Assembly (NCBI RefSeq): GCF_000820845.2 | Contig: NZ_CBXV010000008.1 | Span: 914,705-978,704, forward strand | Source of the DNA: Pyrinomonas methylaliphatogenes | GTDB taxonomy: Bacteria; Acidobacteriota; Blastocatellia; Pyrinomonadales; Pyrinomonadaceae | Direction of reading: 5' to 3' | DNA length: 64,000 nucleotides | The notes under the pieces: generated by a model | What the model was told of the DNA's origin: nothing | What the model saw: only the letters and a program-made list of their open reading frames with translations | Databases searched by the model: none | Made by a program: the position numbers and the translations under genes | Shown: one piece after another, positions 1 through 64,000 of the stretch | Numbering within the stretch: the stretch's first letter is position 1 | Layout: each line of letters starts with the position of its first letter

Positions 1-1148
1 TGTTTGTCAGTCGTGAAATCCGAGATGAGTTGCACATCGTCGCGGAAGCTCACGATGGCGAGCCGATCCTGTGGCCCGATGGTGTTGACGAAGGCGAGCG
101 CAGCTTTTCTGATGAAATCCAATTTCTCCTCGACGCTGCCGGATACGTCGAGCAGAAGGACCAGATTGAACGGCGCCGTAGTCGGCTGCACATCGACTAC
201 GGGGCGCGGCTCCCCGTCTTCGAGCACGATGAAATCGTCGGCGCGAAGGCCGCTGATCGATACCCCGTTGCGATCTTTGACGCTCACGTTGAAGCGAGCG
301 AGTTTGGTTCCCGCAGGAGCGCGCTCGCCATCGCGCGACACGAGCCGCGGAGCTTGCCCCTCGTGCGGCGGCAGAGTGCCGAGATAATCATCGACCGAGC
401 GCGGCGAGATCTTGCGGATCGCGGCGATCAGATCTTCATTGCCGCTGCGAATGATGGCCCGCGCCGCTTCCGTCAATTGCCGCTCGCGCAGATCCGCCGG
501 CGCAAGCTCTGGATCGACGCCGAAGAGGATGACTCCGCGGTGAGTCGTCAGGGCGAGTCGCGCGCGTCTCTCCTCGGGCGCATTCTTTTCGCCCAGATAG
601 CCGGCGAGTTCGAACCTGCCGCCGCGCCCTTCCTTGGGCTGGGCCAGTTTGATTTCGCTCAGATAGCGCGGTCGGCTCGCCGTCCAGACGAAACTATAGC
701 TCAGCGCTTCGACGGGGACATCGGCATGGATCGTGCCCGTATCGGTCTCAGCGATGGCTTCGCGAAAATCGCCGATGATGTCGATGGCGCCGGCCGTAGT
801 CGTCGCGCGCACGCGCGCGCGCGCGGGAACGCGGAGTGTGATGTCGATTCGGTCCGATGCCCGTGGCTCGATCTCGACCGCTTTCTCGCTTGCGCGTATG
901 AGAAGCGCCCCTTCGTCAACCTGGCCGATCGGCGAATCGGCGATGAGACTTGCGCCTTTCTGTCCCTCCGCAGCGATCAGTTTAATGCGACCCTCGCGAT
1001 TGCGCACGACGATGCGTGCGCCGTCGGATAGCGGCACTTCACGCTCCACCCTTTGCGCCCTGGCGTCCGGTGCGCCTAGCAGCGCGATGACGAAAAGGAG
1101 CGCTCGACAGATGTGCTGTCCGGCATCCGAGCCGCTTCGATGAAGCAT
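1..1148 (-). CDS. Secreted VWFA-domain protein (partial, C-terminus outside window)
   Basis: Read on the minus strand, an open frame runs from the ATG at 1148 off the left edge (about 382 codons present). It opens with a hydrophobic signal peptide that looks cleaved after an A-R-A motif near residue 31. A beta-rich region of about 290 residues follows. Near the edge is a von Willebrand A domain whose metal-site motif reads LLDVSGSVEEK (D-x-S-x-S), with FNLV just before it and FVNTIGPQDRLAIVSF after it. Secreted proteins with this layout are common in acidobacteria; their function is mostly unknown and they may take part in adhesion or protein interaction at the cell surface. The C-terminal end and the third metal-site residue cannot be seen. 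The frame call is firm; the family is inferred from the VWA motif. Confidence 0.8.
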   Translation of the reverse strand, partial: MLHRSGSDAGQHICRALLFVIALLGAPDARAQRVEREVPLSDGARIVVRNREGRIKLIAAEGQKGASLIADSPIGQVDEGALLIRASEKAVEIEPRASDRIDITLRVPARARVRATTTAGAIDIIGDFREAIAETDTGTIHADVPVEALSYSFVWTASRPRYLSEIKLAQPKEGRGGRFELAGYLGEKNAPEERRARLALTTHRGVILFGVDPELAPADLRERQLTEAARAIIRSGNEDLIAAIRKISPRSVDDYLGTLPPHEGQAPRLVSRDGERAPAGTKLARFNVSVKDRNGVSISGLRADDFIVLEDGEPRPVVDVQPTTAPFNLVLLLDVSGSVEEKLDFIRKAALAFVNTIGPQDRLAIVSFRDDVQLISDFTTDK

Positions 1149-1262
1149 CGGATCCAAATCTTGCCTAAGCGAAAAGCGCGGGTCAAGCGGGCGGATCGAA
1201 ACGTCGAAGCGCTGCGCTGACAATTGCCGCGCCTCAGTTTGTGGCGGTCCGCCGGCCAAATT

Positions 1263-1336
1263 ACGTAAGTTTCGTCCTGTTCGGGATAGCATGAGATTCA
1301 CGTAAGTTTCGTTTTGTTCGTGATAGCATGTTAGAC
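1263..1336 (+). repeat. Two tandem 37-bp repeats just upstream of alaS
   Basis: Two head-to-tail copies of a 37-bp unit (1263-1299 and 1300-1336) both begin ACGTAAGTTTCGT and contain GATAGCATG. The first 31 positions differ at only three places; the last six diverge. The copies abut exactly and stop three bases before the first possible alaS ATG. Their location suggests a cis-regulatory element such as a repeated operator or promoter, but no known binding site is recognised. Confidence 0.7.
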
Positions 1337-1384
1337 TAAATGGTTTCAAACGAAGGAAAATCTTCATCTTTTGCCAGAATCGAG

Positions 1385-4063
<2,679 letters not shown>

Positions 4064-4116
4064 TCGCGTCATGCGCTCCATAGCGTGGCGCGCCTTTGAT
4101 GCGAAGCGAATGAGAA

Positions 4117-4146
4117 AGGGGCGCTTAATTAGCGCCCCTCTCTTTA
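4117..4146 (+). terminator. Intrinsic terminator after alaS
   Basis: A perfect 9-bp stem (4117-4125 with 4131-4139, AGGGGCGCT/AGCGCCCCT) closes a 5-nt loop and is followed on the plus strand by a pyrimidine stretch, CTCTTTAT. It sits between the convergent alaS and the minus-strand peptidoglycan-binding gene, so it may act in both directions. Confidence 0.7.
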
Positions 4147-4165
4147 TCGAAGTGATAACCGCGAC

Positions 4166-4564
4166 TCAGTTCCCTTTCTGACGCTCCGTGAGCGCGATGT
4201 TCATCTTCTCAAGCGTCTCACGGTTGAGGGTTCCGGTAACGCGCAGCCCTTCAGCTTGCTGATACTTTCTCAGGGCCGCGCGCGTCGCCGGATCGAGCCG
4301 ACCGGTCGCCTCTCCCGTGTAAAAGCCGCGTTGCTTGAGGATCTCTTGTGCCTGTTTGATCTGGTCTCGGGTAGCGCGGAATGGGGCGCTACGTCTTCTC
4401 GTCGTCGCGGCGTTTGCGTTCTTGTTCGCATTCGCGTTCTTGTTCGCGTTGGCGTTCTTATTGGCGTTCGCGTTCTGCGCTTGCCCAATCAGAGGCGTCG
4501 TTCGCGCCCAAGCAACTCCGGATAGGACTAAAGACAGCGCTAATGCGAGCGTGAGGTTACGCAT
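4166..4564 (-). CDS. Secreted peptidoglycan-binding domain protein with Asn/Ala/Lys repeats
   Basis: 132 residues. A signal peptide (residues 1-20, ending AWA) is followed by a low-complexity stretch built from NANANK units (about residues 30-52), an RRR patch, and then a PG_binding_1-type domain. The domain reads IKQAQEILKQRGFYTGEATGRLDPATRAALRKYQ and ends near residue 125. Such domains bind cell-wall peptidoglycan, so a periplasmic or surface location is expected; no catalytic domain is attached. The ribosome-binding site is an ideal AGGAGG, 5 nt before the ATG, and a promoter-like pair lies at 4620-4647. The function beyond wall binding is unknown. Confidence 0.85.
   Translation of the reverse strand: MRNLTLALALSLVLSGVAWARTTPLIGQAQNANANKNANANKNANANKNANAATTRRRSAPFRATRDQIKQAQEILKQRGFYTGEATGRLDPATRAALRKYQQAEGLRVTGTLNRETLEKMNIALTERQKGN
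4411..4477 (-). repeat. Tandem repeat encoding the NANANK linker
   Basis: Inside the peptidoglycan-binding gene, GCGTTCTTGTTCGC-like 18-bp units recur (read here on the plus strand). They encode about three NANANK repeats plus partial copies. The repeat is likely to vary in copy number between strains. Confidence 0.75.
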
Positions 4565-4930
4565 AAGCTCCTCCTAACCTCCTTCTCGAGGGATTCTCAT
4601 TTTGAAGAGATCATCACGATTTTTAGCCAACGCCGTGAGCAAGTCAAGGGAAGATCCAGCGGCCCAAGCGCGGTCTGGTGAGCGATGATCCGCCATCCTT
4701 CGGCGCGCTGGAGATCACAGCTTCTTCCGTTCTTCGGATAAGGCGCAGCTTTCAGCGTCTAACTTTGAGATCGCAATCGCCCTGGGCGAAGAGAATTCTC
4801 GGGGGTCGCTCGTGAATCTTACACGCCGCAGGGATTGCGACTACAGGGAGAATCGACAACTGTAAGCATCTACGCATCCTGCATTGAGGAGAGAGGCGAT
4901 GATTAAGCGAAGCGCTCGCGCGCAAAATTT
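4565..4930. other. Intergenic region, 366 bp, no convincing gene
   Basis: It contains the upstream region of the minus-strand peptidoglycan-binding gene and, at its right end, the terminator of the M48 protease gene. An ATG at 4899 on the plus strand has a GAGGAG-like site before it, but the frame only runs antisense into the protease gene, so it is not called. Confidence 0.6.
4620..4647 (-). promoter_or_regulatory. Candidate promoter of the peptidoglycan-binding gene
   Basis: On the minus strand TTGACT (4647-4642) is separated by 16 nt from TAAAAA (4625-4620). This places a start of transcription about 50 nt before the ATG at 4564. Confidence 0.45.
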
Positions 4931-4955
4931 AAGGGGCGCGATTCAAGCGCCCCTT
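4931..4955 (-). terminator. Intrinsic terminator of the M48 protease gene
   Basis: A 9-bp GC-rich stem (4931-4939 with 4947-4955, AAGGGGCGC/GCGCCCCTT) with a 7-nt loop. On the minus strand it is followed by AAATTTTG, the T-rich tract expected. It lies 4 nt past the stop codon of the M48 gene. Confidence 0.75.
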
Positions 4956-4958
4956 TGG

Positions 4959-6194
4959 TCATCGCTGGTCCGGTTGATTCTGCGCGTTCGGATCCGGCGC
5001 TCGCCGCTTCAGTTTCGGGGGCTCGTTCTTTTGCTCCTCCTTCTTCTCGTTCTGATTCGAATCATCCGTCGTCGGCGGGCGACGCTTCAGGGTCGGGCGG
5101 CCCGATCCTTCTTTGTCGCCGATATCGCCAGCCGTCGAAACGCGCGCGTTCGACAATCTCATCAGTCGCGCTTTGACGCGCTGAAATTCGGATGTGTCCA
5201 GGATGTATTCCTCGCGCTCCGGGAAACGGGCCACGAGTTCGCGCGTCGCCTGCAAACGCTCAACCGAAGGCGGGTGCGTCGAGAACAGACGCGAGATCGT
5301 GCCCGGCTTTTTCTTCTCTTTGGCGGCCAGTTTCTCAAACATCGTCGCCAAGGCATTCGGATCATATCCGGCGGCCCACAAGTATTGAGCGCCGAGGCGA
5401 TCGGCCTCTTCCTCCGCGCTACGGCTGAACTTCAGAAAGCCCAAGCCTAAACCGAGATTGGCGGCATCATAAGCTATCGGCGGGATGCCGAGGAAGATCC
5501 CGGCGATCAATCCGATCTCCGCCAATCTCGCCTTCGCCAACTGCTCCATCGTGTGACGCGCTGCAACGTGGGCGATTTCGTGGGCCATCACACCAGCCAA
5601 TTCAGCCTCATTGTCAGCGGCAAGGATCAAACCTTTATTGACGTAAAAGAAGCCGCCCGGAAGCGCAAAGGCGTTCACTTCATCCGAATCGATCACCTTG
5701 ATCGTGAAGGGCACCTTGGCATCCGAATGCAAGACGAGGTTTTGCCCGACGCGATTGATGTATTCGGTGATGACCGGATCATCGATGAACTTCGCCTCTC
5801 GATCCACTTCCGCTGCCAATTGACGTCCTAGAGCCACCTCCTTTTCCAGCGAACCGCTCATCTTGGCGAAGATGCCGGTGTTGATATTCCGCTTTCCGAC
5901 CAGACGTGGATCTTCGTTCTTCGAGAGCGGGCGCTGTTTCTGCGCTTCCGTCGCGGAAGCCGCTTTCCGATCTTCGCCCGATGCCTTGTCCGAAGCGCCC
6001 TGTTGCGCGCCAGCCGACTGCCCGCCCGTTTGCTTCGACGGCGATGGTTGCGCGACCTCTTGCGGTTTCGCCTGATCCGTCTGCGCCTGTTGCTGAACGC
6101 TTGATTGTTGAGCTCCAATCGGCAGCGCGCCCAACCAGAGCGCAAGCGTCAGGATGATGGCGGTGACGTTGCGGGAGAGTTTGCGTGATATCAT
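4959..6194 (-). CDS. M48-family zinc metalloprotease (BepA/YfgC-like), secreted
   Basis: 411 residues. A signal peptide (about residues 1-28, ending IGA) is followed by a Gln/Ser/Lys-rich disordered stretch to about residue 95. The peptidase domain has the zinc motif HEIAH (His205, Glu206, His209) in MAHEIAHVAARHTMEQ, a third-ligand region SAEEEADRLGAQY near residue 265, and the THPPSVERL segment typical of M48B/C proteases. Family members such as BepA act in the periplasm on outer-membrane protein assembly. The C-terminal 60 residues are charged, rich in Lys, Glu and Pro, and lack the TPR domain of BepA. The gene is monocistronic, with its own terminator. Confidence 0.9.
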   Translation of the reverse strand: MISRKLSRNVTAIILTLALWLGALPIGAQQSSVQQQAQTDQAKPQEVAQPSPSKQTGGQSAGAQQGASDKASGEDRKAASATEAQKQRPLSKNEDPRLVGKRNINTGIFAKMSGSLEKEVALGRQLAAEVDREAKFIDDPVITEYINRVGQNLVLHSDAKVPFTIKVIDSDEVNAFALPGGFFYVNKGLILAADNEAELAGVMAHEIAHVAARHTMEQLAKARLAEIGLIAGIFLGIPPIAYDAANLGLGLGFLKFSRSAEEEADRLGAQYLWAAGYDPNALATMFEKLAAKEKKKPGTISRLFSTHPPSVERLQATRELVARFPEREEYILDTSEFQRVKARLMRLSNARVSTAGDIGDKEGSGRPTLKRRPPTTDDSNQNEKKEEQKNEPPKLKRRAPDPNAQNQPDQR

Positions 6195-6608
6195 GGTAGA
6201 TCTCCAAAAGCTCTGGAAAGAATCGCTCCTCGCATCCCTCCTCGATCGGGATGCCTTACGATCGTCATGGAGTGCGCCACGAAAACTCTCAAGGATCTCA
6301 ACTTTTCGAGGGATTTTCGGCGCGATTATTCGATGCCTCGATTCGGCCCTTTGGTTGCGCCCGCCAGAGCGCGATCCGCACTCGCAGCGCCATTATAACA
6401 GCCTGCACGCCGAAACTGCCATGGCGCTTCATCGAAAGATGAAATCCGAAAACTATGGACGCCTGGCGCCGGAGCGTGTTAGAGTCAAAGAACCTTGCCC
6501 CCTTAGCTATCCTCACCGCCGAACTCGATCCCGTTCAGCCCAAAGTGAGACGCACCTAATGCGTTTGAGGGGATAACGCTTCGGTCCGAGTTGGTTTCAA
6601 CGTCGTTT
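6195..6608. other. Divergent intergenic region, about 410 bp
   Basis: It separates the divergent M48 protease and P-loop ATPase genes. Apart from an extended -10 promoter for the protease I see no gene, strong hairpin or repeat. Confidence 0.55.
6392..6400 (-). promoter_or_regulatory. Candidate extended -10 promoter of the M48 gene
   Basis: On the minus strand TGTTATAAT (6400-6392) is a TGnTATAAT extended -10 element with no clear -35 box. It would give a leader of roughly 190 nt before the ATG at 6194. Confidence 0.35.
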
Positions 6609-9600
6609 ATGAAACGCACGCAAGACAAGATCAAGGATTTCGTCGAAGTTGCGAAGGTCGAAGAACTGCGCGATTTCACCTCTGATCCGGCGCGCACGCT
6701 CACCGCTTATCGTTTCACCGACACGACGGCCGATCTGGTCGCGCGCTGGCTCGATACGCTCGCCGATTTGCCTCGCGGGCGCGGTGCAGCGCGAGCTCTG
6801 GCTGGGGTGCGCGGCGTCGGCAAAAGTCACACGCTCGCCGTCTTCGGCGCTTTGGCGGCATATCCCAACTTGCGTCCGCTGGTCACCGACGCGCACGTCG
6901 CAACATGCGCCCGCCGTTTGATGAATCGCCGCTACGTGTTGGTGCGTGTGCGCCGCGGGACGCGCCAGACCTTGTGGGAAGAGATGGCGGCGGCTTTGGC
7001 GGAAACCTTCGGTGGCGACGAGAGCCGTTGGGGCAGCGAGCCGGAGGCGATAGTAACGGCAGCTTGCGCGCAGGCCGCCGAAGCGACGTTACTGTTTTTG
7101 ATCGACACGGCAGCCGAGCGCGAACGTCGCGTCGGACGTAATGATGGCCCGTTCCTTAGTCGAATGGCCCGCGCGGCAGAGAGCGCGAACGCTTTTCTCG
7201 CCCTCGCGCTCGACGATGATATCGCCGATGCCAGCGGGGCGAACGCCACCTTGGCGGGGACTTTTCAGATAGATTATCTCGATCCTGAGCACCTTTACCG
7301 CATCGCCGAAGCCCATGTGTTGCGCAAGACGCCGCAAGCGCGCGCCGCGTTACATGAGCTCTATTTGAATCTGCGCGCTTTCTTGCCGAGTTTTCGGTGG
7401 AGCGAGCCGCGCTTCACCGCCCTTTATCCGCTCCACCCGCTCATCGCTGATATCGCGGCTTCGGTCCGTCTTTATGCACAAGGTTTCGCGTTTCTCCCGT
7501 TCGCCGCGCAATCCGCCCAACGCGCTGCCAATCGTCCGGCCCTCTCGCTCGTCCTCGTCGACGAGGTCTTCGATCATGCCGAGCGCGCCCTGCGTCAAGC
7601 TGAAGAGTTGCGCGAAGCGATCGCCGCTTATGATGAACTGGTAAGGCAGATCAATTCTCAATTTCCGGTCATGCAGCGGCTGGAAGCGAAGTTGGCATTG
7701 AAGGCGCTGTTCATCCTTTCGCTCGAAGGGAGCGGCGCGACGCCGAGCGAACTGTGCGCCGCGCTTCTGCTCTACGATGAGGCGCAACCGGAGGCCGCCC
7801 CAACGCGCCTAAGCGCGATTCTCGAACGCTTCGCGGCGGCAGTCGAGCTGGACCGGAGGCGCGATGGTCATGAGGTGCGTTATCGTCTGCGCATCGACGC
7901 CGCGCGAGGCTTTGAAGAGGCTCTTGGGGCCGCCGCCGATTCCATCCCCGACGCGGTTGTAAAACGCTTTTGGCGAAACATCGCACGCCGCCGTTTCGCT
8001 GACTGGCCCATTGAGGACGAAGCTTCTTCCACGGCGGGGTTTCATTTCGTCTGGCGTGGGACGCGAAGGCCGGGGCGCGTCTTTTGGGTCGAAGAAGATC
8101 CGGCCAACATGCCGACCGATTCGGCGAGCGACGATTGGCATTTTTCGATCTTCGCTCCGGGGACGCTGGACCATCCGATCACGACTCAGGAGAGGGCGGT
8201 GGCGGCAAGATGGCTGCCAAGTGAGCCGCGGGCTGATGAGGTGGAGGTCATCCGACGCCTCGCCGCGCTCCACACGCACGAACCTTTGACGGCGGAATTT
8301 GGCGATGCGGCGCGCGCCGCGCTGGCTTCGCTGAGCGCTCAGGCTGAGCGCATCTGGACGCGCCTTTATCTCGACGAAGGGCGCATCGCTGTCGGCGCGA
8401 CCGAGCGCGCTTTGAGCGAGGAAGCGCGCGCCGCATCATCTCTGGCGGAGATTCTGCAAGAGGCGCTCGGCGAACGTTTCGCCGAGGTCTATCCGCAACA
8501 TCCGACCTTTGCCGAGATCTTGGAGGAGGAAGCCGCCGCGCGATTGATCGAAGGGATCTTCGGTGGGTTCGATCCGAACGACGCCGAAGTGCAGCGGCTG
8601 GCTCAGGCTTTCGCCGTCCCTCTCGGGTTAGTCGTCAAGCGCGGCGACTCTCTCACTCTCAGCATGGGCGATGAGATGTTCGCTTCAGCCTGGACCAGAG
8701 AGATCCTTCACCTGATCGAAAAAGCCAACGGCGCGATGGTGCCGATAGAAGAGGTGCGAAGCGCATTGCGCCATCCGCCCTTCGGTCTACTGCCGGAAGC
8801 GCAAAAGCTGATCATCGCCGCGCTCGTCGGAAGTCGCCGGATCGAACTCGTGACGGTAAACGAGGACCGCATCACGCGCCGCACGCTCGATCGGACGCTG
8901 CGTTGGGATGAGATCAAGGGTGTGGTGCGCGCGGCGAGCATCACGCACAGCGCAAAAGAGTTGACCGCGTGGGCGCGTATGCTCACCGGAGATGGATCTT
9001 TGACGCCGATCGTCGAGCAAACCGCACGGCTTCGGGTGCGCGACGCGCTCGCGGCGTGGTTCGATCGTTGGCAGCGCGAAGGCTGCCTACAAAAGCTCAC
9101 GTCGTTACCCGACCAGGCCCTTTCGACGCGCTTGTGGAACATGATCGCCTGCGTCCGCCGCAGTTTCGGCTCAGTTGCCGAGATAGTCGAGGCGGCAATC
9201 AACGATCAGATCCCACTCGAAGAGGGCCTGCAACGCATAGCCGATTGCTTCGCCGATGACATGCACCGTTTCGTGCGCGCGCGAAGATACCTCGAGCATC
9301 TAATGCGTTTCGCCGACGGGCTGGACCGGTGGAGGTGGATGCGCGCTTACCTGTGCGAAGCGGAGTCGACCGGGATCGCCGAGATCGAAGATCTCCGGCT
9401 GGATCTATTGGCGATGACCGAAGATCTGTTCGCGCTAGCGGAAGAAGGTGAAGCCGAACGCCTCGAATCGCTATGGCAGCGCTACCACGGCGAGTATACC
9501 GCACACTATCTGGCGGCGCATGCGATCGCCTGTGAGAGGGTGAATGAGCAGCTCGAAGAGTTTTGGCGCAGCGACGCGTGGCGCGAATTCGAGAACCTGC

Positions 9601-10142
9601 GCCCGCTATCGAGCATCGGCATCTGGGCGGCGGAAGAGGCCGCTCGGCTATTGCGTCGCTTCGGAGCGCGGCGGATCTGTCGCTGGTCAGCCGAACAGGC
9701 CTTGAGCGTGCAGCCGCGTTGCTACTGCGGCTTTCGTTTACGCGAAAAGGATGAGTTCGCGCGCGCGCTGCAAGAGATGCGAGATCTCGTCGCTTTAGGA
9801 CGTACCGCTTATCGTCAAGCGGTGGCGGCGCTCGCGCAGAATCTGGTCGAAGCCCTCAACCTGCTGGCCCAATCGGATCCTGATGAACGGACTTCGAAGC
9901 GCGCGCGCCGCTTGGCCGACATGATCGCGCTCGGCGGCACGCCCGAATGGTTCGAGCGCGACGACGTGCTCTTGATCGAGCGCGCCTTGCAAATGGGTGC
10001 GACGGCCTCTCCCGTCCGTCTCTCGCTGCCGACAGAAATCTTCGGCTTGATCACTCATGATGAATTGCGCACGCGCCTCGAGCACTGGCTCGATGCTCTT
10101 CCACACGCAGCGACGCTCATCGAAATCAGGGCCTCGCCTTGA
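6609..10142 (+). CDS. Large P-loop ATPase of unknown function (resembles DUF6079/PglY-type proteins)
   Basis: About 1177 residues. The N-terminal domain carries a Walker A motif GVRGVGKSH (near residue 76) and a probable Walker B LLFLID (near residue 165). A long mostly helical body follows, and close to the C-terminus a CYCGF knuckle (PRCYCGFRLREKDEF, near residue 1040). An N-terminal nucleotide-binding domain with a late Cys-x-Cys or CxxC knuckle recalls the large DUF6079/PglY ATPases of phage-defence loci, but the match is by eye and weak. No methylase, PglZ-like phosphatase, Lon-like protease or nuclease gene lies nearby, so a defence role is not supported by context. The start is uncertain: ATG 6609 is preferred, with TTG 6591 in frame. 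The next gene begins within its stop region, suggesting co-transcription. Confidence 0.6.
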   Translation: MKRTQDKIKDFVEVAKVEELRDFTSDPARTLTAYRFTDTTADLVARWLDTLADLPRGRGAARALAGVRGVGKSHTLAVFGALAAYPNLRPLVTDAHVATCARRLMNRRYVLVRVRRGTRQTLWEEMAAALAETFGGDESRWGSEPEAIVTAACAQAAEATLLFLIDTAAERERRVGRNDGPFLSRMARAAESANAFLALALDDDIADASGANATLAGTFQIDYLDPEHLYRIAEAHVLRKTPQARAALHELYLNLRAFLPSFRWSEPRFTALYPLHPLIADIAASVRLYAQGFAFLPFAAQSAQRAANRPALSLVLVDEVFDHAERALRQAEELREAIAAYDELVRQINSQFPVMQRLEAKLALKALFILSLEGSGATPSELCAALLLYDEAQPEAAPTRLSAILERFAAAVELDRRRDGHEVRYRLRIDAARGFEEALGAAADSIPDAVVKRFWRNIARRRFADWPIEDEASSTAGFHFVWRGTRRPGRVFWVEEDPANMPTDSASDDWHFSIFAPGTLDHPITTQERAVAARWLPSEPRADEVEVIRRLAALHTHEPLTAEFGDAARAALASLSAQAERIWTRLYLDEGRIAVGATERALSEEARAASSLAEILQEALGERFAEVYPQHPTFAEILEEEAAARLIEGIFGGFDPNDAEVQRLAQAFAVPLGLVVKRGDSLTLSMGDEMFASAWTREILHLIEKANGAMVPIEEVRSALRHPPFGLLPEAQKLIIAALVGSRRIELVTVNEDRITRRTLDRTLRWDEIKGVVRAASITHSAKELTAWARMLTGDGSLTPIVEQTARLRVRDALAAWFDRWQREGCLQKLTSLPDQALSTRLWNMIACVRRSFGSVAEIVEAAINDQIPLEEGLQRIADCFADDMHRFVRARRYLEHLMRFADGLDRWRWMRAYLCEAESTGIAEIEDLRLDLLAMTEDLFALAEEGEAERLESLWQRYHGEYTAHYLAAHAIACERVNEQLEEFWRSDAWREFENLRPLSSIGIWAAEEAARLLRRFGARRICRWSAEQALSVQPRCYCGFRLREKDEFARALQEMRDLVALGRTAYRQAVAALAQNLVEALNLLAQSDPDERTSKRARRLADMIALGGTPEWFERDDVLLIERALQMGATASPVRLSLPTEIFGLITHDELRTRLEHWLDALPHAATLIEIRASP

Positions 10143-10195
10143 AGGGCGCGGGAGGTTGCGCGACGAACGTTTTTGCGCTAAGCATTCGCGTCGGA

Positions 10196-11101
10196 ATGAA
10201 GCGAGAGAGGTGGCGCATCTCCGTTATCGGGGCCGGTCGGTTAGGCACGGCGATGGCCTTGGCTTTAGCCGCGCGCGGCTATCAGATCGAAGCGTTCGTC
10301 ACGCGCCGTAAGGGCCATGCCGAGCGCGCGCGTCGTCTCCTTCGCGAACGAGATCCGGCGGCTAACCCGCGAGCCCTCTCGGCTGCGCAATTGACCGAAC
10401 TGCCAGCCTGCGATCTGTTGCTCATCGCCACTCCGGACGACGAGATCAAAGAGGTCGCGCGCTCTCTTGCCAGCGCCCTTCCGAGCGGTCCATCTGGCGG
10501 CGTCGCGCTTCACACTAGCGGAGCGCTCTCATCCGAAGAGTTGCGACCGCTGCGCGAAGCCGGATGGCGCGTCGGTTCGCTGCACCCGCTCGTTTCTATC
10601 AGCGACGCGCGGAGCGGAGCGGGAAGGTTCGCGGGAGCCTTCTTTTGTCTTGAGGGAGAGCGGTCGGCGTTGAAGGCAGGGCGCCGAATCGCGCATGATC
10701 TCGGCGGATTCGCGTTCTCGATCCCGCCGGAGAAGAAGGCGCTCTATCATGCCGCTGCCGTGATCGCGTCCGGCCATACGGCAGCCCTCTTTTCGCTCGC
10801 GCTGGAGCTATTTCAAAGGTGCGGTCTGCGGCATAAAGAAGCGCAACGCGCGCTCATACCGCTTCTTCGATCGACGGTCGAAAACCTTTCCGCTAAATTG
10901 CCCGCACGCGCGATGACTGGAACGTTTGCACGTGGAGATGTCGAAACGGTCAAAAGGCACCTCGCCGTTTTGAGCGCTCAACCGGAAGCGCTCGAGATCT
11001 ATCGCCTGCTCGGTTTACGCGCGTTGCGGCTCGCCGCTCCCTCCGCGCGAGAGGAGATCGAAAGCTTGTTGCGTTTGAAGGGAAAGGTTCGCAGGAAGTA
11101 G
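10196..11101 (+). CDS. Rossmann-like / DUF2520 domain oxidoreductase-like protein
   Basis: 301 residues. The N-terminal NAD(P)-binding fold shows ISVIGAGRLGTAMALALAARGY (GxGxxG motif) and LLIATPDDEI. The C-terminal helical DUF2520 domain shows HPLVSISD, the KALYHAAAVIASGH segment and an RSTVENL stretch. Family members resemble pyrroline-5-carboxylate reductase and F420-dependent NADP reductase, but their substrate is unknown; they often sit near pantothenate or housekeeping genes. The ATG at 10196 starts the Rossmann strand cleanly. A TTG at 10139 overlaps the stop of the preceding ATPase gene and would add 19 residues, so translational coupling is possible. Confidence 0.85.
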   Translation: MKRERWRISVIGAGRLGTAMALALAARGYQIEAFVTRRKGHAERARRLLRERDPAANPRALSAAQLTELPACDLLLIATPDDEIKEVARSLASALPSGPSGGVALHTSGALSSEELRPLREAGWRVGSLHPLVSISDARSGAGRFAGAFFCLEGERSALKAGRRIAHDLGGFAFSIPPEKKALYHAAAVIASGHTAALFSLALELFQRCGLRHKEAQRALIPLLRSTVENLSAKLPARAMTGTFARGDVETVKRHLAVLSAQPEALEIYRLLGLRALRLAAPSAREEIESLLRLKGKVRRK

Positions 11102-11221
11102 AATGTCTCTCGCTTAACGTTCACAACCGGCGAAGCGATGGCGCGTTCGAGGGATCAGCTCGGTGGACCAGCGTGTCTACTCGCTTCGCGGGAAAGCGAA
11201 GGCGGAGAGATTCGGCCAGAG

Positions 11222-12673
11222 ATGGAGACGACACCTAACGCGAGCTACAGCTTGACCCTGAGAGTCAAATTGATCAATCGGACGGGCGCGCTCGGGGCTT
11301 TGACGACGGCTATCGGGCGCGCCGGGGGCGACATCGGCGCGATCGATATCGTCAGCGTCGGGCGTGGCGTGATCGTGCGCGACATCACCGTCAACGCCTC
11401 ATCAAGCGAACACGGTGCGCGCATCATCGAAGCCGTGCGCGCCGTTGAAGGGGTTGAGGTCATCAACGTTTCGGACCGCACTTTCCTGCTCCACCTCGGG
11501 GGCAAGATCGAAGTCGTCCCCAAGGCGCCGCTCAAGACGCGCGACGATCTTTCGATGGCCTATACGCCCGGAGTCGCGCGCGTTTGTCAAGCGATCCATC
11601 GAAGCCCGGAGAAAGTCTTCACGTTGACGATCAAACGCAACACGGTGGCCGTCGTCACAGATGGCACGGCGGTCCTGGGGTTGGGCGATATCGGTCCAGC
11701 CGCCGCGCTCCCCGTCATGGAAGGGAAGGCGATGCTCTTCAAAGAGTTCGGCGGCGTCGACGCTTTCCCCATCTGCCTCGACACGAAGGACCCAGATGAG
11801 ATCGTGCGAACCGTCAGAGCGATCGCCCCCGTCTTCGGCGGCATCAACCTCGAAGACATCTCCGCGCCGCGCTGTTTCCAGATCGAGGAGCGTTTGAAAG
11901 AGGAGCTTGACATCCCTGTCTTTCACGACGATCAACACGGCACGGCGGTCGTCGTTCTGGCAGCGCTCATCAATGCGCTCAAGATAGTGGACAAGCGAAT
12001 GGATGAGATCAAGGTCGTCGTCAATGGCGTCGGCGCGGCGGGCGTCGCGTGCACGAAGATCTTGTTGTCAGCTGGGGCGAAGAATATCATCGGGTGCGAT
12101 CAGTATGGCGCCATCTACCGCGGTCGGAGCGAACACATGAACTGGATCAAGGATTGGTATGCGCAGAACACCAATCCGGATAACGAGCGCGGGACGATCC
12201 ACGACGTGATCCGCGGCGCCGACGTCTTCCTCGGGCTTTCCGTTCCGGGCGTGATCGCGATCGAAGATATCAAGCGCATGAACGCGCGACCGATCGTCTT
12301 CGCCATGGCCAATCCGATTCCGGAGATCATGCCCGAAGAGGCCGCCGCATATGTCGCCGTCATGGCCACGGGCCGGTCCGATTATCCGAACCAGATCAAC
12401 AACGTCTTATGCTTCCCCGGCATCTTTCGCGGAGCGTTGAACTGTCGCGCTTCACAGATCAACGAGGAGATGAAGTTGGCCGCCGCACGAGCCATCGCCG
12501 AGATCATCACCGATGAAGAACTCAATCCGGAATACATCGTACCATCGGTCTTCGATCGAAGAGTGGCTGAATCGGTCGCGCGCGCGACCGAAGAGGCGGC
12601 CTACCGCACCGGGGTGGCGCGCCGCGAACGGCACACGGAAGAGACCGTGAGCGACGAACTGGCGAGCGTGTAG
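11222..12673 (+). CDS. NAD(P)-dependent malic enzyme with N-terminal ACT domain
   Basis: 483 residues. It catalyses oxidative decarboxylation of malate to pyruvate, linking the TCA cycle to pyruvate and NAD(P)H supply. An ACT domain (about residues 5-85, LTLRVKLINRTGALGALTTAI) suggests amino-acid or metabolite control. The malic domain follows with LSMAYTPGVA, the TDGTAVLGLGDIG loop, and GKAMLFKEFGGVDAFP, which carries the catalytic Lys region. ICLDTKDPDEI and FHDDQHGTA are the metal-binding parts. The NAD domain has VNGVGAAGVACTKILL. I chose ATG 11222 because the ACT domain starts there; an upstream frame opening at 11138 adds 28 poorly conserved residues. A GGAGAG site lies upstream. Confidence 0.93.
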   Translation: METTPNASYSLTLRVKLINRTGALGALTTAIGRAGGDIGAIDIVSVGRGVIVRDITVNASSSEHGARIIEAVRAVEGVEVINVSDRTFLLHLGGKIEVVPKAPLKTRDDLSMAYTPGVARVCQAIHRSPEKVFTLTIKRNTVAVVTDGTAVLGLGDIGPAAALPVMEGKAMLFKEFGGVDAFPICLDTKDPDEIVRTVRAIAPVFGGINLEDISAPRCFQIEERLKEELDIPVFHDDQHGTAVVVLAALINALKIVDKRMDEIKVVVNGVGAAGVACTKILLSAGAKNIIGCDQYGAIYRGRSEHMNWIKDWYAQNTNPDNERGTIHDVIRGADVFLGLSVPGVIAIEDIKRMNARPIVFAMANPIPEIMPEEAAAYVAVMATGRSDYPNQINNVLCFPGIFRGALNCRASQINEEMKLAAARAIAEIITDEELNPEYIVPSVFDRRVAESVARATEEAAYRTGVARRERHTEETVSDELASV

Positions 12674-12737
12674 CTCTATCCCCGAAAGCTAGCTGAATGA
12701 GCTGGGCCAAATACGCGAGCGCCGCTGCGACTTCAAA

Positions 12738-13337
12738 CTATTTCCCGCACCTGAGCGTCACGCGCACAGGTTGCGCGAGCGCGCTCGCAGGGATTTCAAG
12801 CGTCTGCGCCTTGCAACCCCGCGCCTTCACGATGATCTTGAGTCGCCCCATGTGAAGCGGCGGCAGAACCGCCACGCCGCGCGCGTCCGAATAGCCCCAC
12901 GCTTCGCAGAAGAAACCATCCGTCCGGTTGGATTCAAGCTTCACATATGCCTTGCTGATCGGATGCCCGTCCTCATCGAAGACGCGCAGGTCAAGGCGCC
13001 CGATACCATTGGGCCGGTCAGGCGCGCGCCCCATATTCGGGATCTCTTCGCCTGTCGCCTGAAATCCTCCGCCACCGCCGCTGCCCGGAAGACTCGAATT
13101 GCCCTCCGACCCTGAAACCGATGATTGGGATGATTGGTAAGATCCTCCGCCACCGCCACCATTCGAGGATCTCGCGTTGATCTCTTGGGAAGAGTCGGAA
13201 GAGTTCATTTCCCGATTGTGAGAAGAACTCTTCGTCCCGACGGCGTTGCCACCGTTTCCGGTCTGAATCTTCTCCTGTGCGACGATCGGGCCGATGGCGA
13301 AGACGGCGATGATTAACCCGAGAACCGATATTCTCAT
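12738..13337 (-). CDS. Small secreted protein with Gly/Ser-rich linker and carboxypeptidase-regulatory-like domain
   Basis: 199 residues. A signal peptide (residues 1-20, ending IVA) precedes a linker of about 75 residues rich in Ser, Asn and Gly, including runs of Gly. A C-terminal beta-sandwich-like domain (residues 112-197, LDLRVFDEDGHPISKAYVKLES to VRVTLRC) has the look of a carboxypeptidase-regulatory or B-type transthyretin-like fold. That fold occurs on acidobacterial surface proteins and Oar receptors. AAGGAG lies 12 nt upstream of the ATG. No enzyme motif is seen. Probable surface or periplasmic protein of unknown role. Confidence 0.75.
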   Translation of the reverse strand: MRISVLGLIIAVFAIGPIVAQEKIQTGNGGNAVGTKSSSHNREMNSSDSSQEINARSSNGGGGGGSYQSSQSSVSGSEGNSSLPGSGGGGGFQATGEEIPNMGRAPDRPNGIGRLDLRVFDEDGHPISKAYVKLESNRTDGFFCEAWGYSDARGVAVLPPLHMGRLKIIVKARGCKAQTLEIPASALAQPVRVTLRCGK

Positions 13338-13690
13338 TTTGAGAGCAGCTCCTTAGTCCTGAAGATTCACCCGTCGCGCGGAAGTGTCACGCATCTCGCG
13401 GGCCTACGGATGGGGGATCTGTGGAGAGAGCGCCGCCGATCCTCGCATGCCGGTCACTTCGGCAACCGCTCCGGACCGTGCGCGCGCGTCGCGCGTTTAG
13501 GTCGAGCGGCTTTGCGCTCCACAGCTTTCGCTCGCGGATGGCCATTTTCGGTGCCGTGCCACTTGCGACGGCGCGTCGAAGACGCGCTCATAATTATAGC
13601 TTGAGATAGACTTCGAGGAGAAGCTCTTTATTTCATGCCGTTCGATCGGCTCTGAGGGGCTTGGGGAGAGGGCTTTCGAAAAGCTCCCGC
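13338..13690. other. Intergenic region without a convincing gene
   Basis: Short frames exist on both strands, but all are low-complexity Arg-rich readings typical of non-coding GC-rich DNA. The right half leads into the promoter and leader of the RRM gene. Confidence 0.5.
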
Positions 13691-13695
13691 GCGCC

Positions 13696-13724
13696 TTGCG
13701 CTTTGTGGCGGGAACGGGCATAAT
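13696..13724 (+). promoter_or_regulatory. Candidate promoter of the RRM protein gene
   Basis: TTGCGC (13696-13701), a 17-nt spacer and CATAAT (13719-13724) form a sigma-70-like promoter. Transcription would start near 13731, leaving a leader of about 200 nt before the ATG at 13935. Confidence 0.5.
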
Positions 13725-13749
13725 CTTTGGCGTTTTGGTTCCTGCTCTC

Positions 13750-13769
13750 GCGCATCGGAGGCGATGCGC
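13750..13769 (+). promoter_or_regulatory. Hairpin in the leader of the RRM gene
   Basis: A perfect 8-bp stem (13750-13757 with 13762-13769, GCGCATCG/CGATGCGC) with a GAGG loop lies about 20 nt into the predicted leader. It may be a 5' stabilising hairpin or a binding site for the encoded RNA-binding protein; this is inference. Confidence 0.4.
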
Positions 13770-13934
13770 ATAGCCGCGACTTACGGGCGACAGCGTTCGG
13801 CTGAGAAGAGAGTGAGGTCGGTTGATAGTTTCGGGAGAGTCGGGCGTGTCGCTACGTCGCGCGAAGGCCTCTGATCGAAGTCCGCGATCGATTTGCCCGC
13901 CCTTCCCTTAACCCCTGATAGAGGAAGAAAGAAG

Positions 13935-14282
13935 ATGTCTACAAAACTTTTTGTCGGTAATCTCCCTTTTCGCATCACGAGCGAAGACTTGCGCGATCTG
14001 TTCTCGCAAGCAGGCACAGTCGAATCGGCGTCAGTGATCGAGGATCGCGACACGGGCCGTTCACGCGGCTTCGGCTTCGTCGAAATGGCGACTGCGGAAG
14101 AGGCGGCCATCGCCATCGAGCAGTTCAATGGACGCGATTTCGAAGGGCGCAGCTTAACGGTCAACGAGGCGAAACCACGCACGGATAGAGGCGGCGGTTT
14201 CAATCGCAGCGGTGGTGGATTCAATCGCGGCGGGCGCGGCGGACGCGATCATCGTCGCGGCGGACGCGAACCGCGCTGGTAA
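13935..14282 (+). CDS. RNA-binding protein with one RRM domain and Gly/Arg-rich tail
   Basis: 115 residues. A single RNA recognition motif fills residues 1-80, with RNP2 LFVGNL near residue 5 and RNP1 RGFGFVEM near residue 45. The tail is rich in Gly, Arg, Phe and Asn (RGG-like), as in cyanobacterial and other bacterial cold-induced Rbp proteins. Such proteins bind RNA in the cytoplasm and are often cold-regulated with long 5' leaders, which fits the roughly 200-nt leader here. AGGAAG lies about 9 nt before the ATG. A hairpin terminator follows at 14309. Confidence 0.92.
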   Translation: MSTKLFVGNLPFRITSEDLRDLFSQAGTVESASVIEDRDTGRSRGFGFVEMATAEEAAIAIEQFNGRDFEGRSLTVNEAKPRTDRGGGFNRSGGGFNRGGRGGRDHRRGGREPRW

Positions 14283-14308
14283 TCCTCGCGTTATCTGCTA
14301 GTGCGAAA

Positions 14309-14354
14309 GGGCCGGTCAAGTTGCCATATGGAGCTGACCGGCCCTCATCTTTAC
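14309..14354 (+). terminator. Terminator after the RRM gene
   Basis: A 10-bp perfect stem (14309-14318 with 14335-14344, GGGCCGGTCA/TGACCGGCCC) with a partly paired inner loop is followed by CTCATCTTTA. The T-tract is weak but the stem is strong. Confidence 0.6.
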
Positions 14355-14520
14355 GGAGCATTCTGGACCTGACTTTCGATAGAGTTCGAAGCCAAAGACT
14401 CAGCGCCTCGATATGGCAGCCTTCGGCGCGCAGCCTCACGTTCTGGGTAGAACGATTCTCCGCGTCGGAGCGCAATATGCTCAGAACGGTCGAGAGGGGG
14501 CGAACTTAAGCTGCTCCACT

Positions 14521-14628
14521 GCCCAACGCGCTTCAACAGAGCGACTGAACGAGCGCGGCATTACGCTCGCCAGCCTGATCGCTACCAATTAGCCCAACGC
14601 GCTTCAACAGAGCGACTGAACGAGCGCG
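14521..14628. CRISPR. Possible two-repeat CRISPR-like mini-array
   Basis: A 37-bp sequence starting GCCCAACGCGCTTCAACAGA occurs twice without a mismatch (14521-14557 and 14592-14628), separated by a unique 34-bp segment. Each copy contains a 6-bp inverted repeat (CGCGCT near its start and AGCGCG at its end). The repeat and spacer lengths match CRISPR arrays, but there are only two repeats, no cas gene in the window and no clear AT-rich leader. It could be an orphan or decayed array, or another kind of direct repeat. Confidence 0.4.
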
Positions 14629-14640
14629 TCCGATGCCCCG

Positions 14641-16644
14641 CTATCGCCGAGCTTCGGGCGTCACCCTCAGACGCACGCGTTGCCCCGCGCGCAGCACTTC
14701 GAGTTCATACTCGACGCCCGCTTTCATCTCCGAGAGCGCGTAGGTGTAATCGTATATATCCTTTATCTCGCGCCCGGCGAGCCTGATGATGACATCGCCG
14801 GCTTTGAGGCCGGCCCGTTCGGCGGGCGATCCCTCGCGCACGGCGTCGATGAGCACGCCTCCGCTTGTCTCCGCATAATTGGGGATCGTGCCCAAGTAGA
14901 CGCGAAAGCCCGTCGTTCGCGCCATGGTCTCTTTGCCGACGACGGCGTAATCGGGCCTTTGCGGCAGACGATCTATTTCACGCGCGATCTCATAGACGAA
15001 ACGCGCGATGCGCGCCTCGCCCTCGTAATTGATCTTCTCCGCCGTATCAGAAGGTTTGTGGTAATCTTCATGCGTTCCGGTCCAGAAGAAGAGAACGGGG
15101 ATTCGGCGCGCGTAGAACGAAGCGTAATCGCTCGGACCGAACCCGTCCTCGTTGAGGACCAAGCTGTTAAAGAGCCCAGGCGAACGCCCTTTGCCGTCGC
15201 GTTGACGCGCTGCGTTATGTTGATCCTGTTCGCCTCCTCTTTGCGCCTCGCCCAAACGACGATTTATCTCGTCGATCATCGCGCGCCATCGCGAAGAGGT
15301 GCCGATGCCGCCGACGATCAATCGCTCGTTGCGCAAACGTCCGATCATATCCATGTTGAGCATGGCCACCGTCTGCGCTAAAGGGAAGACGGGATTTCGA
15401 ACGTAATAGTTCGAACCGAGCAACCCCAGCTCTTCCGCGCCGAAAGCGGCGAAGATGAGCGTGCGATGCGGTCGCTCTCGCGCGAAGAGGCGAGCCAACT
15501 CCAGCAGCGCTGCCGTTCCCGAAGCGTTATCATCGGCGCCATAATGGATCGCGCGTTGGGCTGGCGCGAGGCTACCGCGCCCGCCGAAGCCCAAGTGATC
15601 GTAATGCGCTCCGATGACGATCGCTTCGGACTTGAGTTTGGGATCTGTTCCATCGACGATCCCGATGACGTTGGCCGTCTCAGCGCCGCGTCGCAGCATC
15701 TCAGTCTCGATAGTTAAGGCGACCTCGCGCAGCAGAACCGCTCGATTGAAATGGACCGCCGGATCCGCCTTATCGCGCGCCTCGGCGGAGGACGTTCGAT
15801 CTTGAGGGGCTACGCCATCCCGCTGAGTGGGCGGGGATTTGAGCGGCAGATCGATGCGACCCTCTTGAAGGATCCGCCGCGCCGCCATTTGCGAGATTAG
15901 AACGGCGACGATGCCAACATCGCCCGCCGGATGATCAGAAGCGGCTCGCATCAACGGATCGTCGGCCAGATCCTCCGCGCTCGCGACGAAGATGACGGCG
16001 CGCGCGCCGCGTTCACGCGCGCTGATGACGCGGCGCCGCGGATCGGAATAGCTGGCTAACGTGGCGTGCGGGTCCTCACCTTCCGGCGGGCGCGAAAGGA
16101 GCATGACCGCTTTGCCCCGCACATCCACCCCAGCATAATCGTCGCGCTTCAACTCGTCGGCGACGATCCCGCTGCCGACGAAGACGATCTGGATATTCTC
16201 AAGACGCGCGTTGCTCGTCCACGGCAAAGGGGCCCAATCCTCATTCAAGCGCAGATCCAAGGCGATATTCGCCGCACCATTCTCCCGCGTGACGAGAGAC
16301 ATGGCGTTGCGCTGGCCCAGTCGCCCTTCGCTCGTGATATTGAAGACTTGCAGATACTCGCGATAGCTCGGCTTCGAAGAGGCTGATACGGCGCAGCATG
16401 GACGCAATCCTAGACGGGCGAACTCTTCGGCGATGTACTGCGCCGCGCGCGCCGCTCCCGGCGTCCCCGCCCGCCTCCCCTCGAATCGAGCCGAAGCCAG
16501 CGCTTCGACATGGCGGCGTAAAAGATGGACATCGGGCGTCGCTTTCGGAGTTGGCGCTTGGGCAACCGCTGGCGCCCAAAAAGCGGCGATGGCTAGCAAT
16601 CGCGCCGCCGCCTTTAGCCAGCCTCCTCGCAACCTCGTTTTCAT
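14641..16644 (-). CDS. Secreted M28-family zinc aminopeptidase with PA and PDZ domains
   Basis: 667 residues. Signal peptide (about residues 1-28, ending AVA), then a peptidase N-terminal segment with LASARFEGRRAGTPGA. A protease-associated insert around residues 150-260 shows VDVRGKAVMLLSR. The M28 catalytic core has GAHYDHLG (first zinc His), YGADDNASGTAALLELA (bridging Asp), FAAFGAEELGLLGS (catalytic and ligand Glu) and MLNMDMIGR (Asp). It ends with the last His region THEDYHKPSDT. A C-terminal PDZ domain (about residues 580-660) contains PAERAGLKAGDVI. It is probably a periplasmic or extracellular enzyme trimming N-terminal residues of peptides. It is the last gene of a minus-strand run prmC-murA-HIT-M28 with gaps of about 40-55 nt. 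Confidence 0.93.
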   Translation of the reverse strand: MKTRLRGGWLKAAARLLAIAAFWAPAVAQAPTPKATPDVHLLRRHVEALASARFEGRRAGTPGAARAAQYIAEEFARLGLRPCCAVSASSKPSYREYLQVFNITSEGRLGQRNAMSLVTRENGAANIALDLRLNEDWAPLPWTSNARLENIQIVFVGSGIVADELKRDDYAGVDVRGKAVMLLSRPPEGEDPHATLASYSDPRRRVISARERGARAVIFVASAEDLADDPLMRAASDHPAGDVGIVAVLISQMAARRILQEGRIDLPLKSPPTQRDGVAPQDRTSSAEARDKADPAVHFNRAVLLREVALTIETEMLRRGAETANVIGIVDGTDPKLKSEAIVIGAHYDHLGFGGRGSLAPAQRAIHYGADDNASGTAALLELARLFARERPHRTLIFAAFGAEELGLLGSNYYVRNPVFPLAQTVAMLNMDMIGRLRNERLIVGGIGTSSRWRAMIDEINRRLGEAQRGGEQDQHNAARQRDGKGRSPGLFNSLVLNEDGFGPSDYASFYARRIPVLFFWTGTHEDYHKPSDTAEKINYEGEARIARFVYEIAREIDRLPQRPDYAVVGKETMARTTGFRVYLGTIPNYAETSGGVLIDAVREGSPAERAGLKAGDVIIRLAGREIKDIYDYTYALSEMKAGVEYELEVLRAGQRVRLRVTPEARR

Positions 16645-16683
16645 GGGCGAACCTCGCTACTTAATCGCTTTGCACCATACGGA

Positions 16684-17040
16684 TCAGCCGGGCGGCCAAC
16701 TCATCGGGCGGCCACCGAGCACGTGTAAGTGAAGGTGGAAAACGGATTGCCCGACGCCCGGGCCAGTATTGATGACCGTGCGATAGCCGCCGCGCTTTTC
16801 CGTCAATCCTTCAGCGTTGGCGACTCGCGCCGCCGTCACTAACAGGTGGCCTAACGTTTCACGCCGTTCAGGTGTGGCTTCGTCGAGCGACGCGAAGTGC
16901 TCGCGCGGCACGACGAGGATATGGACGGGCGCTTGCGGATTGATGTCGCGGAACGCCACGCATATCTCATCCTGATGAACGACGGTCGCTGGCAACTCAC
17001 CCGCGATGATGCGGCAGAAGATGCAATCAGTTCGCGTCAT
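16684..17040 (-). CDS. HIT-family nucleotide-binding hydrolase (HINT-like)
   Basis: 118 residues, normal for bacterial HINT proteins. CIFCRIIAGE opens the domain, and the histidine-triad motif VFHLHLHVLGGRP lies near the C-terminus, with VINTGPGVGQ before it. Such enzymes hydrolyse phosphoramidates such as AMP-lysine. AGAGGT precedes the ATG. Downstream of murA in an apparent minus-strand operon. Confidence 0.94.
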   Translation of the reverse strand: MTRTDCIFCRIIAGELPATVVHQDEICVAFRDINPQAPVHILVVPREHFASLDEATPERRETLGHLLVTAARVANAEGLTEKRGGYRTVINTGPGVGQSVFHLHLHVLGGRPMSWPPG

Positions 17041-17093
17041 GCGCTTTACCTCTGGTGCAGATTTTAGCGATCACCGATTATCGGCTCAATGGC

Positions 17094-18362
17094 TCATCTC
17101 ATGCGCTCGATGCGCGCGCCGACGGCGCGCAGCTTATCTTCGATCCTTTCGTATCCGCGATCGATGTGATAGACGCGGTCGATGACCGTTTCGCCTTCCG
17201 CGGCGAGGCCAGCGAGGACGAGCGAAGCCGAAGCGCGCAGATCTGAAGCTTGAACGTTGGCTCCCATCAACCGCGTCGGTCCGTGGACGATCGCCGTGCG
17301 CCCTTCGATCTCGATGCGCGCTCCCATACGCCTCATCTCCGCCGCGTGCATGAAACGGTTCTCGAAGATCGTCTCGGTGATGCGCGCTTCACCTTCGGCT
17401 TGCGTCATCAGGGCCATGTACTGCGCCTGCATGTCGGTCGGAAATCCTGGGTACGGTTCGGTGACGACATCACGCGCGATGAAAGCCCCTTCGTGACCGG
17501 CGACGCGAAGCGTGCTTTGATCGAGCTCTTCGATTGTGACTCCGACTTCGCGCAGTTGTTCGATGGTTGCCGTCAGATGTTCCGGGCAACAGTCCTTCAA
17601 CTCCAGTTCGCCGCGCGTGATAGCCGCGGCGACGAGGAAAGTCCCCGTCTCGATGCGATCCGGGATGATCCTGTGCTCGGCACCGCCCAAAGCCTCGACC
17701 CCTTCGATCTCGATCACGCTCGTTCCGGCGCCGCGCACGCGCGCGCCCATGCGATTTAGCAGCGCCGCCAGATCGCTCACTTCGGGTTCGCGCGCCGCAT
17801 TGCGCAATACGGTTTTGCCGCGCGCGAGCGTCGCCGCCATCATCAGGTTCTCCGTCCCCGTGACCGTCACCTTGCTGAATTCTATTTCGGTTCCACGAAG
17901 TCGTTCTCCGTTTGGGATGCGCGCAACGACGTAGCCTGCTTCCAGAGATATTTCCGCACCGAGTTGACGCAATCCCTCGAGATGAAGATCGATCGGTCGC
18001 GTTCCGATGGCACATCCGCCGGGAAGCGAGACGCGCGCCCGCCCGAATCGCGCCACCAGCGGTCCGAGCACGAGGACAGAGGCGCGCATCGTCTTGACCA
18101 GATCATAAGGCGCTTCGAAGAGTTCGACGTGCGCCGCGTTGATCTTGTGCGTATGAAGCTCCGGCGTCAGCACCGTCGCCCCCAAATCCTCGAGCAGACG
18201 GCGCAACGTCATGCAGTCGCGGACATATGGCACGTTATGCAGCGTCACCGTCTCCGCCGTCAAAAGCGCGGCGGCCATGCATGGCAAAGCCGAGTTCTTC
18301 GCGCCGCTAATACGCACCTGACCGCGCAACTCTCTTCCGCCCTGAATGTAAAATTTGTCCAT
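17094..18362 (-). CDS. murA: UDP-N-acetylglucosamine 1-carboxyvinyltransferase
   Basis: 422 residues, the usual length. It transfers enolpyruvate from PEP to UDP-GlcNAc, the first committed step of peptidoglycan synthesis, in the cytoplasm. Lys22 and Asn23 in GAKNSALP, the active-site loop LPGGCAIGTRP with Cys117 (the fosfomycin target in most bacteria) and RRMGARIEIEGRTA near the C-terminus are all present. AGGAGAG precedes the ATG. It follows prmC by about 54 nt on the same strand. Confidence 0.97.
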   Translation of the reverse strand: MDKFYIQGGRELRGQVRISGAKNSALPCMAAALLTAETVTLHNVPYVRDCMTLRRLLEDLGATVLTPELHTHKINAAHVELFEAPYDLVKTMRASVLVLGPLVARFGRARVSLPGGCAIGTRPIDLHLEGLRQLGAEISLEAGYVVARIPNGERLRGTEIEFSKVTVTGTENLMMAATLARGKTVLRNAAREPEVSDLAALLNRMGARVRGAGTSVIEIEGVEALGGAEHRIIPDRIETGTFLVAAAITRGELELKDCCPEHLTATIEQLREVGVTIEELDQSTLRVAGHEGAFIARDVVTEPYPGFPTDMQAQYMALMTQAEGEARITETIFENRFMHAAEMRRMGARIEIEGRTAIVHGPTRLMGANVQASDLRASASLVLAGLAAEGETVIDRVYHIDRGYERIEDKLRAVGARIERMR

Positions 18363-18416
18363 TCGCGCTCTCCTAAGCCGGAGAATCTATCACGTCGCCA
18401 CGCCGATCATCCAACT

Positions 18417-19277
18417 TCAACGGCGACGCAAGATGAATGTCCGCGGGATATCCTGCAGATCGCGGCGCACCTCGAGCACGCGCCATATGGCTCCATCTAT
18501 CGCCTCTTTCACGGCCTGTTCTTGTCCGAACCCGATCTCGAAAAGAAGGAAGCCCTCATCGCGCAGGAAGAGAGGCGCTTCGACGAGCAAACGGCGGATG
18601 AGGCTCAACGGATCGTCGCCGGGAGTAAGCGCGATGCGCGGTTCGAAGGCGCGCACCTCAAGCTGCAATGCAGGCAGATCGGCGGCGGCGACATAAGGGG
18701 GATTTGAAACGATCAGGTCGAATTGCGCCCTTGCAGCGAAAGCGGAGAAAAGATCCATCGCCACGAAACACAGCCGCTCGCTTACTCCGTGTCTCCGCGC
18801 GTTTCGTCGAGCGACTTCGAGCGCTGCCGAAGATAGATCCACGCCGACGGCGCGCCAGCGCGGTCTTTCGTTCAGTAGCGCGATCGCAATGCATCCTGAC
18901 CCCGTCCCAAGGTCACAGACAAAAGCCTCTTCGCGCGGTCCGACTTCAAGGGCCGCTTCCACGAGCAGTTCCGTTTCCGGGCGTGGGATCAACACTTCAG
19001 GCGTGACGAGGAAATCGAGGCCGAAAAACTCCTGATGTCCGGTGATGTATTGGAGCGGTTCCCCGCGCGCGCGCCGCGCCACCAACGCGCGAAACCTCTC
19101 GCCTTGCTCGGGCGTCAAAGCATCATCTCGATTTGTGAATAGAAAGAGGCGATCGCAACCTAATACGTGCGTCAATAAGCTCATCGCTTCGCGCCGCGCT
19201 TCGGCGATCTCGACTCGCCGAAGCGTTGTGGCCGCTTCGCTCAGCGCCTGAGCAATGGTCTGCCCACGATCGCTCAT
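18417..19277 (-). CDS. prmC: Peptide chain release factor N5-glutamine methyltransferase
   Basis: 286 residues. It methylates the Gln of the GGQ motif of release factors with SAM. An N-terminal helical domain (residues 1-90, PLQYITGHQEFFGLDF) is followed by a Rossmann methyltransferase domain with CDLGTGSGCIAIALL and the substrate-binding NPPY motif in LIVSNPPYVAAADL. prfA, its frequent partner, is not adjacent. It heads the minus-strand prmC-murA-HIT-M28 run. Confidence 0.96.
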   Translation of the reverse strand: MSDRGQTIAQALSEAATTLRRVEIAEARREAMSLLTHVLGCDRLFLFTNRDDALTPEQGERFRALVARRARGEPLQYITGHQEFFGLDFLVTPEVLIPRPETELLVEAALEVGPREEAFVCDLGTGSGCIAIALLNERPRWRAVGVDLSSAALEVARRNARRHGVSERLCFVAMDLFSAFAARAQFDLIVSNPPYVAAADLPALQLEVRAFEPRIALTPGDDPLSLIRRLLVEAPLFLRDEGFLLFEIGFGQEQAVKEAIDGAIWRVLEVRRDLQDIPRTFILRRR

Positions 19278-19311
19278 ATGATCTCTTCTTCGGTCGCGAA
19301 AACGACCGCAG

Positions 19312-19340
19312 TCGATTTCCCCAGCCCTTGAAGCTATAAT
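19312..19340 (+). promoter_or_regulatory. Candidate promoter of the HMA-domain gene
   Basis: A perfect TATAAT (19335-19340) lies 39 nt before the ATG at 19379; the -35 position (TCGATT, 19312-19317, 17-nt spacer) is weak. Confidence 0.45.
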
Positions 19341-19378
19341 AGAGACCCAAACGTTCGTCGTACAAGGAGCCCGAAGCG

Positions 19379-19597
19379 ATGCGCGTCGAACTGAAGATCA
19401 AGGGGATGCATTGTGAATCGTGCGCCGCAGATATCAAAGAGACTTTGGAAGAGACCGATGGCGTGCGAAGTGCCGAAGTGAGTCTCAACGATAGGGCCGC
19501 AATCGTCGAATTCGACGAACGGGTCATCCAGCAAAGCGCCCTCATCAAGAAGATTCAGGATTTGGGCTATCAGGCGACGGTCGCAAACGAGAGCTGA
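19379..19597 (+). CDS. Heavy-metal-associated (HMA) domain protein, CopZ-like
   Basis: 72 residues making up a single HMA domain. The metal-binding motif is GMHCESC (Cys12 and Cys15), followed by the family's GV-x-SAEVSL strand. Such proteins carry Cu(I) or a similar soft metal to P-type ATPases or regulators in the cytoplasm; here no metal ATPase lies next to it. AAGGAG lies about 9 nt before the ATG. The gene is followed 31 nt later by cysE, so the two may be co-transcribed; a link to thiol or cysteine supply is possible but not shown. Confidence 0.9.
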   Translation: MRVELKIKGMHCESCAADIKETLEETDGVRSAEVSLNDRAAIVEFDERVIQQSALIKKIQDLGYQATVANES

Positions 19598-19628
19598 AGA
19601 ACCGCTCTTCGTCCGATGGAGCAAAGAG

Positions 19629-20567
19629 ATGGATAGAAGGATTGAACAAGCGACAGATGCGCTGATCGAGTCTTATACGGGCGGCGGGATAAAGATCCAT
19701 CACCTGGACCGACAACCGCTCCCTTCGCATGAAGCGATCATCCGCATGATCGATGTCATGCACGAGCTCGTCTTCCCGGGCTACGCTGGCGCGCAAGGGC
19801 TAGCCGGTGGAAGTTTACGCCGCCACGTCGAAGCGCGCATCATGTGGCTCTACGAAGCGCTGACCGAACAGATCAGCCGCGCCATCAATCACGGGCAGAA
19901 GATCGGCGCGCACTGCGAAGTGACCGAACGCGAAGCCGCTGATTGCGCCGCAGAATTCTTGGCTCAGCTTCCGCGCGTGCGCGAAGTGCTCGCGACCGAT
20001 GTGCAGGCGGCATATGACGGCGATCCGGCGGCGACCTGCCTTGACGAGATCATCTTCAGTTATCCGGGCGTCTATGCGGTAATGGTCTACCGATTGGCGC
20101 ACGAACTCTACAAGCTGCGCGTGCCGCTCATCCCGCGCATCATGACCGAACACGCGCACCATCGCACCGGCATAGACATCCATCCGGGAACGAGGATCGG
20201 TTCGCGCTTCTTCATCGACCACGGCACGGGCGTGGTCATCGGCGGCACGGCGATCATCGGCAACAACGTCAAGCTCTATCAAGGCGTGACGCTCGGCGCC
20301 TTCTCCTTCGATAAAGACGCCAACGGACAATTGATCCGCAACACGAAACGCCATCCGACCATCGAAGACGATGTGGTGATCTACGCGGGAGCGACGATCT
20401 TGGGCGGCGACACGGTGATCGGACGCGGCAGCGTCATCGGCGGCAATGTCTGGTTGACCCATTCTGTGCCGCCGGGAACGCGCGTTCTGCAAGAAGCGCC
20501 GAAGCTGCGCATCATCACGCCGGAAGGGACGAAGGAAGAGGAGATCGAATCGGTGGCGAAGAAGTAA
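19629..20567 (+). CDS. cysE: Serine O-acetyltransferase (EpsC/CysE type)
   Basis: 312 residues. It makes O-acetylserine from serine and acetyl-CoA, the entry step of cysteine synthesis. A helical N-terminal domain (to about residue 175) precedes the left-handed hexapeptide-repeat domain with GIDIHPGTRIGSRFFIDHGTG (active-site His and Asp), GVTLGAFSFDKDANGQ and ATILGGDTVIGRGSVIGGN. The long N-terminal domain and FDKDANGQ insert match the EpsC subfamily. Its last codons are duplicated 68 bp downstream (see repeat). Confidence 0.94.
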   Translation: MDRRIEQATDALIESYTGGGIKIHHLDRQPLPSHEAIIRMIDVMHELVFPGYAGAQGLAGGSLRRHVEARIMWLYEALTEQISRAINHGQKIGAHCEVTEREAADCAAEFLAQLPRVREVLATDVQAAYDGDPAATCLDEIIFSYPGVYAVMVYRLAHELYKLRVPLIPRIMTEHAHHRTGIDIHPGTRIGSRFFIDHGTGVVIGGTAIIGNNVKLYQGVTLGAFSFDKDANGQLIRNTKRHPTIEDDVVIYAGATILGGDTVIGRGSVIGGNVWLTHSVPPGTRVLQEAPKLRIITPEGTKEEEIESVAKK

Positions 20568-20633
20568 GAGACCCTGCATCACGTCTTCAGAGTTTCGCAT
20601 AGAACGCCCCGATCGAATCGGTGGCGAAGAAGT
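20543..20633 (+). repeat. 23-bp direct repeat: end of cysE and its downstream copy
   Basis: The 23 bp at 20543-20565 inside the 3' end of cysE (starting GATCGAATCGGTGGC) recur exactly at 20611-20633 in the intergenic region before the hydrogenase island. The distance is 68 bp. Confidence 0.85.
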
Positions 20634-20643
20634 TAAGATGCGC

Positions 20644-20680
20644 GATCGTCACACTCCTCTGAGGTGGCGGACTAACGATC
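20644..20680 (+). promoter_or_regulatory. Imperfect palindrome upstream of hhyS1
   Basis: GATCGT (20644-20649) and ACGATC (20675-20680) enclose a nested CCTC/GAGG hairpin. The element ends 16 nt before the first hydrogenase gene. It may be an operator or an RNA hairpin; no promoter boxes are clear nearby. Confidence 0.35.
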
Positions 20681-20696
20681 AGCTAAAAACCGCACA

Positions 20697-21722
20697 ATGG
20701 CCGAAAGCGCTGATGAGATCGTCGTGCTTTGGATCACCGCCGGGCTTGGGTGCGATGGCGAGACCATCGCGCTGACCGGCGCGACGCAGCCGAGCCTCGA
20801 AGAGTTGATTCTGGGCGGGCTGCCAGGCATCCCGCGCCTCGTCCTGCACAACCCGCTTCTCGCCTACGAAGTGGGCGAAGAGTTCCTCGCGCCTTTCCAT
20901 CGCGCCGCGCGCGGCGAAATAGACCGGTTCATCCTCGTCATCGAAGGCTCCATCCCGGACGAGACGAACAAGCCGGAAGGTTACTGGGCCGCTTTCGGCG
21001 TGGACCAGCAAACCGGGCAACCGATCACCACGTGCGAATGGATCGACCGGCTGGCACCAAAAGCATGGGCCGTGGTCGCGGTCGGCACGTGCGCCGCCTA
21101 CGGCGGCATCCATGCGATGGAAGGCAATCCAACGGGCTGCATGGGATTAGCTGATTATCTCGGGTGGGATTGGCGCTCGCGCGCCGGCATCCCGATCGTC
21201 AACGTGCCCGGATGCCCGACCTTGCCCGATAACCTGACCGAGACGCTCCTTTATCTGTTGCGCCAAGCGGCGGGGCTGGCGCCGATGATCCCGCTCGACG
21301 ATCAACTGCGCCCGACGTGGCTCTTCGAGCAAACGGCGCACGAAGGATGCAATCGCGGCGGATACTACGAACAGGCGGAGTTCGGCGAAGAGTACGGCTC
21401 GCCTAAATGCATCGTCAAACTGGGTTGCTGGGGGCCGGTGGTCCAGTGCAATGTCGGCCGGCGAAGTTGGCTGGGCGGCGTTGGCGGTTGCGCCAACGTC
21501 GGCGGCATCTGCATCGGCTGCACGATGCCGAGCTTTCCTGACAAGTTCATGCCGTTCATGAATCAACCGCCCGGTTCGTTGCTTTCGTCGCACGCGGTAG
21601 CGACGTATGGCCGGGCCGTGCACGCGCTGCGGCGTTTCACGCAGGCTTCGCTCAACAAGGAACCTAGCTGGCGACAGAAAAAGCCAGTTCAAGCGGCTGG
21701 ATCGGATTCGAGAAATCGCTGA
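20697..21722 (+). CDS. [NiFe]-hydrogenase small subunit, group 1h type, first copy (no adjacent large subunit)
   Basis: 341 residues. It has the iron-sulfur architecture of high-affinity hydrogenase small subunits. The N-terminal ligand region is GLGCDGE (Cys19 to Glu22), then come GTCAAYGG, NVPGCP, HEGC, KCIVKLGCWGP, and the pair CANVGGICIGC. No Tat signal is present, as in group 1h enzymes. In the second copy the residue three after the first Cys is Asp, which replaces Cys as a proximal-cluster ligand in this group; here it is Glu. The gene is followed after 9 nt by a histidine kinase, not by a large subunit. It could be an alternative electron-transfer subunit for the downstream large subunit or part of a signalling complex; both are inference. 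Confidence 0.9.
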   Translation: MAESADEIVVLWITAGLGCDGETIALTGATQPSLEELILGGLPGIPRLVLHNPLLAYEVGEEFLAPFHRAARGEIDRFILVIEGSIPDETNKPEGYWAAFGVDQQTGQPITTCEWIDRLAPKAWAVVAVGTCAAYGGIHAMEGNPTGCMGLADYLGWDWRSRAGIPIVNVPGCPTLPDNLTETLLYLLRQAAGLAPMIPLDDQLRPTWLFEQTAHEGCNRGGYYEQAEFGEEYGSPKCIVKLGCWGPVVQCNVGRRSWLGGVGGCANVGGICIGCTMPSFPDKFMPFMNQPPGSLLSSHAVATYGRAVHALRRFTQASLNKEPSWRQKKPVQAAGSDSRNR

Positions 21723-21731
21723 CCGACGGAA

Positions 21732-23546
21732 ATGAACCGCATGGAAGTGGATCAATCGTGGGGGCAGAAGGCGGAGGATGCGCTCGGGTTGGCGAGCGCA
21801 TCGGAGGCCGAAAAGCTCCTCGTCATGCTCGCGGCCACCTTCTTCCCGTTCTGTTCGGATTCGGCGAACGATATTCAGTGCGCGGCAGAGATGCCTGATA
21901 CGACGACGCTCTACCGCACGCTCGTCGAGCAGATCCCGGCCATCCTCTTCACCGCATCGCTCGAAGGTGGGATCAGTGAAGCTTACGTCAGCCCGCAGAT
22001 CGAACAACTGCTCGGCTTCACGCAAGAAGAATGGTTGAACGATCCAGTGCGTTGGTATCAGCAGATCCACTCGGATGACAAAGCCCGCTGGAGCATGGAC
22101 GCGGCGCAGATGCTGCTCACGGGAGAGCCGCTGCGCGCCGATTACCGCGTGATCGCGCGCGATGGGCGCGTCGTCTGGTTCCATTGCGAGGTCAAGATGG
22201 TGCGCCGCACAGATGGGCGTCCGTGGTTCATTCACGGAGCGGCGTTCGACATTACGGAACTGAAACGGGCCGAAGAAGCTTTGCGCCGCGCAGCGGACGA
22301 ACTTGAAGCGCGAGTCGAAGAGCGCACGGCAGAGCTTGCGCGCGTCAACGCGCAGTTGCGTTCGGAGATCGCCGAGCGCAAGCGCATCGAGGAAGAACTT
22401 CGCCGCGCGCGCGACGAACTCGAAATCCACGTCGAGCAGCGCACCGTTGAACTGGTCAAAGCGAACGAGGCGCTGCTGCGCGAAATCGGCGAACGTCGCC
22501 GCACCGAAGACGCGCTGCGCAAAAGCGAAGGGACCTTGCGCGCGTTGTTCGATTGCGCTCCCGATGCGATCATCGTCATAGATCAACGAGGGTACATCCT
22601 CCAACTGAACGCGCAAGCTGAGAAGATTTTTCAGTATGGGCGCGATGAGATGCAGAATCAATCGATCGAAGTGCTGCTCCCGGAAGTAGACTGGACCAGT
22701 TGGTGCGATCGCGCATTTCACCTTGGCGAATTTGAGTCATGCGGTCAGCGCAAAGATGGGGGGTTGTTCCCCGTCGATGTCCGCTTGAGTCCGACGGAGA
22801 CGAAAGAAGGGCGCTTGGTGATCGCCGTCATTCGCGACATCACAACGCGCAAACAGTCCGAACGCGAACTGCGCGAGTACGCCTCGCGCTTGAAAACGCT
22901 CTCTCGCCGGTTAATGGAAGTGCAGGAGGTCGAGCGCCGGCGCATCGCGCGCGAGCTTCACGACGAAATAGGGCAGACGCTGACCGGCCTGAAGCTGACT
23001 TTGGAGATGGGAGCGCGACTGCCGCGCGAAAAACCTCAAGAAGTATTCGGTCAAGCGCTGGAGATGGTCAACGGACTGATGGCGACGACGCGCAAAATCT
23101 CTTTGGATCTGCGTCCGGGCGTGCTCGACGACCTAGGACTTCTTCCCGCCCTGATCTGGCAGATCGAACACTACACGGCGCAGACGCGCGTGCGCGTCGA
23201 GTTCAAGCATCACGGGCTCGAGGGTCGCCGTCTCCCGCCAGAGGTCGAAACGGCGGCCTACCGCATCGTTCAAGAGGCTTTGACCAACATCGCGCGCCAT
23301 GCGCAAGTGGATGAAGCTGTGGTGCAAGTTTTGGCCGACGATCAGACGATCTTGATCAACGTCGAAGATCGCGGCGTAGGTTTCGATCCTGAAGTCGTCT
23401 TTGCGACGAACGAGACGAGCGGGCTGGCCGGCATGCGCGAACGCGCCGTGTTGCTCGGCGGAAAACTGACGGTCGAATCACGGCCCGGCGGCGGCGCTCG
23501 GTTGACGGCGATTTTGAAGACCGGAAGGAACGAGGTCGCCAGCTAA
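21732..23546 (+). CDS. PAS-domain sensor histidine kinase (HisKA_3, NarX/DegS-type)
   Basis: 604 residues, with no membrane segment, so probably cytoplasmic. A short N-terminal segment holds Cys at 41 and 50. A PAS domain follows (about 58-180, ending DITELKRAEEAL), then a long Arg/Glu-rich coiled coil (about 180-270). A second PAS domain (about 272-385) contains ALFDCAPDAIIVID. The HisKA_3 dimerisation helix carries the phosphoacceptor His410 in RRIARELHDEIGQTL. An HATPase domain shows AYRIVQEALTNIARHA, NVEDRGVGFD and GLAGMRERA. It starts 9 nt after hhyS1 and is followed by a LuxR/NarL-type regulator, its likely partner. The position inside the hydrogenase island suggests control of the hydrogenase genes by redox, oxygen or H2-linked signals; the signal is unknown. 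Confidence 0.93.
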   Translation: MNRMEVDQSWGQKAEDALGLASASEAEKLLVMLAATFFPFCSDSANDIQCAAEMPDTTTLYRTLVEQIPAILFTASLEGGISEAYVSPQIEQLLGFTQEEWLNDPVRWYQQIHSDDKARWSMDAAQMLLTGEPLRADYRVIARDGRVVWFHCEVKMVRRTDGRPWFIHGAAFDITELKRAEEALRRAADELEARVEERTAELARVNAQLRSEIAERKRIEEELRRARDELEIHVEQRTVELVKANEALLREIGERRRTEDALRKSEGTLRALFDCAPDAIIVIDQRGYILQLNAQAEKIFQYGRDEMQNQSIEVLLPEVDWTSWCDRAFHLGEFESCGQRKDGGLFPVDVRLSPTETKEGRLVIAVIRDITTRKQSERELREYASRLKTLSRRLMEVQEVERRRIARELHDEIGQTLTGLKLTLEMGARLPREKPQEVFGQALEMVNGLMATTRKISLDLRPGVLDDLGLLPALIWQIEHYTAQTRVRVEFKHHGLEGRRLPPEVETAAYRIVQEALTNIARHAQVDEAVVQVLADDQTILINVEDRGVGFDPEVVFATNETSGLAGMRERAVLLGGKLTVESRPGGGARLTAILKTGRNEVAS

Positions 23547-23589
23547 ATTGAATCGAAAGCGTTCGGCAGTTTGAGAAGGTTCGTCGGCG

Positions 23590-24240
23590 ATGGTCACGAT
23601 CGTACTGGCAGATGATCATCACATCGTCCGTCAAGGGGTCCGCGCGTTGCTCGAAGCCGAACCGGACTTCGAAGTCGTCGCGGAAACGGGCGATGGGTTG
23701 GAAACGCTTCAAACCCTCGAGCGGTTGAAGCCCAACGTGCTCGTGCTCGATCTGATGATGCCGGGGCTCAACGGGCTCGAGGTCGTGCGCCGCGCGAGCA
23801 GATTGTCGCCGCACACGCGCACGGTGATCCTTTCGATGTATGCCGATGAAGCTTACGTGCTCGAAGCATTGAGAAACGGCGCCGCCGGGTACGTGCTCAA
23901 GGATTCGAGCGCGACCGATCTGGTGAAGGCCATCCGCGAAGCGGCCGCTGGGCGGCGCTACTTGAGCCCGCCGCTCTCCGATCGCGCAATCGAAGCTTAT
24001 CGCGAGAAGGCTGCCGCCACGGCCGTCGATCGGTACGAGACGTTGACCGCGCGCGAACGCGAAGTGCTCCACTTGGCGGCGGAAGGTTACACCAACGCCG
24101 AAATAGCCGCGCGTTTAGGCATCAGCCAGCGCACGGCTGAAACGCACCGCGCGCACCTCATGCACAAGTTGGGGTTGCACACGCAAGCCGACTTGATCCG
24201 CTACGCGCTGCGGCGCGGCATCATCCCGATGGAAGACTGA
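23590..24240 (+). CDS. NarL/LuxR-family response regulator
   Basis: 216 residues. The receiver domain has the acidic pair Asp8/Asp9, phosphoacceptor Asp54 in VLVLDLMMPG, the SMYADEAYV switch region and Lys104 in AGYVLKDSS. The C-terminal LuxR helix-turn-helix (about 148-210) has LTAREREVLHLAAEGYTNAEIAARLGIS and RTAETHRAHLM. It is a DNA-binding output protein paired with the kinase 43 nt upstream. A tandem AAATACGT motif before hhyS2 is one possible target. Confidence 0.95.
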   Translation: MVTIVLADDHHIVRQGVRALLEAEPDFEVVAETGDGLETLQTLERLKPNVLVLDLMMPGLNGLEVVRRASRLSPHTRTVILSMYADEAYVLEALRNGAAGYVLKDSSATDLVKAIREAAAGRRYLSPPLSDRAIEAYREKAAATAVDRYETLTAREREVLHLAAEGYTNAEIAARLGISQRTAETHRAHLMHKLGLHTQADLIRYALRRGIIPMED

Positions 24241-24440
24241 CCGGCAAGTGTGGGCGGAAGATCGCCCGGGCCAACCACAAGGTGGGATGTCTCTTCGCAA
24301 TCTAGCACCGGAGCATCTGCGTGCGGTTCAAACTGTCCTCATCGAAACGGATCTCACTTCCCTTGATCCCTAAGACGATGAGAAAGCATCGTTGATCGTC
24401 GGCGCGCCCTTTTCCGTGAAAGTTCCCCTCGGAAACTGGC

Positions 24441-24469
24441 TTGAGGGCGAGGGCGGCGGAGTTTAAAAT
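24441..24469 (+). promoter_or_regulatory. Candidate promoter directly before the membrane-protein gene
   Basis: TTGAGG (24441-24446), a 17-nt spacer and TAAAAT (24464-24469). Transcription would begin at about 24476, only one or two bases before the ATG at 24478, so the transcript may be leaderless. Confidence 0.4.
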
Positions 24470-24477
24470 CGGGCGGG

Positions 24478-25389
24478 ATGGAAGAGTCCGAAGCCGTCGT
24501 GCGATCCAAATTCATCGGCCCACTGTCAAAGGGCCTGCGCGCCACGGCGTCGCTCTACGATGGGATTGAAAGTTCGTTCGAGGATGCGCGCACGCAACGA
24601 AGCTTCGCCGTCTTTCTCGTCTTCATCTTCGCGTTCTCTCTCGTCTTGATCGAAAGCAACAGACAAGGACTGCTGCCTGAAGAACTGCGAGGGCGCATCT
24701 CCACCAATCATTTCGGAGCAGTGGCACTGGCCTTCACTTTGCTGTTGATCTTCGAAGTGTTGTCACTCGTCTTCGCTTTGGCCCGTTCAGTGGCCGATTC
24801 GATAGGCAAGCAGTTCGAGCTTCTCTCGTTGGTGCTTTTGCGCAAAGCTTTCTTCGAGGTGTCACATTTCGGCGAGCCCGTCGATTGGAAGACCGCTGCG
24901 CCCGCCGTGCCGGTCGTCATCGCCGACATGGCCGGCGCGCTGCTCATCTTCGCGGCGACGAGCTTCTACTACCGGTTGCAACGACATCGCCGGATCACCT
25001 CGGACGAAGCGGATCAAGCGGGGTTCGTCGCGGCGAAAAAAGCGGTGGCGCTGCTCCTGTTGGGCGCTTTCATTTTGCTCGGAGCGCGAGAGATGCTGCT
25101 CATCTGGTTGAGCGCTCCTGATCGCGGCGCGCAACGCTTCTTCGAGATCTTCTACACGGTGCTCATCTTCAGCGATGTGCTGTTGGTGCTCATCGCCTTG
25201 TGCTACAGTACGCGCTATCCGGTTGTCTTTCGCAACTCCGGGTTCGCGGCGGCAACCGTCATGATGAGACTGGCGCTGACCGCTCCGCGCTACATCAACG
25301 TGCTGCTCGGTTTGGGAGCGGTGCTCTTCTCCATCGCGCTGACGCTCGCCTACAACTCCTACATGGCCAAACTGGCCGAGCGACAGTGA
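24478..25389 (+). CDS. Multi-pass membrane protein of unknown function in the hydrogenase island
   Basis: 303 residues with about six to seven hydrophobic segments. They start at approximately residues 43 (FAVFLVFIFAFSLVLI), 80 (GAVALAFTLLLIFEVLSLVF), 145, 190 (AVALLLLGAFILLGA), 225 (FSDVLLVLIALC), 260 and 280. No family is recognised. Charged loops such as RHRRITSDEADQ lie between the helices. It lies between the two-component system and the hydrogenase structural genes. A membrane anchor, quinone-linked electron acceptor or ion-coupled partner for the cytosolic hydrogenase is possible, but there is no haem or iron-sulfur motif to support electron transfer. Confidence 0.75.
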   Translation: MEESEAVVRSKFIGPLSKGLRATASLYDGIESSFEDARTQRSFAVFLVFIFAFSLVLIESNRQGLLPEELRGRISTNHFGAVALAFTLLLIFEVLSLVFALARSVADSIGKQFELLSLVLLRKAFFEVSHFGEPVDWKTAAPAVPVVIADMAGALLIFAATSFYYRLQRHRRITSDEADQAGFVAAKKAVALLLLGAFILLGAREMLLIWLSAPDRGAQRFFEIFYTVLIFSDVLLVLIALCYSTRYPVVFRNSGFAAATVMMRLALTAPRYINVLLGLGAVLFSIALTLAYNSYMAKLAERQ

Positions 25390-25437
25390 ATCCCAACGGG
25401 TCTCTTTCCTGTGGTTCGCGGCGCGTCTCAGGCTGAA

Positions 25438-25468
25438 AAATACGTGCGACGCGCGCCGATAAATACGT
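25438..25468 (+). promoter_or_regulatory. Repeated AAATACGT motif upstream of hhyS2
   Basis: AAATACGT occurs at 25438-25445 and again at 25461-25468, 23 bp apart (about two helical turns), in the 229-bp gap before hhyS2. It could be a paired binding site, for example for the neighbouring NarL-type regulator; this is inference. Confidence 0.35.
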
Positions 25469-25536
25469 AGGTTTACGAATAGACACGGGCGCCGAAGCGC
25501 GAGAGAATCCGGCCCGTAACGAAAGCGCGATCCGGC

Positions 25537-25567
25537 GGGGTTTGGTTGCTTGCTGCAACAAATCCCC
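25537..25567 (+). promoter_or_regulatory. Hairpin in the leader of hhyS2
   Basis: Left arm 25537-25549 (GGGGTTTGGTTGC) pairs with right arm 25555-25567 (GCAACAAATCCCC) except for two mismatches, around a 5-nt loop. It ends 51 nt before the ATG. It has no U-tract, so it is more likely an mRNA stability or processing element than a terminator. Confidence 0.4.
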
Positions 25568-25618
25568 ATCCGCGCCTTTCGGCGCCGCATATTTCCAAGA
25601 CCGAGGAGACCAAGCGCA

Positions 25619-26683
25619 ATGGCAGCCGAAGAGATCCCCTACGGACGAAGAACGCAACATGCGCCCGCCGTCAAAGAAGTGCACATCGTCTGGATCACGG
25701 CCGGCTTGAGCTGCGATGGCGATTCCGTCGCTGTCACCGGCGCAAGCCAACCGAGCATCGAAGATGTGCTCCTCGGCGCGATCCCCGGGCTTCCCAAAGT
25801 CCACCTACACAATCCCGTGCTCGCCTACGAGGTCGGCGAGGATTTCATGCAGTACTACTACAAGGCCGAGCGCGGCGAACTCGATCCGTTCGTCCTCGTC
25901 GTCGAAGGCTCCATCCCCAACGAAGAGATCAAGCGTGAAGGCTACTGGGCAGCGCTCGGAACCGATCCGGCCACTGGGCAACCGATCACGACGAGCGAGT
26001 GGATCAGTCGGCTGGCGCCCAAGGCTTTCGCCGTCGTCGGCATCGGCACGTGCGCAACCTACGGCGGCATCCACGCGATGGCGGGCAACCCGACCGGCTG
26101 CATGGGGCTGGCCGACTATCTGGGCTGGAACTGGCGCTCGCGCGCCGGCATCCCGATCGTCAACGTGCCCGGCTGTCCGGTGCAACCGGATAACTTCATG
26201 GAGACGGTCCTTTACCTGCTCTATCAAGCGGCGGGGCTGGCGCCGATGATCCCGCTCGACGATCAACTGCGCCCAAAGTGGCTTTTCGGCAGCACGGTGC
26301 ATGAAGGCTGCGACCGCGCCGGCTACTACGAGCAAGGCGATTTCGCCAACGAGTACGGCTCGCCTAAATGCATCGTCAAACTGGGTTGCTGGGGGCCGGT
26401 CGTCAACTGCAATGTGCCGAAGCGCGGTTGGATGGCTGGCATCGGTGGCTGTCCCAACGTCGGCGGCATCTGCATCGGCTGCACGATGCCGGGCTTTCCT
26501 GACAAATTCATGCCGTTCATGGATGAACCGCCGGGAGCGCGCGCTTCGACTGGGGCTTCCGCCGTTTACGGCAGAGTGATCCGCAGCTTGCGCAGCATCA
26601 CCAACGCGACCGTCAACAAAGAACCGAAGTGGCGGCGACGCGGAACCGAGTTGACGACCGGTTACCGGCCAAGGACCTACTGA
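25619..26683 (+). CDS. hhyS: [NiFe]-hydrogenase small subunit, group 1h (high-affinity)
   Basis: 354 residues. Iron-sulfur subunit passing electrons from the Ni-Fe site of the adjacent large subunit. The N-terminal ligand region is GLSCDGDS with Cys32 and Asp35, the Cys-x-x-Asp arrangement known for oxygen-tolerant group 1h enzymes. Then come GTCATYGG, NVPGCP, HEGC, KCIVKLGCWGP and CPNVGGICIGC for the proximal, medial and distal clusters. No Tat signal. The start ATG 25619 has GAGGAG 10 nt upstream; an in-frame opening at 25550 lacks one. It is followed 17 nt later by hhyL. Closely similar to hhyS1 throughout the core, which points to gene duplication. Confidence 0.96.
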   Translation: MAAEEIPYGRRTQHAPAVKEVHIVWITAGLSCDGDSVAVTGASQPSIEDVLLGAIPGLPKVHLHNPVLAYEVGEDFMQYYYKAERGELDPFVLVVEGSIPNEEIKREGYWAALGTDPATGQPITTSEWISRLAPKAFAVVGIGTCATYGGIHAMAGNPTGCMGLADYLGWNWRSRAGIPIVNVPGCPVQPDNFMETVLYLLYQAAGLAPMIPLDDQLRPKWLFGSTVHEGCDRAGYYEQGDFANEYGSPKCIVKLGCWGPVVNCNVPKRGWMAGIGGCPNVGGICIGCTMPGFPDKFMPFMDEPPGARASTGASAVYGRVIRSLRSITNATVNKEPKWRRRGTELTTGYRPRTY

Positions 26684-26700
26684 AGAAAGGAGCCGCAACG

Positions 26701-28500
26701 ATGAGCACGATGACGAGAACGAAACCCGAAGCGCCAGCCGCGACGCGCAATCTGGTCGAGATGAACTGGGATCCGATCACGCGCATCGTCGGGAGTTTGG
26801 GCATCTACACCAAGATCGATTTCAAAAACCGCGAAGTCGCCGAATGCTACAGCACCTCCTCGATCTTTCGCGGCTACAGCATCTTCATGAAGGGCAAAGA
26901 TCCGCGCGATGCGCACTTCATCACGAGTCGCATCTGCGGTATCTGCGGCGACAATCACGCCACCTGCGCGATCTACGCGCAGAACATGGCTTTCGGCGTG
27001 CGCCCGCCTGCGCTCGGCGAATGGATCATCAATCTGGGCGAAGCCGCCGAGTACATGTTCGATCACAACATCTATCAGGATAATTTGGTCGGCGTCGATT
27101 TCTGCGAGCAGATGGTCAAAGAGACCAACCCGAGCGTGTGGGAGAAGGCGCAGAAGACCGAAGCGCCGAACGCGGCGCTGCATGGCTACCGCCGGATCAG
27201 CGACATCATGACGGCGCTCAATCCGTTCACCGGCGAGTTCTATCGCGAAGCGCTGCTCATGAGCCGTCTGACGCGCGAGATGTTCTGTTTGATGGAAGGG
27301 CGACACGTGCATCCTTCGACGCTCTATCCGGGCGGCGTCGGGACGGTGCCGACGATTCAGCTCTTCACCGACTATCTGGTCCGGTTGATGAAGTACGTCG
27401 AGTTCATGAAGAAGGTCGTCCCGATGCACGACGATCTGTTCGATTTCTTCTACGAAGCGTTGCCGGGCTACGAGCGTGTCGGTCAGCGGCGCGTGCTGCT
27501 CGGTTGCTGGGGATCGTTCAACAACCCGGACGTGTGCGATTACACCTACGAGCGCATGACCGAGTGGGGCAACGCGATGTATGTGACGCCGGGAGTCGTC
27601 GTCGATGGTCAACTGGTGACGACCGATCTAGTGAAGATCAATCTCGGCATTCGCATCCTGCTCGGCAGTTCCTACTACGAGGATTGGGAGAACGCCGAGA
27701 CTTTCGTCCAGCGCGATCCGCTCGGCAACCCCGTCGATAAACGCCATCCGTGGAACCAGACGACCATTCCGAAGCCGCAGAAGCGCGATTTTCAAGACAA
27801 ATACACGTGGGTCATGTCGCCGCGCTGGTACGACGAGCGGACGGGCGACTATTTAGCGCTCGACACAGGTGGTGGACCGATCGCCCGTTTCTGGGCGACG
27901 GCGCTCGCCGGCAAAGTCGATATCGGCTACATCAAAGCGACTGGGCAGAGCGTGAAGATCTACTTGCCGAAGACGGCGACCAAGCCCGAAGTCGAGTTCG
28001 AATGGAAGATCCCGAAGTGGTCCAACGCCATCGAACGGGATCGAGCGCGCACATACTTTCAAGCTTACGCGGCGGCGGCGGCGCTCTACTTTTTGGAGAA
28101 GGTGATGGCCGAGGTTCATGCCGGAAGGACGAAGACATGGTCCGAGTTCAAGGTGCCGGATGAAGCCATCGGCTGCGGATTCCACGAAGCCGTGCGCGGT
28201 GTGCTTTCGCATCATGTGGTGATCCGCGACGGCAAGATCGCCAACTATCATCCATATCCGCCGACGCCGTGGAACGCCAGCCCGCGCGACATCTACGGCA
28301 CGCCCGGCCCATACGAGGATGCCGTGCAGAACACGCCCATCTTCGAAGAGAACGGGCCGGACAAGTTCAAAGGCATCGACATCATGCGCGCCGTCCGCAG
28401 CTTCGATCCGTGCTTGCCGTGCGGCGTGCACATGTATCTGGGCGGCGGTAAGGTGCTCGAAGTGCGTCATTCACCCGTCTTCGGGCCGTTTGGGAAGTGA
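26701..28500 (+). CDS. hhyL: [NiFe]-hydrogenase large subunit, group 1h (high-affinity)
   Basis: 599 residues. It holds the Ni-Fe(CN)2CO active site that splits H2. The N-terminal L1 motif is RICGICGDNHATC (Cys79 and Cys82, His86) and the C-terminal L2 motif is DPCLPCGVH (Cys571, Cys574, His577). A 22-residue tail after His577 is expected to be removed by the maturation protease encoded at 32190. The start ATG 26701 has AAAGGAG just upstream. The set of accessory genes and absence of Tat export in the partner support assignment to group 1h, the class that can oxidise H2 at atmospheric levels (established for actinobacteria and Pyrinomonas). Confidence 0.97.
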   Translation: MSTMTRTKPEAPAATRNLVEMNWDPITRIVGSLGIYTKIDFKNREVAECYSTSSIFRGYSIFMKGKDPRDAHFITSRICGICGDNHATCAIYAQNMAFGVRPPALGEWIINLGEAAEYMFDHNIYQDNLVGVDFCEQMVKETNPSVWEKAQKTEAPNAALHGYRRISDIMTALNPFTGEFYREALLMSRLTREMFCLMEGRHVHPSTLYPGGVGTVPTIQLFTDYLVRLMKYVEFMKKVVPMHDDLFDFFYEALPGYERVGQRRVLLGCWGSFNNPDVCDYTYERMTEWGNAMYVTPGVVVDGQLVTTDLVKINLGIRILLGSSYYEDWENAETFVQRDPLGNPVDKRHPWNQTTIPKPQKRDFQDKYTWVMSPRWYDERTGDYLALDTGGGPIARFWATALAGKVDIGYIKATGQSVKIYLPKTATKPEVEFEWKIPKWSNAIERDRARTYFQAYAAAAALYFLEKVMAEVHAGRTKTWSEFKVPDEAIGCGFHEAVRGVLSHHVVIRDGKIANYHPYPPTPWNASPRDIYGTPGPYEDAVQNTPIFEENGPDKFKGIDIMRAVRSFDPCLPCGVHMYLGGGKVLEVRHSPVFGPFGK

Positions 28501-28502
28501 TC

Positions 28503-29360
28503 ATGGAACAGCAGATGCAAGCTTGCGCCCGGCGGATCGAAGAGTTGGTCCAGAGGATCGAGAGTCTCACAGACGCACGCGCGCGCGACGTCGCCGTCGA
28601 ACTCGTGCAAGAGCTTATGCGCATGCACGGAGCGGCGCTTGAGCGGCTGCTCGAGATCGTCTGGGGGCGAAATGAACCAGAACTCATCGAAGCTTTCGCG
28701 CGCGATGATCTCGTCGGTCCGCTGCTTCTGCTTTACGACCTTCACCCGCTGGACCAAGAGACGCGCGTCCGCGAGGCGATCGAGCGCGTGCGGCCATACT
28801 TGCGTTCGCATGGCGGCGATGTCGAACTCCTGCGGATCAGCGATGGTGTGGTTCACTTGAGACTTCGCGGCAGTTGCCACGGCTGCGCTTCGTCGGCGCA
28901 GACGCTGCGCTTGGCGATCGAAGCGGCGATCTACGAAGCGGCGCCGGAGATCGCCGCGCTCGAAGTCGAAGGCGTCGCGCAACCCGCCACATCTTTTGTG
29001 CCGCTCGAAAGCGGGCGGGGCAACGCCAATGGGAAACGGAAGACTCACGGCGTTTGGGAAGAGGTGGAAGCGCCGCTCTCGCTTGCGCCGGGTAGCGCGC
29101 GCATCATCGAAGCGCGCGGACGGCGCATCCTCTTCTGCCGTCTGGACGATCGCTTCTTCGCCTATGAAGACCGATGCCCAGCTTGCGGCGGCGCGCTCGA
29201 TGCCGCGCGTTTCGAAGACGTGATGCTCGTGTGCCCTGTGTGTGGTCGACGCTACGATGTGGTTCGCGCCGGACGTGCGAGCGACGGCGCGAACCCACAC
29301 CTCGAACCGCTGCCGCTGTTGCTCGAACATGGGCGGGCAAAGATAGCGCTGCCAGCGTGA
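28503..29360 (+). CDS. NifU C-terminal-like / Rieske-like fusion protein
   Basis: 285 residues. A helical N-terminal part (1-90) leads into a NifU-type domain with YLRSHGGDVELL and the cluster-binding pair GSCHGCAS (Cys125, Cys128). After a linker (about 165-180) comes a Rieske-ferredoxin-like domain (about 185-275). There the usual CPH and CPWH motifs are replaced by CPAC (Cys225, Cys228) and CPVCGRRYDV (Cys244, Cys247), giving four Cys. NifU-Rieske-type proteins occur beside group 1h hydrogenases and may be the electron acceptor or help cluster assembly. The gene starts 2 nt after the hhyL stop, so coupling is likely. Whether the second domain carries [2Fe-2S], rubredoxin-like iron or zinc cannot be told from sequence. 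Confidence 0.85.
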   Translation: MEQQMQACARRIEELVQRIESLTDARARDVAVELVQELMRMHGAALERLLEIVWGRNEPELIEAFARDDLVGPLLLLYDLHPLDQETRVREAIERVRPYLRSHGGDVELLRISDGVVHLRLRGSCHGCASSAQTLRLAIEAAIYEAAPEIAALEVEGVAQPATSFVPLESGRGNANGKRKTHGVWEEVEAPLSLAPGSARIIEARGRRILFCRLDDRFFAYEDRCPACGGALDAARFEDVMLVCPVCGRRYDVVRAGRASDGANPHLEPLPLLLEHGRAKIALPA

Positions 29361-29373
29361 TCGTCTGACTTGG

Positions 29374-30051
29374 GTGGGCGTGCACTTTGCGAAAGAAGCG
29401 AGGCATTTAAGATTGAACGTGGTTTTATCGAGCAATAACGAGCCTTTGGTTGCGCTCCGCCGTTTGATTGAAAGGCGCGACGCACGCGGCGATGAGACAT
29501 GCGAACTTTGCGGTAGCGTTCTCACCGCGCAACATTCGCACCTGATCGAGATGGCAACCGGTAGGTTGCTTTGCGCCTGTGACGTTTGCGCGACATCGTT
29601 CGGAAACGACGGCAAGGCTCGATACCGGCGCGTACCGCAGCGCGTCCGCTTTCTGCCCGATCTCGATCTGACCGACGAGCAGTGGGACGATCTGATGATC
29701 CCGATCGGACTGGCCTTCTTCTTCCGAAGCACGCCGCAGAATCGGGTGGTGGCCTTTTATCCCAGCCCAGCTGGTCCGACCGAATCTTTGCTCCCGCTCG
29801 AAGCGTGGGATTCGATCGTCGCAGCCAATCCGGTGCTCCGGAGTTTGGAGCCGGATGTCGAAGCGTTGTTGGTCAATCGTCTGCGTGAGGCCGAGTATTA
29901 CATCGCTCCCATCGATGAATGCTACCGTCTCGTCGGGCTGATCCGTCTTCATTGGCGAGGGCTTGGCGGCGGAGCGCGCGTGTGGGACGAGATCGCGGCC
30001 TTCTTCGATGGATTGCGAAAGCGTTCGCGCGAGGGAGAGGCAGATGCCTGA
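29374..30051 (+). CDS. DUF5947-family hydrogenase-associated protein
   Basis: Up to 225 residues. Contains CELCGSVL (about residue 43) and a second knuckle CACDVCATSF (about residue 68), which could bind zinc or iron. A conserved RYRRVP-x-RVRFLPD stretch and the ending RVWDEIAAFFD follow. The family is found in actinobacterial-type hydrogenase clusters; its function is unknown. The frame opens at GTG 29374, but TTG or GTG codons around 29413-29419, after a GAAGCGAGG site, are equally possible starts. It overlaps the next gene by 8 nt. Confidence 0.8.
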   Translation: MGVHFAKEARHLRLNVVLSSNNEPLVALRRLIERRDARGDETCELCGSVLTAQHSHLIEMATGRLLCACDVCATSFGNDGKARYRRVPQRVRFLPDLDLTDEQWDDLMIPIGLAFFFRSTPQNRVVAFYPSPAGPTESLLPLEAWDSIVAANPVLRSLEPDVEALLVNRLREAEYYIAPIDECYRLVGLIRLHWRGLGGGARVWDEIAAFFDGLRKRSREGEADA

Positions 30052-30754
30052 GCTGATCTTCAGCGTGCAGAAGGCGGAAGCCGTCAAGTTCGCCATCGCG
30101 CCGCAGCTCGCTTTCACCTTGCGCATCGAGAACATGGCGCGCGAAGAACCGGTCCAGACGGTCGCGCTCCGTTGCCAGATCATGATCGAACCGGCGCGCC
30201 GCCGCTACGCTGTGCGGGAGAAGGAGCCGCTCGCGGAGTTGTTCGGCGAACCGGAGCGTTGGGCGCAGACCGTGCGCCGCATGCTTTGGACGCACGCGCA
30301 CGTGATCGTCCCGCCGTTCGTCGGCGAAACGAGCGTCGAGCTGTCGGTGCCGTGCACGTTCGATTTCAACGTCGCGGCGACGAAATATTTCGCTGCGCTC
30401 GAGGATGGCGAAGTGCCGCTCGATCTGCTGTTCAGCGGGACGGTCTTCTACCGGAACGAAGACGGGGCCTTGCAGGTGGCGCAGATCCCTTGGGAGAAAG
30501 AGGCGCGCTTTCTTCTGCCCGTGCGCATATGGCGCGAGATGATGGAGGCTTACTACCCGAACAGCGCATGGGTCTGTTTGGGCCGTGACGTGTTCGACCG
30601 ATTGCGGCGCTACAAGGCTCGGCGCGGACTGGCGACTTGGGAGCAGACCATCGAATCGCTCCTTGCGCAAACGGAAGAAGAGGACGGGGTGAAAGAATCC
30701 TTCGTGACGGAAGAGGCGCGCGCCGAAGACGGCAACGGCGAAGCGGTTCACTGA
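30044..30754 (+). CDS. DUF6084-family hydrogenase-associated protein
   Basis: 236 residues without a signal peptide or membrane segment. LIFSVQKAEAVKFAIAP opens the family domain, followed by LRCQIMIEPARRRY, SVELSVPCTFDFNVAATKYF and NSAWVCLGRDVFDRL. The last 30 residues are acidic and probably flexible. Known only from group 1h hydrogenase loci; the role is unknown, perhaps assembly or stability. The ATG at 30044 has GGGAGAGG upstream and overlaps the stop of the DUF5947 gene by 8 nt, implying translational coupling. Confidence 0.82.
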   Translation: MPELIFSVQKAEAVKFAIAPQLAFTLRIENMAREEPVQTVALRCQIMIEPARRRYAVREKEPLAELFGEPERWAQTVRRMLWTHAHVIVPPFVGETSVELSVPCTFDFNVAATKYFAALEDGEVPLDLLFSGTVFYRNEDGALQVAQIPWEKEARFLLPVRIWREMMEAYYPNSAWVCLGRDVFDRLRRYKARRGLATWEQTIESLLAQTEEEDGVKESFVTEEARAEDGNGEAVH

Positions 30755-30814
30755 TCGCCTTGAAGCGACGGGCTGGTTCTTTCGACGGGAGCCGATTTTA
30801 AAAAGGATGGCGAG

Positions 30815-31867
30815 ATGAACACCGAGATGCTCGATTCGATCGTCAAAGCGATCCTTTACGAAGGTTACATCCTGTATCCTTACCGCCCGTCCGCGCTCAA
30901 GAACCGGCAGCGCTGGAACTTCGGCGTGCTCTATCCGGCGAGCTACTGCGCGATGCAATCGGGGACGGATGCGCACGCGCTGCAAGCTGAATGCCTGCTG
31001 CTCGGCGATGAGCGGACGCAACTGGGAATCGTCGTGCGCTTCTTGCATCCACTGATGCGTGAAGTCGGCAAGATAGGCGAGCGCGGAGAGGATTGTTGGG
31101 AGATAGTGGAAGCGCTCGAAGTCGATGGCCAGATCTTTTACACCTGGCAGGAAGCAGTCGAAAGAAGCGTTCACCTCGTTCTCGGTGCGCTGGGAGAACT
31201 GCTCGGAGCGCCTCGCACCGCGTCCTTCAACTTTCCGGCGAACCGTCGAATCGAGTTCATCCGTGATCGGACGGATAGAGCGGTCGGCGTGCTCATCCGA
31301 AGGCAACACGCGATCAGCGGCGGCGTCGAAGTCTCGCTCGAACGGCTCGATGCCGGAGTCTTCAAAGCGACGGCGCGCGTCGAGAACCGCACCGCTTTCG
31401 ACGGCGCCGGTGCGAGCCGCGACGAAGCGTTGCTTCGTTCGCTCGCTTCGGCTCACGTCATTTTCGAAGTGCGAGGCGGCGAGTTCATCTCGCTCCTCGA
31501 TCCGCCCGCAGAGTTGCGCGCGCATGTCGCCGCTTGTCGTAACGTGGGCGTCTGGCCGGTGCTCGTCGGAGAGCCGGGCGCGCGCGATCTCATGCTCGCC
31601 TCGCCGATCATCCTTTACGATTACCCGCGAGTCGCGCCGGAGAGCGCGGGCGACCTGTTCGACGGCACGGAGATAGACGAATTGCTTTCGCTTCGCATCT
31701 TGACGCTGACCGATGAAGAGAAGCGCGAGGCGCGCGCGGCGGATGAACGAGCGCGCGCACTGCTTGAAAGAACCGAGAGCTTGCATGCGGGGCAGATGCT
31801 CCGGTTGCACGGGGCGATTCGTGAAATGCGCCCCGTCGAGGGCGAAGAAGCGACGGACAAAAGATGA
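30815..31867 (+). CDS. Conserved hydrogenase-associated protein of unknown function
   Basis: 350 residues, soluble. It opens with the motif YEGYILYPYRPSALKNRQRW, followed by FGVLYPASYC and, further on, ILYDYPRVAPESAGDLFDGTEIDELLSLR. A Glu/Arg-rich helix makes up the C-terminal 50 residues. I recognise no enzyme motif; to my knowledge proteins of this kind are seen in group 1h hydrogenase clusters. AAGGATGGCGAG precedes the ATG, and the stop overlaps the start of the next gene as ATGA. Confidence 0.72.
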   Translation: MNTEMLDSIVKAILYEGYILYPYRPSALKNRQRWNFGVLYPASYCAMQSGTDAHALQAECLLLGDERTQLGIVVRFLHPLMREVGKIGERGEDCWEIVEALEVDGQIFYTWQEAVERSVHLVLGALGELLGAPRTASFNFPANRRIEFIRDRTDRAVGVLIRRQHAISGGVEVSLERLDAGVFKATARVENRTAFDGAGASRDEALLRSLASAHVIFEVRGGEFISLLDPPAELRAHVAACRNVGVWPVLVGEPGARDLMLASPIILYDYPRVAPESAGDLFDGTEIDELLSLRILTLTDEEKREARAADERARALLERTESLHAGQMLRLHGAIREMRPVEGEEATDKR

Positions 31868-32202
31868 ACGAATGGGAGTGGGAACTGATCGAAGCAAAGA
31901 CCCCGCTCGCCAGCCTATGCGTGCGGGGCGTCGCAGTCCGGCCCGGCGATCGCGTGCGTCTGTGGCCGCAGGGCAACGCGGATATCTTCGATCTAGCGCT
32001 CGCCGGAAAAACGGCCACCATCGAAGCGATTGAACAAGACTACGATGGTCGGGTGTTGGTCGCTGTCGTCATCGACGATGATCCGGGGCGAGATCTAGGA
32101 CTGCTTCGACAGCCGGGCCACCGCTTCTTCTTCTCGCCGGAGGAGATCGAACCGGTGGAGCCTCGCACTCCGCTGCCAGGGGGAGGGAAATGCGAATCTT
32201 GA
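31864..32202 (+). CDS. Small hydrogenase-associated protein of unknown function
   Basis: 112 residues. A beta-rich N-terminal part (GVAVRPGDRVRLWPQGNADIFDLALAGKTATIEAI) resembles a small barrel. It is followed by VAVVIDDDPGRDLGLLRQPGHRFFFSPEEIE. It overlaps the preceding gene by ATGA and the following protease gene by 13 nt, which places it firmly in the operon. No family function is known to me; a regulator or chaperone of assembly is conceivable. Confidence 0.72.
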   Translation: MNEWEWELIEAKTPLASLCVRGVAVRPGDRVRLWPQGNADIFDLALAGKTATIEAIEQDYDGRVLVAVVIDDDPGRDLGLLRQPGHRFFFSPEEIEPVEPRTPLPGGGKCES

Positions 32203-32702
32203 TCGCCGGCATCGGCAACATCTTTCTCGGCGACGATGGCTTCGGTTGCGAGGTGATCCGCCGATTGGTCCAACGCGAACTTCCTGCGGGCGTGCGCGTC
32301 GTGGATTTCGGGATTCGCGGCTTCGATCTGGCCTATGCGTTGATGGAGCGCAACGATGCGGTGATCCTCGTCGATGCGGTCCCGCGCGGCGAAGAGCCCG
32401 GCACGCTTTACACGATCCAACCCGATCTGGACCAGTTGGGCGAGGTGAACATCGAAACGCACGGGATGAATCCCGTCAAAGCGCTCTCGCTCGCCAGCGC
32501 GATGGGCGAAAAACCAGCGCGCATCCTGCTGGTTGGATGCGAACCGGCTTGCTTCGACGGCATGGGGCTGAGCCCAGCGGTGGAAGCGGCGGCGAACGAG
32601 GCGGTGAGTATGATCGAGGAGTTGATCGCGGAGTTCGCCCGCGAGAGCGCACACGAGGGCGAACGGATGGAAGATCGCCGAAGCGGGAAAGGAGGAAGAT
32701 GA
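32190..32702 (+). CDS. Hydrogenase maturation protease (HyaD/HybD family)
   Basis: 170 residues. It removes the C-terminal tail of the large subunit after nickel insertion. The family start GIGNIFLGDDGFG is present; the nickel-ligand Glu of HybD is represented by an Asp in the DDG triplet. The other two nickel-ligand positions are visible as VDAVPRG (Asp) and ETHGMNP (His). The C-terminal 30 residues are charged and not conserved. It overlaps the gene before (13 nt) and the gene after (4 nt). Confidence 0.93.
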   Translation: MRILIAGIGNIFLGDDGFGCEVIRRLVQRELPAGVRVVDFGIRGFDLAYALMERNDAVILVDAVPRGEEPGTLYTIQPDLDQLGEVNIETHGMNPVKALSLASAMGEKPARILLVGCEPACFDGMGLSPAVEAAANEAVSMIEELIAEFARESAHEGERMEDRRSGKGGR

Positions 32703-32836
32703 AGATGGGCGAGAAGCGAGGATCTGGAAACGTGATCTGGAAGTTGCTCGGCGGCGCGGCCTTGGCGCTCGTCGTCGCCGGCTTGATCGTCACCTATCCG
32801 GACATCAAACGTTACGTGAAGATCAGCACCATGTGA
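32699..32836 (+). CDS. DUF6893-like single-pass membrane microprotein
   Basis: 45 residues. A short basic N-terminus is followed by one hydrophobic helix (about residues 13-29, WKLLGGAALALVVAGLIV) and a conserved-looking end YPDIKRYVKISTM. GGAGG lies just before the ATG (a second ATG follows at 32705), and the start overlaps the protease stop as ATGA. Tiny proteins of this form occur in actinobacterial hydrogenase loci. A membrane tether for the soluble hydrogenase is an attractive guess, but is not shown. Confidence 0.75.
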   Translation: MKMGEKRGSGNVIWKLLGGAALALVVAGLIVTYPDIKRYVKISTM

Positions 32837-32929
32837 GTCGAAACGCTGAGGCGCGAGCTTCGACGTGGAGCCTCGGCCCGCAGTCATCCGCGCTTGATCG
32901 ATGTTCGGCTATGGGAGAGTCGACGCGAA

Positions 32930-33508
32930 ATGTCTGAAGTCGTCGGGCGCGAAGAAGGTGAAGCGACGTATCTGTTCGATGCGCCTACGAGCCGCATCAC
33001 CGTGCGCGTTTCCGCCACCGGGTTGCTTTCGGCTTTCGGCCACAGCCCGACGCTCACCTTCCGCGATCTCGCGGGCGAGGCGCGTTTCGATCCCGCGCAC
33101 CCGGATAAGGCTCGGCTCCGCGTGCGCGTTCGGGCCGATTCGCTTGAAGTCGTCGAAGGAGTCAACGATCGTGATCGCGCGGAGATCGAGCGGCGAGCGC
33201 GCGAGGAGGTCCTCAAGACCGAGCGCTATCCGGAAATAATCTTTGAAAGCCGCAAGATCGCGGTCGAAAGGATCTTCGAGGGCCATTACGTCGCCCGGAT
33301 CATCGGCGAACTGACGCTTTGCGGGGGCGCGCGCCCGTGCGAGATTCAAGCTCGCGTATTTGCCAACGAAAGTATGCTGCGTGCGAGCGGCGAATTTTCG
33401 CTCCGACAATCCGCGTTCGGCATCAAACCGGTGACCGCTTTGGGCGGAGCGATCAAGGTCAAGGACGAGGTGCGCATCTCATTCGAGGTCGTCGCGCGGC
33501 AAGCGTGA
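32930..33508 (+). CDS. YceI-like lipocalin-fold protein
   Basis: 192 residues. The YceI signature runs through YLFDAPTSRITVRVSATGLLSAFGHSPTL, the VEGVNDRDRAEIERRAREEVLKTERYPEIIFES segment and the GELTLCGGARPCEIQARV strand, ending LRQSAFGIKPVTALGGAIKVKDEV. The YceI fold binds isoprenoid chains such as quinone tails in known members. No signal peptide is seen, so a cytoplasmic location is likely here. The ATG at 32930 has GGGAGAG 11 nt before it; an earlier TTG at 32894 is less likely. Position between the maturation protease and hypA makes a quinone-related role in the hydrogenase system possible (inference). Confidence 0.88.
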   Translation: MSEVVGREEGEATYLFDAPTSRITVRVSATGLLSAFGHSPTLTFRDLAGEARFDPAHPDKARLRVRVRADSLEVVEGVNDRDRAEIERRAREEVLKTERYPEIIFESRKIAVERIFEGHYVARIIGELTLCGGARPCEIQARVFANESMLRASGEFSLRQSAFGIKPVTALGGAIKVKDEVRISFEVVARQA

Positions 33509-33581
33509 ATGTTCGGCGGTGGCCTGAACCGGGTCAGAAAGTGGGCGCGTTATGCGCTTGCTTGGAGATATGGCGTGAGCC

Positions 33582-33923
33582 ATGCATGAGTTATCCATCG
33601 CCCTAAGCATCGTTGATCTTGCTGCCGAAGAAGCAGATCGGCGCGGCGTCAAAGTCAACGCCGTGCACTTACGCCTCGGGCCGCTCGCGGGAGTCGTCAA
33701 GGACGCGCTTCTTTTCTCATACGATCTCGCGTGCGAAGGGACGCCGCTCGACAAATCGCGCTTGATCATCGAGGAGGTTCCCGTCGTGGTCCACTGCTCG
33801 CGTTGCGAAACGGACCGAGAGCCGATCTCGATGCAGGATCTGCGTTGCTCTGTGTGCGGCGATCCTACCTACGAGATCGTACAAGGCAGAGAGATGGAGA
33901 TCGTCGCACTGGAGGTCGAATGA
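33582..33923 (+). CDS. hypA: Hydrogenase nickel-incorporation protein HypA
   Basis: 113 residues. Starts with the nickel-binding MHELSIA motif and carries the zinc site CSRC...CSVC (around residues 70-91). Delivers nickel with HypB to the large subunit. Overlaps hypB by ATGA. Confidence 0.97.
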   Translation: MHELSIALSIVDLAAEEADRRGVKVNAVHLRLGPLAGVVKDALLFSYDLACEGTPLDKSRLIIEEVPVVVHCSRCETDREPISMQDLRCSVCGDPTYEIVQGREMEIVALEVE

Positions 33924-34609
33924 TGAACGGACCGCGTCTGGTCGAAGTCAGGCAGAAGGTCTTGAAACAGAACGATCTGCTCGCGCGCGCGTTGCGCGAG
34001 CGGTTCCGACGCGCCGGCGTGTATGTCGTCAGCCTCGTCTCCAGTCCCGGCTCGGGCAAGACCGCGTTCCTCGAGCGCACGCTTCACGATTTCGCTCGTC
34101 GGCACAGCGTGGCGGCGCTGGTTGGCGATCTGGCAACCGAAAACGACGCGCAACGGCTGCGTCGTAGCGGCGCGTGCGTGCGGCAGATCACGACCGGGAC
34201 GGTGTGCCATCTGGATGCGGCGATGATCGAGCGCGCGCTCGAGGATTGGAGGCTGGAAGAACTCGATTTCCTCTTCATCGAGAACGTCGGCAACCTCGTC
34301 TGCCCCGCAAGCTACGATCTCGGCGAAGAACTGCGCTTCGTGTTAATGTCTGTGACCGAAGGCGAAGATAAACCGCTCAAGTACCCGACCATCTTCAACA
34401 CGGCGGATGTGACCGTGTTGACGAAGATCGATCTGGCGACAGCGGTTGAATTCGATCTCGAAGCGGCGAAGGAGAACATTCGTGCCGTTCGTCCCGGCAT
34501 GCGCATCTTCGAGGTTTCGGCGAAGACCGGAGCCGGGATGATCGAGTGCTGGCGTTACCTTGAAGAGCGTCGCGACGAAGCGCGCGCCGGTTCCGCCCTT
34601 TCGGCCTAG
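33920..34609 (+). CDS. hypB: Hydrogenase nickel-incorporation GTPase HypB
   Basis: 229 residues. GTPase with Walker A SPGSGKT (residues 42-48), GDLATENDAQR (switch I region), ENVGNLVCPASYDLGE and TKIDL (guanine specificity). There is no N-terminal His-rich or CxxCGC extension, so it is the short form with little nickel storage. Works with HypA. The ATG overlaps the hypA stop by 4 nt; a second ATG follows immediately. Confidence 0.97.
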   Translation: MMNGPRLVEVRQKVLKQNDLLARALRERFRRAGVYVVSLVSSPGSGKTAFLERTLHDFARRHSVAALVGDLATENDAQRLRRSGACVRQITTGTVCHLDAAMIERALEDWRLEELDFLFIENVGNLVCPASYDLGEELRFVLMSVTEGEDKPLKYPTIFNTADVTVLTKIDLATAVEFDLEAAKENIRAVRPGMRIFEVSAKTGAGMIECWRYLEERRDEARAGSALSA

Positions 34610-34703
34610 GCTCGGAGCGCTGCGCTCGTTCTTTCCAGCGTCGCCAGTCGGCGAAGTTCGGCACGCCCGACCTATTTCGATTTGAGAGGAGCATGGTTCG
34701 AGC

Positions 34704-35024
34704 ATGTGTTTAGCGATCCCCGGTCAAATAGTCAGACTGCTCGACGACGAGGGCCATTACGCCGTGGTCGATGTCTCAGGCGTGCGACGGACGATCAACA
34801 TCGGCTTGTTGCGCGAAGATGGCGTCAAACCAGACGATTGGGTGCTGATCCACGTCGGTTTTGCCATGAGCAAGATCAGCGACGAGCAGGCGAAGGACCA
34901 GTTGCGCTTGCTCGAAATGCTCGGCGAAGCGAGCATGGCAATCGAAGAGGTGAGCGGCTACAGCTTCGGCGAACGAGCTGAGGGCGACCGAGAGGGCCCC
35001 AATCACGAATCGAAGAGCGGGTAG
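34704..35024 (+). CDS. hypC: Hydrogenase assembly chaperone HypC
   Basis: 106 residues. Begins MCLAIPGQI; the N-terminal Cys2 carries the Fe(CN)2CO unit with HypD. VDVSGVRRTINIGLL and DWVLIHVGFAMSKI complete the OB-like fold. A C-terminal tail of about 20 hydrophilic residues is unconserved. A GAGGAG site lies about 15 nt upstream, a little far. Confidence 0.95.
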   Translation: MCLAIPGQIVRLLDDEGHYAVVDVSGVRRTINIGLLREDGVKPDDWVLIHVGFAMSKISDEQAKDQLRLLEMLGEASMAIEEVSGYSFGERAEGDREGPNHESKSG

Positions 35025-35123
35025 CTAAGGCAAAAGGGTGGCCTTTTGACGAGAGCGAGTCGAGATCTTGTGGCGCCGCCATCCTTGATGGTGACGATGA
35101 ACAAGCCAGATCGGAGGTGGATC

Positions 35124-35393
35124 ATGTCCGAAGGAGCGAAAGAAGGATCGAGCAAAGCGCCGTCGCAAGTCGGCGAGAGTCATTCGCTCGCCCCGCGCTG
35201 CGTCACGTGTCAAGATGAAGCTGTGCCGGTCACGGTCCTTGAGTTGCACGCAGACGCCCAAGCGCTGGTGGAAAATGGTTCGGGCCAGCGCGCGTTGGTG
35301 GCGATCGATTTCACTCCGGAGGCCCGCGTCGGAGACATCTTGCTGGTCCATTCGGGCGTCGCCATCGCACGCCTCGACGAGGAAAGATCATGA
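35124..35393 (+). CDS. Second HypC/HupF-like chaperone
   Basis: 89 residues. A 25-residue polar lead precedes RCVTCQDEAVPVTVLEL, then GQRALVAIDFTPEARVGDILLVHSGVAIARLDEE, matching HypC in its last two thirds. The Cys-x-x-Cys (about residues 26-29) is internal, not at position 2, so it cannot use an N-terminal Cys as HypC does. Such HupF-like proteins accompany hypC in actinobacterial hydrogenase loci. The ATG at 35124 has GGAGGTGG 6 nt before it; the stop overlaps hypD as ATGA. Confidence 0.88.
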   Translation: MSEGAKEGSSKAPSQVGESHSLAPRCVTCQDEAVPVTVLELHADAQALVENGSGQRALVAIDFTPEARVGDILLVHSGVAIARLDEERS

Positions 35394-36502
35394 AGTACGT
35401 CGATGAATTCCGCGATCCCGCGTTGATACGCAAGACGGCGGACGAGATCGCGCGCGTGATCGAACGCGATCGTCACTACCGCATCATGGAAGTGTGCGGC
35501 GGTCACACCTTCTCCATCTACCGTTTCGGATTGCAGCGCCTGTTGCCCGAAAACATCGAACTCGTGCACGGTCCCGGCTGTCCGGTCTGCGTGCTGCCGA
35601 TGGGGCGCATGGACGATGGGCTGGCCATTGCCGCACGTCCCGAAGTCATCTTCACAGCCTTCGGCGACGTCATGCGCGTCCCCGGAAGACGGGGGACGCC
35701 GCTCGAGATGCGCGCCAAAGGGGCCGATGTGCGCATGGTCTATTCGCCGCTCGATGCGCTGAAGCTTGCGACCGAGAATCCCGATCGTCAGGTCGTCTTC
35801 TTCGCCATCGGGTTCGAGACGACGGCCCCATCGACGGCGCTCACGCTCTTGCGCGCGCGTTCGTTGAACGTAGACAACTTCAGCGTCTTCTGCAATCACG
35901 TGTTGATCCTGCCGGCGATTCGCGCCATTCTCGATTCGCCCGATATGAGGATCGACGGCTTCATCGGCCCCGGCCATGTCTCGACCGTAATTGGCGCACG
36001 CCCCTACGAGTTCATCGCGCGCGAGTACGGGAAGCCCGTAGTCATCTCGGGATTCGAGCCGCTGGACCTGTTGCAATCCATCCTCATGCTCATCAAACAG
36101 CTCAACCAAGGGCGCGCCGAGGTTGAGAACCAGTACGCGCGCGTCGTCCCGTGGGATGGGAACCGCCCCGCTTTGCGCGCGCTGGCCGAAGTCTTCGCGG
36201 TGCGCCCATTCTTCGAGTGGCGCGGGTTAGGCTTCATCTCGCAATCGGCTTTACGGCTTCGCGACGAGTTCGCCGCATGGGATGCGGAAACGCGCTTTTC
36301 TGTCCCGGGCGTGCGCGTTACAGACCCGAAAGCGGCTCAGTGCGGCGAAGTGCTCAAAGGCGTGTTGCCACCGAACCGCTGCAAACTGTTCGGCAGAGAG
36401 TGCACGCCGGAGCATCCAGTCGGCGCGCTCATGGTCTCGTCCGAAGGTGCTTGCGCGGCTTACTACCACTACGTCCACGCGATGGTGACGGCAGGCGATT
36501 GA
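35390..36502 (+). CDS. hypD: Hydrogenase formation protein HypD
   Basis: 370 residues. Iron-sulfur scaffold on which the Fe(CN)2CO group is assembled with HypC and HypE. Motifs: EVCGGHTFSIYRFG, HGPGCPVCVLP, GFETTAPSTA, GPGHVSTVIG and ENQYARVV, plus C-terminal Cys residues in CGEVLKGVLPPNRCKLFGREC. Overlaps the preceding HupF-like gene by 4 nt. Confidence 0.97.
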   Translation: MKYVDEFRDPALIRKTADEIARVIERDRHYRIMEVCGGHTFSIYRFGLQRLLPENIELVHGPGCPVCVLPMGRMDDGLAIAARPEVIFTAFGDVMRVPGRRGTPLEMRAKGADVRMVYSPLDALKLATENPDRQVVFFAIGFETTAPSTALTLLRARSLNVDNFSVFCNHVLILPAIRAILDSPDMRIDGFIGPGHVSTVIGARPYEFIAREYGKPVVISGFEPLDLLQSILMLIKQLNQGRAEVENQYARVVPWDGNRPALRALAEVFAVRPFFEWRGLGFISQSALRLRDEFAAWDAETRFSVPGVRVTDPKAAQCGEVLKGVLPPNRCKLFGRECTPEHPVGALMVSSEGACAAYYHYVHAMVTAGD

Positions 36503-36564
36503 CCTGTCGAAGGTCGCGCGAAGGTTCCAGAGCTTCGAATCGTTCGGCGAGAGGGTTGAGCAGG

Positions 36565-37605
36565 ATGGTCGCAGAGATCGTAACAGCGCGTTTCACCGAT
36601 GAGCGCGTCGAACTCGCACACGGCGCCGGAGGCAAGGCGAGTCGCCGTCTGGTCGAAGGGCTGTTGCTGCCTTACCTTTCAAACGCCATCCTCGACGAAC
36701 TCGGCGACGCCGCGCATCTCGAAGTTCATGGCGCGAAGCTGGCTTTCACCGCAGATAGCTTCGTCGTCAAACCGCTCGCTTTCCCCGGCGGATCGATCGG
36801 CGAGCTGGCCGTCAATGGCACGGTCAACGATCTGGCCGTGTCGGGTGCAAAACCGCTGGCGCTCGTGATGACGCTGATCCTCGAGGCCGGTCTTTCGACT
36901 TCCATCGTCGAACGCGAAATCGCTGCCATGGCCGAAGCCGCGCGACGGGCCGGCGTGCTCATCGTCGGCGGCGACACCAAGGTGGTCGAACACGGCAAGG
37001 CGGATGGTCTGTACATCACGACGGCAGGGATCGGACTGACGGATGCGCGCCTTCATCTCGCGCCATCCAACGTTCACGTCGGAGATAAGGTCTTGCTTTC
37101 CGGTCCAGTCGGCGACCACGGGATCACCGTTCTGCTCGCGCGCGGCGAAATAGATCTCGAAGCCGATCTTCGCTCCGATACGAGATCGGTCTGGCCTTTG
37201 GTCAGCGCGTTGATCGACGCTGCGGCTTCAAGCGTTCGCTGGATGCGCGATCCCACGCGCGGCGGAGCAGCGACGGCGCTCAACGAGCTGGCGCGCGCCG
37301 CGAAAGTGGCCATCGTGTTGGATGAAGAGAGCGTGCCGGTACGCCCGGCGGTGCGCGGCGCGTGCGAGATCTTGGGGCTCGATCCGCTGCACATCGCATG
37401 CGAAGGTCAATTCGTCGCCATCGTCGCTCCTGAACGAGCGGATGCGGCGCTAGAAGCTTTGCGGCGCGCGCCCGGCGGCGAAGAGGCCGCTCTCATCGGC
37501 GAAATTCAAGAGGCGCCCGCCGGACTTGTCATCGCGCGTTCGGCTTACGGCGGCAGCCGCGTCGTTGACATGCTCGTCGGCGATCCGCTGCCGCGCATAT
37601 GCTGA
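36565..37605 (+). CDS. hypE: Carbamoyl-dehydrating thiocyanate-forming protein HypE
   Basis: 346 residues. Converts the carbamoyl group received from HypF into thiocyanate on its C-terminal Cys; the protein ends PRIC as expected. ELAHGAGGKASRRLVEGL, FTADSFVVKPLAFPGGSIGELAVNGTVNDLAVSGA and MRDPTRGGAATALNE are the AIR-synthase-like ATP-binding motifs. ATG 36565 follows a GAGAGGG site. Confidence 0.97.
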   Translation: MVAEIVTARFTDERVELAHGAGGKASRRLVEGLLLPYLSNAILDELGDAAHLEVHGAKLAFTADSFVVKPLAFPGGSIGELAVNGTVNDLAVSGAKPLALVMTLILEAGLSTSIVEREIAAMAEAARRAGVLIVGGDTKVVEHGKADGLYITTAGIGLTDARLHLAPSNVHVGDKVLLSGPVGDHGITVLLARGEIDLEADLRSDTRSVWPLVSALIDAAASSVRWMRDPTRGGAATALNELARAAKVAIVLDEESVPVRPAVRGACEILGLDPLHIACEGQFVAIVAPERADAALEALRRAPGGEEAALIGEIQEAPAGLVIARSAYGGSRVVDMLVGDPLPRIC

Positions 37606-37682
37606 GCGGTTCACTGGACCAGTCGCGTTGTGGATCGCGAGATGAACCGAAGCGTTTGCCGATCTTCAACGATTAAAGGGCG

Positions 37683-38864
37683 ATGAAGGAAGCGATGCTC
37701 CATCGCTGGATCGAGGAACGATTGCTGGAGCGCAATCGCGTCTCGCAAGCGTTCTTTCCGCGCGAAGCGATGCGGTTAGCCGAAGCGTGTCGCCAAATGG
37801 CCGAGCGCTTCCTCGAAGGCGGGCGTCTGCTCGCTTTCGGGCGCGGCCCATACGCGACCGACGCGCAGCACGTTTCGGTCGAATTCTTGCATCCGGTCAT
37901 CGTCGGCAAACGCGCCCTGCCCGCGCTCGATCTCAGCCTGTGTTTCGGCTCGTGGCTCGAAACCATCGCGCGACCGCAGGATATGGTGATGGGATTCGGC
38001 CCGCCGGAAGGGGACGATGAAGTGGAGGCCGTTCTGCAAAAGGCACACAACAAGGGAGCGTTGACCTTCGCGCTTCCCGGGCAGCGAGCGGATTACGCGA
38101 CCGCTGCGCCTTCGGATGATCCCTTCATCCATCAAGAGATGATCGAGATCCTTTACCACACCTTGTGGGAGACGGTCCACGTCTTCTTCGAGCACAGAGA
38201 AGTCGCACCGCGCGATGCGGGCGAAGCGTCATTCCTCTACCCATTTCTCGGCGGTCACCAGCGCGACCTCGCCGCTGTCACGGCGGAAGTGGCGGCGTCC
38301 ATCCTGAGCAAAGCGCGCGAAGACGAACGATTGCGCGTCGAAGCAGCCAAGATGTGCGCCGCGACGATCGCCGATTGCGCGGCGGCGATGGCTGAACGGT
38401 TGCGAAGAGGCGGTCGCATCATCGCCTTCGGCAACGGCGGATCGGCGACCGACGCCAACGATTTCGTGCTCGATTGCGTGATGCCGCCACAAGGCGCGAT
38501 GCGCCCCATCCCTGCCGTCTCTCTGGCGATGGAGCCCGCCGTGTTGACGGCGGTCGCCAACGATGTCGGTCAAGAAGTGATCTTCTTGCGCCAACTCATC
38601 GCGCACGCGCGAACGGAAGACATCGCTTTGGCCATCTCCACGAGCGGGGGATCGAAAAACATCATCATCGCGCTCGAAGAGGCGCGCCGTCGCGGCATGC
38701 TGACCGTCGGATTGCTCGGCTACGACGGCGGCGAGATCGTCCGCCGGCGATTGGTCGATTTCGCGCTCGTCGTCCGTTGCGATTACATCCCGCGCATTCA
38801 AGAGACGCAAGCGTCGATCTATCACACGCTGCGCGAAGCGCTGGACCGACTCTCGGCGGATTGA
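37683..38864 (+). CDS. Tandem SIS-domain protein (GmhA-like) in the hyp operon
   Basis: 393 residues with two phosphosugar-isomerase-type SIS domains. The first (about 20-185) has LLAFGRGPYATDAQHVSVEF, the second (about 205-390) IIAFGNGGSATDANDFVLD, AVANDVGQEVIF and LAISTSGGSKNIIIAL. The second copy keeps the sugar-phosphate loops (NGGSATDA and STSGGS); the first has lost them in part (GRGPYATDA and MGFGPPEG). GmhA makes heptose-7-phosphate for LPS. Its position between hypE and hypF suggests a dedicated role in maturation or control of the hydrogenase, but none is known to me. Confidence 0.85.
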   Translation: MKEAMLHRWIEERLLERNRVSQAFFPREAMRLAEACRQMAERFLEGGRLLAFGRGPYATDAQHVSVEFLHPVIVGKRALPALDLSLCFGSWLETIARPQDMVMGFGPPEGDDEVEAVLQKAHNKGALTFALPGQRADYATAAPSDDPFIHQEMIEILYHTLWETVHVFFEHREVAPRDAGEASFLYPFLGGHQRDLAAVTAEVAASILSKAREDERLRVEAAKMCAATIADCAAAMAERLRRGGRIIAFGNGGSATDANDFVLDCVMPPQGAMRPIPAVSLAMEPAVLTAVANDVGQEVIFLRQLIAHARTEDIALAISTSGGSKNIIIALEEARRRGMLTVGLLGYDGGEIVRRRLVDFALVVRCDYIPRIQETQASIYHTLREALDRLSAD

Positions 38865-38981
38865 AAGCGCTCTCGCCGCGCGAGGTTGAGCGAACGGTGG
38901 CGAGAGGATGATCGATGATGGTGGAACGTAGCGATCGACGGGCCAAAGTTCATCACATCGAAGGGTGATCGAGGCCGAGTG

Positions 38982-39203
38982 ATGTTGGAACTTTACGGCA
39001 CGCGAAGTTGTCCGTACACGGCTGAGCTGCGCGCCGATCTCGAATGGCGCGGCGAAAGCTTCGTCGAATACGATGTCGAACTCGACCAGGAAGCTTTGCG
39101 CCGCATGCTCGAGCTGACCGGAGGCAATCGCATGGTGCCCGTGCTGGTCAAAGAGGGCCGCGTCATACAGACGGGATGGCAAGGGCGTGGCTGTTACATC
39201 TAA
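38982..39203 (+). CDS. UXX-star family glutaredoxin-like protein (Cys form)
   Basis: 73 residues with a thioredoxin/glutaredoxin fold. The active-site motif is RSCPYTAELR, followed by WRGESFVEYDVELDQEALRRM, the cis-Pro segment MVPVLV and the ending GWQGRGCYI. In related UXX-star proteins the first Cys is often selenocysteine; here it is an ordinary TGT codon. It probably acts as a thiol-disulfide or deglutathionylating factor. ATG 38982 has GAGGCC before it; GTG 38979 is also possible. It lies between the SIS gene and hypF. Confidence 0.85.
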   Translation: MLELYGTRSCPYTAELRADLEWRGESFVEYDVELDQEALRRMLELTGGNRMVPVLVKEGRVIQTGWQGRGCYI

Positions 39204-39306
39204 AGCCACTTCGCAAAAGGCGGAAGGGCGGCGATCCGACTCTCGACTTGCTTGCCATCGCTAAACACGGAGATCGCTGTACATCTTCACCATTCGACGA
39301 TGGCCG

Positions 39307-41574
39307 ATGGCTCTTAAAGTCCAAACGAATCAGCAAGCGGTGCGCGTTCGCGTGCGCGGCGTCGTTCAAGGGGTCGGCTTTCGCCCGTTCGTCTACCGCG
39401 AAGCCACGCGCTTGGGACTTGCGGGATGGGTGCTCAACGGCGAACAGGGCGTCGAGATCCATCTTGAAGGAGAAGCCGCGCGCATCGAGCTGTTCTTGGC
39501 CGCGCTCGAAAAGCGCCCGCCCTCAGCCGCGCGCATCGCCGCAATCGAAACGGAGCGCGTTCAACCCTGCGGTTGCGCCGGGTTCAGCATTCGCGAGAGC
39601 GAAAAACGTGATCACCCGACGGTGCGCGTCTCGCCCGATCTGGCGATCTGCGAAGCTTGTTTGCGCGAGTTGTTCGACCCGCGCGACCGGCGTTTCCGCT
39701 ACCCTTACATCAACTGCACTGATTGCGGCCCGCGCTATTCGATCACGCTCGGACTGCCTTACGATCGCCCACAGACCACGATGCGCGCGTGGCCGCTGTG
39801 CGATGATTGCGCGCGCGAATATCACGATCCGCGCGACCGGCGCTTTCACGCGCAGCCGGTGGCGTGCCCGCGTTGCGGTCCGCGTTACAAGCTTCTGATC
39901 GGAGCGGAGACGATCGAGGACGCGCCGATCGCGGCGGCTGCGCGATTGTTGCGCCGAGGGGGCATCGTCGCCGTGAAAGGCATCGGCGGTTACCACCTCG
40001 CTTGCGATGCGCTGAACGCCGCGGCGGTGCAAGCGTTGCGCGAGCGCAAGTTCCGCAAAGAGAAGCCCTTCGCTCTGATGGTGCGCGATCTCGATCTGGC
40101 ACGGCGTCTCGTCGAACTGACGGATGATGCAGTGCGCATGCTCGTGTCGGTCGCGCGCCCCATCGTCCTCTGTCCGGCGCGGCAGGTGATCGAAGGCGTC
40201 GCGCCAGAGAACTGCGATCTGGGGATCATGCTCCCTTACGCCCCTTTGCATCACCTTTTGTTCGCCGCAGGCGCGCCGCCCGTGCTCGTCATGACCAGCG
40301 CCAACCGGTCCAGCGAACCCATCGCTTACGAGGACGAAGACGCGCGCGATCGCCTTGCGGGAATCGCCGACGCCTTACTCATCGGCGAACGCCCCATCGC
40401 GCGGCGCGTCGATGATTCCATCACGCGCGACACGGTTTTCGGGCCGCAAGTGCTTCGTCGTGCGCGCGGCTATGCGCCCGCGACGGTAACGATGTTGCCG
40501 ACGAAGCGCACGATCCTCGCCGTCGGAGCCGATCTGAAAAATTCCATCACGCTCGTCGTGCGCGGACAGGCCATCGTCAGCCAGCACATCGGCGACCTCG
40601 ACCATTTCGCCGCCCGCCGCGCTTTCGCTGAGACGATACGCGATCTGTGCGCGCTCTACGAGGTGGACGAACGCGATCTGGTGATCGCGCACGATGCGCA
40701 TCCGCAGTATTTTTCGACCGAATACGCCGTCGGTCGCGCGAGCACGGTGATCCCCGTGCAACATCATCGCGCGCACGTCGCGAGCGTGCTGGCCGAGCGC
40801 GAAGCGTGGGAGACGCGCGTCATCGGTTTCGCGTTCGACGGCACAGGCTACGGCGATGACGGCGCCATTTGGGGCGGCGAGATCTTCGCCGGAAGCCTGC
40901 GCGAAGGTTTCAAGAGGGTCGCCCATTTACGCGCGGCGTCGCTGCCCGGCGGCGATGCCGCCGCTCGCTGGCCCAGTCAGGCTGCCGCCGGTTTCCTCGC
41001 CGCGTTCGACGACGCAATGCTTTCGCCCCTCAGCGATCAGCTCGGACGCAGATTCGCTCTCGCGTTGAGTTTGGCGCGAAAGAACGTGCGCTCTTTCCCG
41101 ACGACATCTATGGGACGCCTCTTCGATGCGGTGGCCGCCGTGCTCGGATTTGCGCGCGAGACGAGCTTCGAAGCGCAGGCGGCGATGTGGCTCGAATACA
41201 CAGCACGTCAAAGCCCTCCAGTTCCACCCTACCCTTTCCCTTTCACGGGCAAAGAATTGGACCATCGCCCGCTGCTTGCAAACATCATCGCCGACTGGCG
41301 GCGCGGTCGCCCCGTTCAAGAGATCGCGCGTGCTTTTCACGCGAGCGTCGCACACGCGGTTGCAGAAGCGAGCCTTGCGCTCTCCGCAGAATTCGGCACG
41401 AAGACGATCGTTCTCTCCGGCGGCGTCTTTCAAAACTCCCTGCTGCTCGAAGAGATCGCCGCGCGGCTCGACCGATGCGCGTCACTTCGGATCTGGTGCA
41501 ATCGAGAGGTTCCGCCGAACGACGGCGGCATAAGCCTCGGACAGGCCGCCAGCGCCGCTTTTCAGGATATATAA
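39307..41574 (+). CDS. hypF: Carbamoyltransferase HypF
   Basis: 755 residues. Supplies carbamoyl groups for the cyanide ligands of the Ni-Fe site. Domains in order: acylphosphatase (12-95, VRGVVQGVGFRPFVYR), two zinc knuckles (CEACLRELFDPRDRRFRYPYINCTDCGPRYS and CDDC...CPRCGPRY), YrdC-like (about 190-380, GGIVAVKGIGGYHLACDA) and a Kae1-like domain with QHHRAH, FDGTGYGDDGAIWGGE and LSGGVFQNSLL. Last gene of the hydrogenase island. Confidence 0.97.
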   Translation: MALKVQTNQQAVRVRVRGVVQGVGFRPFVYREATRLGLAGWVLNGEQGVEIHLEGEAARIELFLAALEKRPPSAARIAAIETERVQPCGCAGFSIRESEKRDHPTVRVSPDLAICEACLRELFDPRDRRFRYPYINCTDCGPRYSITLGLPYDRPQTTMRAWPLCDDCAREYHDPRDRRFHAQPVACPRCGPRYKLLIGAETIEDAPIAAAARLLRRGGIVAVKGIGGYHLACDALNAAAVQALRERKFRKEKPFALMVRDLDLARRLVELTDDAVRMLVSVARPIVLCPARQVIEGVAPENCDLGIMLPYAPLHHLLFAAGAPPVLVMTSANRSSEPIAYEDEDARDRLAGIADALLIGERPIARRVDDSITRDTVFGPQVLRRARGYAPATVTMLPTKRTILAVGADLKNSITLVVRGQAIVSQHIGDLDHFAARRAFAETIRDLCALYEVDERDLVIAHDAHPQYFSTEYAVGRASTVIPVQHHRAHVASVLAEREAWETRVIGFAFDGTGYGDDGAIWGGEIFAGSLREGFKRVAHLRAASLPGGDAAARWPSQAAAGFLAAFDDAMLSPLSDQLGRRFALALSLARKNVRSFPTTSMGRLFDAVAAVLGFARETSFEAQAAMWLEYTARQSPPVPPYPFPFTGKELDHRPLLANIIADWRRGRPVQEIARAFHASVAHAVAEASLALSAEFGTKTIVLSGGVFQNSLLLEEIAARLDRCASLRIWCNREVPPNDGGISLGQAASAAFQDI

Positions 41575-41627
41575 AGAACTTATAAAGATCCGCCCTCTCC
41601 TAAACGATCCGATCGACGAAGAGATCG

Positions 41628-41648
41628 GGGGCGTCGCCTCTACGCCCC
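41628..41648 (+). terminator. Possible terminator after hypF
   Basis: A 7-bp stem (41628-41634 with 41642-41648, GGGGCGT/ACGCCCC) with a 7-nt loop lies 54 nt after the hypF stop. There is no U-tract, so it is a weak candidate. Confidence 0.3.
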
Positions 41649-41714
41649 GCCGATTTGGCCCTAATTCAGAGGAAAACGCGACGCTCCGCCGCGCACTAAG
41701 TCAACACCTTACGA

Positions 41715-41800
41715 TGCGCGGAAAGCGATTTAAATTATTAATGAAACCATACGGACAATTTGTTGTTATCATTGTTGCTTCTATTCACTTGGGCGATCTC
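41715..41800 (+). promoter_or_regulatory. AT-rich promoter-like region of gltBD
   Basis: This stretch is far richer in A and T than its surroundings (for example TTTAAATTATTAATGAAACC) and lies 55-140 nt before gltB, as expected for a strong promoter. Several -10-like hexamers (TATCAT, CTATTC) occur, but no single -35/-10 pair stands out. Confidence 0.35.
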
Positions 41801-41854
41801 TTCCGAGCGGGGAAGACCCGAGATACGGGAAGTTTTTGAAGTTCAGAAGTGACC

Positions 41855-46387
<4,533 letters not shown>

Positions 46388-46457
46388 ATGTCGAAGCGAC
46401 ACTGCGCCGCTTAAGCGGAGCGGCGGCGCAATCTAATTCAAGCGTGTCGAGGTGAAG

Positions 46458-47954
46458 ATGGCAGATCCGAAAGGCTTTTTGAAGTACACACGAGAGAACG
46501 CGCCGCGTCGCCCGGTCGAAGAGCGCAAGCGCGATTGGCGCGAAGTCTATCTGCCGATGGAACCGGAACGGTTACAACGGCAAGCGGCGCGCTGCATGGA
46601 TTGCGGCATCCCTTTCTGCCATCAAGGCTGCCCGCTGGGCAACATCATCCCCGATTGGAACGACCTCGTCTATCGCGGCAGATGGGAAGAGGCACTGGCG
46701 CGCCTTCACGCGACCAACAATTTCCCTGAATTTACGGGCCGCCTGTGTCCTGCGCCGTGCGAAGCGGCCTGCGTGCTCGGCATCAACCAGCCGCCGGTGA
46801 CGATCAAACAGATCGAGCAGCAGATCATCGATTATGCCTTCGAGCGCGGTTGGGTGCGGCCCGAACCGCCCGAAGTGCGCACCGGCAAGCGCGTCGCGGT
46901 CGTCGGCTCTGGTCCGGCGGGGCTCGCCTGCGCGCAGCAGTTGAACCGCGCGGGCCACTGGGTCACGGTCTTCGAGCGCGCGGATCGCATCGGCGGACTG
47001 CTCCGCTACGGCATTCCGGATTTCAAAATGGAGAAGCAGGTGCTCGACCGGCGCCTTGAGTTGATGGAGGCCGAAGGCGTCGTCTTCAAACCAGGTGTCG
47101 AGGTCGGCGTGGACATCACGGCGGAAGAGTTGCTCGCGCGTTTCGATGCCGTGTGTCTTGCCATCGGCGCGACGGTCCCACGCGATCTTCCCGTTCCGGG
47201 GCGCGAGCTTCGAGGCATCCATTTCGCGATGGACTACCTGACCCAGCAGAACCGCATCAACGCCGGCGATCACATCCCGCCGGAAGAGCGCATCACGGCT
47301 GAAGGCAAGCGCGTGGCGATCATCGGCGGCGGCGACACGGGCGCAGATTGCCTGGGCACAGCCCATCGTCAAGGCGCAGTGGAAGTCTATCAGATCGAGC
47401 TTCTGCCTCAACCGCCGCGCGAAAGAGACCGGACCATGCCGTGGCCCACCTATCCGATGATCCTGCGCACTTCGGCGGCGCACGAGGAAGGCGGCGTGCG
47501 CGAATGGAGCATCAACACTAAGAGGTTCGAAGGTGACGAATGCGGCAACGTCCGTCGGCTCCACGCCGTGCGTCTCGAATGGGACGAAAATCGCCGCATG
47601 CGCGAGATTCCGGGCTCCGAATTTTCGCTCGAAGTCGAACTGGTGCTGCTGGCGATGGGTTTTCTCCACCCGCAGCAGACCGGATTGCTGGACCAGTTAG
47701 GAGTCGAGCGCGACGCGCGCGGCAACGTGAGGACCGAAAATTACGCGACCAGCGTCCCGGGCGTTTTCGCTTGCGGCGATGCGCGGCGCGGACAGTCGCT
47801 GATCGTGTGGGCGATCGCCGAAGGGCGCGAGTGCGCGCACTACGTGGACCGCTACTTGATGGGCGCCTCCAGCTTGCCGCTGAGCGGCGCCGCGAGGGGA
47901 TTTCGTCCAACCTCATTGCGCTCCACGTGTTGTGCTCCGGTAGCGGCTTTTTGA
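46458..47954 (+). CDS. gltD: Glutamate synthase small subunit
   Basis: 498 residues. Iron-sulfur flavoprotein passing electrons from NAD(P)H to GltB. Cysteine-rich N-terminus ([17 protein letters not shown] and CPAPCEAAC) for [4Fe-4S] clusters, FAD site [20 protein letters not shown](P)H site [13 protein letters not shown] and the C-terminal [18 protein letters not shown]. The last 25 residues (after [12 protein letters not shown]) are longer than usual and of odd composition, so a shift or read-through at the 3' end is possible. ATG 46458 is chosen with GAGGTG upstream. Confidence 0.96.
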
Positions 47955-48046
47955 CAGGCGCAAACTTGAGCCGGATCTTCAGATCAGCTTAGGCCGGTGG
48001 AGAAAGCGCTCACAAGTTTCTCAATGACCGGAAGGCGCTGCTAAGT

Positions 48047-48081
48047 AAAGCCCGATCTAGCACTTTGCTAGATCGGGCTTT
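48047..48081. terminator. Strong bidirectional terminator between gltD and the Oar-like receptor gene
   Basis: A perfect 15-bp stem (48047-48061 with 48067-48081, AAAGCCCGATCTAGC/GCTAGATCGGGCTTT) with a 5-nt loop. The A and T tracts at the stem ends serve both strands. It lies between two convergent genes. Confidence 0.85.
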
Positions 48082-48105
48082 GAGTCTTCCCTCCGCTCCG
48101 GACAG

Positions 48106-51100
48106 TCAGAAGCTGAGCGTCGCTCGCAGATTGATCGTTCGGTTACCGGTCGGCGCCCCCACGATGCCGAACGTCGTGCTGAAGACGTTGGCGTCGGGGA
48201 ATCCCCAACGGGGATGGTTCAGAACGTTGCTCGCGCTGACGAACAGCTCAAGGCGCGTCTTCTCAGTGAGCCCGAACTCCTTCGTGAGCGAAGCGTCCAA
48301 CTGGAACGTGTTTCGATCGCGCAGGAAGATCAACTGCCCGAACTCACCAGGCGTAGTATTCGGGAGCAAGAACTGGGGATTCGCGCGCCCATCCGGGCCG
48401 ATCAAGCTCGGATCAACGGCGAGGCGCTGTAGATCGGTTATGCCTACCCGGTTCACGCGTTGAAGCTGTGCGTCGAACATCTTCTGGAGTTGCTCCAGCG
48501 TGACACCCGGAGCGAGTTGCACGCCGCTCGCAGCCGGGTTGTTCGTATTGTTGACCGTCTGGAAGCCGCCGGTCAGTTGAATCGGCGCTCCCGTCTGGAA
48601 GACGAAGATCGCACCGAGCGTCCATCCTCCGATCAGCGCGTTGAGGAAACGGTTATTGATGGACAACCAACGTCCGCGCCCGATCGGCAAGTCATACGTC
48701 CCGAAAGATTGGATGACGTGGCGAATGTCGAAAGGCGAGACTCGCTTGTCCAGTTTGATGTTACGCAGGGTTGTGAAATCGAGACTCTGGTTCTGATTGT
48801 CAACGGCGAGATTCGTGAGGCTCTTGCTCCAGGTGTAGTTCGTCGTCCACGTCAGCCCTCGCTGGAAGCGCTGCCGCAGTTGAACCTGCAATCCGTTATA
48901 GCTATGCCATCCCGTATCGTCCACATAACCCAAGCGTCCCGCGACATACGGATTGAGCAGGAAGAAGTTGATCGGGTAAGGACCGGGCGCATTATAGCGT
49001 GGATCGATCCGCAGGCAGGGGCTGAAAGAGCTTCCGAACATGCGGCAAACGTAGTTCGAGTTCGTCGCCAGCGTCGTCGCCAGCGCGCCAGCGGCTCCGG
49101 TCTGCAACTGTGTGATGAAGGTCGGATTTTGATACCCGGAGCCAGCGGCGATGGCCGGGACTCCGCCGCGCGCCCCGAAGGCCGCGTCGAAGATGGGCAG
49201 AGGCACTTGGCCGGGGAGCCCGCGGTACTGGAAGCTGTTCACGCCCGCCGCCTGATTGATGGCGAGATTTCGTTGCGCGTTCTTGAACTCTTGCAAGAAG
49301 CCGTTGTTGAAGATGTCCACTTCGTTCAGATTGCTGGTGCGCCAGGCGAGTTTGGAAGTGTTCCCCACGTACCGAACCTCAAGCACGGAGTTCTTCCGCA
49401 GCTCGCGTTGAATCCCGAGATTCCAGTTGATCGTGTAGGGCGCGCGAAGCGTAGGATCGAAAGCGTTGATCGTCCGCGCGAACGTTTGATCCGCTTGATT
49501 GATGACCTTCTTGTAATCGGTCGTCGTAAACGCGAACGAGTTTACTGTCAGCGGGCTTGCCACGAGGTCCGAGAGCGTGTAGAACGCCGGAAGATTCGTC
49601 TGGCCCGGCTGTCCGGGGATGAGCGGGATCGCGTTGATGAATTTGCCCACATTGGGGCCTAGGTTGGCGGCGAAGAACTGCGTCCCCTCGTCGTAGTAGC
49701 TGATCCCGTAATAGGCGCGGATCACGGTCTTCTCTTCGCCCAAGAGTTTACCTAGCAAGCCCGACCGTTTAGGCGGATTCCAGGCGAGGCCGAGATTGGG
49801 CGCGAAGTTGCGCCAATCGGTCTTGTATGGAGCGCGTCCCACATAAAGCAACGGCGGGCCTCCGCTCAATACGCTCGCCATATCGGGAACGGCTGTGATG
49901 CCTTTGCCGTCTTTCATCGGGCCTTGGATCTCCCACCGCAATCCGTAATTGAGCGTCAGGTTCCGCGTGACGCGCCAGCGATCCTGCGCGTAAACGCCTC
50001 CCATGAGCGAATTCGTCCACGTGTAGTTGATGAAACCGTCATATTTGAAGGTGTCAGGATTCACGACGCGGGTGAAATTCGCCGCCGCCACTCGCCCTAC
50101 TAGGAGATTGTAGAGATTTAAAGGGTTCCCCAGTTCCGTCGGATTGATCCCCGGAATCGTCGCGGTCGTAAAGGCGGTAGCGGCTTGCAGCGGATCGCCT
50201 GCAGGCGTACCCAGGGTGTAGGTTGGTATGGGGAACACTTCGGCCGTATCGTTCCACACGGTCTTGCGGAAGCTGCCGCCGAGCGTGATCGTATGCTCGC
50301 CCCGGTTCAAAGTCAGCGTGTCATAGATCGTCGTAATGTAATGGCGTCCCGTCACGTTCTGTTGGTCGATGAACGGGACTGTGACGTTGAAAGGCAGCAG
50401 CGTGCCGATACGCAGCGGCTTGCCATCGAATTGATAGTAGGGGCCGTATTCAGCGCGCGTGTTGCTATCGCCGCTATGCTGCACTCCGTAGCGGAATTCG
50501 TTGAACGTCTGGGGCGAGAGGGTCGACTGCAGCGCCATGGACCAGATGTAGTAACCCAGGCGGAAGGGGTTGACGCGATTTAGCCCGGGCACGGGAAGGC
50601 GTCGCTGCCCAGGTTGCCAACTGTGATAGTAGTTCCACGTGAACGTGAACTGCTCCCCTGGCGTGATGTGGTAATCGAATCGCGCCGTGGGGAAGTACTG
50701 ATAGAGATTGTTCTCTTCATCCCACGTGTAGGTGTCGTTGTTGAGATCGTTATCGGGGATCTTCGCCGCATATTTTGTCGCTTCGTTGTTGAGAGCCAAA
50801 ATGGCCTGCGTCACGCGATCGAGGCGTGTGGGCAAACCCTTAGCCGCCGCTAGATCCAGAACGTTCACGGTCCGTATCTGATTCGTCGTGCCGCTGACGA
50901 TGTAAGTGTAGATCCCGCGCTGAGCTTCAGGCGTCGGCACCGTGAACGTCGTCGTGACTCGCATAGGCTGCAACCGCCGCTCGTAGTTCACGAAGAAGAA
51001 CATCTTCTTCTTCCACGAACCGAACGGGATCAGGGGGCCGCCGAGATTCCCGCCGTAATCGTGGCGGCGAAACCAAGTCCGCGGCAACCCTTGCGCGTTT

Positions 51101-51975
51101 CGGGCCCAAGTATTGGCGTTGAACCGCTCGCTTTGCGGTTCATAGAAGAGGCTGCCGTGATATTCTTCTCCGCCACGTCGGGTAACGAATTTGATGTTCG
51201 TGCCGCTTTGCGCTCCGGAATCGGCGCCCAATCCTCCGGTCTCGACCGAGACCTCTTCGACAGCCCCAGGCCTTATGGGAACGGTCATGAAGAATACCGT
51301 CCCGCCGCTTTTGAAGCCGTTCGAGGCGTTGTTGATGCCATCGACGGTGACGTTGAGCGCTCCGCCGGCTAGGTTGTTGTACCTAGTGCTTCCGCCAGTT
51401 GCCGGAGCCGCCCCCGGAGCGAGCCGAGCCAGGGCGAGCACGTTGCTGCGATTGGCCAGCGGCAGCCGCGTGATCGTCTCTTTCGGGATCGTGCTTGTCA
51501 CCAGTTGCGAGGTCGTCTCCAGCATGGGCGATGAGCCGCTCACGACTTCGACGGTCCCGGTCATCTGACCAACCTCTAAGCGAATACGCACGTCCGTCGT
51601 TTGGCTCGTCGAGACGACGATGTTCGAGACGACCGCCGCCTGAAAGCCCGGCGCCGTCACCGTTACCTCGTACACCCCGCTGGACAGATCCGGGAAAAGG
51701 AAGGTCCCTTGTTCGCTGGAGGTCGTCTCCTTCGTGAGCCCGGTGTGCGTGTCTTTCAACACGACCTTCGCATTTGGGACGACAGCCCCCGTCGGATCCT
51801 CGACGGTCCCGGAAATCGAGCCGACGATGCGCAACTGTGCCAAGCCCAAGGGGCCGCCCAGCATCAGCGCGAGCATCGCCAGGAAAATTATTCTTCGGCC
51901 CAGCATCCCGCCTCTTGGGACTGCGACCGCAATAAAGGCGCTGGGGATGCCTCCCCCTAGATACTTCGACTTCAT
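48106..51975 (-). CDS. Oar-type TonB-dependent outer-membrane receptor with carboxypeptidase-regulatory domain
   Basis: 1289 residues, the large size typical of acidobacterial Oar-like receptors. A signal peptide (hydrophobic stretch about residues 27-45, ending LGLAQ) follows a long N-terminal lead. The carboxypeptidase-regulatory domain (about 52-130) has VGSISGTVEDPTGAVVPNAKV and GVYEVTVTAPGF. The plug region (about 140-270) has NVTVDGINNAS. A 22-strand beta-barrel part ends in aromatic-alternating strands, the last being TINLRATLSF with a terminal Phe as needed for outer-membrane insertion. Its substrate is unknown. GGAGGGG lies 6 nt before ATG 51975; a second ATG at 51906 would give a more ordinary signal peptide. 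The DNA upstream is AT-rich. Confidence 0.93.
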   Translation of the reverse strand: MKSKYLGGGIPSAFIAVAVPRGGMLGRRIIFLAMLALMLGGPLGLAQLRIVGSISGTVEDPTGAVVPNAKVVLKDTHTGLTKETTSSEQGTFLFPDLSSGVYEVTVTAPGFQAAVVSNIVVSTSQTTDVRIRLEVGQMTGTVEVVSGSSPMLETTSQLVTSTIPKETITRLPLANRSNVLALARLAPGAAPATGGSTRYNNLAGGALNVTVDGINNASNGFKSGGTVFFMTVPIRPGAVEEVSVETGGLGADSGAQSGTNIKFVTRRGGEEYHGSLFYEPQSERFNANTWARNAQGLPRTWFRRHDYGGNLGGPLIPFGSWKKKMFFFVNYERRLQPMRVTTTFTVPTPEAQRGIYTYIVSGTTNQIRTVNVLDLAAAKGLPTRLDRVTQAILALNNEATKYAAKIPDNDLNNDTYTWDEENNLYQYFPTARFDYHITPGEQFTFTWNYYHSWQPGQRRLPVPGLNRVNPFRLGYYIWSMALQSTLSPQTFNEFRYGVQHSGDSNTRAEYGPYYQFDGKPLRIGTLLPFNVTVPFIDQQNVTGRHYITTIYDTLTLNRGEHTITLGGSFRKTVWNDTAEVFPIPTYTLGTPAGDPLQAATAFTTATIPGINPTELGNPLNLYNLLVGRVAAANFTRVVNPDTFKYDGFINYTWTNSLMGGVYAQDRWRVTRNLTLNYGLRWEIQGPMKDGKGITAVPDMASVLSGGPPLLYVGRAPYKTDWRNFAPNLGLAWNPPKRSGLLGKLLGEEKTVIRAYYGISYYDEGTQFFAANLGPNVGKFINAIPLIPGQPGQTNLPAFYTLSDLVASPLTVNSFAFTTTDYKKVINQADQTFARTINAFDPTLRAPYTINWNLGIQRELRKNSVLEVRYVGNTSKLAWRTSNLNEVDIFNNGFLQEFKNAQRNLAINQAAGVNSFQYRGLPGQVPLPIFDAAFGARGGVPAIAAGSGYQNPTFITQLQTGAAGALATTLATNSNYVCRMFGSSFSPCLRIDPRYNAPGPYPINFFLLNPYVAGRLGYVDDTGWHSYNGLQVQLRQRFQRGLTWTTNYTWSKSLTNLAVDNQNQSLDFTTLRNIKLDKRVSPFDIRHVIQSFGTYDLPIGRGRWLSINNRFLNALIGGWTLGAIFVFQTGAPIQLTGGFQTVNNTNNPAASGVQLAPGVTLEQLQKMFDAQLQRVNRVGITDLQRLAVDPSLIGPDGRANPQFLLPNTTPGEFGQLIFLRDRNTFQLDASLTKEFGLTEKTRLELFVSASNVLNHPRWGFPDANVFSTTFGIVGAPTGNRTINLRATLSF

Positions 51976-52168
51976 TCTCGCCCCTCCGTCGTCAAAATTT
52001 AGGGTGTGGTTAACATCCTTAGAGGGTAGGCCCCCGTACTGCCATGTCTTGAACGATTTGAGGATGAATTGAATAAAATTAACGTGAATTTAGGGCGCGA
52101 ATCCCTTCCGGTTCTTCTTGCGACCGAGGCGCGTCGTCCATCGTGACAGCCGGAGCGGACTGCGGGGC

Positions 52169-52261
52169 ATCGCTCGCGCGGTTGACCGAAAGTTATTCGG
52201 CGAGATCGTGTGCAGCGCGTCGCACACGGCGAAATCGCTCGCCCGGTTTACCGAAAGTTAT
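52169..52261 (+). repeat. 28-bp direct repeat pair upstream of the cytochrome c gene
   Basis: Copies at 52169-52196 and 52234-52261 share 26 of 28 bases; both end in ACCGAAAGTTAT. They are 65 bp apart start to start, roughly six helical turns, and lie just before the cytochrome promoter. Confidence 0.75.
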
Positions 52262-52286
52262 GCCGATCGCTATAACCAAGTGGATA

Positions 52287-52315
52287 TTGACAAAACGGGA
52301 TTTTCCGTGTATCTG
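52287..52315 (+). promoter_or_regulatory. Promoter of the cytochrome c gene
   Basis: A perfect TTGACA (52287-52292), a 17-nt spacer and TATCTG (52310-52315). The transcript would start at about 52322 and carry AAGGAG before the ATG at 52342. Confidence 0.65.
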
Positions 52316-52341
52316 GGGCAAAGCCATCCGTAAGGAGTGTA

Positions 52342-52797
52342 ATGATGAAGGTCACGAAACTTCTTTCGGCCCTCTTTCTGTGCGCTCTCGTCGCAGGTTA
52401 TTCGTCCCTTCGCGAACCGCTAGCGCAGACCGGGCAAACGAGCGCGCCCTCATCGGCGGCGCTCATCGAGCGCGGCAAATATCTGGTCGAACGAGTCGCC
52501 ATGTGCATCGACTGCCATTCGCCACGCACGCCGACTGGAGAGTTCGATCAGAAACGCTGGTTGCAGGGAAGCGTTCTCGACTTCGCGCCGCGCCATCCGA
52601 TCCCGAACTGGACCGATATTGCGCCGGCGATCGCCGGGCTTCCCGGCTACACCGAGGAAGAAGCGGTGCGTCTGCTTGAAACGGGGCTCGGGCCCAACGG
52701 CAAACCTCTGCGCCCGCCGATGCCGCCTTACCGGTTGAATCATGAGGACGCGCTGGCGGTCGTCGCCTATCTCAAATCGCTTGGCGGGAAGAAGTAA
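52342..52797 (+). CDS. Secreted class I cytochrome c
   Basis: 151 residues. Signal peptide (about 1-29, ending LAQ), then a single haem-binding motif CIDCH (Cys55, Cys58, His59) and a probable axial Met in RPPMPPYRL near residue 125, ending in the VVAYLKSL helix usual for class I cytochromes. It probably carries electrons in the periplasm; no oxidase or dehydrogenase gene is adjacent. AAGGAG precedes ATG 52342 by about 5 nt, with a second ATG next to it. Confidence 0.9.
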   Translation: MMKVTKLLSALFLCALVAGYSSLREPLAQTGQTSAPSSAALIERGKYLVERVAMCIDCHSPRTPTGEFDQKRWLQGSVLDFAPRHPIPNWTDIAPAIAGLPGYTEEEAVRLLETGLGPNGKPLRPPMPPYRLNHEDALAVVAYLKSLGGKK

Positions 52798-53110
52798 AAA
52801 TCAGCGGCGACGAGAGGGTCCGTCTCATTCGGCACCACATTTAAGCTCTTTGAGCGCGCGGAAGCCGATCACCTTGTCGATGCCTTCGGCACCACAATTA
52901 AGACCATTTGCGCCTCAAAGCGGTGAAGGGGGCGCATCCTTAACTGATCTCGCGGTTTGACGGGACCGCTTCGGCGGACTCATCGAAGACAACCAAATCA
53001 GGTTCCGCATCCTTGACGGGGCTCGCGGTTGACGCCGCCCATCCCTTCTGTTTAGCATTCGCTGGTCAACCAGCGAAACATCTTCGAACGGCAGGGGAGG
53101 CTCTTCGACG
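52798..53110. other. Intergenic region with degenerate repeats, no gene
   Basis: About 310 bp without a plausible frame. TTCGGCACCACA is repeated at 52828 and 52885 (18 bp, 17 identical), and GCATCCTT...CTCGCGG-like segments recur near 52933 and 53008. These look like decayed repeats. Confidence 0.55.
52828..52902. repeat. 18-bp direct repeat (TTCGGCACCACAxTTAAG)
   Basis: Copies at 52828-52845 and 52885-52902 differ at one base, 57 bp apart. Confidence 0.65.
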
Positions 53111-53161
53111 ATAGACCGGCAGACCGCGATCGAACTGCTGATCATAGTCATTGTCGCGACC

Positions 53162-54709
53162 GTGCATGGGTATGCGGCGGCATGGCTCGCCGTACGGATG
53201 CTCTTTCGGCCACGCCATCCGGTCAAGCTCTTTGGCATCACCATCTGGCCGCAGGGGATGATCCCGCGCCATCGCGAGCGATTGGCCGAGACGATCGGGC
53301 GTGCCGTCGGCGAAGAGTTGGTTTCGCAAGAGACCGTCACCAGAGCGCTCTTTGATACGGGCTTCTTCCGGAGGAAGATCGAATCCTTTCTCTCCGCTTA
53401 TGTCGAAGAGGCCTTGAGCCGCGAATACGGATCGTTCCTCGATATTTTACCGGCCAAACTGCGTGCGCCGACGCTCGAAGCCATCGCCGCGCTTCAGCGA
53501 CGCATTGCCGAGCGCATCACAGCTCTTCTGAGCAGTCCGGAGATGAGGGAGTCTGTGCGCGCGTTTGTCGAACGGCGCGCCGATGAGTTGCTCGCCCGCC
53601 GTCTCAACGAAGTGCTCGATGATGAGGCCTTCGCGCAAGCTGTGCGCTTCATCGAAGAGCGCTTTGCGCGCATCGTGCGCGAACCCGGATTCGAAGCGCG
53701 CGTGCGTTCCTTCGTCTGCGAGCGCTTCGCCGAACTTACCCATAGCGCCGCGCCGCTCGCCGAACTTTTCACACCCGAAACTATCGCCATCATCAAAGAG
53801 CACATCAGCCGGCAGATGCAACCCATCGCGCATCAACTGGCCGAGATCGCCACTTCCGGTCGCACGCGCACGCAGATCGGCGCGCTCATCAAGCGCGAAG
53901 TGGACGATTACTACGCCCAGCTCTCCTTCTTCAAGAAGATCTTCATCTCGCGCGAGCGCATCCACCGCGAGGTCGATGAACTTGTCAACAACAGCCTGCC
54001 GCGCAAGATAGACGAATATCTTCGCGGTGAGGCCTTCGCCCAAGAGGCCGTGCGATTCCTGCACGCGACGATCGACAGCGTGCTCGAACGCCCGATCAAT
54101 GAGATCACGGCGCAGATCTCTCCTGATAAACTCGCCACCATCCGCGAGCAGATCACCATGCGCCTCCTCGCCTTCGCGCGCAGCCCCGAAGTCACAAACG
54201 CGGTTTCGCTCTACGCCCGGGAAGCGATGGAGCGCATTCGCCCCCACACTCTGCGCGCTTTGTTGCAGCACATCAAGCCTGAAGCCGCGCCCCAACTCAA
54301 AGAGCGGTTGGCGCAAACCCTCTTTCGCGCCATCTCACGACCCGAAACGGCGCAAGCGATCAACGCGATCATCAACGCACAGATCGAACGGTTGCTCGTC
54401 GCGCCGATCGGGCGATTGAACAGCTACATCTCCGAAGATCTGATCCGACAAGCGACTCAAGCGCTGGCAGATCGCATCGTCGCTTCGGCGCAGGAACGAC
54501 TCCCCGCCACGATCACGGAGTTCGATGTCGGCGGCATCGTTCGGCGCAAAGTCTCCGATTATCCGGTCGAGAAACTGGAGGAGCTTGTCCTATCGGTCTC
54601 GCGACAGCATCTGCGCACCATTGAACTTTTCGGTCTCATCATCGGTTTCATGATCGGAGTCGTGCAAGCCGCTTACTTCTACGCCGCGCGCTACTGGTTC
54701 GAGCGCTAG
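53162..54709 (+). CDS. DUF445-family membrane-associated protein; start uncertain, may begin at 53111
   Basis: At least 515 residues from the GTG at 53162. The family hallmark HGYAAAWLAVRMLFRP, KLFGITIWPQGMIPRHRERLAETIGRAVGEELV opens the protein. Long amphipathic helices follow, and a C-terminal membrane segment LFGLIIGFMIGVVQAAYFYA ends it. In DUF445 proteins a first membrane helix precedes the hallmark. Here that helix (IELLIIVIVATV) is encoded upstream, in frame, back to an in-frame stop near 53030, but no ATG, GTG or TTG is present there. An ATA at 53111 lies 10 nt after AGGGGAGG. The true start may therefore be non-canonical. Function unknown; membrane-bound. Confidence 0.85.
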   Translation: MHGYAAAWLAVRMLFRPRHPVKLFGITIWPQGMIPRHRERLAETIGRAVGEELVSQETVTRALFDTGFFRRKIESFLSAYVEEALSREYGSFLDILPAKLRAPTLEAIAALQRRIAERITALLSSPEMRESVRAFVERRADELLARRLNEVLDDEAFAQAVRFIEERFARIVREPGFEARVRSFVCERFAELTHSAAPLAELFTPETIAIIKEHISRQMQPIAHQLAEIATSGRTRTQIGALIKREVDDYYAQLSFFKKIFISRERIHREVDELVNNSLPRKIDEYLRGEAFAQEAVRFLHATIDSVLERPINEITAQISPDKLATIREQITMRLLAFARSPEVTNAVSLYAREAMERIRPHTLRALLQHIKPEAAPQLKERLAQTLFRAISRPETAQAINAIINAQIERLLVAPIGRLNSYISEDLIRQATQALADRIVASAQERLPATITEFDVGGIVRRKVSDYPVEKLEELVLSVSRQHLRTIELFGLIIGFMIGVVQAAYFYAARYWFER

Positions 54710-54762
54710 CCGCAATGCGCGCCGATCTTCGAGTGCGGCTTCGCCAACGCCGCCCGCGCGGG

Positions 54763-55428
54763 TCAGTCTTCCGATTGGTCCAATGTGAATCCGCGCAAGC
54801 GGTTCATAATGAGTTCGTGCTGAAACCCGGCGCGCAGCAGGTGATCGTAGAGCCTCTTCAGTTCGGCGCGTGAACGCGGGAGGCCGGTTCGCGCGATCCG
54901 CCGTTCGATCGCGCGGTCGAGCAGCTCTTCTTCAGGATTTTCGGCGAAGACCGCCTCGATCGCTGCGCGCGCCGTCTCTTCGGCGACCTTTTGGGCGGCA
55001 AGTTCACGCAACAGACGGCGCTTGCCGACGGGCTTTCGCTTGACGCGATAAGAGGCGTAATCGAGCGCGAACCTCTCATCTTCCACGTATCCATACCCGC
55101 GCAGTTTTTCGATCGCCTCTTCGACCGCCTCGGCGCTGGCCCACTCCTTTTCGAGCAATCGCTCGCGCAGTTCGCCTTCGGAGCGCGGACGCGCCGCGAG
55201 CAATCGGATGGCGCGCTTCATCACTCGCTCGCGCGCTGGCTCTTCTTTGAGAGGCGCTTCATCGGGGGGGTCGGCGCGCTGGCGAGGCCTCAGAGAGCCG
55301 CGCTTTCGAATCCCCTCTGGATCGCCCGTTTTGCCCTCTTCGGCGAGCGGCTCGATTTCGCGCCAGTTTCGCGCGCGCTTCGGTTCGCGCTCCGCCTCGT
55401 CGGTCTCCGTGGAGCGTCCTTTTCGCAT
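54763..55428 (-). CDS. recX: Regulatory protein RecX
   Basis: 221 residues. A charged, probably disordered N-terminus of about 65 residues precedes the helical RecX domain: MKRAIRLLAARPRSEGELRERLLEK, YVEDERFALDYASYRVKRKPVGKRRLLRELAAQKV and RAELKRLYDHLLRAGF. RecX binds RecA filaments and limits recombination. recA is not next to it in this window. Confidence 0.9.
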   Translation of the reverse strand: MRKGRSTETDEAEREPKRARNWREIEPLAEEGKTGDPEGIRKRGSLRPRQRADPPDEAPLKEEPARERVMKRAIRLLAARPRSEGELRERLLEKEWASAEAVEEAIEKLRGYGYVEDERFALDYASYRVKRKPVGKRRLLRELAAQKVAEETARAAIEAVFAENPEEELLDRAIERRIARTGLPRSRAELKRLYDHLLRAGFQHELIMNRLRGFTLDQSED

Positions 55429-55581
55429 CGCGCTTCAACTTTAATTTCAAAACGAGTCGGCGCGCAAATCGCAAACCGCTCGGCGCTTGTTTGATTTCGC
55501 GCGCCATGATGTTCAATCGGCGTTCGCGCCTCTTTCGACGCCATCATTCATGTGCGTGCGGTTACGAAAAGCGCCTTGGCG

Positions 55582-55587
55582 TATAAT
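55582..55587 (+). promoter_or_regulatory. Candidate -10 box upstream of the microORF and truB
   Basis: A perfect TATAAT (55582-55587); the -35 region is not recognisable. Transcription would start near 55594, 22 nt before the ATG of the small ORF at 55616. Confidence 0.4.
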
Positions 55588-55615
55588 CGGCGTTGACGCA
55601 AAAGGAGGTAATATC

Positions 55616-55699
55616 ATGGCTCTCCCTCTAGCGCTGCCGGTCTTTGCGGAGCATCTATCGCTCGGGCGCGCTTCCGAGATCAGGCGCGAATTCTCGTGA
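55616..55699 (+). CDS. Possible 27-residue leader peptide or microprotein upstream of truB
   Basis: An ATG at 55616 with an ideal AAAGGAGG site 7 nt before it and a TATAAT box 34 bp upstream opens a 27-residue frame, MALPLALPVFAEHLSLGRAS and so on, ending in TGA at 55697. Another GAGGAG site lies directly at its stop. It has no recognisable domain or run of regulatory codons. The signals around it are better than those of many real genes here, so it is probably translated, but its role is unknown. Confidence 0.45.
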   Translation: MALPLALPVFAEHLSLGRASEIRREFS

Positions 55700-55764
55700 G
55701 GAGATAATCGCTTCGAACGTTGGACTGTTAAAGCGTTGAATCTGGAGGGCGCAAGGGACACGCG

Positions 55765-56679
55765 ATGGATGGGATCCTCGTCATCGACAAGCCTGCCGGC
55801 TGGACCTCGCACGACGTCGTTGCGCGCGCGCGCCGCATGCTCGGCGAGCGACGGATCGGACACACGGGGACGCTCGATCCGTTCGCTACGGGCGTGCTCG
55901 TGTTGCTCGTCGGGCGCGCGACGCGACTGGCGCAGTTCCTCGCGGGGGCGGAAAAAGAGTACGAAGCGATCGTCCGTTTCGGTTACGCGACGGTGACGGG
56001 CGATCTGACGGGCGCGCCTTGCGAAGAGGCGAAAGAATGCCCCATGTGGGATGAGGAGAAGATCGAGGGGGCGATAAAGAGTTTGCGCGGCGAGATAGAG
56101 CAAGTGCCTCCTCTCTATTCGGCGAAGAAGATCGGTGGGCAGAAGCTTTATGAACTCGCGCGGCGCGGTCAGAAGGTCGAGAGACGACCTCTTCGCGTCG
56201 TCATCTATGAGCTTGAAGCTTTGCGTGGAGATGGAGCCTTGCTTCGACGAAATAGCGATGGGACGTGCGATCTGCGCGTGCGCGTGCGCTGTTCGGCGGG
56301 AACCTATGTGCGCGCGCTCGCTGAAGATCTGGGGCGGCGGCTAGGGATCGGCGCGCACCTGAGGGCTTTACGGCGAACGCGCGCAGGGGCCTTTAGTCTC
56401 GCCGACGCCCTTACGCTCGATGAATTGGAGGCGATCCTCTCTCACGGAGGATCGCCGCTCTTACCAGCTGAGGCAGCGTTACGCGAACTGCCTTCGCTGC
56501 ATCTAACAGAAGACCAAACGCGCCGCATCCGTCATGGTGCGACGATATCATCGGTCGGCGAAGGTTTGGGCGAAGGGCAGATGGTGCGTTTGCACGATGA
56601 GGCGGGACGATTGGCGGCGATCGGCGTTTATGCGCGCGGGCGCATACAGCCGCGCATCGTGTTGATGCCAACGAAATAA
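55765..56679 (+). CDS. truB: tRNA pseudouridine-55 synthase
   Basis: 304 residues. It makes pseudouridine 55 in the T-arm of tRNAs. Motifs: DGILVIDKPAGWTSHDVV, GHTGTLDPFATGVL containing the catalytic Asp, QVPPLYSAKKIGGQKLYELAR and CSAGTYVRALAEDLG. The C-terminal 60 residues form a PUA-like domain. GGAGGG lies about 14 nt upstream. Confidence 0.96.
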   Translation: MDGILVIDKPAGWTSHDVVARARRMLGERRIGHTGTLDPFATGVLVLLVGRATRLAQFLAGAEKEYEAIVRFGYATVTGDLTGAPCEEAKECPMWDEEKIEGAIKSLRGEIEQVPPLYSAKKIGGQKLYELARRGQKVERRPLRVVIYELEALRGDGALLRRNSDGTCDLRVRVRCSAGTYVRALAEDLGRRLGIGAHLRALRRTRAGAFSLADALTLDELEAILSHGGSPLLPAEAALRELPSLHLTEDQTRRIRHGATISSVGEGLGEGQMVRLHDEAGRLAAIGVYARGRIQPRIVLMPTK

Positions 56680-56682
56680 AGA

Positions 56683-56711
56683 TTGACTCAATTCTCCCCT
56701 TGCTGTGTTAT
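56683..56711 (+). promoter_or_regulatory. Promoter of the prkA operon
   Basis: TTGACT (56683-56688), a 17-nt spacer and TGTTAT (56706-56711); an overlapping TATACT sits at 56709 with a 20-nt spacer. It lies just after truB and would give prkA a leader of about 190 nt. Confidence 0.5.
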
Positions 56712-56815
56712 ACTTAATGCAGTTTTAGAGCGCGTCGGCTGCGCTCGCCGCTGGAAGCGAACACACCGCCGGTTAAGCTCAATCGTTCTTGACAAAGCGA
56801 GACGTTCAGGGGGCA

Positions 56816-56841
56816 TGAAACCGAGTCCGGTTCTCATGCTT
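56816..56841 (+). promoter_or_regulatory. Hairpin in the long prkA leader
   Basis: GCATGA...TCATGC around an inner AACCG/CGGTT stem forms a near-perfect hairpin about 75 nt before the prkA ATG. A further GTTTTAGAGCG...CGCTGG part lies before it. No known riboswitch class is recognised. Confidence 0.4.
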
Positions 56842-56912
56842 CAAGTTTGGGGTGTAAATGGCGTTCGTCGTTTTGATGGGCGCTTAGCTCGCACTAGTGC
56901 AGAAGAAGAGAT

Positions 56913-58850
56913 ATGCAAGAGCAGAACAGAAACAAGGGTTTCGACATCAGCGAACGGTTGGAGCAGTTGAGGCGTGAGCGCGAAGCCCTTCGCTGGGAAG
57001 GGACTTTCCGCGACTACTTCGAACTGGTCGTTCAGAACCCGAAATTGGCGCAACTGTCGCACGCGCGCATCAACGAGATGATACATGCGGCGGGTGTGGA
57101 GAAGATCAACGAGGGCACCCGCGACGAAATCATACGCTATAACTTCTTCGCCCGAGAGCTCTTCGGCATCGAGGAGTCGATCCAAAAGATCGTCGAGTAT
57201 TTCAAATCCGCCGCGCAGCGGCTCGAAGTGCGCAAACGCATCCTGCTGTTGATGGGACCGGTCGGCGGCGGTAAATCGACCATCGTCAATATGCTCAAAC
57301 GCGGGCTCGAGGAGTGGACGCGCACCGACCAAGGCGCCGTTTACGCGATTAAAGATTGTCCGATGCACGAAGAGCCGCTACATCTGATCCCACACGAACT
57401 CCGTCCGGAGATCGAAAGGCTCTACGGAATCTACATCGAGGGCGATCTCTGCCCGCAGTGCCGTTACATGCTGGAGCACACTTATGGCGGGCGGCACGAA
57501 GATGTGCGCGTGCATCGCATCGTCTTTTCGGAAAAGGATCGGATCGGCATCGGCACCTTCGCCCCGTCGGATCCGAAGAGTCAAGACATCACGGAGCTTA
57601 CTGGCTCGATCGATCTTTCAACCATCGGCGAAGTGGGCGTCGAATCGGACCCGCGCGCCTATCGGTTCGACGGCGAGCTGAACATCGCCAACCGGGGCAT
57701 CATGGAGTTCGTCGAGATGCTCAAAGTCGATGAGAAGTTTTTGTACTCGCTCTTGACGCTTTCGCAAGAGCAGAGCATCAAGACGGGGCGCTTTGCGATG
57801 ATCTACGCCGACGAGGTGATCATCTCGCACACGAACGAGAACGAGTATTTGGCTTTCGCCGGAAACAAGAAGGCAGAGGCCTTACAGGATCGCATCATCC
57901 TCGTGCGCGTGCCATACAACTTGCGCGTGTCGCAGGAAGAGCGCATCTACGACAAGCTCCTGAAACAATCGGAAGCGCTCAAGAACGTCCATATCGCGCC
58001 TTACACGCTGAAGGTCGCGGCGATGTTCGCCGTCATGACGCGGCTCGAAGAGCCGAAGCGCGCCAACGTCGACATCGTCAAGAAGATGAAACTTTACGAT
58101 GGCGAAGATGTCGAGGGATACAAGTCGAAGGACGTGCGCGAGCTCAAAGAAGAGGCCGAGCGCGAGGGCATGGATGGCATCAGCCCGCGCTACATCATCA
58201 ATCGTCTATCGTCGGCTCTGGTGCGCGATGGCGTCACTTGCTTGACGCCGATCGATGCGCTGCGCGCGATCAAAGATGGCTTCGACACGCACACCGGCAT
58301 CACGCCCGAACAGCGCGAGCGCTACTTGAACTTGATCAGCTTGGCGCGCAAAGAATACGACGAGATCGCCAAGGTCGAGGTTCAGCGCGCCTTCGTCTAC
58401 TCGTTCGAGGAGATGGCGCGCACCCTTTGCAATAACTATCTCGATAACGTCGAGGCCTACTGCAACAAGGAGAAGATCAAAGATCCGATCACCGAAGAGG
58501 AGATGGAGCCAGATGAGCAGTTGATGCGCTCGATCGAAGAGCAGATCGGGATCACCGAGAACGCGAAGAACACTTTCCGACAGGAGATCCTGATCCGCAT
58601 CTCGTCCTATGCGCGCAAAGGGAAAGCGTTCGATTACACCTCGCACGAACGGTTGAAAGAGGCGATCGAGAAGAAGATCTTCGCCGATTTGAAGGACGTG
58701 GTGAAGATCACCACCTCGACCAAGACGCCCGATCCCGATCAATTGCGGCGCATCAATGAGGTGATCGATCGCCTCATACGCGAGCATGGTTACTGCCCCG
58801 TTTGCGCCAATGAGCTATTGAGTTATGTCGGCACGTTGTTGTCGCGTTAG
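56913..58850 (+). CDS. prkA: PrkA-type AAA serine protein kinase
   Basis: 645 residues, normal length. An N-terminal AAA domain has Walker A GPVGGGKS (115-122) and DELF-like KDCPMHEEPLHLIP. CPQCRYML is a Cys knuckle near residue 173. IYADEVIISHTNENEY and RIILVRVPYNLRV follow, and a C-terminal kinase-like part ends in CPVCANELLSYV. PrkA, DUF444 (YeaH) and SpoVR are a conserved trio tied to stress and stationary phase. ATG 56913 has GAAGAGA before it. Confidence 0.96.
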   Translation: MQEQNRNKGFDISERLEQLRREREALRWEGTFRDYFELVVQNPKLAQLSHARINEMIHAAGVEKINEGTRDEIIRYNFFARELFGIEESIQKIVEYFKSAAQRLEVRKRILLLMGPVGGGKSTIVNMLKRGLEEWTRTDQGAVYAIKDCPMHEEPLHLIPHELRPEIERLYGIYIEGDLCPQCRYMLEHTYGGRHEDVRVHRIVFSEKDRIGIGTFAPSDPKSQDITELTGSIDLSTIGEVGVESDPRAYRFDGELNIANRGIMEFVEMLKVDEKFLYSLLTLSQEQSIKTGRFAMIYADEVIISHTNENEYLAFAGNKKAEALQDRIILVRVPYNLRVSQEERIYDKLLKQSEALKNVHIAPYTLKVAAMFAVMTRLEEPKRANVDIVKKMKLYDGEDVEGYKSKDVRELKEEAEREGMDGISPRYIINRLSSALVRDGVTCLTPIDALRAIKDGFDTHTGITPEQRERYLNLISLARKEYDEIAKVEVQRAFVYSFEEMARTLCNNYLDNVEAYCNKEKIKDPITEEEMEPDEQLMRSIEEQIGITENAKNTFRQEILIRISSYARKGKAFDYTSHERLKEAIEKKIFADLKDVVKITTSTKTPDPDQLRRINEVIDRLIREHGYCPVCANELLSYVGTLLSR

Positions 58851-59011
58851 CGAGCGATGACGATTTGGCGATGGCCGCCGCCGCCGCCCGCCCGCGCTTT
58901 TGTGGTGATAAAGCGCGGGCGAAACTCTTCGAGGGAAGGTGCTTCAACGAAGCGAGAGGAAGATTGGGAAACTTGAGGGTCGAACCTCTGTTGAGCGAAT
59001 GGTGAAGTCCC

Positions 59012-60169
59012 ATGATGATTCAGCGCAACGATTGGTCGCTGCAGCGTAAGGGGATCATCGATCAGGAGCGGCACAAGGAGCGGGTGCGCGAGGCGATACG
59101 ACAGAATTTGGGCTCCATCGTCTCGAACGAGGCGATCATCCTCTCCGATGGCAAGAAGACCGTCCGCGTCCCGATCCGCTCGCTCGAAGAGTACAAATTC
59201 CGCTTCGATTATCGCAAACGGCGTCATGTGGGCCAGGGCGATGGGAAGACGAAGGTCGGCGACGTGATCGCGCGCGAGGGGCAAGGCGGACCCGGAGCGG
59301 GCGCTGGGCCGGCAGGGCAAGAGGCCGGCAGCGAATACTATGAGGCCGAAGTCGAGATCGACGAGATCGCCGCTCTGATCTTCGAGGATCTGCACCTGCC
59401 GTTTCTCGAGGAGAAGGCCAAACGCGCCGTCCCGTCGCGAGCCACGCGCTTTACCGAGATAAGGCGCACGGGCATCTTGGCGAATCTGGATAAACGCCGG
59501 ATGATCCTCGAGAACATCAAGCGCAACGCGCGCGAAAGGAACGATCCGCGCTTCGGCAACGTGAAGAAGGAGGATCTGCGTTTCAAGGCCTGGGAAGAGA
59601 TCCCGCACTATGAATCGAACGCCGTCGTCATCGCGATGATGGACGTCTCGGGTTCGATGGGCGAGTTCAAGAAGTATATCGCTCGTTCATTCTACTTTTG
59701 GATGGTCCGGTTCCTGCGTACCAAATATGATAACGTCGATATCGTCTTCATCTCGCACCACACGGAAGCGCGCGAGGTCACCGAAGAGCAGTTCTTCACG
59801 CAGGGCGAATCGGGCGGGACCGTCGTCTCTTCAGCCTATCGTCTGGCGCTCGATATCATCCGCGAGCGCTATAACCCGCGCGATTGGAATATCTATCCGT
59901 TCCATTTCTCCGATGGCGACAACTATTACTCGGATAACGAAGAGGCCGTGCGCTTGGCCGATGAGCTGATCGCGACTTGCAACCTCTTCGGCTATGGCGA
60001 GATCGGGGAGGAGGGCGGAGCTGGTTATCGGCGTTCATCCGGCGCGCTGCTTTCGATCTTCAACGACCGGTTGAAGAATAAGGAGCGATTCGTCGGCGTG
60101 CGCATCGACGACAAAGAGGACGTCTATCCGGCGCTGCGCCAATTCTTCGGCAAACGGGGCGAACTATAG
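59012..60169 (+). CDS. DUF444 (YeaH/YhbH) protein with VWA-like domain
   Basis: 385 residues. The N-terminal half is basic with a Gly-rich loop (about residues 90-105). The VWA-like domain carries the metal-site motif MMDVSGSMG (Asp211 region), then FISHHTEAREVTEEQFFTQGESGGT and FHFSDGDNYYSDNEE. Family members are translated with prkA and spoVR and probably act with the kinase. The gap to prkA is 161 nt and to spoVR 7 nt. The start ATG 59012 is preceded by GTGAAG. Confidence 0.94.
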   Translation: MMIQRNDWSLQRKGIIDQERHKERVREAIRQNLGSIVSNEAIILSDGKKTVRVPIRSLEEYKFRFDYRKRRHVGQGDGKTKVGDVIAREGQGGPGAGAGPAGQEAGSEYYEAEVEIDEIAALIFEDLHLPFLEEKAKRAVPSRATRFTEIRRTGILANLDKRRMILENIKRNARERNDPRFGNVKKEDLRFKAWEEIPHYESNAVVIAMMDVSGSMGEFKKYIARSFYFWMVRFLRTKYDNVDIVFISHHTEAREVTEEQFFTQGESGGTVVSSAYRLALDIIRERYNPRDWNIYPFHFSDGDNYYSDNEEAVRLADELIATCNLFGYGEIGEEGGAGYRRSSGALLSIFNDRLKNKERFVGVRIDDKEDVYPALRQFFGKRGEL

Positions 60170-60176
60170 CTGAAAG

Positions 60177-61571
60177 ATGTCGGACCGAGAGATCAAAGAG
60201 CTGGAAAAGGCCCTCGAGCAGATTTGGGATGTCGCTTTGCGCTTCGGGCTCGATCCTTTCCCGACCCATTTTGAGATCGTGCCCGCGACGGTGATGTACG
60301 AGATCGGTTCCTATGCCCTGCCCGGAAGGTATTCCCACTGGACGTTCGGCAAAGCCTATCAGCGGATGAAGACGATGTATGACTTCGGGCTGTCGAAGAT
60401 CTACGAAGTCGTCATCAATACGAACCCGGCCTACGGCTTCTTGCTCGAAACGAACAGTTTGATTCAGAACAAGCTCGTCATGGCGCACGTGCTCGGGCAT
60501 ACAGACTTTTTCAAGAACAACGTCTACTTCTCGAAGACCAACCGGCGCATGATCGAAACGGCATCGACGCATGCGGCGCGGATGGCCGAATATGAGTTCA
60601 AATATGGGCGCAAGACGGTCGAAAAGTTCCTCGACGCCGTGCTCTCGATCGAGGAGCATATCGATCCCGATTTCTTCATCCGTCGCGATGGCGAGGAGAA
60701 GAGAGCGCAAGCTTCGCCGAAAAAGGTCGAGGGGCGATACGATGACCTCTTAGGTCCGCGCGAGGTCAAGCCCGCGGAAGAGGAGAAGCCGCGCGGCGAG
60801 CGGTTGCCGGAAAAGGATATCGTTTACTACATCATGAAAAACTCGCCCGTCCTCGAAGATTGGCAGCGCGATATCATGGCGATGATCCATGAGGAGATGG
60901 AATATTTCATCCCGCAGATGCAGACGAAGGTGATGAACGAGGGATGGGCCTCTTTCTGGCACGCGCGGATCATGCGCGAACTCGATTTGACGGATGAAGA
61001 GCTGATCGAATTCGCCGAGTTGCACGCGAGCGTCGTCTCGCCTCACAAGGGACAGCTCAATCCATACTATCTCGGTTACAAGATCTTCGAAGACATCGAG
61101 CGTCGTTGGGATAACCCGACGAAGGAGGAGCAGGAACTCTTCGGTCGGCGACCGGGGCAAGGGCGCGAGAAGATCTTCGAGGTGCGGGAATTGGAGAACG
61201 ACGTCTCTTTCTTGCGCAATTACTTGACCGAGGAGTTATGCGAGGAATTGGATCTATTCGTCTATGAGCTGGTCGATGACGAAGAGTGGCGCGTGACGGA
61301 GAAGAACTGGGAGCGGGTGCGCGATCAGCTGGTGGCGAACATGACCAACTTCGGTTTCCCTTACATCGTCGTCGCGGATGGCGATTACAATCGGAACCGC
61401 GAACTCTATCTGCAACATAGGTACGAGGGGGCGGAGTTGGACCAGAAATATGCTCGCAAGGTGCTCGAATATATCTACACGCTCTGGGGGCGCCCCGTGC
61501 ATCTTGAAACGGTCGTCGATGGCGAGACGATCGTGATGCATTACGATGGGCAAGAGCATGATGAAGATTAA
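60177..61571 (+). CDS. SpoVR-family protein
   Basis: 464 residues. Conserved [56 protein letters not shown] and [15 protein letters not shown] segments. SpoVR was named for a spore-cortex defect in Bacillus, but occurs widely in non-spore-formers, where its role is unknown. Third gene of the prkA-DUF444-spoVR operon. In the middle (about 180-205) it has a charged linker. Confidence 0.95.
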
Positions 61572-61690
61572 GGGGATCGTCTCGCAAACGATCGCTGCGC
61601 CTTTGCGAAGAGCGCCGCGTGGACAGGCGGGAGGGTTCAGAGGGGCCGATTCGCGATCATCTTCGCCAAAGCCCGCTCCGGCTGCGTTGA

Positions 61691-62188
61691 TCAGTTGGCG
61701 GACCTCTCACCGCGACGGCGGCGCGGGTTAGGCCGCATCCGGCGAAGCCGCAGCGCCTCATCTTTGGTCAGCAGATTCAACGCATCGACGACGGGCACGA
61801 GACGCCTGCCCCAGCGAAGCACACGCTTGACGAACTGCGGATTCAACTTGTCGCCGAGTAGCGCGACCTCTCCGATGCGATCCTCTTCAGCTTCGTATAC
61901 CTCGCAAACTTCATCGACGATCGCGCCGATGAAGCGCTCGCCCAAGCGTATGGCGAGGATGTGGCGCGGCTGAGTGTGCGCTTCGACTTCGGCGCGCAAG
62001 CGAAGATCGACCACTGGCAGCATGTGCCCACGCACATCGATCACGCCGACCAGAAATTTCGGCGCGCGCGGCATGCGCACTGGCTCTTGATAGGCGAAGA
62101 CTTCGGCGACCTCGCTCACGTCGAAAGCGAAATATTCATCGTCGAGACGGAAGATGACGAATTCTCGTAGCGCATCGTGAGCTTGCAT
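61691..62188 (-). CDS. CheW-domain protein
   Basis: 165 residues. A CheW-like fold: FVIFRLDDEYFAFDVSEVAEVF, RAPKFLVGVIDVRGHMLPVVDLR and IGAIVDEVCEVYEAEEDRI. The Arg-rich C-terminus is extra. CheW couples receptors to CheA; no other chemotaxis gene lies in the window, so its signalling partner is unknown. It may be co-transcribed with mutL, whose stop lies 57 nt upstream. Confidence 0.92.
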   Translation of the reverse strand: MQAHDALREFVIFRLDDEYFAFDVSEVAEVFAYQEPVRMPRAPKFLVGVIDVRGHMLPVVDLRLRAEVEAHTQPRHILAIRLGERFIGAIVDEVCEVYEAEEDRIGEVALLGDKLNPQFVKRVLRWGRRLVPVVDALNLLTKDEALRLRRMRPNPRRRRGERSAN

Positions 62189-62245
62189 CTTCGATCCCCA
62201 AGACCTATCCGTAAGCTGCGTTCAGTCTCTTCGCCACAGGGCCTC

Positions 62246-64000
62246 TCAAGTTCGGTGAAACCCTTTCTCGATATCGCGAAGCGCCAAGCGCAAGATGATC
62301 GGGCGCCCATGAGGGCAGGTCGTCGGCGAACTAGTCGTCAGAAGCTGATCGATCAGCCACCGCATCTTCTCCATCGTCAGCGGCGTATTGATCTTGATCG
62401 CCGCGCGGCAGGCGAGCGCGGCGGCGAGGCGATCGCGTAAGTTCTCGCGCGCCGCGCCGCGCTTCTCCACATCGACGGCTTCGAGAGCTTCGAGCAGAAG
62501 GTTGCGCGCTTCAGCCGGGGGCAGATCGGCGGGGACGGCGCGGATGGCGACGGTGCGCCCGGAAAGTCGCATCAAGGCGAACCCGATGGCTTCCAACTCA
62601 TCGGCGATGGTCTCGAAGGCGGCGGCCTGCGCTGGCGTCAGGTCGAAGACTTCGGGCACGAGCAGTTGTTGCGATTCGATGGGGCGAGCCTCTTCACGCG
62701 CGCGGTATTTGTCGAAAAGTATGCGTTCGTGGGCGACATGCTGATCGATGAGAAGCAAGCCTTCGGCATCGGTTGCGATGATGTAGCTGTCCTCCAACTG
62801 GCCCAGTGGGCGAATATCCGAAGAGAGCGATCCCAGCTCGACTTCGCGGACGAGAGGCGAAACGGATGCGAGCGGCGGAAGCGCGGTCCGCTCCGCTCTG
62901 ATCTCAAGCGTTGCGTCCATCTTTTCGGCCTTGTCGGTTGGCGCGCTGTGCCGCTCAAGCGCAGCGGGAGACGTCGTGGCCGACGCGCGAGCTTGCGCTT
63001 CGAAGCTTATGGCTTCGTGGCGGTCGGCGTTGAGCGGTCGGTCGGTGCGCGCGCCCACTACGATGTCACCGCCATGCGGCGCGGTCGGTTTATGATCTGC
63101 GTTGAGCGGTCGGTCGGGGCGGGCGAATTCGCGTTGGTGGCTTCGATCGAAGGCGATCCTCTCTTGCCTCAGTTGCGCGAACGGCGCGTTTCGGGATGGG
63201 GCGGGTTCGATCCGCGCCTCGCCAGGTGCGACCGCGAGCGGCACATATCCGGCGCCGTGGAGCGCGGCGCGCACGGCTTCGCGTATGGTTTCGGCCACCA
63301 ATTCGGGGCGGCGGAACCGCACCTCTATTTTTGCCGGATGGACGTTCACATCAACCTCATCGAATGGCACATCGAGGAAGAGGAGCGCTGCCGGATAAGT
63401 TCCGTGCGGCAGGATGGACCGGTAAGCTTCCGACAGGGCGCGCGCGATGAGCTTATCGCGCACGAAGCGCCCGTTGACGAAAAGATACTGCGCGTCGCGC
63501 GAGGTGCGCCGCTCTCTGGGCGCGGAGACGAAGCCGCGCACGAAGGCGCTTCCGCGCTCGCCGCCTTCGACGAGCAGCAGGTTTTCGATGAAATCAGCGC
63601 CGAAGATCTGGTACGCGCGTTCGCGCAAGTCGAGGGCTGGAGCGGCGCGCAGCGTTTCGCGTCCGTTGTTGATGAGCGTGAACTCGATCTCCGGGTGGGC
63701 CAGCGCGTAATGTGTGATGAGGTTCGTGAGATGGAAGCTTTCGGTCGCCTCTGAACGCAAGAACTTACGGCGCGCCGGGACGTTGAAGAAAAGATCGCGC
63801 ATGGTGATCGTCGTCCCGCGCGGGTGAGCGGCAGGTTCGACGTCGCGCAGCTTCCCGCCTTCGATCCGAACGCGCGTCCCATGCGGTTCATCGTCACACT
63901 TGGTCACGAGTTCGACGCGCGAAACGGCGGCGATCGAGGCCAGCGCTTCGCCGCGAAATCCGAGGGTGCGGATCTCGAAGAGATCTTCGAGCCGGCTGAT
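62246..64000 (-). CDS. mutL: DNA mismatch repair protein MutL (partial, N-terminus outside window)
   Basis: 584 codons are present; the frame runs off the right edge. The visible N-terminal part has TLGFRGEALASIAAVSRVEL, the third GHKL motif, then RDLFFNVPARRKFL and VDVNVHPAKIEVRFR of the transducer domain. A Pro/Ala-rich linker (about residues 270-380 of the visible part) carries an internal repeat. The C-terminal endonuclease-type domain shows LIDQHVAHERILFD (the DQHA-x2-E-x4-E motif with Val and Asp in place of Ala and Glu), ACRAAIKINTPL and CPHGRPI. MutL links mismatch recognition to strand incision; mutS is not in the window. Confidence 0.95.
   Translation of the reverse strand: MSRLEDLFEIRTLGFRGEALASIAAVSRVELVTKCDDEPHGTRVRIEGGKLRDVEPAAHPRGTTITMRDLFFNVPARRKFLRSEATESFHLTNLITHYALAHPEIEFTLINNGRETLRAAPALDLRERAYQIFGADFIENLLLVEGGERGSAFVRGFVSAPRERRTSRDAQYLFVNGRFVRDKLIARALSEAYRSILPHGTYPAALLFLDVPFDEVDVNVHPAKIEVRFRRPELVAETIREAVRAALHGAGYVPLAVAPGEARIEPAPSRNAPFAQLRQERIAFDRSHQREFARPDRPLNADHKPTAPHGGDIVVGARTDRPLNADRHEAISFEAQARASATTSPAALERHSAPTDKAEKMDATLEIRAERTALPPLASVSPLVREVELGSLSSDIRPLGQLEDSYIIATDAEGLLLIDQHVAHERILFDKYRAREEARPIESQQLLVPEVFDLTPAQAAAFETIADELEAIGFALMRLSGRTVAIRAVPADLPPAEARNLLLEALEAVDVEKRGAARENLRDRLAAALACRAAIKINTPLTMEKMRWLIDQLLTTSSPTTCPHGRPIILRLALRDIEKGFHRT
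63027..63117 (-). repeat. In-frame 19-bp direct repeat in the MutL linker
   Basis: GCGTTGAGCGGTCGGTCGG occurs at 63027-63045 and 63099-63117, 72 bp (24 codons) apart, encoding DRPLNAD twice. It lies in the poorly conserved linker. Confidence 0.75.

Follow-up and report, generated by a model that had tools for sequence, protein, structure and literature searches.

The genome of Pyrinomonas methylaliphatogenes holds two genes for group 1h [NiFe] hydrogenase small subunits and a single gene for a large subunit, and behind the first of them, HhyS1, a histidine kinase is found instead of the large subunit, which raises the question of what task this small subunit serves. The duplication of hhyS as such is known, an extra copy in Pyrinomonas, Edaphobacter aggregans and KBS 83 having been reported with its position and expression in passages of PMC8027828. 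In the passages of its main text the terms "histidine kinase", "two-component" and "regulat*" are absent (supplement SI-2 lying outside this scope), and no mention of a kinase link of the extra hhyS was found in the passages of literature covered, which also included PMC5900883, PMC7174314 and PMC13098282 (the same supplement and the 2015 Pyrinomonas paper lying outside). What is new is the old HhyS1 paralogue clade and its linkage to a PAS domain. In atmospheric-H2 soil bacteria, HhyS1 is probably the front end of an H2 or redox sensor and not a spare enzyme part.

Organization of the locus

The window, that is, the whole stretch of 64,000 nucleotides analysed, contains the following features:

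20697..21722, + strand: HhyS1, small subunit of group 1h, putatively of sensor type, 341 aa (ATG at 20697, Pfam, clade)
21732..23546, + strand: PAS histidine kinase, 604 aa, with PAS_3, a second PAS, HisKA_3 and HATPase_c (Pfam)
21867..22301, + strand: PAS segment, kinase residues 46-190, with the PAS_3 match at residues 84-170 (genome co-distribution with HhyS1)
23590..24240, + strand: NarL-type response regulator, 216 aa, receiver and GerE (domain search)
24478..25389, + strand: conserved protein without assigned function, 303 aa, hydrophobic by eye (reading frame)
25619..26683, + strand: HhyS2, enzyme-type small subunit, 354 aa (ATG at 25619, Pfam, clade)
26701..28500, + strand: HhyL, large subunit, 599 aa (ATG at 26701, domain search)
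28503..29360, + strand: NifU-domain and Rieske-like protein in the HhyE position (named by comparison with passages of PMC6883350)
29374..30051, + strand: DUF5947 accessory protein (Pfam)
29963..30754, + strand: DUF6084 accessory protein (Pfam)
32190..32702, + strand: maturation-protease-like protein, labelled HyaD (recognised by eye from the reading frame)

A preliminary description of this DNA had noted two group 1h small-subunit genes with only one large subunit, and the genome-wide search bore this out: the whole genome (3,788,560 bases, 99.5% complete) holds two group 1h small subunits and one PF00374 large subunit above the cut-off, a weak PF00374 match on contig 2 (20.7 bits) staying below the 25.8-bit threshold. 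It had also placed a kinase 9 nt behind the first hhyS copy, followed by a NarL-type regulator. Coordinates and domains agree with this, since the kinase ATG (21732) lies 9 nt past the HhyS1 stop (21722), and the PAS, HisKA_3 and HATPase_c domains of the one protein and the receiver and GerE domains of the other identify a PAS-kinase/NarL-type pair. Both Pfam domains of HhyS1 recur in HhyS2, and the two proteins share 68% identity; because of this identity, and because the cluster cysteines are kept, HhyS1 is regarded as a copy and not as a chance match. HhyS2 stands in the layout of a group 1h enzyme operon, with adjacent hhyL, HhyE, DUF5947 and DUF6084, whereas HhyS1 does not.

Between the regulator and HhyS2 lies the 24478-25389 gene, unmentioned in the preliminary description, whose product gave no Pfam or NCBIfam match; relatives about 49-50% identical to it come after the regulator in L043, L048 and L049. 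The regions 20568-20760 and 24241-25700 were searched separately for repeats, each against itself: no repeats were found in the former, and six short direct families and one inverted pair in the latter, with no evident regulator site in either. Promoter-like and terminator-like counts were near or below the shuffled means (3 against 1.3; 4 against 7.0).

HhyS1 as a constrained paralogue

The HhyS1 sequences form a clade of 50 rows, mostly from Acidobacteriota, which stands apart from the 63 enzyme-type rows and is marked against enzyme-type HhyS by fixed residues of its own; the extra copies of Edaphobacter aggregans (L099) and KBS 83 (L107) group within it. Ten conserved cysteines are present across all 50 rows, bar one cysteine in one row, and 159 of the 203 near-invariant enzyme positions are retained. 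Where the presumed Asp ligand aligns, 38 rows have Asp and 12 have Glu, the copy in the window carrying Glu. The best solved match of HhyS1 is HofK of 5aa5 (568 bits, the next-best reaching 161 bits), and both sequence lineage and cluster-ligand cysteines place it among the group 1h small subunits. As far as sequences tell, HhyS1 is an ancient paralogue under constraint with retained cluster ligands.

The preliminary description had named a degenerate pseudogene as the finding that would overturn it; degeneracy was not found, the pN/pS of HhyS1 being 0.025, and the pseudogene reading was rejected on this value, the separate clade and the retained cysteines and fixed residues. Broken or partial copies do occur in some bins (L106, L155), together with fragments in G054. 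Nevertheless, the clade with its own fixed residues, the pN/pS and a PAS linkage kept in 48 of 49 testable cases make it highly improbable that HhyS1 was duplicated recently or is in decay and lies beside a kinase by accident.

Association with a PAS domain

That linkage consists of a PAS protein at most 1.2 kb downstream of HhyS1 (the count including L038, added from a separate locus reading), whereas directly behind enzyme-type HhyS such a protein occurs in 0 of 62 rows. In two genome samples, the PAS (at least 64% identity) was present in 18/18 genomes bearing HhyS1 and in 0/11 with enzyme-type HhyS alone. All ten HhyS1 neighbours scanned have a PAS_3 domain, and the parts fused behind it vary, being HisKA_3, HisKA or HisKA plus receiver in eight of them; moreover, in 751 of 820 locus pairs the PAS is more similar than the kinase C-terminus. 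The predicted structure of the PAS region (mean pLDDT 84, pTM 0.67) matches many PAS and LOV domains of the PDB, singling out no cofactor. A mirror-tree comparison, with HhyS1, PAS and kinase C-terminus distances from 41 loci and HhyS2 distances from 23, gave no specific HhyS1-PAS signal, the partial r(HhyS1,PAS given HhyS2) of 0.27 being reached by 31 of 500 permutations and the partial r(HhyS2,PAS given HhyS1) being 0.69; this result therefore lends no support to a sensor.

The position of these loci is not uniform. HhyS1 lies just upstream of the enzyme operon in 27 of the 50 rows, while a survey for hhyS1 beside the kinase without hhyL, proposed in the preliminary description, yielded 4/50 rows in which the readable sides of the HhyS1-PAS locus are free of a large subunit for 7 kb. 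In L092 and L094, the pair of HhyS1 and PAS kinase is followed by a large subunit. Only L141 within the clade adjoins hhyL: there, hhyL and an HhyE-like gene follow directly, resembling an enzyme operon, with no DUF5947 or DUF6084 match at the locus, and the PAS protein, in which no kinase domain was found, is two genes on.

Large subunits and accessory genes

A group 1h large subunit is present in 18/18 HhyS1 genomes, and in three of them (G007, G029 and G034) a diverged large subunit, L', lies beside HhyS1, alongside an ordinary HhyL in G029 only, G007 and G034 having L' alone. A second large subunit elsewhere had been expected to count against the preliminary description; none above the cut-off is present in this genome, and of the 3/18 HhyS1 genomes with L', only G029 has it in addition to an ordinary HhyL. 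HhyE, DUF5947 and DUF6084 were not found at the three L' loci, and G007 and G034 are the sole HhyS1 genomes of the 18 without both DUF5947 and DUF6084. Such absences do not prove a sensor, because some group 1h bearers have no HhyE either, according to passages of PMC6883350. The three L' loci are placed upstream of a Huc-like hydrogenase, which in L043, the one tested, gave 900 bits against Hydrogenase-2 (7utd). We take L' to be a sensor's own large subunit, although it could also belong to a second enzyme.

Proposed role of HhyS1

Two readings had been offered at the outset, an alternative electron partner of HhyL and a signalling complex; the PAS linkage, the genome distribution, the variable kinase parts, the four loci without hhyL nearby and the L' loci strongly favour signalling on comparative grounds, and the other reading is disfavoured. 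As an alternative electron-transfer subunit for HhyL, HhyS1 would give two isoenzymes with different acceptors, the two-component system regulating the operon. We consider this unlikely: although the cluster cysteines and most near-invariant enzyme positions are retained, two hhyS share one hhyL in this genome, 27/50 rows precede the enzyme operon and L141 is enzyme-like, the PAS follows the distribution of HhyS1 rather than that of HhyS2 or HhyL, HhyS1-PAS pairs occur apart from hhyL in four rows, and the accessory genes were not found at the L' loci. A shade more doubtful still is an HhyS1 acting without a large subunit, as an iron-sulfur sensor of redox state or oxygen for the PAS kinase, linked to hydrogenase via its targets only. 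The presence of a group 1h large subunit in all 18 HhyS1 genomes, L' beside HhyS1 in three of them, the large subunits of L092 and L094 and the majority of enzyme-type invariant positions retained in HhyS1 all argue against it, whereas the four loci without a large subunit nearby and the lack of a second one in this genome would suit it.

The preferred reading is that HhyS1 is likely the small subunit of a group 1h-derived sensory [NiFe] hydrogenase signalling to the PAS kinase. It builds on what is seen at the sequence level, namely the paralogue clade, its constraint, the ligands, the PAS link, the varied parts behind the PAS and the L' loci. Such a hydrogenase would have arisen inside the group 1h lineage with HhyS1 as its dedicated small subunit, whose binding partner would be a large subunit of group 1h: here the shared HhyL, in some relatives a dedicated L'. 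H2 would be the signal; its oxidation would set a redox state which the three iron-sulfur clusters of HhyS1 would relay to the kinase PAS, presumably by binding it. The kinase would then determine how far the NarL-type regulator is phosphorylated, and the regulator would adjust, at putative target promoters, the transcription of hhySL and the accessory genes or, where the cassette adjoins one, that of the Huc-like operon. Against a sensor stand the 27/50 loci whose site would suit a simple operon regulator as well, the layout of L141 inside the clade, and the apparent absence of group 2b hallmarks.

We give an even chance to the view that the atmospheric (group 1h) lineage gave rise to sensory [NiFe] hydrogenases a second time, most genomes sharing HhyL between an enzyme with HhyS2 and a sensor with HhyS1. 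If true, signal and catalysis would compete for the single large subunit, and H2 could be sensed near the atmospheric level owing to the high affinity of group 1h. Were HhyS1 a sensor subunit, H2 or redox state would feed directly into hhy control in Acidobacteria and, in three genomes, perhaps into huc-like control too. The duplicate hhyS, reported so far without a role in passages of PMC8027828, would thereby gain one.

Comparison with known systems

In the group 2b systems HoxBC/HoxJ/HoxA of Cupriavidus necator and HupUV-HupT-HupR, the small-subunit gene likewise has those of a histidine kinase and a response regulator as neighbours. Group 2b is further characterised by a complex of the hydrogenase dimer with a kinase that responds to H2. 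HoxJ carries a PAS domain, and the kinase beside HhyS1 has an N-terminal PAS region. Group 2b large subunits are not known to have a C-terminal extension, whereas HhyL and the three L' keep about 20 residues beyond the DPCxPCGVH motif. Group 2b sensors contain three Fe-S clusters, and their genes lie near those of other hydrogenases (passages of PMC10073562, PMC5665086 and PMC12319191); they also have Gln where other [NiFe] hydrogenases conserve a His (passages of PMC5665086). His86 of the first motif is kept in HhyL, the three L', L094 and L141, and Gln replaces another invariant His, 517, in two of the three L'. The group 2b site is possibly, on our assumption, the His of the first motif, in which case HhyL and L' differ from group 2b here as well. 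Moreover, HhyS1 is of group 1h lineage, its match to Hydrogenase-2 (7utd/7uur), among the solved structures compared, giving only 133 bits and pointing away from group 2, the regulator is NarL-type, and the loci are mostly without a dedicated large subunit.

With the group 1h enzyme HhySL and HofK-HofG (5aa5), HhyS1 shares the fold family and the cluster cysteines; it differs from HhySL by its own clade, by the PAS protein in place of hhyL behind it and, at the L' loci, by the lack of HhyE, DUF5947 and DUF6084. In HydDB, 2b, 2c and C1-C3 are assigned to sensing and group 1h to H2 scavenging (passages of PMC5037454). The putative sensory hydrogenases among them, the diguanylate cyclase-linked 2c and the [FeFe] C1-C3, also have a hydrogenase-type protein beside a signalling enzyme, in other lineages. 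The HhyS1 system is thus best read as one which works like HoxBC-HoxJ, yet stands apart from group 2b.

Small subunits in the window

As in the preliminary description, the reading frames show two group 1h small subunits, with the kinase gene starting 9 nt after the first copy, and one large subunit; the whole genome likewise holds two such small subunits and a single large subunit above the family cut-off. This copy, HhyS1, and HhyS2, the enzyme-type small subunit ahead of the large subunit HhyL (start refined to the ATG at 25619), are 68% identical and equal in domain content by pairwise comparison and domain search. In a second Pyrinomonas genome (G102), HhyS1 is 99.7% identical to that of the window. 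About 22 nt of a cysE-like gene end (20544-20565) recur, by eye, at 20612-20633, 68 nt downstream, inside the gap preceding hhyS1.

The existence of the extra hhyS is already published. PMC8027828 places it 3,600 bp ahead of the structural genes in KBS 83 and E. aggregans, as in P. methylaliphatogenes, with expression detected in KBS 83 and not in E. aggregans. The main text of that paper does not contain "histidine kinase", "two-component" or "regulat", nor does the consulted part of PMC5900883 contain "histidine kinase". Literature searches, which took in the main text of PMC8027828, returned no paper tying the extra hhyS to a kinase.

Survey and phylogeny

Three sources supplied the small subunits: a survey of the order with 119 genomes, one of the phylum with 396 genomes sampled from a larger group, and a scan of named genomes, which gave 75 loci from the best 80 of 164 relatives. 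Removal of twice-fetched loci, matches under 300 residues and identical rows from the 142 matches at more than 52% identity left 114 rows, to which 2 outgroup rows were added. The tree splits the rows into an HhyS1 type and an enzyme type, the inner branches of the HhyS1 side being often poorly supported and the root not fixed. Locus L111 (Planctomycetaceae), PAS-linked and intermediate between both types, is excluded from the clade counts of 50 HhyS1 and 63 enzyme-type rows.

The HhyS1 rows are mostly from Acidobacteriota, the others being labelled Planctomycetota (2), Verrucomicrobiota, Myxococcota and betaproteobacterium (L118; 1 each); since many loci are metagenome bins and a few of the labels are doubtful, statements on phyla concern the record labels. 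Enzyme-type rows of Proteobacteria and Chloroflexota cluster with HhyS2, so that the split either predates the enzyme type of those phyla or reflects gene transfer. As far as the sequences tell, HhyS1 is an old paralogue. Two loci of a bin labelled Betaproteobacteria (L118, L153) carry HhyS1/HhyS2 of acidobacterial type, and L092 and L094 share very similar HhyS1 though labelled Verrucomicrobia and Deltaproteobacteria; binning error or gene transfer may lie behind both.

Sequence constraint

HhyS1 is under sequence constraint. The 10 cysteines conserved throughout the enzyme type are also kept in the HhyS1 clade, except for one in one row, and pN/pS, by simple count between two Pyrinomonas genomes, is 0.025 for HhyS1, 0 for HhyS2, 0.03 for HhyL and 0.15 for the kinase. 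Both the kept cysteines and the low pN/pS contradict a degenerate pseudogene, which the preliminary description had named as a refuting outcome. Of the 203 positions near-invariant in the enzyme type, 159 are shared by 90% or more of the HhyS1 rows.

Other positions (window numbering) mark the clade: W124 (49/50 rows; Leu in 57/63 enzyme-type rows), G254 (49/50; Pro or Thr in the enzyme type) and C169 (43/50; Asn in 63/63 enzyme-type rows and in the window copy). The latter is an additional cysteine four residues ahead of a conserved cluster cysteine, and might alter the proximal cluster. Group 1h is said, in the consulted part of PMC7174314, to use one Asp as proximal-cluster ligand; by alignment this would be position 22, which is Asp in 63/63 enzyme-type rows and Asp (38/50) or Glu (12/50, including the window) in HhyS1 rows.

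Association with a PAS domain

Within 1.2 kb downstream of HhyS1, on the same strand, 48/50 rows encode a protein that matches the window kinase in its PAS region, 47 by the tree-survey rule and L038, masked by an overlap filter, added from a separate locus reading. A 150-residue frame intervenes in L048; in L141 the PAS protein is separated from HhyS1 by genes for a large subunit and for an HhyE-like protein, and L118 ends at a contig edge. In the enzyme-type rows hhyL comes next in 62/63, the remaining one (L047) being at a contig end. At L040, an enzyme-type locus, a regulator and a kinase bearing this PAS lie upstream; elsewhere in that genome (G044), HhyS1 occurs with another such kinase.

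In a Pfam scan of 10 HhyS1 neighbours picked for variety, PAS_3 was found in all, followed by HisKA_3 in 3, HisKA in 3 and HisKA with a same-chain receiver in 2; no kinase domain was found in L092 (short frame) or L141 (Pfam). A further PAS precedes PAS_3 in L111 and L141. Of 820 locus pairs, 751 are more alike in the PAS than in the 215 residues at the end of the protein. On these comparisons, the genomic partner of HhyS1 is a PAS domain. The PAS frame of L092 (3506-4684) stops ahead of any kinase domain and its large subunit (5256-7025) is interrupted by a stop, which may be frameshift, assembly error or decay.

The same association holds across genomes. In the phylum sample, scored on up to 10 candidates per genome, the PAS segment occurs at 64% identity or more in 10/10 HhyS1 genomes and 0/5 enzyme-type-only genomes, the next matches reaching at most 47% (one, at 42%, in enzyme-only G325). 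In the order sample it occurs at 66% or more in 10/10 and 0/6, 3 of the 6 being partial or broken cases. Summed, with G000 and G044 common to both, this gives 18/18 versus 0/11 genomes, the related ones among them not being independent. In one further genome, G054 (contigs C41, C312), small-subunit fragments occur together with a partial PAS match (57% over 79 residues); this may be a decaying copy of the HhyS1-PAS system.

Kinds of loci and accessory genes

An enzyme-type small subunit lies downstream in 27/50 HhyS1 rows, 7 have a large subunit without HhyS2 in the stretch, and 12 stretches are too short for classing. Loci with hhyS1 and kinase and without hhyL, for which a survey had been proposed, do occur within the distances read (4/50), three having no large subunit within 7 kb either side; in the fourth, the stretch free of one covers 7 kb downstream and 6 kb upstream. 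L092 and L094 show HhyS1, the PAS protein and a large subunit one after another.

In G029, G034 and G007 (loci L043, L048 and L049), a diverged large subunit (L') and a protease-like gene are followed by HhyS1, kinase, regulator, a hydrophobic protein and a second hydrogenase.

Features of the window and of the L' loci
20697-21722 (window), HhyS1, group 1h small subunit, domains as in HhyS2
24478-25389 (window), hydrophobic-looking 303-residue protein 3' of the regulator in Pyrinomonas, no match in Pfam or NCBIfam
L043:11561-12457, L048:12458-13369, L049:6775-7716, its relatives (~49-50% identity), after the regulator
L043:4857-8138, L048:5175-8165, GH123 glycoside-hydrolase gene between protease-like gene and HhyS1, absent in L049
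L043:667-1680, small protein with PAS domains directly upstream of L'

The L' sequences, 70-72% identical to HhyL, form a single clade (100/100) and retain the Ni-Fe motifs; of 330 positions that do not vary among 47 HhyL, they depart at 37-40, whereas HhyL sequences left out one at a time depart at no more than 9 of 339. In G029, genes for DUF1641, HypA and CobW/HypB-type proteins stand ahead of the second hydrogenase, whose large subunit, tested in this genome alone, scores 900 bits to Hydrogenase-2 of 7utd, the Huc hydrogenase of M. smegmatis.

Among the 18 HhyS1 genomes, G007 and G034 are the only two with no trace of either DUF5947 or DUF6084. DUF5947 was not found in G102 either, a fragmented genome in which DUF6084 is present as a fragment only, nor DUF6084 in G026, which is 71% complete. 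DUF6084 was not found either in G024 and G302, enzyme-type-only genomes outside this set. The HhyE search, covering 6 genomes, gave a relative (28-33%) a few kb past the second hydrogenase in each of G029, G034 and G007, the usual HhyE also being present in the enzyme operon of G029. G007 has a short NifU match (44%) elsewhere, and the L092 and L094 stretches have no match to HhyE, DUF5947 or DUF6084. According to the consulted part of PMC6883350, M. smegmatis Hhy needs HhyE for H2 consumption, and HucE and HhyE are missing in 9.5% of the hydrogenase-positive species surveyed. Therefore, absence of HhyE is suggestive only as a sign of a sensor.

Proposed mechanism and comparison with known systems

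A hydrogenase small subunit cannot split H2 alone and needs a large subunit; one of group 1h is present in 18/18 HhyS1 genomes (a fragment only in G026). The simplest model from these sequences would be an interaction of HhyS1, a large subunit and the PAS domain, in which HhyS1 would pair with HhyL, or with L', and, by analogy with HoxBC-HoxJ, pass its cluster redox state on to the PAS domain. From gene position, the controlled promoter would be that of hhySL in the window and, in genomes with L', that of the Huc-like operon. Under this model, a genome with a single hhyL would share its catalytic subunit between enzyme and sensor, and we know of no sensory hydrogenase that does so. The enzyme-like appearance of L141, within the HhyS1 clade, counts against the sensor model, and mirror-tree distances could not tell co-evolution of HhyS1 and PAS apart from a history common to both.

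As regards known systems, hallmarks of group 2b (a small subunit of the group 2 lineage, a large subunit without C-terminal extension) were not found, which also counts against the sensor model. The analogy is with HoxBC-HoxJ, where hydrogenase and kinase are described as a complex in PMC10073562 and PMC5665086; here the contact of HhyS1, with HhyL or L', and the PAS domain is a proposed one.

Follow-up and report, generated by a model that had tools for sequence, protein, structure and literature searches.

The first of two hydrogenase small subunits encoded in a stretch of Pyrinomonas methylaliphatogenes DNA, a 64,000-nucleotide segment called the window below, probably lets the cell sense hydrogen. 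P. methylaliphatogenes is a soil bacterium living on trace hydrogen. We favor the interpretation that this subunit, S1, is more than a further catalytic copy and serves as the electron-relay subunit of a two-component H2-sensing system derived from group 1h [NiFe] hydrogenases. S1 carries Glu at a ligand position of its proximal cluster, and the Glu is a real, lineage-specific change confined to the sensor-type copy. Features of the locus are collected in Table 1.

Table 1. Features of the S1 locus, with positions in the window.
Feature	Position	Strand	Remarks
S1 (341 aa), HhyS paralogue: group 1h-type small subunit linked to a kinase	20697..21722	+	Other cluster ligands conserved
CDGE motif of S1	20751..20762	+	C19 proximal ligand, D20, G21, E22 fourth proximal-ligand position
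C132 of S1, proximal-cluster ligand	21090..21092	+	By homology; Cys in 134/135 sequences having a residue there
C173 of S1, proximal-cluster ligand	21213..21215	+	By homology
T175, L180, T181 of S1	21219..21239	+	Change together with Glu22
Distal ligands H215, C218, C238, C244 of S1	within 21339..21521	+	By homology; all present
Medial ligands C251, C265, C272, C275 of S1	within 21339..21521	+	By homology; all present
G254 of S1, diagnostic of the kinase-linked clade	21456..21458	+	48/49 Gly; Pro/Thr in 74/75 catalytic
PAS-PAS-HisKA_3-HATPase histidine kinase	21732..23546	+	Starts 9 bases past the S1 stop codon
PAS1 of the kinase, conserved partner of S1-type subunits	21906..22265	+	72% mean pairwise identity, 32 kinases
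NarL/LuxR-type response regulator (Response_reg and GerE)	23590..24240	+	
ORF6, without a Pfam family	24478..25389	+	Homologues (49-50%) after the regulator beside Huc: L117, L124, L125
S2, catalytic group 1h small subunit	25619..26683	+	CDGD at 25712-25723
HhyL; no other group 1h-type large subunit found in this genome	26701..28500	+	

Pfam (PF01058 and PF14720) identifies both S1 and the second copy, S2, as [NiFe] hydrogenase small subunits, and the closest solved relative of each is the actinobacterial-type enzyme of Ralstonia eutropha, 5aa5. The best match of S1 was 5aa5_A, at 568 bits compared with 161 for the next, which supports kinship with group 1h, and S2 aligned with 5aa5_A across positions 1-350 in phmmer. 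In group 1h, three Cys and one Asp ligate the proximal cluster (PMC8498564, citing Schaefer 2016). A preliminary description had read CDGE in the first small subunit and CDGD in the second, and had taken the last residue of the motif for the proximal-cluster ligand. Both motifs were confirmed, S1 reading tgc gat ggc gag and S2 spanning C32 to D35, and phmmer paired E22 of S1 with the Asp of CDGD in 5aa5_A. Moreover, the same column was Cys in 12 distant relatives with 47-53% identity, as well as in HoxB, and position 22 is therefore the fourth proximal-ligand position. The description had allowed that another residue might be the true fourth ligand, and the alignment with those four-Cys relatives ruled this out. 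We conclude that S1 departs from the CDGD signature of group 1h by having Glu in place of the Asp ligand.

To place the Glu, small subunits were gathered from genomes of the same class and phylum as the window, from 75 named loci and from plasmid records that included Ralstonia pHG1, Mycobacterium, Kitasatospora and Methylocystis, and each copy was classed by its next gene as kinase-linked (a kinase) or catalytic (a large subunit). Glu occupied position 22 in 13 of 49 kinase-linked copies and Asp in the other 36, whereas the copies with a large subunit as next gene had 0 Glu and 73 Asp (Fisher p 2.4e-6 for Glu versus gene linkage, a statistic that ignores relatedness). Glu was thus not common in catalytic small subunits, the circumstance named beforehand as one that would undo the proposal. 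The expectation that Glu tracks with the kinase-linked copy held insofar as Glu occurred only there, but because most kinase-linked copies keep Asp, Glu tracks with that copy and does not define it, which also rejects Glu as a marker for such copies in general. Likewise, a different role for the duplicate is very likely, but Glu is not what sets the copy apart. Position 22 was solely D or E in all 49 kinase-linked sequences, and so strict a carboxylate argues that the ligand role is kept. We note that in four plasmid records (L151, L152, L153 and L155) the group 1h small subunit goes under the name "hydrogenase expression protein HypE," which looks like a systematic misannotation, and that a MAG labeled Betaproteobacteria, CAJCHZ (L069 and L104), carries acidobacterial-type S1 and S2, its contigs probably being misbinned or mislabeled.

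Neither a sequencing error nor chance accounted for the Glu. The former was rejected because Glu occurred in 13 sequences, including the congeneric G126/L032 and 11 further distinct ones, with the codon GAA in 9 and GAG in 4. The latter was rejected because the column was Asp in every catalytic group 1h subunit and Glu was always accompanied by T or A at residue 175, two residues past the proximal ligand C173. Residue 175 was T/A in 13/13 Glu sequences and 0/113 Asp sequences, all of which had V or I, and was Pro in the three Cys outgroup rows of the alignment. In addition, every Glu sequence had Leu, Ile or Met at residue 180, where nearly all the rest had Phe. The changes at 175 and 180 look like packing around a longer side chain, with independent events too few for statistics. 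The number of such events depended on the tree: a quick tree required two Glu changes, and a careful tree built without columns 22, 175, 180 and 181 required five (bootstrap range 3-5). A single Glu clade was nonetheless compatible with the data (AU p 0.345), with only one independent pair on starred branches, and repeated independent origin of Glu was therefore not established. The trees suggest that Glu arose once or a few times inside the kinase-linked clade and that the clade itself appears to be older than Glu.

One way in which such a pattern could arise is neutral drift, in which Glu22 would be a change without functional meaning in a duplicate whose constraint has relaxed. A single base change turns D into E, the origins of Glu were few, and Glu was confined to a paralogue that is not the main enzyme. 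Drift would nevertheless have had to leave nothing but D or E across the kinase-linked sequences, to let Glu persist across divergent lineages, three of them with a dedicated large subunit, and to match Glu with T/A175 in every case while V/I was kept with every Asp. We consider drift rather unlikely, and note that it is compatible with S1 acting as a sensor subunit. That Glu22 still binds iron or shifts the cluster potential, as the preliminary description supposed, is plausible. Glu is a natural ligand of the proximal [4Fe-4S] cluster of NfnL (PMC9503767), an unrelated enzyme that proves only that such ligation exists. A survey of ligand substitutions in hydrogenases left out Glu as rare at ligand positions and likely to need second-sphere substitutions (PMC4070099), and column 175 is a candidate for a second-sphere substitution accompanying Glu22. 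The AlphaFold model of S1 alone was poor in its C-terminal half (mean pLDDT 69). We infer that Glu22 ligates iron in S1.

The kinase-linked small subunits formed one clade, apart from their catalytic counterparts in the same genomes (SH-aLRT 99), and the clade was retained without the columns that covary with Glu (bootstrap/SH-aLRT 100/99). It included a few members from Planctomycetota and Verrucomicrobia and one deltaproteobacterial MAG; a survey of Planctomycetota returned nothing beyond the known case. The S1 of an uncultured Pyrinomonas, the nearest named record, was 99.7% identical. S1-type subunits keep every Fe-S ligand other than position 22 as well as 149 of the 181 columns conserved in catalytic subunits, and the relay of S1 is thus under selection. 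An N-terminal PxGRxT motif was found in 0/49 S1-type versus 56/75 catalytic subunits, and a C-terminal TGY in 2/49 versus 71/75. The defining traits of the kinase-linked copy are a kinase with a conserved PAS domain, the loss of PxGRxT and TGY, and G254. We note that an extra Cys169, four residues before C173 (IVCVPGC), occurs in 41/49 kinase-linked subunits where 70/73 catalytic ones have Asn, and that S1 of the window has Asn in this column (21201-21203).

The retained ligands and conserved columns are also what would be expected if S1 were an alternative catalytic small subunit, which with HhyL would form a second uptake enzyme of other acceptor or affinity, the kinase merely regulating the operon. 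The absence of PxGRxT and TGY from S1-type subunits is left unexplained by such an arrangement. The kinase offered a further point of comparison. A kinase directly follows the small subunit in nearly every member of the S1-type clade, an exception being L092, in which a large subunit comes next and the kinase lies further down. Across 32 kinases, identity outside PAS1 was 26-37%, and 32-36% in the transmitter, well below that of PAS1 itself; the transmitters varied between HisKA_3 and HisKA, mostly the former, and the scanned regulators were of the LuxR/GerE type. Of 162 class genomes, PAS1 (E<=1e-25) was present in exactly 14, and these were the 14 that have S1-type subunits. Moreover, among 396 genomes of the phylum, PAS1 was found at 66-100% identity in 10/10 genomes with S1-type subunits and 0/4 with S2 only, and other PAS matches were at most 48% identical, although these co-occurrence counts ignore shared ancestry. 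A second catalytic subunit explains neither why PAS1 pairs with S1-type subunits and not with S2 only, nor why, within the kinase, conservation is highest in PAS1.

In comparisons of fold, LOV, FixL and AhR PAS domains matched PAS1 at similar scores, so that the fold did not single out a cofactor for PAS1. C152 of the kinase (window 22185-22187) is a nearly invariant PAS1 Cys and a candidate redox or cofactor contact. A second PAS1 kinase and regulator were seen in two genomes, lying beside S2 with no S1 directly before them in G068 (L111/L087), and upstream of S1 rather than directly behind it in G152 (L113).

The genome of the window (3.79 Mb, 16 contigs) encodes two small subunits and one large, the same 2:1 count was found in most relatives checked, and a search of the genome for a dedicated S1 large subunit elsewhere found none. 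The gene counts suggest that one HhyL is common to the two small subunits. Other arrangements were also observed. L043 and L045 have the order S1, kinase, large subunit, whereas in three relatives (G031, G058 and one G053 locus; loci L117, L124 and L125) a cassette of S1(Glu), a group 1h-type large subunit of its own (70-72%), the kinase, the regulator and ORF6 neighbors a Huc-type group 2a hydrogenase. The cassette can therefore move independently of the 1h enzyme. The Huc-type genes directly after the cassette span 762-3376 in L125, 16851-19474 in L124 and 15641-18254 in L117; that of L125 was assigned by its small subunit (E 1e-190 to 7uur) and large subunit (9e-273 to 7uus), and those of L117 and L124 by the same motif and position. 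The ORF6 homologues lie at 12543-13457 in L117, 13458-14369 in L124 and 5775-6740 in L125, and ORF6, between the regulator and the catalytic genes of both 1h and Huc, could be an accessory or membrane protein common to the two.

G031 and G058 have an S1-type subunit only, with a 72% large subunit, which would suit a catalytic role for S1, as would expression of an hhyS homologue in Acidobacteriaceae KBS 83 and not in E. aggregans, reported in PMC8027828. A catalytic role does not explain the S1 cassette beside a Huc hydrogenase, and together with the points above we regard it as improbable. That S1 has no dedicated large subunit in most genomes could alternatively indicate that S1 and the kinase form an Fe-S redox or O2 sensor that works without a large subunit, and the extra Cys169 near C173 would fit such a sensor. 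Genomes that have S1-type subunits without S2 (G514, G515, G031 and G058), however, have a large subunit in or beside the cassette, and S1-type subunits retain, throughout, most of the columns that catalytic subunits conserve. A sensor without a large subunit is thus the least probable of the readings weighed here.

We prefer an H2-sensing role for S1 and propose how it might work. S1 would partner a [NiFe] large subunit, either HhyL shared with S2, as in the window, or one of its own, as in some relatives. H2 oxidized at the large subunit would reduce all three S1 clusters (proximal, medial and distal), and PAS1 of the adjacent kinase would read the reduced state or the docked complex. The kinase would then signal through the NarL-type regulator to hydrogenase genes. 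Pairing with a large subunit, H2 as the signal, contact with the PAS domain and the regulated genes are each inferred. In one lineage of the sensor clade, the proximal Asp ligand was replaced by Glu together with a matching second-shell change of V175 to T/A. The carboxylate is retained but longer, and most likely tunes or relaxes the proximal cluster of a complex that does not need fast turnover.

In soils, Acidobacteria actively consume atmospheric H2, and for P. methylaliphatogenes, E. aggregans and KBS 83 an extra copy of hhyS has been reported some 3.6 kb upstream of the structural genes (both in PMC8027828). The gene described there is the same kind of gene as S1 and is treated as an hhyS homologue; the main text of PMC8027828 has 0 occurrences of the word kinase. 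The extra copy is thus already known, whereas we found no report of its kinase/PAS coupling in the open literature searched, and likewise no account of H2 sensing or group 1h regulation in Acidobacteria. If S1 and the PAS1 kinase are an H2 sensor, [NiFe]-hydrogenase-based H2 sensing would have originated a second time, possibly with one large subunit for both enzyme and sensor, and the extra hhyS, so far reported without a function, would acquire one. More tentatively, at somewhat under even chances, we propose an H2 sensor that came from group 1h independently of group 2b, in which a dedicated small subunit and PAS domain borrow their catalytic large subunit from the enzyme that they regulate, and in which one lineage has a proximal cluster ligated by Glu. 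The Glu lineage is a natural experiment on the hydrogenase proximal cluster.

Compared with group 1h HhySL (former group 5, actinobacterial-type; 5aa5 of R. eutropha H16), S1 is about 59-69% identical to the catalytic small subunits and has the same three-cluster ligand set, with a carboxylate at the fourth proximal position. S1 differs in belonging to a separate clade, in being followed by the kinase instead of hhyL, which is the next gene after S2, in lacking PxGRxT and TGY, in having G254 and, in one lineage, in having Glu for Asp. The group 2b sensors HoxBC/HoxJ and HupUV/HupT resemble the S1 system in that a small subunit, a PAS histidine kinase and a response regulator are encoded with a hydrogenase. 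Group 2b large subunits are without the C-terminal extension that an endopeptidase removes; such a loss was not seen in S1-associated large subunits, which keep residues past DPCxxC. HoxB is 36% identical to S1, compared with 69% for the group 1h subunit encoded on the plasmid of HoxB, which places S1 outside group 2b. Homology between PAS1 and HoxJ was not detectable, HoxJ aligning weakly to the kinase outside PAS1, the kinase of the S1 system is mostly HisKA_3, and its regulator is NarL-type whereas HoxA is sigma-54 dependent. The proposed H2-sensing logic is the same as that of HoxBCJ/HupUVT (PMC10073562), and the best reading is that the S1 system is analogous to, and not homologous with, those sensors.
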